Source: a virus
Reading direction: 5' to 3' (one strand)
Virus record (IMG/VR): IMGVR_UViG_3300033153_008827
Span: 1-37,139 of that record
Length of the DNA stretch: 37,139 nt
The notes beneath the pieces were generated by a model that did no database searches, was not told where the DNA came from, and saw nothing but the letters and a program-made list of their open reading frames with translations. The first letter of the stretch is position 1; every line of letters begins with the position of its first letter. A program made the translations under genes and the position numbers. Below are positions 1 through 37,139 of this stretch, one piece after another.

Positions 1-1
1 A

Positions 2-316
2 AAATGTATAATCACAACAAATCGTGGCATATTTATAAAAAATATAGGTGAATTAGCTAACATTGAAGAGCGACAATTACTAGGTGGCATGGAAGAGCCA
101 GTATTTGTATTTCGCTTGCTTGCCAATGGATATAAACATGGCATTATAAGTAATTCACCAGTATATAGACATAAAACTAGTGAATTTAAAATAGGACATA
201 AATCTATAATTCATGATTGGGGAATTGTAGAGCAAAATTGTAAAAAGTATGTTATTGAAAAATACAATCTCCCATTCAACTGGGATTTTTTATCTGGCGA
301 ATTGCCAAAATTTTAA
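2..316 (+). CDS. Possible glycosyltransferase, C-terminal part (5' end outside window)
   Basis: The reading frame is open from the first bases of the window to the stop at 316, so the gene begins upstream. The first ATG, at 89, has no clear ribosome binding site and is probably internal. The visible 104 residues contain GGMEEP, then FRLLANGY, then a short hydrophobic stretch ending in VYRHKT. This resembles the end of GlcNAc-transferase-like (GT60-type) glycosyltransferases, in which an acidic EE pair is followed by an arginine-leucine helix, a GY turn and a late histidine. The match is short and rests on pattern memory only. It lies 14 bases upstream of the exonuclease gene and probably shares its transcript. 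If it is a glycosyltransferase it could modify DNA, virion or cell-surface sugars; nothing here decides which. Confidence 0.4.
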   Translation, partial: KCIITTNRGIFIKNIGELANIEERQLLGGMEEPVFVFRLLANGYKHGIISNSPVYRHKTSEFKIGHKSIIHDWGIVEQNCKKYVIEKYNLPFNWDFLSGELPKF

Positions 317-330
317 CAGAGGAATAGATA

Positions 331-885
331 ATGGAAATAGCTGTATTTGACACAGAGACAACTGGCTTATTGAAGCCAAGTCCAGCAGGATTAGATAAAC
401 AACCAAGAATTATAGAATTATATGCCTGTGTAATAGACGAAGAATTTAATATGCTTCGTGAGTATGAATCATTTTATAATATTGATTTCCCACTGCCTGA
501 TATTATTCCAAAGATAACTGGGATTACTGATAAAATGTTGATTGGCCAACCAAGATTTATGAATGAATATGGAAAATTAGCAGAGTTTTTTACTGGCGTG
601 GATGTTATGGTTGCACATAATCTTAACTTTGATTCATCCATGTTGGCTAATGAACTACTGCGTATTGATAAACTGATTAAATTTCCATGGCCAAGGCATC
701 ACCTATGTACTGTTGAAGCAAGCATGAAGGTGCGTGGATATAGGCTAAAGTTATCTAATCTTCATCAAGAAATGACTGGCAAGGGATTTGCTGATGCACA
801 CAGAGCAAGGAATGATGTGATGGCATTGGTTCGTAGCTTACATGGATTAGTTGAAAAAGGGTTTGTTGATTTGGAAAAATTATGA
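331..885 (+). CDS. dnaQ-like: DnaQ-like 3'-5' exonuclease (DEDDh), probable polymerase proofreader
   Basis: The 184-residue protein carries a full DEDDh exonuclease signature: FDTETTG gives D7 and E9, HNLNFD gives D101, and AHRARNDV gives H157 and D162. These residues bind two metal ions and remove mismatched 3' nucleotides. The length suits a stand-alone catalytic domain like the N-terminal half of the epsilon subunit of DNA polymerase III, without the helicase-binding tail. A GAGGA ribosome binding site lies before the ATG. The stop overlaps the start of the polymerase gene by four bases (ATGA), so the two are translationally coupled. That strongly suggests it proofreads for the DnaE-type polymerase encoded next, which has a degenerate PHP domain. 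Confidence 0.9.
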   Translation: MEIAVFDTETTGLLKPSPAGLDKQPRIIELYACVIDEEFNMLREYESFYNIDFPLPDIIPKITGITDKMLIGQPRFMNEYGKLAEFFTGVDVMVAHNLNFDSSMLANELLRIDKLIKFPWPRHHLCTVEASMKVRGYRLKLSNLHQEMTGKGFADAHRARNDVMALVRSLHGLVEKGFVDLEKL

Positions 886-3746
886 TCCACATAGCACTTC
901 AAAGCGAATATAGCTTTCAGCAGTGCTATTATCACCTAGAGCAGCTTGTATTGGATGCGGTTGCTCGTGGTGATTCCGCTGTGGGTATAGCAGATACAAA
1001 TAATACATTTGGGCATGTAAAATTTGAGCAATTGTGTAAGAAACATGAGATTAAACCAATATTTGGCGTAAGACTTATTGCAACAAAAGAGATAATTAAG
1101 GCAAGGTCTTTGCGGGCTTCTATGGATCAACAAATAAATTTAATCCTTTTAGCGAAGAATGATAATGGTTTGCGGGAATTATATAAAACTGTAAATATAG
1201 CATATAATAATTTTTATTATGCTCCTAGGCTGCTTTATTCTGATATCCTTGAAATGTCTGATGATATAGTTATCATAGCAGACCGTGTACCTAGCGATTC
1301 AAAGCTGCTTGAATACAGAATAAATTATTATTCCGTAGCCTATCGCGGGGATTTACTAGGGCTAAAGGATTTAAAGCGACTCTCCGAACAGGTTCTATGT
1401 ATTCCTTACGTCAAGTACCCAAATATAGATGATCAAGGGGTATATGAGGCTCTTTCAGCAGCAAAAGGCACCGATATTAGGACTTATGGCGGCTATATCA
1501 TGCCAGAACACCGACTTTTAGCAGAGGGACTACCACAAGAGTCTCTCACGAATACCGATATTCTAGCCGATAATCTAAATGCGAATATAACTAAATCAGA
1601 AATGCTTAAGTATTTGAAAAATAAAGACTTGAGAAAAGAGTGCATGAAAGGAGCAATAAGAAGGGGAATAGACCTTGATGACCCAATATATAAGGAAAGG
1701 CTTGATACTGAGGTTGAGCTGATCCTCAAAAAGAATTTTCAAGATTACTTTTTTGTTGTATCTGATATACTTGTTGAGGCAAAAAAGACATCATTAATTG
1801 GGCCATGTCGAGGATCATCGGGTGGAAGTCTTGTTTGCTATCTTATGGGAATAACTGAAATTGATCCAATTCCATATGGCCTACTATTTGCTAGATTTCT
1901 TGATATAAATCGTAGCAACTTTCCAGATATAGATACAGATATACCAGATATAAAAAGAGGAGCAGTAATAAAATATATCTCAAAAGTTTATGGTGAAGAT
2001 AATGTCAGGGCTATTGGAAATGTATCAACGTTTAAACCAAAGTCTGCTCTTGGAGATTTTGCGAAAGCACTTGATATTCCTGCATATGAAATTTCTGATT
2101 TGAAGGATTCAATTATTGAAAGAAGCTCTGGTGATGCCCGTGCCGCAGATTGTATCCTTGATACATTAGAGGGTACTGAAGCAGGAAAGGCATTTATTAA
2201 AAAATTCCCAGAAATGTCTATTGTCGCAAAAATAGAGGGGCACGCTAGACATTCTGGAAAACATGCTGCTGGAGTGATTGTTGCAAATAAGCCACTATAT
2301 AATTTTGGTGGCATAAATAGCAGAGATTCTATTCTTATGATGGATCATTGGCAATCTGAATCAATAGGCTTATTAAAAATTGATGCTCTTGGACTAAGAA
2401 CACTAACAATTCTTGAAGAAACGGCAAAATTATCTGGATTCGATTTTCATGATTTCTATTCACTTAAATTAGATGACCAGAAAACATTTGATATATTTAA
2501 TGATGGGAGACTTTCCGGCATATTTCAATTTGATGGAAAAGCTCTTGGGATTGTAACTAAACAAATGGGGGTTGAATCTTTTGATGATATATGTGCAATA
2601 ACTTCTCTTGGTAGACCAGGGGCACTTAACTCTGGTGGAACAGCAAAATTTATAAAAAGACGACATGGAGATGAAGAAATCATTTCATATGGTGATATAT
2701 ATGATAAAGTTACAAAGGGCACATATGGAATTGTTATATATCAAGAGCAAACAATGATCATTCTCCGCGAACTAGGGAAATTTAGCTGGGAAAATGTAAA
2801 TATATTAAGGGGTGCTATATCTAAATCATATGGTGATGAGTTTTTTGCCGGGTATAAAGATATATTTATGGTTGGTGCAAAAGAAAGTGGATATGGAAAA
2901 GAGGCAGCGGAAGCGACTTGGAAAGCAATAGCAAGCATGGGCAGTTATGGCTTCAATAAAAGTCATGCCGTTGCATATTCTATGATAAGCTATTGGACAG
3001 CATATTGTAAAGCCCACTATCCACTAGAATTTGCTGCAGCAAATCTTAATCATGCCAAAGATACTGACAGTGCAGTAAGAATATTGCGAGATTTTGTTGT
3101 AAATGATAAAATTGAATATACTGCTCTTGATTCTGACAAATCTACTGAATATTGGAGCATAAGTAATGGACGACTTCTTGGTGGACTTACATCTATTGAT
3201 GGAATTGGTATAAAAAAAGCAAGAGAGATAATTAACAGAAGAGAGGAGGGCATTGGATATACTCCAGTAATAGGGAAAAAGTTAATGAACCCAGTTACAC
3301 CTTTTGATATATTATTTCCAACAGATCATTATTTTGGTAAAATATTCAAAGAGCCAAGAAGTATTGGATTGGGGGTTTCCCCAAAACAAATAATGGATTG
3401 CCAAGAGCCTGGTGAATATATTATAATTGGTAAAGTTACAGAGCGTGATTTACGAGATAGGAATGATGTACAGGCAGTATTAAAAAGAGGGCATAAAGTT
3501 GAATCTGATAGGTGGTACCTGAATATATATATAGAGGATGATACTGATGATATAAAGTGCATGATCCCTCCATTTTTATATGATGACCTTAATGGACAAT
3601 ACTGGGCTGAACATGCAATACCAGATAAAACATGGCTTTTAATAAAAGGAACTATCCGTGATCAATGGCGCAGCATATCAATAACTGGCATTGTTGAATT
3701 AGATAAAACTACAGGTAAAGTAAAAAATGTTGAAAAAAATAATTGA
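882..3746 (+). CDS. dnaE-like: DNA polymerase III alpha subunit-like (C-family, DnaE type)
   Basis: The 954-residue protein follows the DnaE layout. An N-terminal PHP domain occupies about residues 1-200. The palm domain has GPCRGSSGGSL near residue 307, PDIDTDIPD near 348-356 (two catalytic aspartates) and KIDALGLRTLT near 500 (third aspartate). The fingers contain GIFQFDG and SYGFNKSHAVAYS. A helix-hairpin-helix, DGIGIKKAREI, lies near 770, and an OB fold ends the chain. It is about 200 residues shorter than bacterial DnaE and lacks the C-terminal tau-binding region. The first PHP motif reads HIALQSEYS, so metal-binding histidines are missing and PHP proofreading is unlikely. It overlaps the DnaQ-like gene by four bases. 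The protein should be the phage replicase. I could not confirm a clamp-binding motif. Confidence 0.95.
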   Translation: MIHIALQSEYSFQQCYYHLEQLVLDAVARGDSAVGIADTNNTFGHVKFEQLCKKHEIKPIFGVRLIATKEIIKARSLRASMDQQINLILLAKNDNGLRELYKTVNIAYNNFYYAPRLLYSDILEMSDDIVIIADRVPSDSKLLEYRINYYSVAYRGDLLGLKDLKRLSEQVLCIPYVKYPNIDDQGVYEALSAAKGTDIRTYGGYIMPEHRLLAEGLPQESLTNTDILADNLNANITKSEMLKYLKNKDLRKECMKGAIRRGIDLDDPIYKERLDTEVELILKKNFQDYFFVVSDILVEAKKTSLIGPCRGSSGGSLVCYLMGITEIDPIPYGLLFARFLDINRSNFPDIDTDIPDIKRGAVIKYISKVYGEDNVRAIGNVSTFKPKSALGDFAKALDIPAYEISDLKDSIIERSSGDARAADCILDTLEGTEAGKAFIKKFPEMSIVAKIEGHARHSGKHAAGVIVANKPLYNFGGINSRDSILMMDHWQSESIGLLKIDALGLRTLTILEETAKLSGFDFHDFYSLKLDDQKTFDIFNDGRLSGIFQFDGKALGIVTKQMGVESFDDICAITSLGRPGALNSGGTAKFIKRRHGDEEIISYGDIYDKVTKGTYGIVIYQEQTMIILRELGKFSWENVNILRGAISKSYGDEFFAGYKDIFMVGAKESGYGKEAAEATWKAIASMGSYGFNKSHAVAYSMISYWTAYCKAHYPLEFAAANLNHAKDTDSAVRILRDFVVNDKIEYTALDSDKSTEYWSISNGRLLGGLTSIDGIGIKKAREIINRREEGIGYTPVIGKKLMNPVTPFDILFPTDHYFGKIFKEPRSIGLGVSPKQIMDCQEPGEYIIIGKVTERDLRDRNDVQAVLKRGHKVESDRWYLNIYIEDDTDDIKCMIPPFLYDDLNGQYWAEHAIPDKTWLLIKGTIRDQWRSISITGIVELDKTTGKVKNVEKNN

Positions 3747-4296
3747 TATTGGAATAAATACGGCAACAATAACCCGCTACAGCCAGTCTCACCTTCTTAG
3801 AGAGGAATCTGTTATGGAGCATACTGGTTTTGTTTCTATGTTTTGTCTAATAGTATCAGAGTTGATGCCAGAAGTTGATGTTACAATATTACTTAGAAAG
3901 GCAATTGTGCATGATATGGAGGAATCAATAGTTGGAGATATATCAAGAGTTACTAAGTATGCAAATGCTGATATAAACCGTGAAATAAATCTTATCGAAA
4001 AGGTTGCTATGAGAGATATATCATTTGATCTTCTTGGAACAGTGAAGCTATATAATTATTGGCTATTGGCAAAGGATGGAACAATCGAGGGTAGGATTGT
4101 TAGGATTGCTGATGCAATATCTGTTCTACTAAAGATATATGAAGAAAGTGTAATCCTAAATAATAGGGCAATAACTAACCACATAAATTCACTATCAAAT
4201 TATTTTAATGATATGCGAAATAATGAGGAAAATACTGTTTTACATGACTTGCTTGAAGAAGCAATGATAATTTGTGCAGAGATAAAGAGGCTTTAA
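3727..4296 (+). CDS. HD-domain nucleotide phosphohydrolase (YfbR/DatZ-like)
   Basis: The 189-residue protein has an HD-domain metal site: H32 in VMEHTG, H62-D63 in IVHDMEE, and D129 in RIADAIS. The stretch from RYSQSH through HDMEESIVGDISRVTKY aligns by eye with YfbR-type 5'-deoxynucleotidases (R-W...E-H-S...H-D-x-x-E...G-D-l). Known members remove phosphate from dNMPs. The phage DatZ enzymes are small relatives that remove triphosphate from dATP. Which substrate applies here cannot be read from sequence. The start lies inside the end of the polymerase gene, giving a 20-base overlap, and the ThyX-like gene begins three bases after the stop, so the protein belongs to the replication and nucleotide cassette. 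Confidence 0.82.
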   Translation: MLKKIIDIGINTATITRYSQSHLLREESVMEHTGFVSMFCLIVSELMPEVDVTILLRKAIVHDMEESIVGDISRVTKYANADINREINLIEKVAMRDISFDLLGTVKLYNYWLLAKDGTIEGRIVRIADAISVLLKIYEESVILNNRAITNHINSLSNYFNDMRNNEENTVLHDLLEEAMIICAEIKRL

Positions 4297-4299
4297 ATT

Positions 4300-5337
4300 A
4301 TGAAAATAGAAGTTTATTCAGTACCTGATCAAAAAGATATGGTTTCAGATGTTTGGCTATATTCACGGCCAAAGTTGCACTCAGCAAATACAGAGGAAAT
4401 AAAAAAGATTGATGCCCCAATTAATGACTTTCCATCAATTATACTGAAAGTTAAATCAACAATAATTGAGCGCGAAATTATTGCTTCATTTAGAGATCAT
4501 ATAATGTGGGCAAGAACATCGAGAGTTGAAGATCCGATTTATTTTACTGTACCAGACGATATTTATAATAAAAACGGCAAGTATTATGCAGGGCTTAGAA
4601 ACAAAATGGAACTACAAAAAATAAAAGGGGTGCCACAAGATGAATATAGGATGCTCTTGCCAATAGTTGCTGAAACAGAATATATGTTAAAGGTATCGCC
4701 ACGAACTTTGGCAAAAATATATCATCAGTTTACCTTTTTATGTCAAGATGTTTACTGTTTTGATAGTGCTGTTGATGCTCTTAGAGAATTATTACAAAAG
4801 CTAAGGATACCATATCTGTCATATAAACCCGTAAATGTAAATCCAATCCTTGTTGATTTTGGAACTGGTAAACTTGGAGACTATGGCGTTGTAACTGCCG
4901 AAGTTCCATTTTCATTAAGATCTCATTTAATAAGGCATAATATATTATCAGTTAAAGATAGCATAGTTGATACTATAAAATACAGTATTTATGACGCAAC
5001 ACTTGGCCACGGCATGTTTGTCCAAGTCGGAGCGGATAAAGAAGTGTGGAGGTCAATATATCGAAAGCGCAGTTGCTGGCTTGCTCATTATAGGATGTGG
5101 GAAAAGATTTTAACACCTGTTGCAAACATGTTTATCTTTAAAGAGGGGGAGCTACCATGTAATGATGGAGCTTGCCCATATGATGGTGATGCAAAAGTAC
5201 GGTATACATCCGCTGACCCTGGATTTCCTTGTCCAATACATGCAAGAATAAATGGAAAAGAAATAGATAAGAATGATATTAGAAAGCAAATCAAAATTGA
5301 CAATAGGCCAGTTTCCTGGCAGGAGTATTCCAAATGA
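4300..5337 (+). CDS. Diverged ThyX-like (flavin-dependent thymidylate synthase family) protein with Cys-rich C-terminus
   Basis: The 345-residue protein has two segments that look like ThyX. Residues 64-86 (FRDHIMWARTSRVED then YFTVPDD) sit where ThyX has its RHRxxSxxxxSxR motif and following FYxP. Residues 116-140 (YRMLLPIVAETEY then VSPRTLAKI) match the ARxxLPxxxxTxxxxTxNxRxL segment that binds dUMP, followed by a helix like ThyX AQxEIR. The canonical RHR is not intact. A second stretch, SLRSHLIRHNILS at about 206-218, followed by VWRSIYRKRSCWLAHYRMW, looks like a degenerate second copy of the same pair of motifs. The C-terminus adds C287-x4-C292 and C311-P-I-H314, a possible metal site that I do not know from ThyX. 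It may make thymidylate or another modified pyrimidine nucleotide. The fold assignment is fairly likely; the reaction is unknown. Confidence 0.55.
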   Translation: MKIEVYSVPDQKDMVSDVWLYSRPKLHSANTEEIKKIDAPINDFPSIILKVKSTIIEREIIASFRDHIMWARTSRVEDPIYFTVPDDIYNKNGKYYAGLRNKMELQKIKGVPQDEYRMLLPIVAETEYMLKVSPRTLAKIYHQFTFLCQDVYCFDSAVDALRELLQKLRIPYLSYKPVNVNPILVDFGTGKLGDYGVVTAEVPFSLRSHLIRHNILSVKDSIVDTIKYSIYDATLGHGMFVQVGADKEVWRSIYRKRSCWLAHYRMWEKILTPVANMFIFKEGELPCNDGACPYDGDAKVRYTSADPGFPCPIHARINGKEIDKNDIRKQIKIDNRPVSWQEYSK

Positions 5338-5774
5338 ATAAGATATATATAGCAAGCCCATTTTTTAATGAAGAGCAAATTGCTTTTGTTAAAAAAATAG
5401 AAGATGAACTTGAGTCAATTACGCTTGATTTTTATAGCCCAAGGCTTGATGGGATTTTGATGAATATGACATCTGAAGAAAGGGCACAGTCAAAAAGAAA
5501 AATTTATGACAATAATGTCAAAAACATAATAGATTGTGATATAATGGTTGCAGTAATAGATGACCGTGACCAAGGGACAGTATTTGAAATGGGATATGCT
5601 GCAGCAATTAGGAAGCAAATTATAACAATAACAAATAAAGATTATGATGTAAATATAATGCTGGCAGAATCTGTATATGCACATCTAAAGGAATTTCATG
5701 ATTTAATTCCTGCTGTTCAAGCAGCAAGACTTGGATCACCTTGGCTAATTGATGATAATCGGGATGTATATTAA
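5334..5774 (+). CDS. Nucleoside 2-deoxyribosyltransferase-like protein
   Basis: The 146-residue protein starts with KIYIASPFF, the nucleotide-binding strand of the family. It has DDRDQGTVFEMGYA at residues 76-89, where E85 matches the catalytic glutamate and the aspartates hold the base, and ends with a late NIMLAES motif. The family swaps or removes the base of 2'-deoxynucleosides. Relatives such as DNPH1 (Rcl) and MilB/BlsM instead hydrolyse modified nucleoside monophosphates, including 5-hydroxymethyl forms. Sequence alone does not separate these activities. The start overlaps the ThyX-like gene by four bases and the stop overlaps the CsrA-like gene (TAATG). The tight coupling with an HD hydrolase and a ThyX-like protein suggests a joint role in reshaping the deoxynucleotide pool. 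Confidence 0.85.
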   Translation: MNKIYIASPFFNEEQIAFVKKIEDELESITLDFYSPRLDGILMNMTSEERAQSKRKIYDNNVKNIIDCDIMVAVIDDRDQGTVFEMGYAAAIRKQIITITNKDYDVNIMLAESVYAHLKEFHDLIPAVQAARLGSPWLIDDNRDVY

Positions 5775-5947
5775 TGTTAATATTAAAGCATAAAACTGAT
5801 GATGTTCTTACATTTGAAAATGATGACTGCGGAATAGTTGAGGTGATAGTTAAAGAAATATGTCAATATGGGCATACTGTCACGCTAGCTGTATCTGCAC
5901 CAAAGAATGTAAATATATCATCGACAGCAATTCAACAAGAAAATTAA
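5774..5947 (+). CDS. csrA-like: CsrA/RsmA-like protein, 57 residues, lacking key RNA-binding arginines
   Basis: This small gene starts at the last base of the previous stop (TAATG). Its product begins MLILKHKTDD and has VTLAVSAPKNVNI near residues 38-50. This matches the CsrA pattern MLIL...L......I.V.V.....V.I.V.APK.V at the same spacing and overall length. CsrA is a dimeric RNA-binding protein that blocks or activates translation of host mRNAs at GGA motifs. In the reference protein, R6, R7 and R44 (in VHREEI) touch RNA or are conserved. Here these positions read H, K and S, and the following glutamates are also gone. The fold seems kept while the usual RNA contact is changed. It could bind a different RNA, or form mixed dimers with host CsrA. 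Confidence 0.75.
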   Translation: MLILKHKTDDVLTFENDDCGIVEVIVKEICQYGHTVTLAVSAPKNVNISSTAIQQEN

Positions 5948-5962
5948 GCAACTGGAGAAATA

Positions 5963-7024
5963 ATGAATATAAAACCAAAAAGTTTATACATGCAAGATAA
6001 TAATGGCGCAGTTAGAGAATGGAGAATTGGTGTTATTGGAACAACTATTGTTATAGAGCATGGGGTCCTTGATGGAAGAATGCAAACAGTTACTGAAAAA
6101 GTTGATGCTGGGAAAGCAGGAAGATCAATTGAAGATCAGATAATGCTTCAAATGGCATCAAAAATATCGCGCCAAAGAGACAAGGGATATAGATCAGATA
6201 TTAACGAAGCTAATCAAAAGGCAACAAATAAGCTTGGGTTTAAAAAGCCAATGCTAGCCCAAGCACTAAAGAATGTAAAAAATATTATATTTGCTGGAGC
6301 CTATGTTCAACCAAAATATGATGGAAACCGTTGTATTATTACAAAGCAGAATGATAAAATGGTTGCATATTCTAGAAATGGAAAAATAATTGCTGCCAAC
6401 CTTGATCATATATTTATAGGGCTGGATCTTGATGAAGGAGACTATGTAGATGGAGAACTGTATCATCATGGGTCTTCTTTACAAACTATTGTTAGTTGGA
6501 TAAAGCGTAACCAAGAGGATACTAAAAAGCTAAATTTCCATGCCTATGATCTAATGTCTAATGTTCCTTACATTGATAGATATGAGGAATTATCAAGAAA
6601 AGTAAATGGTGGAGCTGTAATTCTTGCTCCTACTGATAGAATAGAAAGAGTTGAAGAAGTATGGGAAATACATAAAGGATATACTTCAGATGGATATGAA
6701 GGAGCAATTATCCGTTGGTCAGATGCAGGATATGAGGATGGCAAGCGCAGCAAGTCTCTTGTAAAAGTTAAGACTTTTCTTGATGGTGAATTTCTAGTAA
6801 AAGATATTCATGCATCCAAAGATGGCTGGGCAATTCTTGAATGTTGGCTAGAAGGACAAAGAACATTTAGAGTTAGTGCTCCTGGAACAATGCCAGAAAA
6901 AGAATATGTTTGGTATAATAGGGATTTATATATTGGGGAATTGATAAGAGTTGAATATATGAATATGACAAAGGATGGCATTCCATTCCACCCTATAGCA
7001 ACTAATTGGATAAGTGAAATATGA
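5963..7024 (+). CDS. ATP-dependent DNA ligase with N-terminal WGR-like domain
   Basis: The 353-residue protein has the nucleotidyltransferase motifs in order: KYDGNR at 118-123 (K118 takes the AMP), SRNG at 137-140, DGEL at 163-166, FHAYDLM at 192-198, EGAIIR at 246-251 and SLVKVK at 265-270. A short OB-like region follows. Residues 1-80 resemble a WGR domain, with REWRIG, then a glycine-centred turn and a DKGY end. That domain is known from PARP-type proteins and from some phage and bacterial ligases. The enzyme seals nicks during phage replication or repair. A GGAGA ribosome binding site lies six bases before the ATG. The stop overlaps the next small gene by four bases. Confidence 0.9.
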   Translation: MNIKPKSLYMQDNNGAVREWRIGVIGTTIVIEHGVLDGRMQTVTEKVDAGKAGRSIEDQIMLQMASKISRQRDKGYRSDINEANQKATNKLGFKKPMLAQALKNVKNIIFAGAYVQPKYDGNRCIITKQNDKMVAYSRNGKIIAANLDHIFIGLDLDEGDYVDGELYHHGSSLQTIVSWIKRNQEDTKKLNFHAYDLMSNVPYIDRYEELSRKVNGGAVILAPTDRIERVEEVWEIHKGYTSDGYEGAIIRWSDAGYEDGKRSKSLVKVKTFLDGEFLVKDIHASKDGWAILECWLEGQRTFRVSAPGTMPEKEYVWYNRDLYIGELIRVEYMNMTKDGIPFHPIATNWISEI

Positions 7025-7155
7025 AAGATTTTAATGTATTAATGGGACAAGTATTAGCAATTTGCATAGGAATCCTGGTTGGGTTAGAACATTCTTCTTC
7101 AATAGGTATAGCAATCTGCTATGGTTTAATTTTACTTGTAGATATAAGAGACTAA
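7021..7155 (+). CDS. Small hydrophobic protein, 44 residues
   Basis: The frame starts at an ATGA overlap with the ligase stop and encodes 44 residues. Two hydrophobic stretches, about residues 11-21 and 28-40, are separated by LEHSSS, so it is probably a membrane protein with a short hairpin or a single long span. I recognise no family. The stop-start coupling and good fit between neighbours support it being a real gene. A holin-like or superinfection role is possible for such a protein, but nothing here shows it. Confidence 0.55.
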   Translation: MKDFNVLMGQVLAICIGILVGLEHSSSIGIAICYGLILLVDIRD

Positions 7156-7159
7156 AATT

Positions 7160-7441
7160 ATGAAGACAATAGAAATTATTGAAGTAGTACAGGCATACCT
7201 TGATGGAAAAACTATTCAATGTAAAAAAAAATCAGGGACTACTTGGGGAATAACCCATAGACCATACTGGAATTTTGATTTGATGGAATATCGTGTAAAA
7301 CCAGATCCTCTTGAATTCTGGTTAACAATTGGTACTAACGATATAAGTAGCGCACCAAGGGTATATCATACTAATGATGAAGCAAAAAGGTGTGTTGGTA
7401 TGGAGCGAAAAATTATCAAAGTTGTACAGGTGCCAGAATGA
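7160..7441 (+). CDS. Small phage protein with YRVKP motif (paralog of the gene at 8903)
   Basis: The 93-residue protein has a short N-terminal helix, then W-rich strands (TTWGIT, YWNFD) leading to EYRVKPDPLEFW and a C-terminal strand ending VVQVPE. The W...YRVKP layout is common in small phage proteins of unknown function. It shares this layout, length and ending with the product of 8903-9274, although identity by eye is modest, so the two are diverged paralogs. The stop overlaps the next start (ATGA). No function can be assigned. Confidence 0.75.
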   Translation: MKTIEIIEVVQAYLDGKTIQCKKKSGTTWGITHRPYWNFDLMEYRVKPDPLEFWLTIGTNDISSAPRVYHTNDEAKRCVGMERKIIKVVQVPE

Positions 7442-7635
7442 CATATCCTAAGAATACAATTCAGCATCTTGATTCAGCAGTAGATAATTTGCATGATCCA
7501 TACGCACAGGGACTGGTTGCTTTAGCAGTTATGGAGCTTAATCTCTATCACAAAAGATTGAAGGGATTAATGAAAGATCCAAATTGTCGTGCAAATAGAG
7601 CAAAAGCAAAAGAGTTGCTGGAGAAAAACAAATGA
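7438..7635 (+). CDS. Hypothetical small helical protein, 65 residues
   Basis: I chose the ATG at 7438 because it forms an ATGA overlap with the preceding stop. The longer frame from 7390 would run 51 bases into the upstream gene. The product MTYPKNTIQHLDSAV... is mainly helical and charged, with a lysine-rich C-terminus (RAKAKELLEKNK). I do not recognise a family. It overlaps the next gene by four bases. Confidence 0.65.
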   Translation: MTYPKNTIQHLDSAVDNLHDPYAQGLVALAVMELNLYHKRLKGLMKDPNCRANRAKAKELLEKNK

Positions 7636-7859
7636 TGGAATATGATGAAGTTCGTGATGAATACAATAAAATGTTAGTCAGGGTGTCTGGGGCCATAATA
7701 GATTTTAAAAAGAAAACAGGAATACCTATAGAAGATATTAATATTGGCAGAATGGATCTTTGTTTTGTTGATACTGAAAACAAAAAACGCAGCATTCTTG
7801 TTGATATAGACATAGTAACAAAAGTTTTTAACAAAGGGATATTGACGGAGTTCAAATGA
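7632..7859 (+). CDS. Hypothetical protein, 75 residues
   Basis: The frame begins with two consecutive ATG codons at 7632 and 7635 that overlap the preceding stop. The product has an N-terminal helix (EVRDEYNKMLVRVSGAIIDFKKKTG) followed by strands with DINIGRMDLCFVD and SILVDIDIV. This is a small alpha/beta pattern I cannot name. It sits in a chain of four genes linked by four-base overlaps and is probably co-translated with the HTH protein that follows. Confidence 0.65.
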   Translation: MMEYDEVRDEYNKMLVRVSGAIIDFKKKTGIPIEDINIGRMDLCFVDTENKKRSILVDIDIVTKVFNKGILTEFK

Positions 7860-8359
7860 GTTTATACATAAAAACAACTAGGGATGAAATGTGCGAAGTT
7901 ATTAATGAATTTTATCATTTAGGTGGTTCCGCTGCCTGCAAGGAACATTCTACTGGATGGAAAGTTCAGCAAATAAATCATCTTGCATATATTTTAAAAG
8001 TAAAAGTTGATAAGAATATATTGGGTCAGTTGCGAACTAAAACAAATCCTTGGGAAGTTGCTGGTTATGATACATATATTTTTGATCTATATGAAGATGG
8101 AGGAGCGGAAGCTTGTGCACCATTTATGCCAGATAAAACAAAAGAGCAAATAACTGGAAGAGCACACCAGCTTGGTGTTAAAATGAATAAGCAAGCATTT
8201 TGTAATTTACGAAAAGAAAAACTTAATGAAGCCTTGGATAAAAGATTAGACAGAATAAGAGCAAAAAAGCCAATTCGATATGATTCATTTATAACTGCTC
8301 CAGCACCACCCAGTATCATAGCACAAGGAAATAAATATTATTATAGGCATTTAATATGA
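7856..8359 (+). CDS. Tandem helix-turn-helix (Myb/homeodomain-like) protein
   Basis: The 167-residue protein holds two copies of one ~43-residue unit. Residues 11-53 and 70-112 both read helix, GG, helix ending in a QI or EQI helix, then LxV/LGVKxxK. The second copy (TKEQITGRAHQLGVKMNK) has the standard look of a Myb-like or GcrA-like recognition helix. The first (WKVQQINHLAYILKVKVDK) aligns with it position by position. The C-terminal 50 residues are basic and proline-rich. A DNA-binding, probably regulatory, role is inferred. The start makes an ATGA overlap with the previous gene. Confidence 0.6.
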   Translation: MSLYIKTTRDEMCEVINEFYHLGGSAACKEHSTGWKVQQINHLAYILKVKVDKNILGQLRTKTNPWEVAGYDTYIFDLYEDGGAEACAPFMPDKTKEQITGRAHQLGVKMNKQAFCNLRKEKLNEALDKRLDRIRAKKPIRYDSFITAPAPPSIIAQGNKYYYRHLI

Positions 8360-8451
8360 AAAACAAAATGCATAAGTGCGTGTTTGTCAGCAACTCGAAC
8401 TATTCATGCGGCAACCTGCCGCGCAAGTATCACATTATGTGGGTGAAATGA
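8356..8451 (+). CDS. Possible very small protein, 31 residues
   Basis: A frame starting at an ATGA overlap with the HTH gene runs to a stop that in turn overlaps the lipoprotein start. It encodes 31 residues with two cysteines (CVFVSN then YSCGN). The exact fit between two coupled genes suggests translation. However, the frame also contains a strong GC-rich hairpin at 8408-8422 and lies where base composition changes, so it may be a junction scar rather than a gene. Confidence 0.35.
   Translation: MKNKMHKCVFVSNSNYSCGNLPRKYHIMWVK
8408..8422 (+). other. Short GC-rich hairpin (6-bp stem, 3-nt loop)
   Basis: GCGGCA and TGCCGC pair perfectly around an ACC loop. No run of T follows, so it does not look like a terminator. 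It stands out against AT-rich surroundings, 26 bases before the lipoprotein start, and could affect translation of that gene or mark a recombination joint. Confidence 0.4.
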
Positions 8452-8648
8452 TGAAGATTAAAATGATTTGCTTATTAGTTGTTTTATCAACAACTGGATG
8501 CATAGATAATACGCCCAAACCATTACACTCCAGGGAAGTTCCTCATGTTCTTTCAGATGGAACCCCTTGCATAATATTGACAGGTGGCACGCATTCTGGA
8601 TATATTGGTTTGACTTGTAACTACACGGTAGAAAAGCAGGTGAAGTGA
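8448..8648 (+). CDS. Small lipoprotein
   Basis: I place the start at 8448, where ATGATG overlaps the upstream stop. This gives a compact signal peptide: MMKIK, then a hydrophobic core ICLLVVL, then the lipobox STTGC with the lipidated cysteine at residue 18. The earlier start at 8376 would bury the signal peptide. The mature part is about 49 residues with two more cysteines (TPCIIL, LTCNYT) that could form a disulphide. It should be anchored in a membrane facing the periplasm. It is expressed with early-type genes and so is more likely to alter the host envelope than to be a lysis protein, but this is inference. Confidence 0.65.
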   Translation: MMKIKMICLLVVLSTTGCIDNTPKPLHSREVPHVLSDGTPCIILTGGTHSGYIGLTCNYTVEKQVK

Positions 8649-8890
8649 TGAGAAGTGAATCAGAAATAGAAATAGAATTAGAATTAGAAGTCGCCAGGAT
8701 TTTGAAATCTTCAGTTGATGTCTACAATAAATTGGCGAAGCTTCATAATAAGCCGAAAGCGAAAGTGTATATCGGAGAGGAACAAGATAGCGTGTGTCCG
8801 GGAACTATTGCCCCAATATTCGTCCTTGCTGGCTTTCTCTCTGTTGTGGCGCACATAGTGGAATTTGTGGCGTTTTTGATAACCAAATGA
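8648..8890 (+). CDS. Small single-span membrane protein
   Basis: The ATG at 8648 shares a base with the preceding stop (TGATG). The 80-residue product has a very acidic N-terminus of alternating E, I and L residues, a central charged region, and one C-terminal hydrophobic segment (IAPIFVLAGFLSVVAHIVEFVAFLI). It is therefore probably a tail-anchored inner-membrane protein. I recognise no family. The adjacent lipoprotein may be a partner. Confidence 0.6.
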   Translation: MRSESEIEIELELEVARILKSSVDVYNKLAKLHNKPKAKVYIGEEQDSVCPGTIAPIFVLAGFLSVVAHIVEFVAFLITK

Positions 8891-8902
8891 AGGTGCTTTG
8901 TA

Positions 8903-9274
8903 ATGAATGATGAAGTAAGTAGCCATATTTGCCGCGAAGAAATGAATACACAGAATAAACCCAGCAACGATCAAGACGCGGAGCGTAAAATGACAAATGA
9001 AGAAATGGTCGCAATCCTTGTCGCACTAAGCAAGGGGAAGCAGATAGAAGAACAGGTCATAGGTAAAGTACCGTGGCGGAATTTTGAAGGAACACATCAG
9101 CTACTTGATTTCCAGAATTACCAATACCGAGTAAAAGCCGAGCTGTTGGAGTGCTGGGCTAATACATATGAAACACACACTGATTATTGGAAAACTGATC
9201 AGACAGCATCGAGGGTGGCTGCTAGAGGCAACACTCCGATCAGAATCGCCGTGTTTATGAAGGAACCAGAATGA
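8903..9274 (+). CDS. Small phage protein with YRVK motif (paralog of the gene at 7160)
   Basis: Two starts are possible. ATG 8903 has AAGGTG seven bases upstream and gives 123 residues. ATG 8990 has GGAG six bases upstream and gives 94 residues, close to the 93 of the paralog at 7160. From 8990 onward the two proteins match in layout: a helix with a GK turn near residue 16, VPWRNF or TTWGIT, QYRVKAELLECW against EYRVKPDPLEFW, and an ending in V(F/V)...EPE or VPE. The extra N-terminal 29 residues are polar and may be a later addition. Function unknown. Confidence 0.72.
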   Translation: MNDEVSSHICREEMNTQNKPSNDQDAERKMTNEEMVAILVALSKGKQIEEQVIGKVPWRNFEGTHQLLDFQNYQYRVKAELLECWANTYETHTDYWKTDQTASRVAARGNTPIRIAVFMKEPE

Positions 9275-9459
9275 AATTTGAATTTGAACAGATAGACAAT
9301 TGGCATACCAGAGCAAAAGTTCCTGGTGGATGGTTGGTGAAAGCAACTGAAAGTGTTGTTCACGTCACAGACATTAACGGAATAGATGATGGCTATGATT
9401 GGCGCATTGCAATGGCTTTTGTACCTGACCCTAAACACGAATGGACTATAGAGCTATAG
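9271..9459 (+). CDS. Small conserved-looking phage protein (W-rich, 62 residues)
   Basis: The start overlaps the preceding stop (ATGA). The product has a beta-rich pattern (WHTRAKVPGGWLVKA, then a D/G loop, then AMAFVPDPKHEW). It is typical of small phage proteins in which a GGWLV strand and a VPDPxHxW ending are kept. No function is known to me. The next gene starts eight bases after its stop. Confidence 0.65.
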   Translation: MKFEFEQIDNWHTRAKVPGGWLVKATESVVHVTDINGIDDGYDWRIAMAFVPDPKHEWTIEL

Positions 9460-9467
9460 GAGTTGAA

Positions 9468-9749
9468 ATGAACAAATACAAAGAAGCGTTAGTTAAGTTG
9501 GCACATCATTATCACAATCAGAATTTTTTGCCTACACAGACGGCAGTGAGGAAAGCCATTTCTGTACTGGACTCAGATGAATGGGAACCAAAATTTGATG
9601 AATGGATTTTGGTAAGTAAAGAAAGGAAGTCCCCTCTAATGAAACGAAAATTCGTATATAAAGATGGAGATAATTTTATATGCCGAACGATAAATGCAAC
9701 CATCTATTATGGATGGAAATTCGCCAAGCCTATCCTAGGAGGAAAGTAA
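9468..9749 (+). CDS. Hypothetical protein, paralog of the gene at 10065
   Basis: I chose ATG 9468, which has AGGAG five bases upstream. The alternative at 9441 would overlap the previous gene and break the match with the paralog. The 93-residue product starts MNKYKEALVKL, contains VLDSDEWEP and ends with YYGWKFAKPI. The product of 10065 starts MNKYKRALIKL and has VLDSKEWEP and YYSWDYAEPI at equivalent places. It lacks that protein's C-terminal extension. Function unknown. Confidence 0.72.
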   Translation: MNKYKEALVKLAHHYHNQNFLPTQTAVRKAISVLDSDEWEPKFDEWILVSKERKSPLMKRKFVYKDGDNFICRTINATIYYGWKFAKPILGGK

Positions 9750-9750
9750 A

Positions 9751-10011
9751 GTGAGCAGAATTTATATCGTTATCGTAGAAGATAGGCACATTGGTGTGGA
9801 GGCGTTTCCTTACACAGATAAAGAGAGGGCTATCAATATCGCCAAGCAAATAACCAAAGACAATGCCAGTGGATTTCTGGATGAGCACTGCCTCGAAAAT
9901 AGCAGTGGTGATGAGCGCAATAACATGTGGCTATATCATGCCATATATTCTGTAGAAGGAGACAGTGTAAAGGTCATTTCAGCCAGACTGAACGAAGAGA
10001 TGCAGCCATGA
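9751..10011 (+). CDS. Hypothetical protein, 86 residues, GTG start
   Basis: The start is GTG, supported by an AGGAGG ribosome binding site eight bases upstream at the end of the previous gene. The product begins RIYIVIVEDRHI and later has VEGDSVKVISARL, so it is a small alpha/beta protein. I recognise no family. A 53-base gap with no feature except the next ribosome binding site separates it from the following gene. Confidence 0.65.
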   Translation: MSRIYIVIVEDRHIGVEAFPYTDKERAINIAKQITKDNASGFLDEHCLENSSGDERNNMWLYHAIYSVEGDSVKVISARLNEEMQP

Positions 10012-10064
10012 TCATTCGATACGACCTCAGCTAAACTGAAAGAGTTGTATGAACTGGAGGAATT

Positions 10065-10496
10065 ATGAACAAATACAAAAGAGCATTAATTAAACTACAT
10101 GCTGAAATGGAAAATCAAGTCTGCCACATTTCTGTTGCAGAAGCACTTGCTGTACTGGACTCAAAGGAATGGGAGCCAGAGAACGGCGATCTGATTCTTG
10201 TTAACGATGTAGGATCAGGAGGTGTTGAGCAAGAATTCGTGGGTATGCATAAAGAACAATTTGTATGTGTGACATATGATCCAGATCACATGTATTACTC
10301 ATGGGACTATGCCGAACCAATCCCAGATAATCCCTGGATAGAGCATGATGGCAAATCGTGGCCTGACTGTCTACCTGGAGATAAAATAGACGTGATACGC
10401 AAAAGTGGAAGTATTACAGGGATCAGAGCATGTGAATTAGTTTGGTTTAATAATGGATCTTCTGGTGATGTTGTTAAATGGAGAAAGGTAAAATGA
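10065..10496 (+). CDS. Hypothetical phage protein with C-terminal NPWIEHDG...PGDKIDV module
   Basis: The 143-residue protein has a GGAGG ribosome binding site five bases before ATG. Residues 1-85 are paralogous to the product of 9468. Residues 89-143 (NPWIEHDGKSWPDCLPGDKIDVIRKSG and a late ELVWFNNG...VVKWRKV) resemble a short module found at the end of many phage and prophage proteins, reading NPWIxW-x-G-x-x-x-P-x-x-P-G-x-x-V. That module has no assigned function that I know of. The stop overlaps the next gene (ATGA). Confidence 0.7.
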   Translation: MNKYKRALIKLHAEMENQVCHISVAEALAVLDSKEWEPENGDLILVNDVGSGGVEQEFVGMHKEQFVCVTYDPDHMYYSWDYAEPIPDNPWIEHDGKSWPDCLPGDKIDVIRKSGSITGIRACELVWFNNGSSGDVVKWRKVK

Positions 10497-10750
10497 ACTC
10501 CGTTGGTAGCGTAATTTGTAGCTCCAGAAATTCTTGCGATGAGGCTTCTTTTTGCATGGGTGCGCAACCACACGAGCATACAGATGAGTGCGGGCGCTGC
10601 GAGTTTGACTCCAGCGCTAAGTGTGAAGAAGTAAAGGCTGTGACATGGAAAGTTTCTCCACTAAATAGCTGGACAATAGTTGGAATGAATCATTCCCACA
10701 TCGAGGGTGATAAAATGAAGCAATTTATTAAGCAATGGAGGATTTTATGA
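10493..10750 (+). CDS. Small cysteine-rich protein, possible zinc binder
   Basis: ATG 10493 overlaps the preceding stop and has GGAG and AGG in front. The 85-residue product is rich in cysteine and histidine in its first half. CDEASFC, then HEH, then CGRC and a further C make a pattern that could hold one or two zinc ions. The second half has a tryptophan pair and a basic C-terminus. I recognise no family. The fit between neighbours supports translation. Confidence 0.55.
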   Translation: MNSVGSVICSSRNSCDEASFCMGAQPHEHTDECGRCEFDSSAKCEEVKAVTWKVSPLNSWTIVGMNHSHIEGDKMKQFIKQWRIL

Positions 10751-10932
10751 ACACATACGATGTGAAAAGGTTGGCATTGGTTTTTGCATTACAGGCAGAA
10801 CTTGAAGCTATGAAAATTGCAAACTTAGAACGTGACATGCCTTCAGAAGCGGCAGCCTATGACGAAAAGTCTTTTTTTGAGAAATCGCAAGAATTGCAAG
10901 AGTTGGCGAATAAACATGAATATGAGCTGTAA
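10747..10932 (+). CDS. Small helical protein, last gene of the + strand block
   Basis: ATG 10747 overlaps the preceding stop and has GGAGGA five bases upstream. The 61-residue product is almost wholly helical and acidic (LALVFALQAELEAMKIANLERDM, then EKSQELQELANKHEYEL), suggesting a short coiled coil. Function unknown. The convergent hairpin lies 10 bases after the stop. Confidence 0.6.
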   Translation: MNTYDVKRLALVFALQAELEAMKIANLERDMPSEAAAYDEKSFFEKSQELQELANKHEYEL

Positions 10933-10942
10933 ATGATATGAC

Positions 10943-10971
10943 TGGGTGCATTATTAAATATAATGCACCCA
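10943..10971. terminator. Bidirectional terminator between convergent blocks
   Basis: A perfect 12-bp inverted repeat (TGGGTGCATTAT and its complement) surrounds a 5-base loop. It fills the short gap between the last + strand gene and the last - strand gene. The T-run on the + side is weak (ATCTTTT a few bases later) and there is none on the - side, so efficiency may depend on stem stability. Its position makes the terminator reading very likely. Confidence 0.85.
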
Positions 10972-10980
10972 AGCATCTTT

Positions 10981-11610
10981 TCAGCCTTGAGAAACTTTTA
11001 TTGTATAATTATCCGTTGAGTCTGCCCATAGTCTTCCAGCTACGCTTGGATCCGTTGCTGGCAATGCACTCATAGAAACTGAAGCATTACTCATAGTAAC
11101 TGTTCCGCTAAGGTAAGTGGTGCCAGTGACATCCAGGGATCCAGTTGGAATAGTAACAGCACCATTTATATTAATAGTGCTACTAAAATCTGCTGCGCCA
11201 TCAATATCAAGATCGCCAGTAATTTTAATATCCAAAGCTGTAGAATAGCCACCAGTCATTTTTTCCCAGAATGTTTTTTGTACCCATGCAGATCCATCAT
11301 AATATAATAGGTTTTCAGTACCATTGTCCATTACATGCCAGCCTTTGTTTGGGGCAAACTCTTGCCATCCAGCAGAGTAATATAAGGCAATAGACCCAAT
11401 AGCAAATGTAGCCCACACAGTTCCTGTTCTACCTGTTGGCAAGATATAAGCATCCCCTTCTGATGGAGCCCCTGGTTCAGCAGTAGTTAATGCTGATATA
11501 ACAAATCCAAATTTAGATTCAAGCTCATTAACAAGTTGATTATAAATCAAGTGATGATTAGCTTGACCTTCTGTCATTTCTTGAAGAGCATAATTAGGTG
11601 TAGCAGTCAT
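10981..11610 (-). CDS. DUF2793-like tail-associated protein
   Basis: The 209-residue protein starts MTATPNYALQEMTEGQANHH and has APSEGDAYILP and WATFAIGSIALYYSAGWQEF. This matches DUF2793, a domain found near the end of phage tail operons. The middle is a run of short beta repeats (DLDIDGAADFSSTININGAVTIPTG) like a triple-stranded fibre. The end has SALPATDPSVAGRLWADS, a segment often closing phage tail-tip or fibre proteins. It starts with an ATGA overlap at the end of the J-like gene and is the last gene of the virion block. A fibre or tip accessory role is inferred. Confidence 0.7.
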   Translation of the reverse strand: MTATPNYALQEMTEGQANHHLIYNQLVNELESKFGFVISALTTAEPGAPSEGDAYILPTGRTGTVWATFAIGSIALYYSAGWQEFAPNKGWHVMDNGTENLLYYDGSAWVQKTFWEKMTGGYSTALDIKITGDLDIDGAADFSSTININGAVTIPTGSLDVTGTTYLSGTVTMSNASVSMSALPATDPSVAGRLWADSTDNYTIKVSQG

Positions 11611-14600
11611 ATTGAAATCTCCGAAAAATTAAATCCTGTTTGATGATAATGGCCATATTGTGCAATCTTAATTGTATCCGCTGTGGGGTATTCAGATTTT
11701 AGAACTGTAAAATGATGTCCACTATCAGGCAAGTTTTCTAAAAAGCTGCCTGATAGTTTTACTCCTCCACCCCAAATTTGATACATCCACTCATTAGTAT
11801 CCCCCCAATAAGGAGCCGAGTCTCCTGAAATCCAAATTGAATCTAGTCTTGTTCTTCTAATCCAATGAACTGTTACTCCAGTGCTTGTATATACAGCTTT
11901 ATAAATATTTGGATAGAATGGCTTAATGCCACAATCAGTAACAGCAGCTATATCTAATATACTTTCTTCTAAGTCAGCCCCATCAGAAACTACTTTGTAT
12001 TTTATATCAACATCTTGATCTGTTAAGCCTAATTGTATTCTATTGCTAGTGGCATCGGTTATTAAAGAGGCATCAATGATAAATAGTTTTGCGCCAATAT
12101 CTGTGCCAGAGACTGAATTTTCTGTTCCTAAGACTCCACGTAAAATTCCAGTTAGTTTATATGTAGTTGAATCTATTACTTCTCTATTTTTAAATCTTAT
12201 ACATTCAACTGAGCCATCTGCTCTTTCAATTATGCCAAGATTTTTTCCACCTAAAACTTCTTCTTCTGAATAAGATTGCAAAGTAGCAGTTGTAGTAACT
12301 GTTAATTCAGTAGTTTCATCCCATTGTACTCTGTGCGTATTTGGCAATTCTGTTGTTATTTCGCAAATAATTGATGGTGAGGAAAATGAAGAAACATTTT
12401 CATATGTTAATCCATCATCTTTAGATACATAAATATCACCAGGTAATTCTGCAAAAATTTGTGGCCCAAAGTAATTATATGTATAAAGAAAGGGGGGAGC
12501 TTCGACAGCATATGTTGTATTTCTAATAATTGGTTCTATGCCTGGTGGACCAATATCTCCATCATCTCCTTGTTCTCCTGGCGCTAATGGAATATAGTCA
12601 AGATCATATGCTTGATCTAAAAATATATCTGCACCATATGTATGCGCCTTAAATGTTATAATCCCATTAACAACATAATCTTTGGACTTAATTTTAATTA
12701 AATATTCCTTGCCAGCAATAGTAATTCTACATTTTGTTGTTGGCTGTAAATTATGATATGCGTGCGGCAATTTGAATTCAATCATATATCTACCACGCCA
12801 AGCAATTTGTAGGGATTTATCCGCTATACTTTGCGCCTTATCAAGATAAAACCCTAGAGGCATTTTTGTTCCAGTTTCTTTGTCACTTCCTATTACTTGC
12901 CTTGTTGATCTTGCAAGTCCTGATTCAAGATTGCTATCCATTCTAAGATATTCAATCTCAACAGCCTTGGCAATTTCATTTTCAAAGATTCTATCTATCT
13001 CTGGTTCACCAATTAAATCATCTTCTGGAATAACAGTTATTGGATAATCACCATCTTGTATAAAATGAATTTGGCCACCAGCTTCATAGCTATCAAAGAA
13101 ATATGCCTTTCTTAATGTTGTAATTGCGCTTCTTGCATCTATTTTAGAAGATAAAGTAAAAGACCAAACTTCATCATTTAAATTGTCTGTATTTGCTTGG
13201 ATATCTGTTAAGCCAGCTGTCATACTTAAATCTTTTACAACATCTGCTAATGGGATACCATCATAAATAAAGCCATTTGGATTTAGGCCAATATTATAAA
13301 CTTTATTGCAGTAATTAAAAAATCCATGGATACAAGATGGTGGATATATAGACTGATCTCCAGATACAGCAATTTGATCATAATCCAATTCTGCTATTGG
13401 AGTTGTAATGTCACCAACAGTAAAAACAAGAAATTTATCGCCAGCTGTATTTATTCCAATTATTAAACTTTCATGTAAAGCGCAAATTACAGAAACTCCC
13501 ATTGTTGCCTTATAATTCACATAAATAGTTGGAGCATCTTCTAATTGTATATCAGGATAAATATACATCGTGCCTTCAGCGTTAAGTGCGGATGCTCCTA
13601 GTACCATAATGCAAGGGGATGATAATCCTCCAAACAACAAATATGAATTGTGAGTTGGGATGGCTACATCTGTATATAATGGATCAGGCAAAATAGAGTC
13701 CCCAGCTGTCCATGTTGCCTTAGTAAGAAAAATATCTGTTGTTTCCAAAACAGTTTTTTCTAATACTGCATAATACATAACATTATCAGTATATGGGTTA
13801 TAATATGATCTTGGATTTACTAAAATATTTTCTGACAATATAGGATCTGGGGCGCCAACAAGAAGATTCTCTTCTCCACCAAATGGCATTCTAAGCCAGG
13901 TATGGTGTACCATCCCATATTCTTCATAAAAAGTATTTCCACTATCAGTATCATAAACTCCAACAGTAAAGCCCTGAAATCCATTTGATGCTGCCCTTCT
14001 TTCTGTTATGCTTCCACCGGAAGAGAAACGGGAATCAGAGCTACTTAAAGTATATGTTTCATCACCTATAAAATCATTTGCATAAACATATTTCAGCTCA
14101 GTTGGGCCAACTGGATCCATATACCCAACAAGAATATTTGTTCCATCAAATGTCACTCCCCTTGGACTAGTGGCAGCTGGCAATTTCCCACGCAATGCTA
14201 TATTTACTGCGTTGGTAGGAGTTAATCCTTCCGCTGTGGCTATGCCTTCAAATTCAACTTTAAAAGCATACATCCTATTATCTGAAAGAGTTAAGTTTTC
14301 AAATACAATATATGCAACATCTCTATATGCTGGAGTTTCATCTGCACCAGCAGCATGACTAACAATAGTAGGGTCTGGCATTTGATCATCAGTGCCTAGA
14401 TACATCGTCATGTGTTTATCCCTAAACTTATTTGATGCTGCTATAGAATTAGAATCTGTAGCAGTAATATCATATTTAATTTTGCCATCTAGCCATACTT
14501 TCCGTATAGCTTTTATTGGGCCAGATGCTACTGATAATGCAAAGGTTGCTACTGCGTATTCAACTGTTGCATCTCCTCCTCCTTTACCTCCAACATCTTC

Positions 14601-14846
14601 ATCTCTATATTTCATTGGAGCAGCCCAAATAACTTGTCCAGCAGATGTACCAGATCCATATGCTTTTATTATTGGGGTACCATGCTTAGATCCTGTTATC
14701 TCAACTTCTCCAGCACTGTTTGCATATTCTGGCCTCATCAACCAAGATGCTGCTGCACTTAATGCCATGGAAATTAATACATTTGCTATTGCTGCTGTTG
14801 TTGCAGTAAATGTATATCCAGCAACTACTGCTCCTGCTACTGCCAT
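11607..14846 (-). CDS. J-like / GTA-type central tail tip protein
   Basis: The 1079-residue protein has an N-terminal hydrophobic glycine/alanine-rich start (residues 1-38). Around residue 530 (GIPLADVVKDLSMTAGL) it enters the Phage-tail_3 type region, with ARSAITTLRKAYFFDSYEAGGQIHF and AKAVEIEYLRMDSN. After that comes a short collagen-like PGEQGDDGDIGPPG near 760. The C-terminus carries the IIERADGSVECIRF, LRGVLGTE and HWIRRTRLDSIW segments seen in gene-transfer-agent and lambda J-like proteins. It should form the tail tip that meets the receptor. Residues of about 227-525 are an extra beta-rich region (SPRGVTFDGTNILVGY and similar strands) that may be a propeller insert. It starts at the last base of the NlpC gene stop. 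Confidence 0.85.
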   Translation of the reverse strand: MAVAGAVVAGYTFTATTAAIANVLISMALSAAASWLMRPEYANSAGEVEITGSKHGTPIIKAYGSGTSAGQVIWAAPMKYRDEDVGGKGGGDATVEYAVATFALSVASGPIKAIRKVWLDGKIKYDITATDSNSIAASNKFRDKHMTMYLGTDDQMPDPTIVSHAAGADETPAYRDVAYIVFENLTLSDNRMYAFKVEFEGIATAEGLTPTNAVNIALRGKLPAATSPRGVTFDGTNILVGYMDPVGPTELKYVYANDFIGDETYTLSSSDSRFSSGGSITERRAASNGFQGFTVGVYDTDSGNTFYEEYGMVHHTWLRMPFGGEENLLVGAPDPILSENILVNPRSYYNPYTDNVMYYAVLEKTVLETTDIFLTKATWTAGDSILPDPLYTDVAIPTHNSYLLFGGLSSPCIMVLGASALNAEGTMYIYPDIQLEDAPTIYVNYKATMGVSVICALHESLIIGINTAGDKFLVFTVGDITTPIAELDYDQIAVSGDQSIYPPSCIHGFFNYCNKVYNIGLNPNGFIYDGIPLADVVKDLSMTAGLTDIQANTDNLNDEVWSFTLSSKIDARSAITTLRKAYFFDSYEAGGQIHFIQDGDYPITVIPEDDLIGEPEIDRIFENEIAKAVEIEYLRMDSNLESGLARSTRQVIGSDKETGTKMPLGFYLDKAQSIADKSLQIAWRGRYMIEFKLPHAYHNLQPTTKCRITIAGKEYLIKIKSKDYVVNGIITFKAHTYGADIFLDQAYDLDYIPLAPGEQGDDGDIGPPGIEPIIRNTTYAVEAPPFLYTYNYFGPQIFAELPGDIYVSKDDGLTYENVSSFSSPSIICEITTELPNTHRVQWDETTELTVTTTATLQSYSEEEVLGGKNLGIIERADGSVECIRFKNREVIDSTTYKLTGILRGVLGTENSVSGTDIGAKLFIIDASLITDATSNRIQLGLTDQDVDIKYKVVSDGADLEESILDIAAVTDCGIKPFYPNIYKAVYTSTGVTVHWIRRTRLDSIWISGDSAPYWGDTNEWMYQIWGGGVKLSGSFLENLPDSGHHFTVLKSEYPTADTIKIAQYGHYHQTGFNFSEISI

Positions 14847-15283
14847 TAGATTTTCTCCACGTTATTCCAAATAATGCGCCAATAGGAATGGATCCTTCTT
14901 TCCCATTTATAATTTAGCGCGTGTTCTGTTACCCAAGTAGCTCCTGCATGTGCATGTATCATTCCATTCTCTGAAATAATAGCTATATGCATTGGATATC
15001 CTATAAAATTCATTAGCATTAGATCGCCAGGCTCTGATTCTTCTTTACTTATCTTTTCCAACATATGCTCTCGTAGGAGAACGCCCTTAAAAAGATTATC
15101 GCGGGGATTTACCGAGTAATTTAAAACTCCCGGTTCTAAATTATAACCAAGTTGTTTCCCTGCATATATAACTAATCCCAAACAGTCTAAGCCATACTTA
15201 GTTCTTCCTTGGTGTACAAATCTAGTGCACCTAAGTTCCCTTGCAGTCTCAACTAATTTAATTCTTATAGCTTTTTCTGACAT
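14846..15283 (-). CDS. NlpC/P60-family tail peptidase (lambda K-like)
   Basis: The 145-residue protein has the catalytic cysteine in LDCLGLVIYAG and the catalytic histidine in MHIAIISENGMIHAH, in the spacing of phage NlpC/P60 enzymes. PGDLMLM precedes the histidine, as is usual. The family cuts peptidoglycan peptides. In tails it sits at the tip and helps DNA entry or tail assembly. AGGAGA precedes ATG, and the start overlaps the DUF2163 gene end by 26 bases. Its place between DUF2163 and J-like genes is canonical. Confidence 0.88.
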   Translation of the reverse strand: MSEKAIRIKLVETARELRCTRFVHQGRTKYGLDCLGLVIYAGKQLGYNLEPGVLNYSVNPRDNLFKGVLLREHMLEKISKEESEPGDLMLMNFIGYPMHIAIISENGMIHAHAGATWVTEHALNYKWERRIHSYWRIIWNNVEKI

Positions 15284-16073
15284 AAGAGTCTCCTGGCAAA
15301 TCTGGCATTCCTCTGAAGTTTACTATATTACTAAAGCCTATACAAGTAGATTTTAATTTATCACAGCCTTCTACAAGATGAAAGGTATCGCCTACATGAA
15401 TAGAGTATGATGCTGGTTCAAATAATCTAAAGTTCCCATTTTCATCTGACTGTGCTACTTCAGATTCACCATTGTCATTATTCCCAGATTTCCAGATAAC
15501 ATATCCATATTTAAAGAAATTATCTGTTTCTGTAATAGCAGATGCTTCAAAATATAACTTATCAATATTTGCAGCAGTTACTATTCCAGACCTTGTATAT
15601 GTAGCAATATCTAATCCACACTTAGCATCACAGAATGTAGCCTTACAGGTGCGAGAAATAAGCTCAACTACTGGGTTTTGCAATACTTGAGAAAGGCTGC
15701 GGAATTCTGCCACATATCTATTATTAAACATCTGGCATTGCCCCCAGTAGCCAGAAAGAATAGTCTTTACAACAGTATCTGTATCAGAGTCATATAGCAT
15801 CCATTCCAAAAACGCATTATCAAAAACTCCATTCTCTATAAGTGATCTATTAACACCTATGGATGAAAGGAAGCCTTCAACTTCAGAATTGCCAGGGGCT
15901 AAATCATTATCAGTATCAAGGTTGGATGGAGTATATCCAAGAGAAACTTTATATTCAATTCCTCCAGTAACAATATCTTCATCTCTATCTGTTGCTCCAA
16001 AAGGATCAATGCCAAATTTAGCATCTGGAGTTATTTTAAGCAAAGAGTGGAAACTAATTGTTTGATCAATCAC
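15258..16073 (-). CDS. DUF2163 / BR0599-type tail tip protein (lambda L-like)
   Basis: The 271-residue protein has the cysteine pattern of this family: RTCKATFCDAKCG near residues 140-152, EGCDKLKSTC near 235-245, and the ending NFRGMPDLPGDSYV. The DUF2163 family overlaps in position with lambda gpL, which binds an iron-sulphur cluster; the cysteines here fit a similar role. The start is GTG at 16073, with AGAGGT upstream, inside the end of the DUF2460 gene. Confidence 0.87.
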   Translation of the reverse strand: MIDQTISFHSLLKITPDAKFGIDPFGATDRDEDIVTGGIEYKVSLGYTPSNLDTDNDLAPGNSEVEGFLSSIGVNRSLIENGVFDNAFLEWMLYDSDTDTVVKTILSGYWGQCQMFNNRYVAEFRSLSQVLQNPVVELISRTCKATFCDAKCGLDIATYTRSGIVTAANIDKLYFEASAITETDNFFKYGYVIWKSGNNDNGESEVAQSDENGNFRLFEPASYSIHVGDTFHLVEGCDKLKSTCIGFSNIVNFRGMPDLPGDSYVRKSYKN

Positions 16074-16689
16074 TTGGGATTACCTCTAAAAGACTAAGGC
16101 CAGCTACTTTACCAACAGGAACATCATCTGCTTTATTGCCAACTATTTCAATAGTAATAGGATCATCTTTAAACCGCACCGGAACATAAAATTCAAAACC
16201 ACAAGTTACTACTGTAGGCAAAGTAGTAAAAGTTAAAATGCCTAGAGTGTAATCAATAGTATATGACTGATCTGTTGCGACTATTAATGTTCCTTCTATT
16301 GGCCGATAAATCCTTCTATAAAATTCTCTTGAGGCAATACTATATAATTTAGTAATTGGATATTCAAGAGGATTATCTTCAGATGGCTTTAAGACTTGAT
16401 CACTTACAGATATAGTATCATCTACTGGACAACTTTTAAAATCTGCCCAATCCCGAAACAAAAATCCTTTAGCTGGTCCATATGTATAATGGAATAGCTG
16501 CATATATCTTTGCTCAATATCTGGAAGCTCTAATACTGGAGTATCAACAGTATATTCATGCCTAGGCCACTTCCATCTTTTATCCGCTAGGGTGAACCCA
16601 CTCTGTAGCCTGATAAGATCAGTGCTATATTGAGGAGTTATAGAATTATCTGTAGATGTTACATCATCTATTAGTACATTAATAATCAT
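16066..16689 (-). CDS. DUF2460 distal tail protein (canonical copy)
   Basis: I place the start at 16689, where ATGA overlaps the preceding stop. The longer frame from 16845 reads through the previous gene in another frame. The 207-residue product has the family marks: DLIRLQSGFTLADKRWKWPRHEYTV near the start, then FHYTYGPAKGFLFRDWADFK, then a beta-rich C-terminus with PVRFKDDPI. DUF2460 proteins lie just before DUF2163 genes in gene-transfer-agent-like tails and form the distal tail ring. Three longer relatives occur upstream in the triplicated cassette. Confidence 0.85.
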   Translation of the reverse strand: MIINVLIDDVTSTDNSITPQYSTDLIRLQSGFTLADKRWKWPRHEYTVDTPVLELPDIEQRYMQLFHYTYGPAKGFLFRDWADFKSCPVDDTISVSDQVLKPSEDNPLEYPITKLYSIASREFYRRIYRPIEGTLIVATDQSYTIDYTLGILTFTTLPTVVTCGFEFYVPVRFKDDPITIEIVGNKADDVPVGKVAGLSLLEVIPSD

Positions 16690-17678
16690 TCTAATGTCAC
16701 CGCAAAACCAGAAACTTTTTGTTTTGGTTGAATGAAAAGATATACTTGCCCAGTTGGCATACAGCCAGAAAAGTCTGCTGCTGCTCCACTTACTTGTGCT
16801 AATGCTTGGCAATCTCTTTCTGAAGATCCAATTAAAGAAACCCAAATATCAAATGTATCTCCAGCATCATCAAATGAAGTAATTGTAATCTCTGTTGTAA
16901 CTACATTATCTAATGGAGCAGTAAATTCATAAAGGCAAATTTCATAAGTTTCAGTTATTCCTTTATAAAATGTAGCAGGGATAGATATATCTTGGGCAAC
17001 TTCGCCAAGATGCACAAAGACATCATCCTTAGGAGGATCATATATTGGCAGCTCCCCACCAACTGTTTCTCCTTCATATTGAAGCTGTAGCCTATTAATA
17101 TGAGACATTCCATATGCCATAGGATTTAATTCAGACTCAAGCTCATCAACTGGTGTATCATATTCTGTACTCCATCTATCTAGCTGGCTACGATATTTCA
17201 TAGTAGTGCCAACTTTATAAATTATTGTATTCTTAGAATAGCCACCAATAGTCATATCTCGCATATCATCCAATCTTAAATATGGTTTTTCTCCTACTCC
17301 AAGATCAGTAATTGTTATGCCAGGAATTGTAGGGTCATACCACCAAAGATAGATATTGTCTTGATACTGATATACAATTAATGGTCTACCAAGCTGATCC
17401 CATGAAAGGCCAATATATGTTATATGTGTCTGAGTAAAAACCAACTCTTTATTTTCATATTCTCCATCTTTATATAAATAGACATAGCCAGTTTCATATT
17501 CCGCTACGACTTTCCATAGATAATATCTGAATCCCTTTGATACATCTTCTCTATTTATTGGTCCATATTCTTTATCCTTTAATTTTATGCTGCTTATATT
17601 TGCATAATATGGATTATTATGTGGCCTAATAAATCTGCTTGGAACTGGTTCGCTAGACCAGGTAATTGTAATAGCCAT
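16686..17678 (-). CDS. Tail protein of unknown role, beta-rich, 330 residues
   Basis: The protein starts at a TAATG overlap with the preceding gene. It has repeated tryptophan-rich strands (GLSWDQLGRPLIVYQYQDNIYLWWYDP) and KYRSQLDRWSTEYDTP, a pattern I associate with conserved hypothetical phage tail proteins located before DUF2460 genes. The C-terminal 90 residues (TEITITSFDDAGDTFDIWVS) look like a separate beta-sandwich. It could be a tip or side protein. No specific function is known to me. Confidence 0.6.
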   Translation of the reverse strand: MAITITWSSEPVPSRFIRPHNNPYYANISSIKLKDKEYGPINREDVSKGFRYYLWKVVAEYETGYVYLYKDGEYENKELVFTQTHITYIGLSWDQLGRPLIVYQYQDNIYLWWYDPTIPGITITDLGVGEKPYLRLDDMRDMTIGGYSKNTIIYKVGTTMKYRSQLDRWSTEYDTPVDELESELNPMAYGMSHINRLQLQYEGETVGGELPIYDPPKDDVFVHLGEVAQDISIPATFYKGITETYEICLYEFTAPLDNVVTTEITITSFDDAGDTFDIWVSLIGSSERDCQALAQVSGAAADFSGCMPTGQVYLFIQPKQKVSGFAVTLE

Positions 17679-18595
17679 TATGCTCTACTCCAAGAAACAG
17701 AAAAAGTGATGTCCAAAGCATCTTCATCTGTCTTAGGAATTTTTGGAGAAAAGTTGCATTGAAAGCCAGCACTAGCTGATGGGTTTGGTGAATATGTTAT
17801 GCAAAATGTAATTGACCCAATTCCTGATGTAAATATCGCATTGGTTGGAACCCAATTAAAATTTGTTAGTGATTCATATGATCCAGGAACATAAGTTAAA
17901 TATGAATACCCATTCGCATTATCATCTGCTCCACCTGGGTAGCTGTCTTGGTCTGCTAATACATCCGTTTCTAACGCGGAAGCTGTACTTTGAAAAACTT
18001 CTTGATCTGGAGACCAATAATTATAGGTTTCTGCATTGTCAACCCCTATTGCTCTAATAGTATAATCATAGTCATCACTTTCTTCTGTAGTAATAGTAGC
18101 TGAATAGTCTGTATTTGGGACAACTTTTCTTTGTTCATATACAATAGTTAAGGATTCATCTTCAAGAACTACAACTGATGTAATCTCATCTTCAAAATCA
18201 GTAACAAGTGCTCTGCTAAACATGCCACTTGTTCCAAAGAAGCCAACTTCAGAAACAGTTCCAATTATTTGTCCAGGGGCATAAGTAAATACTCTTGTAT
18301 AATAAACAATCCATTGCCCTCCAGCGCCACTATTATGAGAAAATGTACTTGATATAGGTGTGGCAGCTCCAGTAATTTCTGCTTCAAGGTCTGTATCAGC
18401 AAAAGTTGGAGCTGTAGTACCACTGCCTACTTTTGGGCCACTACCAGCATCGGTCATTGAATAGTTGCCTAATGCATCCATACCAACATCAGTTATAAGA
18501 TTATGGAAATCTTCTCTTGTTTTCAAACTTCCATCTGATCTTGTTACTAATGCAGTAATATGACCAGCTAATTTAATTTCTGTTTTTAATAACAT
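17678..18595 (-). CDS. Fourth, shorter relative of the cassette Ig-tipped tail protein
   Basis: The 305-residue protein follows the same plan as the products of 18596, 20873 and 23171. It begins with an AGHI strand, then DFHNLITDVGMD, VGSGTTAP, the central YDYTIRAIG strand and the late PKIPKTDEDALDITFSVSW. It stops where the others continue into the ~105-residue SwmB-like domain. Identity with the other three is visibly lower than among them, so it is an older relative or the founder. AGGTGA lies five bases before ATG, directly after the previous stop. Probably a tail tip or fibre component. Confidence 0.65.
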   Translation of the reverse strand: MLLKTEIKLAGHITALVTRSDGSLKTREDFHNLITDVGMDALGNYSMTDAGSGPKVGSGTTAPTFADTDLEAEITGAATPISSTFSHNSGAGGQWIVYYTRVFTYAPGQIIGTVSEVGFFGTSGMFSRALVTDFEDEITSVVVLEDESLTIVYEQRKVVPNTDYSATITTEESDDYDYTIRAIGVDNAETYNYWSPDQEVFQSTASALETDVLADQDSYPGGADDNANGYSYLTYVPGSYESLTNFNWVPTNAIFTSGIGSITFCITYSPNPSASAGFQCNFSPKIPKTDEDALDITFSVSWSRA

Positions 18596-19825
18596 TTAAG
18601 TCACCTCATTAATTATAACAGCATCTGTTATGTCTTCTACTTCAGCCCCATCGCTTCCTGTTAAATTACCAGTAGACTTTACATAACTAAATGTAACATC
18701 ATCTCCATTAGTAATTGCATCAGTTACTGTTATTGTTAATACCATTCCAGAAGTGCTCACTCCAGTTACTATATTATTAGTACCACTGTTTATATCTACT
18801 GTAAACGCAGCAATAGTTGGACTAGCTGGCAAAAGAGCACCATTAAATGTTAATACTAAGGTAGTAGTCGCTCCATCAACAACTTTACCTCTTGAATATT
18901 CTGGTTCGTGTCTTGCTAAGGTTGATCCAATAGTAAGAGTTAATTCATTTGTATCAGTTTTTGGTATATTTGTAAAAAATGGAGTTCCTAAATCAACTTG
19001 AGCTACAAATTTTACTTGAAAACACATATATGGATATCCATATCCAAAAACAACTACAGCTATTCCACCAGTATAATTTCCACCCCCCACATTCCAGAAA
19101 AAGGAAGATTCTCTATAATAACTATCTTGGGAATAAATGGAAAATTCTATACCATTATATAGACTATTTGTTCCAATTGGGTATTCATCTTCACTTGTTA
19201 AGTCATTAGTTTCATATACCCATCCATACCTTAATGCACCATCGCGATTAGGAGCAAATCCAGCATCTTCTCTTTTACAAGGACGCAAAGTATAATCATA
19301 AGTTACACCAGATATATCTATTGCCCCTGTAACATCTCCTGTTGGGGGATAAGTTCTTATTTCATAAGTTACTCTTAAATATTCATCATCTGCTAAAGTT
19401 ATTGTTGTAACATCTCCATCAATATCTTTTATTAAAGTTCTTGACCAAGCAACATCATTATAAGCAAAGCAGATTTCTGCTAATGCATATCCATCTATAT
19501 TACTTGCTGGAGTAAATTGATAAACTCTTTCATATCCATAATAATCTCCAGGGTCATTCCATCCCCATGATTGAGATAGACTGGTTCCGGTCCATCCAAC
19601 ACTTGTCATTGTTGAGAATGTGTCTGCTTCTGTTGGAATAGCATTATTTGTTCCAACATAGCATCTTCCTGATAAACCAGTTGGTGAATATGGCTGGCTT
19701 ACAATATAATTTAATCCTTCATTAGTTATAACATTGCTAAATTTAGATGAAAAGCGCACTTTCATATCAGAAGTCAGAATTTCTAATTTTATATGTCCAC
19801 TAATTCTTTCTTTCATTTTAATCAT
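18596..19825 (-). CDS. Cassette C: Ig-tipped tail protein, 409 residues
   Basis: Residues of about 1-300 form a beta-rich body starting ISGHIKLEILTSD, with FSNVITNEGLNYI, RCYVGTNNAIPTEADTFSTM and YDYTLRP. The C-terminal ~105 residues (RGKVVDGATTTLVLTFNG to ITDAVIINEVT) are an SwmB/Ig-like domain also found on the tail tube protein and on the other two cassette copies. The ATG overlaps the stop of its partner (ATGA), so both are made together. A receptor-facing or decoration role at the tail tip is inferred from position and domain type. Confidence 0.7.
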   Translation of the reverse strand: MIKMKERISGHIKLEILTSDMKVRFSSKFSNVITNEGLNYIVSQPYSPTGLSGRCYVGTNNAIPTEADTFSTMTSVGWTGTSLSQSWGWNDPGDYYGYERVYQFTPASNIDGYALAEICFAYNDVAWSRTLIKDIDGDVTTITLADDEYLRVTYEIRTYPPTGDVTGAIDISGVTYDYTLRPCKREDAGFAPNRDGALRYGWVYETNDLTSEDEYPIGTNSLYNGIEFSIYSQDSYYRESSFFWNVGGGNYTGGIAVVVFGYGYPYMCFQVKFVAQVDLGTPFFTNIPKTDTNELTLTIGSTLARHEPEYSRGKVVDGATTTLVLTFNGALLPASPTIAAFTVDINSGTNNIVTGVSTSGMVLTITVTDAITNGDDVTFSYVKSTGNLTGSDGAEVEDITDAVIINEVT

Positions 19826-20865
19826 TCTAATACTCCTGAAATCATAATTGCATTAAGTACATCATAGCGTTCAATATCATCATCATGGATTGTTAAATCA
19901 TGAAAGATTACTTGATCATCAATAATTCCACTTATCATTATTGCATTTTCAACATCATATGATTCATCTCCAGCATCAAGATATTTAACAACAGATTCTA
20001 TAACTCCAGAAATCATCTCTGCATTTTCAACATCATATGAATTAAAATCTTCAGCTTTAAGAATAGTATTTCTAAATGACATTTCATTTATAGATGCTGC
20101 TTGTTCTATTATATCAGTTGGTGAAAGAACACCTTTAATAACAGAAATGCTAGAATTAGATGTTGTTGAATCTTGTACATTAATTGTATATGGAACGCTT
20201 GTAATATAATGAATATTATCTTCTAATTCAAACCGATAAGGCAACTTCATTTGTTCTAATATGCAATTTATTTCTCCTGCTTCTGACCAATTATAAAGTT
20301 CTGTTATTTTATCATCTACAAATCTAACAGCAATATTATATTGGAACTTGGCCTCTGGAGCTACAGGCTCTGTATCAAAGAATACCTTTCCATTTATCTT
20401 ATCAACTTCATAGTTATAAACTGTTGAGCCTTCATCTTGAATTACAATCGTGCTTATAATAACAAATCTACAATGATAAGCAAAATCTCTTGTTAAAGTT
20501 GCATCATCTAAATCAATTACAGAGACAGATTTGAAAAAATACCATTCTAATGGGTCTACTGGATCTTGTAACATTGGAGAAAATGATTCTTCACCTATTC
20601 CGCTGCGCCAGTCTGTTGGATCCTTCATTAGAAAGCCTGCATATGATCCTTCACAAACATGCAATAGAGCAATTACTTTTTCTAAATCATCTATGTTTCT
20701 AATGCTAGTGCCAATATTAAAAGACCTATTATGCGTAAGCCATTCTATTCCTCGCTGTTCTTTTCCAGCATCTGTTCCAACAATTTGAGTCTTATACTCT
20801 TTTGATGCCTTAGCACCAATTGCTATACAAAGAGGGAACTCTACATCAGAATATATTTTTATCAT
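19822..20865 (-). CDS. Cassette C: DUF2460-like protein with C-terminal YDVxNAxMISG repeats
   Basis: Residues of about 1-230 match DUF2460: TDAGKEQRGIEWLTHNRSFNIGT, a helix with LLHVCEGSYAGFLMKDPTDWR, then LEWYFFKS and a beta region with AVRFVDDKITELYNW. The last ~110 residues are a tail of short repeats. Three of them read YDVENAEMISG, YDVENAIMISG and YDVLNAIMISG. Two are encoded by an identical 20-base direct repeat (19943-19962 and 20021-20040), which points to recent copying within the gene. No strong ribosome binding site is visible before ATG. Confidence 0.75.
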   Translation of the reverse strand: MIKIYSDVEFPLCIAIGAKASKEYKTQIVGTDAGKEQRGIEWLTHNRSFNIGTSIRNIDDLEKVIALLHVCEGSYAGFLMKDPTDWRSGIGEESFSPMLQDPVDPLEWYFFKSVSVIDLDDATLTRDFAYHCRFVIISTIVIQDEGSTVYNYEVDKINGKVFFDTEPVAPEAKFQYNIAVRFVDDKITELYNWSEAGEINCILEQMKLPYRFELEDNIHYITSVPYTINVQDSTTSNSSISVIKGVLSPTDIIEQAASINEMSFRNTILKAEDFNSYDVENAEMISGVIESVVKYLDAGDESYDVENAIMISGIIDDQVIFHDLTIHDDDIERYDVLNAIMISGVLE

Positions 20866-20872
20866 AACTTAA

Positions 20873-22123
20873 TCATGTTACATTGTTAGTTACTATTTCA
20901 TCAGTTATATTTTCTACTTCAGCATCATCAGACCCAACTAAATTTCCAGTTGCTTTTACATAACTAAATGTAATTGTATCTCCATTCACAATTGCATCTG
21001 TTACTGTAATAGTTAATGTAGTTCCAGATGTAGTAACATTTGTAACGACATTATCAGTCCCACTATTTATATCTACTGTAAATGCAACAATAGTTGGACT
21101 AGCTGGCAAAACTTCATTATCAAATTTAAGAATTAGGCTAGTAGTTGCTCCATCTTCTACACTACCATAGGCATATTCAGGCTGTCTTCTAGCAATATAT
21201 GCACCAATTGTTAGTGAAAGTGTTTTTGTTGCATCTTTTGGAATATTTGTACCAAATGTTGCATCTGGGGTTCCTTGCTTAATAAATTTTACTTGATAAT
21301 TATAATATGGATAACTATGTGCAAACAATATAACTCTTATTCCACCATCAACATTTGCTTTTGTCGGAATAAATATAAAAGTTGACTCTCTATAATAACT
21401 ATCTTGTGTATATATAGACTGTGAATTTGGTGCAGATAGATAATCTCCATAAGATACTGATTCATCAGTTTCTGCAACTAATTCTTGAGTAGCTGATGAT
21501 GAAACATTAATTGCACGTATTGGTCCAGAATGTGATGGCGTAAAATAATTTATGTTATCTTTTAGATATGGCCTTAAAGTATAATCAAAATCGTCAGCAA
21601 CTCCAGCAATTGTTATCGTTCCTGTATTATCACCAGTTGGCCAATAAAGTCTCAATTCATAAATTATATATAAATATTCATCAGAATTAAGTGTAATAGT
21701 TGTTGGCTGGCCATCATTGTTTTTAATTAATGTTCGTGACCATGCAACATCATAGTTAGAAAACATAATTTCTGATAATGCATATCCATCAATATTTTGA
21801 GAAGGAGTAAATCTATGTTCTCTTTTATACCAATAATATCCATTAATAGAATCTGGCTCATGCTCAGATGTTGATGCACCAATTCTTGTTCCAACAGATT
21901 CCATAGTTGAAAAAGTATCTGTTTCTAAAGGTGCAGTTCCATTTGTTCCAACATAGCAGTAACCTGCAAGAGTGGTTGGGGTAGTTGCGCTTCCCATTAC
22001 ATAATTAAAACCTTCATTTAAAATTAGATTATTAAAGCTAGATTCAAAACGAATATCTCCATTTGCTTTTATAATTTTTAAATTTATGCGCCCACTTACT
22101 GTTTGTTTTAAATTAATTTTCAT
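20873..22123 (-). CDS. Cassette B: Ig-tipped tail protein, 416 residues
   Basis: This is the second copy of the Ig-tipped protein, with VSGRINLKIIKANGD at the start, FNNLILNEGFNYV, YCYVGTNGTAPLETDTFSTM and YDVAWSRTLIKN. The C-terminal SwmB-like domain is nearly the same as in cassette A. DNA at 20920-20970 and 23220-23270 shares long identical stretches, far closer than the variable bodies. The middle (about residues 190-290) differs most from the other copies. It overlaps its partner's stop (ATGA) and should be part of the tail tip. Confidence 0.7.
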   Translation of the reverse strand: MKINLKQTVSGRINLKIIKANGDIRFESSFNNLILNEGFNYVMGSATTPTTLAGYCYVGTNGTAPLETDTFSTMESVGTRIGASTSEHEPDSINGYYWYKREHRFTPSQNIDGYALSEIMFSNYDVAWSRTLIKNNDGQPTTITLNSDEYLYIIYELRLYWPTGDNTGTITIAGVADDFDYTLRPYLKDNINYFTPSHSGPIRAINVSSSATQELVAETDESVSYGDYLSAPNSQSIYTQDSYYRESTFIFIPTKANVDGGIRVILFAHSYPYYNYQVKFIKQGTPDATFGTNIPKDATKTLSLTIGAYIARRQPEYAYGSVEDGATTSLILKFDNEVLPASPTIVAFTVDINSGTDNVVTNVTTSGTTLTITVTDAIVNGDTITFSYVKATGNLVGSDDAEVENITDEIVTNNVT

Positions 22124-23163
22124 GATAATTCTCCAGAGACCATCATTGGCAAAGGTACAAAATATTTTTCAATATCATTATTGTGAATCGTTAAATCATG
22201 AAATAATACTACTACTTCTATTATTCCAGATTTCATTTCTGTTAATGGTACAAAATAAACATCTATTCCAGCATCATGTTCATTCATTAATGATATTATT
22301 TCACCAGAAATCATGTCAGGCTTTGGAACAAAATATGAAGTATCAGAAAACTTATGAATTACTTTGACTGATAATGATAAGCTATCTATTTCTGTTGAAT
22401 ATCCAGTAGAATCTATTGGGCTCAATGTTCCTGAAATTCTATTAATCAATGCAGAAGTATTAATCCTATCAGGTTGATTAATTGTATATGGAACACTTGT
22501 AATATAGTGAATGTTATCTTCTAATTCAAATCTATATGGCAGTTTTACTTGTTCTAACTTACAAGTAATTGTTCCTGCACCTGACCAGGTGTAAAGTTCA
22601 GTTACTTTATCATCTAAAAATCTAACTGCAATTTTATATTGAAATTTTGCTTTTGGTGCAACAGGCTCTACATCAAAAAAGACTTTTCCATTTTGTTTTT
22701 CAATTGAATAATTATATACTGTTGCCCCTTCATCTTGGATAATAACAGTGCTAGAAATAATGAATCTACAATGATAAGCATAATCCCTTATTAAAATTGT
22801 GTCCTCTAAGTCTGTAACTGAAGCAGATTTAAAGAAATACCATTCAAGAGGATTTACTGGATCCTGTAGCATAGGAGAAAAAGTTTCTTCTCCAACCCCA
22901 CTGCGATAATCAGTAGGATCAGTCATTAAAAATCCTGCGTATGATCCCTCACAGACATGAAACAAGGTTATTACTTTCTCTAGTTCATCAATGTCTCTAA
23001 TACCAGTCCCAATATCAAATGATCTATTATGAGTTAGCCATTCTGCTCCACGCTGTTCTTTACCACTATTTGTAGTAATAATTTGGGTGCTATAGAACTT
23101 ATTTGTAGTTGCTCCAAGAGCAATACAAAGAGGAAGTTCTATATCAGAATATATTTTAATCAT
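22120..23163 (-). CDS. Cassette B: DUF2460-like protein with C-terminal YFVPxxxMxSG repeats
   Basis: The first ~235 residues align closely with the products of 19822 and 24412 (GKEQRGAEWLTHNRSFDIGTG, HVCEGSYAGFLM, DPVNPLEWYFFKS, YRFELEDNIHYITSVPYTIN). The C-terminal ~110 residues diverge. Here the three repeats read YFVPKPDMISG, YFVPLTEMKSG and YFVPLPMMVSG, all with YFVP, which neither other copy uses. It probably forms part of a distal tail ring or a hub for the Ig-tipped partner encoded right after it. Confidence 0.75.
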   Translation of the reverse strand: MIKIYSDIELPLCIALGATTNKFYSTQIITTNSGKEQRGAEWLTHNRSFDIGTGIRDIDELEKVITLFHVCEGSYAGFLMTDPTDYRSGVGEETFSPMLQDPVNPLEWYFFKSASVTDLEDTILIRDYAYHCRFIISSTVIIQDEGATVYNYSIEKQNGKVFFDVEPVAPKAKFQYKIAVRFLDDKVTELYTWSGAGTITCKLEQVKLPYRFELEDNIHYITSVPYTINQPDRINTSALINRISGTLSPIDSTGYSTEIDSLSLSVKVIHKFSDTSYFVPKPDMISGEIISLMNEHDAGIDVYFVPLTEMKSGIIEVVVLFHDLTIHNNDIEKYFVPLPMMVSGELS

Positions 23164-23170
23164 AACTTAA

Positions 23171-24412
23171 TTATGTTACATTATTAACTACTGTTGCATC
23201 AGTTATATTTTCAACTTCAGCATCATCAGATCCAACTAAATTTCCAGTTGCTTTTACATAACTAAATGTAATAGTATCTCCATTCACAATTGCATCTGTT
23301 ACTGTAATAGTCAATGTAGTTCCAGAAGTAGTCACATTGGTTACTACATTATTAGTACCAGAATTTATATCTACTGTAAAAGCAGCAATAGTTGGACTAG
23401 CTGGTAAAACTTCATTATCAAACTTTAATATTAAACTTGTCGTTGCCCCATCATTAACAGCTCCTCTAGCATATTCTGGTTCCCTTCTAGCTATATATCC
23501 ACCAACAGTTATGCTAAATGTTTTAGTATCATCTTTGGGAATATTTGTTCCATAAGTTGGATCAGGATCTCCTTGTTTTACAAATAAAGCTTGAAAACAA
23601 TAATATGGATAGCCACCAGCAAAAATTAAAACTGAAATTCCACCAGAAATATTTGCTTCTGATGGAGTCCAAATGAATGTTGACCTTCTATAATAACTAT
23701 CCTGATTATAATCAGCTAAAGAGTTTGCAGAGCTTCTATATCCTGTATATGAAATAGCCTCATCAGATTCTGCAACAAGAACTGCAGTTGATGTATTTGC
23801 TACTCCAGCACCATTAATTACACAACGAGGCAAGTATAAAAAACCTTGATTTGCACGGCGATATGGACGAACAGTATAATCATATGTATCACCACCTATA
23901 TCTGCCACTCCTGTTGTATCTCCAGTTGGTGGATAGACTCTTAGTTCATATACTAATTTTAAATATTCATCATCTGCTAAAGTTATTGTTGTTGGATTTC
24001 CATTAGCATCTTTTATTAAAGTTCTTGACCAAGCAACAAAATTATAATAACTAAATACTATTTCTGCTAATGCATGGCCATCTATATTATTATTTGGGGT
24101 GAAATAATATTGTCTAATAGCATAAGCATAGTCTCCAGAGCTATTCCAATTATAGCTTGAAGGACCACTAACCATATTTGTTCCAACCAATTCTGCCGTT
24201 GCAAATGTATCTGATTCTGTTGGTTCTGTAATTTTTGTGCCAACATTGCAATGAGCTGAAGTATTAAGAGGAGACCAATTTGCTGACATAACATAATTAA
24301 GTCCTTCATTTAATACTAAGTTATTAAATTCAGACCTAAAACGAACATCGCCATTAGCAGTTATAATTTCAAGTTTTATATGCCCAGAAATTTTTGTTGG
24401 AATTTTAATCAT
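23171..24412 (-). CDS. Cassette A: Ig-tipped tail protein, 413 residues
   Basis: First copy in transcription order. It starts KISGHIKLEIITANGD, then FNNLVLNEGLNYV, CNVGTKITEPTESDTFATAE, AWSRTLIKDANGNPTTITL and YDYTVRPYRR. The SwmB-like domain spans about residues 310-413. As in the other copies, the C-terminal domain is much more conserved at DNA level than the body, which suggests gene conversion between copies. TAATG couples it to its partner. Inferred role: receptor-facing or decoration protein at the tail tip. Confidence 0.7.
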   Translation of the reverse strand: MIKIPTKISGHIKLEIITANGDVRFRSEFNNLVLNEGLNYVMSANWSPLNTSAHCNVGTKITEPTESDTFATAELVGTNMVSGPSSYNWNSSGDYAYAIRQYYFTPNNNIDGHALAEIVFSYYNFVAWSRTLIKDANGNPTTITLADDEYLKLVYELRVYPPTGDTTGVADIGGDTYDYTVRPYRRANQGFLYLPRCVINGAGVANTSTAVLVAESDEAISYTGYRSSANSLADYNQDSYYRRSTFIWTPSEANISGGISVLIFAGGYPYYCFQALFVKQGDPDPTYGTNIPKDDTKTFSITVGGYIARREPEYARGAVNDGATTSLILKFDNEVLPASPTIAAFTVDINSGTNNVVTNVTTSGTTLTITVTDAIVNGDTITFSYVKATGNLVGSDDAEVENITDATVVNNVT

Positions 24413-25446
24413 TAATATAAATCTCCTGAAATAATAGTCATTGATGGAATATAATATTTATCAATATCATCAGTATTAATTTGTAAATCATGAATTATTA
24501 CTGTAACTTTTATATCTCCAGAAACAATATCCATATTAAATATTGCATATGATTCTGGATCAACTTCTGTTTCAATTATAACAGAATCCATTGTGCCAGA
24601 TACAATTTCTATATTAGGGATTGCATATGAATTTTCATTTTCTTTATTAAAAGTAACATCTCTGAATGCCATTTCAGCTATTGATGCTGAACTACTTATG
24701 CTATCTTGTGGAGACAAAACACCTTTGATTGAAGAAATATTTGCACTTAAATCTAAAGAATTACGTTCATTAATTGTATATGGTACACTTGTTATATAAT
24801 GAATATTGTCTTCAAGTTCAAATCTATATACTTGTTCTAATCTACATTGAATAGATCCAGCTCCTGCCCAATTATATAACTCATCAATTGAATCATTTAA
24901 AAATCTAACAGCTATATTATATTCAAAACTTGCCTCTGGTGCAGTTGGCTCTGTATCAAAAAAGACCTTGCCATTTATTTTATCTAAATCATAATTATAA
25001 ACAATTGATCCTTGATCTTTTATTATAACAGTACTAGATACAACAAATCTACAATGATATGCATCAGTTCTAATAAGTGGACTATCATCTAAATCAATTA
25101 CATTAGCTGATTTAAAAAAGTACCATTCCAAGGGATCAACAGGATCTTGAACCATTGGTTGATAATCAACATTTCCTACTCCGCTGCGCCAGTCAGTAAA
25201 GTCTCTCATCAAGAATCCAGCATATGACCCTTCACATGCATGGAATATATTTACCATCTCATCAAGATTTTCCCATCTCTTGATTCCTGTTCCTATATCA
25301 AATGTTCTAAGATGAGTTAGCCATTCAATCCCTCTTTGTTCTTTGCCAACATCTGTCCTAACAACTTGAGTTTTATACTCCTTAATTGCTTTAGCTCCAA
25401 GTGCTATGCACTCAGATAGTAAAATATCATGATATATTTTAATCAT
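24412..25446 (-). CDS. Cassette A: DUF2460-like protein with C-terminal YAIxNxxIVSG repeats
   Basis: This 344-residue copy directly follows the tape measure gene. The DUF2460-like body is conserved (GKEQRGIEWLTHLRTFDIGTG, ACEGSYAGFLMRDFTDWRSG, DPLEWYFFKS). It lacks three residues (KLP) present in the other copies just before YRFELED. The C-terminal repeats read YAIPNIEIVSG, YAIFNMDIVSG and YYIPSMTIISG. Position after the tape measure fits a distal tail protein role. Confidence 0.75.
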   Translation of the reverse strand: MIKIYHDILLSECIALGAKAIKEYKTQVVRTDVGKEQRGIEWLTHLRTFDIGTGIKRWENLDEMVNIFHACEGSYAGFLMRDFTDWRSGVGNVDYQPMVQDPVDPLEWYFFKSANVIDLDDSPLIRTDAYHCRFVVSSTVIIKDQGSIVYNYDLDKINGKVFFDTEPTAPEASFEYNIAVRFLNDSIDELYNWAGAGSIQCRLEQVYRFELEDNIHYITSVPYTINERNSLDLSANISSIKGVLSPQDSISSSASIAEMAFRDVTFNKENENSYAIPNIEIVSGTMDSVIIETEVDPESYAIFNMDIVSGDIKVTVIIHDLQINTDDIDKYYIPSMTIISGDLY

Positions 25447-25456
25447 TATATCTTAT

Positions 25457-28400
25457 TTAATTCTTGAAGCCTTCCTTAGCACCATTTGCATTCATTACTT
25501 TAGTGTGTAATTGAGCCATAGATTTTTTATCTATATATCCTTTGCCTTCTTCATTTGCTGCAATAGTAATATTAAATATTGTTGAATGAGCAGCTTGAGA
25601 CTCTACACCAAGCTTTCCATTCCTGCCTCTTTTAAGTGGCATTATGGCTTCTGGTCCAGCTTCTCCTGCTAATCCAGCACCATTGGCCATTGGGAATAGA
25701 ACAGGTTTATTTATAACTCCACCTCTAGCAAATGGAACTACATTCCCTTTATTAAATACCCCACCTTTTTCAAAACCAGTTCCTATCCCTGCGGCACTTA
25801 TTGAGTCAAAATCTGCAGACATGAAATTTCCCATTTCCTTACTAGATCCAGCAGCAGCACTCCCCGTGCTATTAAATGAACTTATTGATGATTCTATTGC
25901 CTTTAATATAAGCATTTTAATTATCATCTTTGATATATCAGAAAGAATACTTGCTGCCATTTCCTTAAATGATACTGCTCCAGTAGTTGCAAATTCTACA
26001 ATTGAATCCGCTGCGCCTTCTGCAAAGTCTCCTATTGCTTGTCCCATTACATCAGTCCAGATTACAGCCCATTCTTCAGTTTTTATTATCCCAGTATCTA
26101 ACGACTCATTTATTGCTTTTAGTCTTTCATTAAACTCATCACTTGACATTAAGTGCTGGACTTCTATCAAATCAGTATATGCCTGCTCTTGCTTCTTAAT
26201 CTTATCAGTCATTGTTTCAAATGAACCTCGTACAGCAGCAAGTTTTGCTTGTTCTGCTGCTATTTTTATTGCTTCCTTTTGAGCAGCAGCAGTTGCTCTA
26301 ATTGCTGCTACTCCTTCTGCATATCTTTGATTAAGAGTTTCAAGATCAGTAGCAGTATCCTTCATAACCAAATTCCAAAGCTTTTGCTCTTGCTTGGTTG
26401 CTGCCATTTCTATTCTATATAGTTTTTGTGCCGTTGTATCTAAGCCTAATATGTGAAGTTCATCTTTTTGTGCTCTAATTAAATCATCTATTGCTTTAAG
26501 ATTATCTTTAAGTGCCTTTGGCTTTGTCTTGTTTTGTCTTTTCTTTGCTTCATCAGCATTTTTATACAGCCCCATTAAAGTTTTAACTGCTTCATGCTCA
26601 GGAGTAAGGCCATGCTTAATCATAAATCTGATTCCTTTCATTTGGTCAGAAGTTGTCTTAATGCCAAGGAGCTTTGCCTGTCTCAGCGCCTCTTCTTCAT
26701 CAACAAGTGGATAAAGTTGTTTGGCATAATCCTCAGTCATATGTCCTAATTTCTGTGCTGCCCATGCAGCCTCAAAATCTGCTTGTTGTTTTTCTGCAAC
26801 AGCAATTGCATTTGCTTTTATAAAATTGGTTTGTTCATTAACTGATTTGCTGACAGTTGCTATTGCTTGATTAAACATTTTAACATGAGTATCATTCCCC
26901 TGTGCTAAGGCCTCATCTCTTAATTTCTTTAAACTTGCAAGTGCCATTGCTGATTTACTAAGTTCTGGGGAAAATTGCTGAAGTACACTTACTGCTGTAT
27001 TATATAATCCAATTGATTCCCTAACTGTTGCATTAAATGTAGCCTGGCTCCCCTTTGCTTTTTTTAGCGATTGTGTTAAAACTATTATCTCTGCATCATA
27101 ATTAGAAATTGGTGGGGCTTTATAATTTACCATAGCCTGCATAGTTTCTTCATGGGCTTGCTTTAAATTTCTATAATGGATAATGCCGCCAGCAATTATT
27201 CCGAAAAATGCAACAAAAGGTGCAGCAATAACAGCGGCTGTTGCAGCAACAGAAGCAAGAGCAGCACGAGCAGCAAATATTGCAACTCTAATTGCTATCA
27301 TCTTATCTTTAAAAGCAAGGAATGCCTTTCCAGCCGCCCATATTCCTACTGTTATTTTTGCTAATGGACTAAAGAGCCACTTGAATCCTTTTAAAATAAG
27401 ACCAAAAGGTTTTATAAGTGCAGCTGCTGTAATGCCTAGAAATAATAAATTGGATGTTAATCCCATAAATGATTCCTTCATTGCCATGGCTTTTTCACCC
27501 AAACTTGTTGCTGTCTTATCAATCTTTACGAGTGATTCATTAGCGCCATCAGCAGCCTCTGATACAGCAGTTAATTCACTATTTACAGAATTTGCTTCGG
27601 ATGCAACACTTTCAAATGATTTGCCAACATTCTTATTGGATGATGTCAAAACTTTTACAAAACTATCTACTTCAAAAAATACTCCAACAAGTTTAGTTAA
27701 TGCATTGGCCAACATCGTTAGTCCTTTTACAAAAGGCATTAGCAGAGTAACAAGGGCTGGAGCAAATGCTAATTTTAATGCATCTAATGAATTTGCCAAT
27801 TCAGCAAAAGCAGCAGTTGGCTTTTTAAGTGCTTGCTCTAGTATATCACCACCATAAGTTTCATTTATTTTCTTAACAAATTTTGGCATAAACTTTGATG
27901 TCTTTAGAGTTCCAGAGGCAACTAATTTAAAAAACTCCCCCATTTTCTCTTTGCCAAGATCCATTGCTTCTGCTGCTAATTCCATCGAGCCTGGCAAATA
28001 CTGCCCCATCTGCCTACGCAATTCCTCCATTGATACAAATCCTTTTGATGTCATTTGCTCAATTGATAAGAATAAACCATGCATTTGTTCTTTATTAAGA
28101 TTCATTATTCGACCAACTTTAGCAAATGCTCTAAATTGGTGCTCTGCAACCTTTATTGACCCTTCAGCCCTACCACTAGCAAGAACAACCGCAGCAGAGA
28201 ATTTTGAATAAGCTTTTGCAACACTATCTATATGTACTCTATAATCTTTTGCTATTCTTGCTGAAACAACCATTTGATCATTTGCATGATTTATTTTCTC
28301 AGTCATTGTTCCACTTGCATCTGCCGTAACCATCATTGCATTACGGAAGCCAAGGAATTCAGATTGAAGTCTTGCCAAGGCAACAGGATTTATTGCATCC

Positions 28401-29743
28401 CATAACCGATATAAATAGTTAGCAAATTTCATTCTAATAATGAATTCCATGGACTTTCTAAGTCTTTTTAGACCACCAGCAAATTTATTTGTTTTAGCAG
28501 CTGTTTTATCAAGATCAATTGCTAATTGTCCTGCAGTTGTTGATAGCTCCTTTGCAACTGGAACTGCACCACCTAGTGCTTTATTAAGCCCAGTAACATC
28601 AATAGCAGCAGACTTTGCCTTTGCAGAATATGCATTAAGAGAGCCATTTTTGACAGATTCTACTGCAGGCTTTACTCCAGTCAATGTTACATTAAGATTT
28701 GTTGTATCTACTGCAGCAGTTCTTGCTTTTTCAGAATATATATTAAGGGAACCATATGCTCCAGAAAATGCAACTTTTGCAGCTTCTGTTTCTGGGGTTA
28801 TTCCAGCAAGGGACATATTTAAACTAGCAGTATCTACAGCAGCCTTTTTTGCACTAGCTGAATATATATTTAGTGTGCCATAAGCACCAGCAAAGGCATC
28901 TTTTACAGCCTCAACTACTGGTTTTGCCCCATTCATTTGTCTATTTAAACCTATCGTATCAACTGCAGCATTTTTAGCTCTAGTTGAATATCCATCAAGG
29001 GCACCATATGCTGTAACAACAGCATAATGTGAAGATTTTGCTGATGATGTAACTCCACCTAATGCATTATTTAGATTAGTCGTATCAGCTGTAGCAGCTT
29101 TGGCTTTAGTTGAATGAGTTGTTAATGACTTATATGAATCGCCAATTGCATTTGCTTCTTTTTTGGCTTCCTCAGCCAATTTTTGTTCTGCAGCAGCAAA
29201 TTCAATAGCTACATCTTTTGCTTTAGTTGTTGCCCTTGCAACATTTTGTAGCATAATAGCTGCCATAGCCTCCGCTGCTTCGAGCTTTCTCATTGCGCTT
29301 GCTGCTCTAATATACGCAAGCTGAATTTGCTCAGTTGATGCAGTTGCCGATTTAGATATTCTTTTATATGATTCTAAGCTAGTTGATGCAGTAATAATTG
29401 CATTCTTTACCTGAGTTAGCTGCTTTTTAAACTCTGCAATTGATGTGGCTGTTTCTTTTGATGAAAGGCCAGAATCTTTTGTTGCCCTTGTAAATTCTAC
29501 CATTGACTCCCGTAGTTTCACAACCATATTTTTGGAGGATTCAAAAGCACGATTCAGCTTTCCTATTGCGCTTCTAGCAGATGCAGCATTTTTATCACTA
29601 AGGGCTTTTGTATAATCTCTAAATGACTCAGCTAATGCATTTGTCTTTTTAGTTATTTTAGAAAAATCATTGTCTAATTTTTTAAGTTGTGAATCAACGC
29701 TTGATGAATCAAGCGTAATTTTGACACTAATATTATCAGTCAT
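25457..29743 (-). CDS. Tape measure protein
   Basis: The 1428-residue protein sits right after the frameshifted chaperone genes, as tape measures do, and is the longest gene here. The N-terminal 200 residues are coiled coil. Five tandem ~42-residue repeats occupy about 204-407. A tape-measure domain spans about 460-650, with the marker segment GFVSMEELRRQMGQYLPGSM near 570. Hydrophobic segments near 760-785 and 830-860 may insert into the host membrane. The C-terminus has the usual GLAGEAGPEAIMPLKRG. AAGGAA precedes ATG. It sets tail length and is likely injected with the DNA. Confidence 0.93.
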   Translation of the reverse strand: MTDNISVKITLDSSSVDSQLKKLDNDFSKITKKTNALAESFRDYTKALSDKNAASARSAIGKLNRAFESSKNMVVKLRESMVEFTRATKDSGLSSKETATSIAEFKKQLTQVKNAIITASTSLESYKRISKSATASTEQIQLAYIRAASAMRKLEAAEAMAAIMLQNVARATTKAKDVAIEFAAAEQKLAEEAKKEANAIGDSYKSLTTHSTKAKAATADTTNLNNALGGVTSSAKSSHYAVVTAYGALDGYSTRAKNAAVDTIGLNRQMNGAKPVVEAVKDAFAGAYGTLNIYSASAKKAAVDTASLNMSLAGITPETEAAKVAFSGAYGSLNIYSEKARTAAVDTTNLNVTLTGVKPAVESVKNGSLNAYSAKAKSAAIDVTGLNKALGGAVPVAKELSTTAGQLAIDLDKTAAKTNKFAGGLKRLRKSMEFIIRMKFANYLYRLWDAINPVALARLQSEFLGFRNAMMVTADASGTMTEKINHANDQMVVSARIAKDYRVHIDSVAKAYSKFSAAVVLASGRAEGSIKVAEHQFRAFAKVGRIMNLNKEQMHGLFLSIEQMTSKGFVSMEELRRQMGQYLPGSMELAAEAMDLGKEKMGEFFKLVASGTLKTSKFMPKFVKKINETYGGDILEQALKKPTAAFAELANSLDALKLAFAPALVTLLMPFVKGLTMLANALTKLVGVFFEVDSFVKVLTSSNKNVGKSFESVASEANSVNSELTAVSEAADGANESLVKIDKTATSLGEKAMAMKESFMGLTSNLLFLGITAAALIKPFGLILKGFKWLFSPLAKITVGIWAAGKAFLAFKDKMIAIRVAIFAARAALASVAATAAVIAAPFVAFFGIIAGGIIHYRNLKQAHEETMQAMVNYKAPPISNYDAEIIVLTQSLKKAKGSQATFNATVRESIGLYNTAVSVLQQFSPELSKSAMALASLKKLRDEALAQGNDTHVKMFNQAIATVSKSVNEQTNFIKANAIAVAEKQQADFEAAWAAQKLGHMTEDYAKQLYPLVDEEEALRQAKLLGIKTTSDQMKGIRFMIKHGLTPEHEAVKTLMGLYKNADEAKKRQNKTKPKALKDNLKAIDDLIRAQKDELHILGLDTTAQKLYRIEMAATKQEQKLWNLVMKDTATDLETLNQRYAEGVAAIRATAAAQKEAIKIAAEQAKLAAVRGSFETMTDKIKKQEQAYTDLIEVQHLMSSDEFNERLKAINESLDTGIIKTEEWAVIWTDVMGQAIGDFAEGAADSIVEFATTGAVSFKEMAASILSDISKMIIKMLILKAIESSISSFNSTGSAAAGSSKEMGNFMSADFDSISAAGIGTGFEKGGVFNKGNVVPFARGGVINKPVLFPMANGAGLAGEAGPEAIMPLKRGRNGKLGVESQAAHSTIFNITIAANEEGKGYIDKKSMAQLHTKVMNANGAKEGFKN
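28523..29134 (-). repeat. Five tandem ~42-residue repeats inside the tape measure gene
   Basis: Each unit reads roughly Y-G-x-L-x-x-Y-S-x-x-A-K-x-A-A-V-D-T-x-x-L-N. Units start near residues 204, 246, 288, 330 and 368. The first three are exactly 42 residues, the fourth is 38 and the fifth lacks its first two residues. The outer units are the most diverged. The unit is helical and adds length to the tape measure. Confidence 0.85.
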
Positions 29744-29746
29744 TTT

Positions 29747-30049
29747 CTATTCCTTATTTGTAGACTCTAACAACTTATTGTCAAGAGCCTGAATAACTAA
29801 AACAAATTCAGCCTTCGTACCAATTATTTCAAATATATCCATATATGCAGCTATATCACTAATTGCTATTGCATTTCGCTCAGTTCTTGCATTTGATAAT
29901 ACCCTAAACGCGGATAAATACCATTCAGATACAATTGTACTTTGAACAGGATCATCGAGAGGAGTAGGCTGCCCTTCAAGGCGCAGCCTCTCATACATCT
30001 TGATATTTGCTGCATGATCAAGATTCCACTCAATTAGCCTTACTGCTCC
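29747..30049 (-). CDS. Tail assembly chaperone, frameshift extension (lambda T-like)
   Basis: This frame has no ribosome binding site before its first ATG (29998), and upstream of that it reads as continuous protein (GAVRLIEWNLDHAANIKMYERL). It opens just after a TGA at 30065-30067. A -1 shift in the upstream gene on its run of five G bases (30048-30052) joins about 125 residues of that protein to 100 residues of this one, giving a ~225-residue fusion. This G/GT arrangement between tail tube and tape measure is a standard feature of long-tailed phages. The extension recruits the tail tube protein onto the tape measure during assembly. Confidence 0.82.
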   Translation of the reverse strand, partial: GAVRLIEWNLDHAANIKMYERLRLEGQPTPLDDPVQSTIVSEWYLSAFRVLSNARTERNAIAISDIAAYMDIFEIIGTKAEFVLVIQALDNKLLESTNKE

Positions 30050-30423
30050 CCCAATGCCAATTCCTCATCATTCTTGATATAATTATCAAGATTTTTTGAG
30101 AAGTCTTTAATATAGTCATAGCAATCAGAATCGCTTTTAATAAGAGACTCTGCATTTGCTTTACTATACTCTAGATCACCAGGGAAATTTTCCCAATTAA
30201 GCAATATAGTTTCTGCATATGCTGATGCCATGAGCTCTTCTGCTTTTGCCTCTTCAAGAGTATTTGTATCAATATCATGCTTATATGGCTTTGATATTTG
30301 ACGAAAGAACCTTTTAAACTTGATATTTGAATCTCTGGCAATAAGTAGTTTAACGCCGCGATATATTCCCCATGACCCTTCTGTTTCAACCTTGCCATCA
30401 ATTGGGGTTATTTTAATATTCAT
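30040..30423 (-). CDS. Tail assembly chaperone (lambda G-like)
   Basis: I chose ATG 30423, preceded by CAGGTGAA. The longer frame from 30516 runs through the terminator hairpin and has no ribosome binding site. The 127-residue product (MNIKITPIDGKVETEGSWG...) is mainly helical and acidic at its end, as in other chaperones located between tail tube and tape measure genes. The run TTGGGGGAG lies six codons before the stop and is the likely -1 frameshift site that also yields the longer GT product. Confidence 0.82.
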   Translation of the reverse strand: MNIKITPIDGKVETEGSWGIYRGVKLLIARDSNIKFKRFFRQISKPYKHDIDTNTLEEAKAEELMASAYAETILLNWENFPGDLEYSKANAESLIKSDSDCYDYIKDFSKNLDNYIKNDEELALGEQ

Positions 30424-30459
30424 ATGTTCACCTGTATAAAAAAGTGCCTGTATAATTCT

Positions 30460-30505
30460 ATAAAAGACCTGCTCAAATGGTCTACAGGCAAACCATAAGA
30501 GCAGG
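30460..30505 (-). terminator. Terminator/attenuator after the tail tube gene
   Basis: On the - strand CCTGCTC pairs with GAGCAGG. Inside that, after a TT/TT internal loop, ATGGT pairs with ACCAT around a 10-base loop. TCTTTT follows. The structure sits between the tail tube gene and the chaperone gene. It would lower transcription downstream, which fits the much greater need for tail tube protein. Confidence 0.65.
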
Positions 30506-30528
30506 GAAAGACTCATAGCCTTTCTTGA

Positions 30529-32037
30529 TTATGCAACAACATTATTAGTTATTGTTTCAGGACCAAAGTTTGCTACTGGAGTTTCGCCAGTGCCATCTGC
30601 AAGCAAATTGCCACCAGCCGCAGTATAAGCAAGTGTTGGATTATCTGTATCAACAACTGCTGCGCTCATAGTAAGAGTCAGAATATCGCCAGATGCCACA
30701 GCCGCGCTTACAGTTGGAGAAGAAGCAACACCAGCAATAACCATATTAGTTCCATCAGTGACTTGAACATCACTATCAAATGTAACTGTCATAGTAGTAT
30801 CAGTTGCATCTTCAACAGCACCAGACTCAAACAATGGAGCAGCAACAGCAGACCCATCCATGAATTGGAATTCAATCATGTAATTATCAGTTGGATCACG
30901 CAATGCCCTCAACCCACCAGTAAGAGTAAGGAAGTTATCTTTGCCATCAATAGGCACATCAAGACTTTCAAACTTACATTTGGGCATTGTCATAACAAGG
31001 CCATTGCCATCACCATCACGAAGCGCAAGAACTACACTGAATGATTCTGAATTGATAAACTTATTGTATACAGAAAGATCACAGAAATACATAGTGATAT
31101 CTGCTGTAACATTAAGAGTAAAGTCAGTTACATCAACTGCACCCAATGTTCCAATACACTTAGCTCCTTGAGTACCATTATCAATAGTCAAGTTCATTGT
31201 TTGGAAACAAGACTCAGATGTCAAGCCAGCCAGTGAAATACCAGCAACACTAGTAACTGCATTCATAATAGAATATTCAGCCACTTCAGTTTCAGATTGG
31301 CTAGCATAATCAGTACCAGCAATCTCTGTATCTTCAAGAGGAGTTTCAATAGTTCCAAATACACTAACAGTGCCATTCAAAATAGAGCCTGTTTCAAAAT
31401 TGAAACTTGCCATTGAAATAGAACAGCCAGGATAAAAGAAATTAGAATACACTGGAGAGCCAGCACTAATACAAGAAATTCTCTTTCTGAAGCAATAAAG
31501 ATCCGCTGCCTCAGATGCATTTCTGAAGACTGCTTTGTGAGCAATACCACCAGTGCCATCATCTGGAATAGGAGGAGTTACTGTAATTTCATCTGTTCCT
31601 ATTCCAGTAACACGATAAATGCCATCAACAGAAGATGGGGACATCCCATTAATGTTAATATAAGAGCCTACTCCATAAGTATCTTCGATATCAGCAAGGC
31701 CAAGGATGCTTCCAGACTCAGTGGCAGTAATCCCAGTAAGATAAGAATCAGCAGGGCCATTGGCACTATCATCACGCAAAAGAGAAATCAGAAGTGGCTT
31801 ATATGGATGATATGATAGTTCATAATTCATATCTCCAGAAACTTCTGCATCAGTTAAAACAAGATCATCAGTTTGACGATCATTACGAATTACTTCTGAT
31901 ACAGCAGTAGTAAGCGCAGAAGTTGGACCACCACCAGTTGTTGGCAGAATTTGAAATTCAGGACTAGCAGGAACATCGCCATTCCCATCATGCGCTACAT
32001 AGCCAATGCTTGTATAGTTTGTACTTGTAATACCCAT
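30529..32037 (-). CDS. Major tail tube protein with C-terminal SwmB/Ig-like domain
   Basis: The 502-residue protein lies between the tail terminator and the chaperone genes and looks like the larger Phage_tube type. It has EVIRNDRQTDDLVLTDAEVSGDMNYELSYHPY near the start, YNKFINSESFSVVLALRD late, and LTLTGGLRALRDPTDNYMIEFQFMD near 390. The last ~100 residues (GAVEDATDTTMTVTFDSDVQV to GPETITNNVV) form an Ig-like SwmB-type domain, probably displayed on the tail surface. The same type of domain ends the three cassette proteins at the tail tip. GAGGT lies eight bases before ATG. Confidence 0.85.
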   Translation of the reverse strand: MGITSTNYTSIGYVAHDGNGDVPASPEFQILPTTGGGPTSALTTAVSEVIRNDRQTDDLVLTDAEVSGDMNYELSYHPYKPLLISLLRDDSANGPADSYLTGITATESGSILGLADIEDTYGVGSYININGMSPSSVDGIYRVTGIGTDEITVTPPIPDDGTGGIAHKAVFRNASEAADLYCFRKRISCISAGSPVYSNFFYPGCSISMASFNFETGSILNGTVSVFGTIETPLEDTEIAGTDYASQSETEVAEYSIMNAVTSVAGISLAGLTSESCFQTMNLTIDNGTQGAKCIGTLGAVDVTDFTLNVTADITMYFCDLSVYNKFINSESFSVVLALRDGDGNGLVMTMPKCKFESLDVPIDGKDNFLTLTGGLRALRDPTDNYMIEFQFMDGSAVAAPLFESGAVEDATDTTMTVTFDSDVQVTDGTNMVIAGVASSPTVSAAVASGDILTLTMSAAVVDTDNPTLAYTAAGGNLLADGTGETPVANFGPETITNNVVA

Positions 32038-32053
32038 CGTATTTTACCTCAAT

Positions 32054-32443
32054 TTAACAGTTTGATTGAGCCCAGCACTGAGCTCTTACGTTTAGCTGGA
32101 ACCAACCATTTCCTTCGTCACCAACTCTATGGGTTTCAGCGGCATAAAAATTGACACCGTCAATTACAATATTACTAAATAGTGCCTCTAGTATTGCAGC
32201 ATATTCATATGCTAGACCAGAACCAATATTTAATGGAATAAAAACTTGTATCCAAAATGATGCATAATCTCTTTTTGCTAATCCACCTAGCGCAACATTT
32301 TCAGTTAAAACAGGACGCAAAAAGCATCTTAGCCATGCATCAGTCGGAACATCAAAATCTGCATTATCAAATGCAATTTCAGTTGTTGACCAATTATCAC
32401 TAAGATGTTTTTCACAAACTTTTACGATCTCACCAAAATTCAT
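32054..32443 (-). CDS. Tail terminator (DUF4128 / lambda U-like)
   Basis: The 129-residue protein has WLRCFLRPV, then GGLAKRDYASFWIQVFIPLNIGSG, then an ending FYAAETHRVGDEGNGWFQLNVRAQCW. This matches the phage tail terminator family, where a central G-x-x-x-R strand leads into vFxPxxxGxG. The protein caps the tail tube and joins it to the head. It lies just upstream of the tail tube gene, the usual position, with 16 bases between. Confidence 0.8.
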   Translation of the reverse strand: MNFGEIVKVCEKHLSDNWSTTEIAFDNADFDVPTDAWLRCFLRPVLTENVALGGLAKRDYASFWIQVFIPLNIGSGLAYEYAAILEALFSNIVIDGVNFYAAETHRVGDEGNGWFQLNVRAQCWAQSNC

Positions 32444-32447
32444 AATT

Positions 32448-32951
32448 TTAAATCCTATTCTGCAAAATAAGCCGTTTTTCCTTAATCTGCCCTATTTTTG
32501 CCCCAATAACATGCTTTGAAACTATATCATTTATCCAACCTTGATAATTGGCTGCTTTTTTCTTTGACGTTCCTGTATTTAGTATTTCCATATATGGGGC
32601 TAAATTAACAATATACCACGTTGTTACTTTTCTTGCGCCCGGCTTTGAATACTTATATAAAACTTCTGGATATGTAGGATAATCATATAAACGCTTACAT
32701 TCATCTGTATCAGCTCTTCGGCCAAGTGGATTTTTAGATTTTACAATTCCTGTTGTAACAAACCAACTACCCCTAGCATATCCAGTACATACTGGAGTAG
32801 CTTCAACAAGATCAAACCACATTGCACCAATAAGATTAACTTGTCTTACACCAATTATATTTGTAATTACCCTGCCAAGCTCTTTGAAAGATCCAACTTC
32901 TGTATATCCGGATTCACTTGTTTGAGATCCTGGTCCACTTATTGGTCTCAT
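32448..32951 (-). CDS. Neck / tail completion protein (HK97 gp10-like)
   Basis: The 167-residue protein has LVEATPVCTGYARGSWFVTTG, the typical T-P-V-x-T-G-x-A-R-x-x-W segment of this family, and later IVNLAPYMEILNTGTSKKK, matching the Y-x-x-x-L-x-x-G-x-S segment. The family helps join head and tail. It starts at a four-base overlap with the preceding gene and ends just before the tail terminator. Confidence 0.8.
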   Translation of the reverse strand: MRPISGPGSQTSESGYTEVGSFKELGRVITNIIGVRQVNLIGAMWFDLVEATPVCTGYARGSWFVTTGIVKSKNPLGRRADTDECKRLYDYPTYPEVLYKYSKPGARKVTTWYIVNLAPYMEILNTGTSKKKAANYQGWINDIVSKHVIGAKIGQIKEKRLILQNRI

Positions 32952-33307
32952 AATCTACACTGAAGCTCCCAATGAGCATCCGCTGGGTCGGCTGCAACAT
33001 TTATGATTTTAAATTTCTTGCCAGCGCCTTCTATATAATCATCAATTTCAGGCGTAGCAGCTAATTCATTAGTTAGAATTATAGCTTTTGCATCAGTTGG
33101 ATGAACCGACTCATTAAAAACTTCTCTATCTAAATAGGAATCTAGTACGCCTCGTGTAGTAAAAGAGGTTTCTGTAACTACATTTTCGCTTAATTCGGTG
33201 TTATATGCCCCTGAAATCTTAATTAGCGTTAGAATTTTAACAGCATCTGCAAGATCTGTATCGAATGCAGCGCCAAGGTCTCTTTGAATGTCTTCTCTAA
33301 GTCCCAT
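32948..33307 (-). CDS. Head closure / head-tail joining protein
   Basis: The 119-residue product starts MGLREDIQRDLGAAFDTDL and ends FKIINVAADPADAHWELQCRL. A late strand followed by D-P-A-x-x-x-W-x-x-x-x-R is typical of small phage head-closure proteins. Placement between the adaptor-like gene and the gp10-like gene supports this. AGGT lies eight bases before ATG. Confidence 0.65.
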   Translation of the reverse strand: MGLREDIQRDLGAAFDTDLADAVKILTLIKISGAYNTELSENVVTETSFTTRGVLDSYLDREVFNESVHPTDAKAIILTNELAATPEIDDYIEGAGKKFKIINVAADPADAHWELQCRL

Positions 33308-33313
33308 TTTTAA

Positions 33314-33406
33314 TTACCTGTTAATATCTAATTCTAATCGTAAAATTAGAATCGAATAGCGGGGGATTACCCTATTAAATCGAAGAATAGAAGGGGATAA
33401 TCTCAT
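33314..33406 (-). CDS. Possible 30-residue ORF in a neck-gene gap
   Basis: A frame starts at an ATGA overlap with the end of the adaptor-like gene and stops on the TAA within the next gene's ribosome binding region, so it fills the 95-base gap exactly. The product is basic and hydrophobic (MRLSPSILRFNRVIPRYSIL...). It resembles nothing known to me and may be a chance frame over a structured RNA region. Confidence 0.28.
   Translation of the reverse strand: MRLSPSILRFNRVIPRYSILILRLELDINR
33331..33352. other. 8-bp inverted repeat in the gap between neck genes
   Basis: ATTCTAAT and ATTAGAAT surround a 6-base loop, without a T-run. It lies about 25 bases upstream of the head-closure start and could be a weak regulatory hairpin or an operator. 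The rest of this gap (33308-33402) holds no other clear feature. Confidence 0.3.
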
Positions 33407-33819
33407 ACCCTTAATACCATTTTAACTGATTTGTTAATCTTTTTACAAATATCATGTAAGAGCTGATTAACATCATCCTGTGCATCACTAGCTTTAGATC
33501 CAGAAGCAGTGTATTCTGTTTCAGATTCAATAGAGCCAGCCTTTGTACGTTTAAGCGTTACTGCTCCCTTTGTCTCATTTCCAGTTTCAATTAGGGTGCC
33601 TTGAAGATGATCTTCTGCTAATAGGGCATTAGCATATTTAATTTCATCAGGTGGTGTATCTTCATCAAATTCAACACAAGAATAATTTGAATCAAAATAA
33701 ACTCTACCCCAGAAAAGAGCACTGTTCTTATCAGCAGTCTCTGCATCTTCCCAAGTTGTATGCCCAAGCAAATATGAATTAGCCTCAGCTACGGTACAAT
33801 ATGGTGTTACTAGTGCCAT
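33403..33819 (-). CDS. Head-tail adaptor / neck protein (annotated elsewhere as DnaT-like)
   Basis: The 138-residue protein starts MALVTPYCTVAEANSYLLGHTTWEDAETADKNSALFWG. This is the hallmark of a family often labelled DnaT-like ssDNA-binding but found next to neck genes of many phages: T-x-x-E-A-x-x-Y, then W-x-x-A...K-x-x-A-L. KYANALLAEDHL and a C-terminal helix complete the pattern. Its position before the head-closure gene argues for an adaptor role. TAATG couples it to the upstream small gene. Confidence 0.72.
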   Translation of the reverse strand: MALVTPYCTVAEANSYLLGHTTWEDAETADKNSALFWGRVYFDSNYSCVEFDEDTPPDEIKYANALLAEDHLQGTLIETGNETKGAVTLKRTKAGSIESETEYTASGSKASDAQDDVNQLLHDICKKINKSVKMVLRV

Positions 33820-33986
33820 TATGCTTCCTCACTCAATCTACGTTCCTGAATTTTATTAAGCCTTTCTGCAAGTCTTTCTGCGTTCTTTTTTGACTTGTTA
33901 ATGAATCTATATTGGCGTTCAAATACTACTGCCCACATAAGGCCACCTGGCTGCATTGTTTGTTCAACTTTAAATTTATTTTTCAT
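33819..33986 (-). CDS. Small basic protein, 55 residues
   Basis: The frame starts at an ATGA overlap with the endolysin stop and ends at a TAATG overlap with the adaptor-like gene. The product has VVFERQYRFINKSKKNAERLAERLNKIQERR, a basic amphipathic helix. I recognise no family. Double coupling to neighbours makes it likely to be translated. Confidence 0.6.
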   Translation of the reverse strand: MKNKFKVEQTMQPGGLMWAVVFERQYRFINKSKKNAERLAERLNKIQERRLSEEA

Positions 33987-34327
33987 TTATATCCATTATG
34001 CTCAAGTGAATAGTGATTTCCATCGTTAAATCTTCCACCCCACCTAGCATTTGGATCTTGTTGCTCCCACCATTCCCCCAATTCGCGATGGCCTTCTGTT
34101 GAAGATATATATTCACCATCTTTAAACAGATTAAGATCAATCGCAATTTTTAGTTTATGGCATGAATTCTTATGTCCATATCCTTTTTTATCACCCATCA
34201 TGCCAAAGGCTCTTGGATCTCTGAATAAATCTCCACCACGAATGTTAAACCCTAACTCATGCGCCTTATTAATCAAGCGTGGAAGCAGCCTCATAAAACG
34301 CTCTTGCTTTTTGCCTAATGTGCTCAA
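33983..34327 (-). CDS. Endolysin, M15-type L-Ala-D-Glu / D-Ala-D-Ala peptidase
   Basis: The 114-residue protein has the M15 zinc site: H57 and D64 in SCHKLKIAIDLNLF, and H105 in DGNHYS. Surrounding segments (YISSTEGHRELGEWWEQQD, WGGRFNDGNH) match small phage peptidases such as the T5-type endolysin. It cuts peptide bonds in peptidoglycan at lysis. There is no signal peptide, so release needs a holin. It follows a membrane coiled-coil gene directly. Confidence 0.9.
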   Translation of the reverse strand: MSTLGKKQERFMRLLPRLINKAHELGFNIRGGDLFRDPRAFGMMGDKKGYGHKNSCHKLKIAIDLNLFKDGEYISSTEGHRELGEWWEQQDPNARWGGRFNDGNHYSLEHNGYK

Positions 34328-34816
34328 TTATTTTGCCCCCTTTTGCTCAAGGTATCTTACCCGATCTAATATATCTGCATGGATAGAACGATTATCTGCC
34401 TTACATTCGCCAATTACAGCAAGGATATTTTCTTTTCCCCTTTCCCACATTTCAAATGAGAATCTTGTTCCCTTATCATGAAAATCTTCAATATGCTTTA
34501 ATTCAACAAATATAGGGCTCAACTTTAAATCCATTTGAGCATCAATACCATCATGAACCTTTTGAATATTTTCAATTTGAATATCAAATGGTTTTAATTG
34601 CTTGGATACTTCTTTCTCAATATTTCCTTGCATCATAAATAACAATGTAAATAGTGGGATAACTACTGCTACAATCATTCCAATTACTGTAGTCCACATC
34701 CTCCAATCAGGATTAGACCTTATATTTTCCGCTACCATGCCAACACCAAAAAATAACATATTTTTCTTTGCTAACAAAGAAATAGAAAACCAATGAGGAT
34801 CAATTGTACTAAACAT
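34328..34816 (-). CDS. Membrane protein with coiled coil, candidate holin or inner-membrane spanin
   Basis: I chose ATG 34816, which shares a base with the previous stop (TAATG). The frame's earlier GTG at 34822 overlaps the upstream gene. The 162-residue product has one clear membrane segment (WTTVIGMIVAVVIPLFTLLFMM, near residues 43-65), a weaker hydrophobic stretch before it, and a long charged helix with heptad-like spacing after it. Membrane anchor plus coiled coil next to an endolysin fits an inner-membrane spanin, with the nearby lipoprotein as outer partner. A holin is the other option. Confidence 0.55.
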   Translation of the reverse strand: MFSTIDPHWFSISLLAKKNMLFFGVGMVAENIRSNPDWRMWTTVIGMIVAVVIPLFTLLFMMQGNIEKEVSKQLKPFDIQIENIQKVHDGIDAQMDLKLSPIFVELKHIEDFHDKGTRFSFEMWERGKENILAVIGECKADNRSIHADILDRVRYLEQKGAK

Positions 34817-35133
34817 TACCACATTCCATTTTCACGAGCTTTTTCACACCCAAGCAGCCAAGTCATAACCCACCAATAACGAGCGCGAAAATATCGTTGC
34901 TCACTATCTAATATATCTGCTAAGACAGTTGATGCTTGCCAATTAGTAACTGAAGTTCCATCACTCCACTTGCCAGTTTCACATATTTTATCATGAACCC
35001 ACCAAGCTTCAGACCAAATATCAAAAGCTCCGGTTGCTCCATCACTTTCAAATCCTTCTTCAACAATAACATGCTTATCATAGCGTTTACTATAATATCT
35101 TATTGTATAAGGCAGTTTGTATTCCCTTTTCAT
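34816..35133 (-). CDS. DUF1353-like phage protein
   Basis: The 105-residue protein has VEEGFESDGATGAFDIWSEAWWVHDKIC and a late YWWVMTWLLG. This follows the DUF1353 pattern (F-x-S-D-G-A...A-x-x-x-H-D-x-x-C). DUF1353 genes are often found beside phage lysis genes; their function is unknown. It overlaps the lipoprotein gene by four bases and the membrane gene by three. Confidence 0.75.
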   Translation of the reverse strand: MKREYKLPYTIRYYSKRYDKHVIVEEGFESDGATGAFDIWSEAWWVHDKICETGKWSDGTSVTNWQASTVLADILDSEQRYFRARYWWVMTWLLGCEKARENGMW

Positions 35134-35405
35134 TTTGGCACCGCCATATCTAACATGCGATCCATGACTTCAAACGGACTAGCTGCCTCATCAATAACAG
35201 TTTCAAAAGAGCAATCACTTCCGATTTTGATTGTAGCCCCCATAACTTCACGACTAGAAGTAGCTCTGGCGGTACATTCCTGCGAACCATCTGAATGAAT
35301 GATTTTATGATAATCATAGATGGCTCCACCAGCAGAAGCTTTGCCAAATTCTGACATAGAACAGCCAGAAATAAGAAAGGCAGAAAGAATTAAAATGAGT
35401 TTCAT
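35130..35405 (-). CDS. Small lipoprotein, candidate outer-membrane spanin
   Basis: The 91-residue product has a clean signal peptide (MKLILILSAF) with lipobox LISGC and lipidated cysteine at residue 15. GGAGA lies seven bases before ATG. The mature part has two cysteines (QECTARA, GSDCSFE) that may pair. Its place in a lysis group with a membrane coiled-coil protein and an endolysin suggests an Rz1-like role. It is, however, longer than Rz1 and not proline-rich, so this stays tentative. Confidence 0.65.
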   Translation of the reverse strand: MKLILILSAFLISGCSMSEFGKASAGGAIYDYHKIIHSDGSQECTARATSSREVMGATIKIGSDCSFETVIDEAASPFEVMDRMLDMAVPK

Positions 35406-35414
35406 ATTAGTCTC

Positions 35415-35747
35415 CTATACTACAGTATCAAGGTTAGCATAAACTTTGAAAGTCTTAATCTCAGAACTCCAAGTTCCAATTGGCAATGTTACTCTTGCTT
35501 GAATTTTCCAAGTTCCAGTTTGATCTAAATCACCATCAATAGTAGTATATTGAATAATGGCATCTGTTCCATCAGTCTTAAATTCTGCATCTTTAGTTAC
35601 CAATGTTGTTCCATCAGGCTTCATAAAAAATACTGTTTTTACTGTAGCAGTATTAATATCTGATGCTGCAACATCACAATCTAACAAAGGAATTTCAAAT
35701 ACTGTTCCAATATCATTTAGGTGGATTTCTTCTACGCTACAAACCAT
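35415..35747 (-). CDS. Small Ig-like virion protein
   Basis: ATG 35747 has GGAG seven bases upstream and follows the repeat protein stop closely. The frame's earlier start at 35765 is ATA-like and lies inside that gene. The 110-residue product (IGTVFEIPLLDCDV, VFFMKPDGTTLV, IIQYTTIDGDLDQTGTWKIQARV) matches a common phage beta-sandwich related to the BppU N-terminal domain. It may decorate the virion or connect to the repeat protein. Confidence 0.6.
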   Translation of the reverse strand: MVCSVEEIHLNDIGTVFEIPLLDCDVAASDINTATVKTVFFMKPDGTTLVTKDAEFKTDGTDAIIQYTTIDGDLDQTGTWKIQARVTLPIGTWSSEIKTFKVYANLDTVV

Positions 35748-35748
35748 T

Positions 35749-37137
35749 TTATAACTCCGTATCAAAACTAATGAAGGTATTTATCTGAACTTCATCAGAA
35801 CTAGATGTTTGAATACTCAACTCTATATCGACATTATCTGTAATTGTTAATTCATTTGTTACTTTAGTAGTTAATGTTAATGGAATAACCACAACATCAA
35901 TAGGTGGAGTAAGTTTTTCATATCCATAAACAATAGAATCAGTTGCTACTAGCGCACCAGTCCCTGTAACGATTCTTGCTCCAACACCAGCAATATAACT
36001 TTCGCTTGCTTCAAGGAGTCCACTTCCTATTCTTAATATATAACCAGAGCCAGAAATAGTTGAATCTTCAGATTCTAAGTTGCCATATCCAGCAACATGA
36101 ATTCTACCATCACCAGCAATACTTGCATCTATAGCAGATAATGATCCAGATCCTTTATGAATTAATTCTCCTGTTCCATTAATCTCAGCATCATTACTAT
36201 TTAGCGCACCTGTTCCAGAAATACTGCCACTAATGCTTCCACTTCCCTGTATTTCTGATGCATTACTAGCTAAGGTGCCTGTTCCAGAAAGAATCCTTTT
36301 CCCAGTACCTGCTATTAAACTATCTGATCCTTGTAATGCACCAACTCCAAAAATTAAATTATAATGATTACCAATGCCAGCAATTTCTGCATCATTTGAA
36401 TTTAATGAGCCTGTTCCAGCGATATTCCCACTAAGACCACCTTGACCAATAATAGTAGAATCATTTGATAATAATAATCCAGCACCAGAATAAACTCGCT
36501 TTCCTTCTCCATCAATACTAGATGAAGTGGATAATAGTGCCCCTGATCCTATAGATATCCTTTCCCCAACTCCTATTATGCTTGCGCTACTAGAAAATAA
36601 ATTACCATTACCAACTACTATTCTTTTCCCTGTTCCAGCAATAGTAGAATTATTTGATAGTAAACTACCAGTGCCTATTAATATTCTTTCACCTACTCCA
36701 ATAATGCTAGATGAAGTGACTAATAATGTACCAGATCCTACTGAGACTCTTTCCCCAGCCCCTATTATGTTGGCTACACTAGATTGTAATAATCCTATTC
36801 CACTGTGGGTTGCACCACCAGAAATCCAAGTACCACTTCCAAGAATACTTGAATCATCAGAATTTAAGGAGCTAGCCCCAATATGAATTACTTTGCCTGA
36901 TCCATCAATCAAAGAATTATTAGACTCAAGTGCTCCAGCAGCAGTATGTATTAATTCTCCTGCTCCAGCAATAGAACTACTTGTTGCTAATAGTGATCCA
37001 GTTCCTGAGTGGATTACTGCTGTAGTTCCTGTGCCTACTATTAATGGCTGGTCTGATTGTAATATACCAGAGCCAGAATAAATCTTTGTTCCTACTCCAG
37101 CAATAGTTGAATCTGTAGACTCTAATGCTCCTGTAGC
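35749..37137 (-). CDS. Glycine-rich repeat protein (5' end outside window)
   Basis: The frame is open from the window edge to the stop at 35749, so only the C-terminal 462 residues are visible. Nearly all of it is a tandem repeat of G-x-G-x-L-x-S-x-x-S-x-I-x-G-x-G plus a five-residue strand. A non-repeated beta-rich end of ~70 residues follows (IDVVVIPLTLTTKV to ISFDTEL). The regular spacing of glycines and strands suggests a beta-solenoid or fibre. It is the first visible gene of the virion block and precedes an Ig-like protein, so a capsid or neck fibre is possible. I recognise no named family. Confidence 0.6.
   Translation of the reverse strand, partial: ATGALESTDSTIAGVGTKIYSGSGILQSDQPLIVGTGTTAVIHSGTGSLLATSSSIAGAGELIHTAAGALESNNSLIDGSGKVIHIGASSLNSDDSSILGSGTWISGGATHSGIGLLQSSVANIIGAGERVSVGSGTLLVTSSSIIGVGERILIGTGSLLSNNSTIAGTGKRIVVGNGNLFSSSASIIGVGERISIGSGALLSTSSSIDGEGKRVYSGAGLLLSNDSTIIGQGGLSGNIAGTGSLNSNDAEIAGIGNHYNLIFGVGALQGSDSLIAGTGKRILSGTGTLASNASEIQGSGSISGSISGTGALNSNDAEINGTGELIHKGSGSLSAIDASIAGDGRIHVAGYGNLESEDSTISGSGYILRIGSGLLEASESYIAGVGARIVTGTGALVATDSIVYGYEKLTPPIDVVVIPLTLTTKVTNELTITDNVDIELSIQTSSSDEVQINTFISFDTEL
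35905..37137 (-). repeat. At least nineteen ~21-residue (63-base) tandem repeats
   Basis: Most units are 21 residues and a few are 23 or 26. Typical units are GTGSLLSNNSTIAGTGKRIVV and GSGALLSTSSSIDGEGKRVYS. The array continues past the window edge. Neighbouring units differ at DNA level by many third-position changes, so the array is old rather than freshly expanded. Confidence 0.85.
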
Positions 37138-37139
37138 AA

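Follow-up and report, generated by a model that had tools for sequence, protein, structure and literature searches.

Tandem pairs of distal tail protein and candidate adhesin genes at the tail tip of an uncultivated GTA-type siphophage

Tail-tip proteins are usually single-copy, and duplicated anchors with dedicated adhesins provide a test of how phages gain several receptor-binding proteins. In RcGTA and roseophage R4C, the distal tail protein is a single short protein (210-214 aa chains), too short to include a docking arm. Many GTA-like siphophages have a hub gene into which a fibre gene and a partner gene, here designated B and C, are inserted, or a C that is joined to the C-terminal part of the hub; the N-terminal piece of the hub ends in putative docking repeats (loci L009, L051, L053, L076, L080-L082; L047, L052, L057, L060, L064, L067, L072, L086; L093, phage Sonora). 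The locus described here comes from the 37,139-base record of an uncultivated virus (the window), whose minus strand encodes the tail of a GTA-type siphophage. It shares with RcGTA and R4C the distal tail protein domain, which is found in three proteins designated A1-A3 and, by Pfam family, also in a canonical DUF2460 gene. With Stenotrophomonas phage Sonora and loci L009 and L051, it has in common the GTA-type tip genes and a repeat arm directly before B; in those phages, however, the arm is carried by an N-terminal hub fragment homologous to the RcGTA megatron, DUF2460 is single, and B is present once or twice. The reading preferred here, at a probability of about 60%, is that A1-A3 are dedicated anchors that place three related adhesins, B1-B3, on one tail tip, while B4 and C would make up the standard set.

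Layout and copy number of the locus

As the original prediction had stated, the tape measure gene is separated from the standard tail-tip genes by three tandem A-B pairs. These are followed by the predicted fourth B relative (B4, 27% identical to B1 and without an Ig tip), the single-copy C gene and the canonical DUF2460 gene, and then by genes for DUF2163, NlpC/P60 and an intact GTA-type hub (Table 1). All genes are on the minus strand, and the reading frames of all A and B copies are open. The A and B genes of each pair overlap by 1-4 nt, suggesting coupled translation, the gap between pairs is 7 nt, and DNA repeats recur at a spacing of ~2.28-2.30 kb across the cassettes. The A proteins share 56-65% amino acid identity and B1-B3 share 54-63%, in agreement with the proposed duplication followed by divergence. 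For the canonical DUF2460 gene, the start is most likely the ATG at 16689 rather than the mechanically assigned TTG at 16845. Glycoside hydrolase is the name given to DUF2460 distal tail proteins by PHROG family phrog_2913 and in several GenBank records; nothing here backs such an activity, and the annotation was set aside as a label.

Table 1. Genes of the tail-tip region and the tail tube gene in the window
Feature	Coordinates	Strand	Description	Profile evidence
Tail tube protein	30529..32037	-	C-terminal Ig domain related to the B1-B3 tips	PF18906 6e-26; SWM profile E=4e-6
Tape measure protein	25457..29743	-	Directly upstream of A1	PF20155, PF09718
A1	24412..25446	-	DUF2460 distal-tail-protein domain and C-terminal repeat arm, key YAI/YYI..SG	PF09343 E=8.7e-24
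B1	23171..24412	-	Fibre/adhesin body (1-310) and Ig-like SWM tip (311-413)	phrog_4176 4e-40; PF13753 2.5e-7
A2	22120..23163	-	DUF2460 anchor and repeat arm, key YFVP..SG	PF09343 7.6e-26
B2	20873..22123	-	Fibre and Ig-like tip	phrog_4176 3e-34; PF13753 1.4e-5, just under cut-off
A3	19822..20865	-	DUF2460 anchor and repeat arm, key YDVxNA..SG	PF09343 1.2e-25
B3	18596..19825	-	Fibre and Ig-like tip	phrog_4176 9e-43; PF13753 2.4e-6
B4	17678..18595	-	Fibre without Ig tip, 'standard' B adjoining C	phrog_4176 4e-44
C	16686..17678	-	Partner, single copy, after B in nearly all relatives	phrog_4950 9e-21
Canonical DUF2460	16066..16689	-	Distal tail protein without arm	PF09343 9.6e-36; start inferred, overlaps the C stop
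DUF2163/BR0599	15258..16073	-	Upper hub protein	PF09931 2e-27, PF09356 8e-20
GTA-type hub	11607..14846	-	Intact hub gene, uninterrupted by B/C	Phage-tail_3; Rcc01698 C-terminal domain

With 35-45% protein divergence between the copies, an assembly artefact or collapse is ruled out. Contig L005, a second piece of this virus (99.9% identical over 6.7 kb), agrees, independently containing the tape measure gene, A1, B1 and the start of A2 before it ends. One 48-aa internal repeat distinguishes the tape measure proteins of the two contigs (25457-29743 in the window and L005:5564-9994) and may reflect a natural change in tail length. Three residues (KLP) near residue 207 are missing from A1 of the window and are present in A2, A3 and the A1 of L005 (L005:10001-11044).

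The copy number is unusual, as had been supposed. Among 50 distinct related viral records searched whole, often fragments in which copy counts are lower bounds, B is present once in 44 and twice in 6 and DUF2460 is never present more than once, compared with four B and four DUF2460 genes in the window. In isolated phages, A1 matches 76 places in 76 records and B1 matches 110 places in 110 records. Two nearby B genes occur in loci L044, L048, L049, L056, L068 and L072, with copies that are often only distantly related. Since both B genes follow one carrier in several other two-B loci, the A3-B3-B4-C portion is similar to an arrangement already known, and what sets the window apart is the two additional A-B cassettes. 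No isolated phage was matched by megablast of the tail region, searches via the hub or C returned no closer relatives, a search via the carrier of L010 returned only its own contig, and one scan of bacterial genomes found none carrying B. The fibre family, the distal tail protein and the presence of several receptor-binding proteins per virion are of already known kinds; among the sequences searched, the DUF2460 anchor with a putative docking arm, amplified together with its adhesin, was found only here. A literature search, with most subscription journals outside its scope, found no paper on the repeat-arm module or on DUF2460 duplication.

Anchors, adhesins and the repeat arm

By profile comparison, each A protein is composed of a DUF2460 distal-tail-protein domain and a C-terminal repeat arm. 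The domain assignment is based on PF09343 scores of 84.6, 91.3 and 90.6 bits for A1, A2 and A3 against a cut-off of 30.4 (E 9e-24 to 8e-26), and the combined A1-A3 profile matches the distal tail proteins of RcGTA (6tba_6B, 2.4e-13) and R4C (8gtc_G, 6e-10, N-terminal 85 residues), which would place A1-A3 at the distal tail ring. The arm comprises about four short repeats of ~28 aa, with an SGxL-like motif at the very C-terminus, and structure prediction for A reaches a pLDDT of 35.

The B1-B4 proteins match phrog_4176 (E 3e-34 to 4e-44) over residues ~3-310, nearly the whole body. The Ig-like tip of B1-B3 belongs to the SWM_repeat family PF13753, with scores of 31.2 bits for B1, 28.1 for B3 and 25.7 for B2 against a cut-off of 27, and the B2 tip, just below that cut-off, is 91% identical to the B1 tip. 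A related domain is present at the C-terminus of the phage's own tail tube protein (E 4e-6), suggesting that the tips were derived from, or have a common source with, the tail tube decoration; the tip was not found in the B proteins of the other loci. An AF2 model of B1 has a mean pLDDT of 79 overall with a good body, and its fold matches chain BD of the HFTV1 tail (Z 16.1 over 229 residues, 3.3 A; next match Z 6.5). At 953 residues this chain corresponds by length to gp44 (954 codons), the baseplate hub, which is annotated with a proposed carbohydrate-binding domain. A sequence search of B against solved structures gave no convincing match. Family and predicted fold make B a probable receptor-binding module, and the suggestion that several such modules reside on one tail is likely. 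In a tree of B proteins, from which B1 was omitted as a duplicate of the L005 copy, B4 joins B2 and B3 on a long branch (support 99/83). No carrier is paired with B4, a point against the reading of dedicated anchors.

The repeat arm of A appears to be of the type found directly upstream of this fibre family elsewhere, a link that the original prediction missed, as it did the separate repeat key of each A. A scan with the C family yielded 80 loci, and in nearly all of them repeats of ~28 aa form the end of the ORF directly upstream of B, irrespective of what precedes them in that ORF. The carriers include tail-end proteins, namely hub N-terminal fragments related to the RcGTA megatron (3e-36) and distal tail proteins of the JBD30 type (8vjh, 6e-86; 8rk3_U, 5e-54), as well as a podoviral fibre-like base and a stand-alone repeat protein. 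The L010 carrier, which had been among the seeds of the DUF2460 profile, was dropped as a DUF2460 protein, with no PF09343 match in L010 and a match of the carrier to phrog_1082. A profile of the terminal repeats of other carriers matched almost only B-upstream ORFs among 4,364 ORFs searched, including ORFs that were not used for training (L010, 1e-8; L055, 2e-17). This profile scores A1 of the window poorly (E=0.87); the kinship of the A arm with other arms is based on the reverse search, in which the first 11 non-self matches of the A1-A3 arm profile are all B-upstream ORFs (best 6e-6), and on profile-profile comparison by hhalign, at E 3e-5 compared with 0.45 or worse for the column shuffles listed. 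The window has the same synteny, with A arms upstream of B1-B3 and C after B4. From this arrangement we infer that the A arm docks B, and we propose a portable adsorption module of tailed phages, amplified in the window and consisting of a carrier ending in ~28-aa docking repeats, the fibre or adhesin B and the partner C. Such a module would plug one fibre family onto a hub, a distal ring or a podoviral base, and its repeat arm would allow adhesins and their anchors to be recognised from sequence.

Each A arm has a key of its own. The last three units are alike inside each A (YAI/YYI in A1, YFVP in A2 and YDVxNA in A3), with unit identity of 63% within an A compared with 42% between A proteins at the same position, and grouping the units by A is the best of 280 possible groupings, albeit of only nine units. 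Third codon positions of the units differ little, at 54% identity within an A and 49% between A proteins, so the likeness of the units within an A points to selection on the protein and not to recent copying of DNA. In 37 other carriers, within-carrier unit likeness is 0.35 compared with 0.13 with motif columns masked, a difference reached in 0 of 2000 permutations, although recent repeat duplication may explain the likeness in some of these. The simplest reading of the sequences is that the units of one arm share one partner, a different one for each of the three arms, and the choice of partner may thus be encoded in the repeat units.

Divergence of the cassettes and competing explanations

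The comparison of dN and dS that had been proposed for the copies separates constrained from variable parts, with the qualification that dS in these pairwise NG86 estimates is near saturation and the ratios are rough. The DUF2460 body of A is constrained (dN 0.12-0.31, dS 1.2-2.3, dN/dS about 0.1-0.2), as is the Ig tip (dN/dS 0.2-0.3). In the A arm, dN is similar to dS (0.57-0.72 and 0.58-0.72), and in residues 41-105 of B it is close to dS (0.72-0.78 and 0.84-0.98), with dN/dS for these two regions near 0.7-1.2. The expectation of conserved ends and variable middles is met by B and by the whole cassette; within A, however, it is the C-terminal arm that varies, with 32-42% identity among A1-A3 compared with 63-79% for the remainder of the protein. 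The cassettes are also mosaic, as 60-site windows depart from a single tree beyond all 2,000 permutations and the favoured pairing varies from A2-A3 in the A body to cassettes 1-3 in B (alignment columns 1280-1500) and cassettes 1-2 at the end of B. As sites along the cassette favour different groupings, exchange between cassettes is indicated, and such exchange appears to maintain similarity in places, above all between the B1 and B2 Ig tips.

In the preferred reading of dedicated anchors, the pair of B and its carrier, here the DUF2460 distal tail protein, would have been duplicated twice in tandem and B would have gained its Ig-like tip. Each A would be located at the distal tail ring and, judging from synteny and the per-anchor keys, its repeat arm would hold the B of the same pair in several copies. 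As B1-B3 diverged mainly in two body regions, one virion would probably display several related but different adhesins at once. The mosaic structure could also point to a standing reservoir, in which one A-B pair is present in virions and the others are recombination donors that switch or update host specificity. Such donors, however, would be expected to decay or to be without the anchor part, whereas all copies here are open and overlapping on one strand of a tightly packed operon with a constrained body. No recombinase or reverse transcriptase was seen among the profiled genes (some small genes lie outside these, and the record is possibly incomplete), and inverted repeats in the window, with 70-86% matches, include no flanking pair and give no sign of switching by inversion. 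A silent reservoir, which had been put forward for this locus, is therefore improbable. Much the same low probability applies to the three pairs being functionally equal and contributing extra subunits or bulk at the tip, for while simple dosage would fit the strongly conserved DUF2460 body and Ig tips and the exchange between copies, the distinct key of each anchor and the parts of the B body where dN approaches dS indicate that partner and ligand surfaces have diverged.

It is also unlikely that the pairs are fixed parts of one machine with stage-specific roles, with A1-A3 forming separate stacked rings or acting at different steps such as reversible binding, irreversible binding and triggering. 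Some phages, JBD30 among them, adsorb in two steps (PMC11445458), and gene order is kept in the one overlapping close contig, L005, as far as that contig goes; against this, A1-A3 and B1-B3 have no distinct domains and one architecture throughout. A more specific arrangement, for which the odds are about one in four, is that A1-A3 co-assemble as a mixed distal ring, e.g., an (A1A2A3)2 pseudo-hexamer, or as stacked rings, with the key-and-lock code of the arms fixing three adhesin positions. If true, this would be a multi-receptor siphophage tip with sequence-coded positions.

Comparison with known systems

Outside the GTA-like phages, a close gene arrangement is that of the phiKMV-like phage MPK7, infection by which needs type IV pili (PMC3795208). 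Its genes 44-46 encode a repeat protein (44), a phrog_4176 B protein (45) and C (46) in the same order, and differ from the window in that MPK7 is a podovirus, the repeats are on a stand-alone 146-aa protein, there is one copy, and B has no Ig tip. In carriers of the JBD30 gp49 type (L024, L055, L066), a distal tail protein directly after the tape measure bears the arm and is followed by B and C, as in the window, but the carrier is larger (phrog_1082) and present in one copy. The fibres of JBD30 itself are gp47 and gp48 (PMC11445458); their candidacy as B homologues found no support, with no PDB sequence match and no entry in the fold-search listing. The HFTV1 baseplate hub gp44, assigned by length, resembles the predicted fold of the B body and differs in belonging to an archaeal virus, where the domain lies within the hub. 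In Ackermannviridae, branched complexes equip a virion with several receptor-binding proteins (PMC11414711), as is likely for the window; those complexes are made of tail spikes and are not built on duplicated distal tail proteins.
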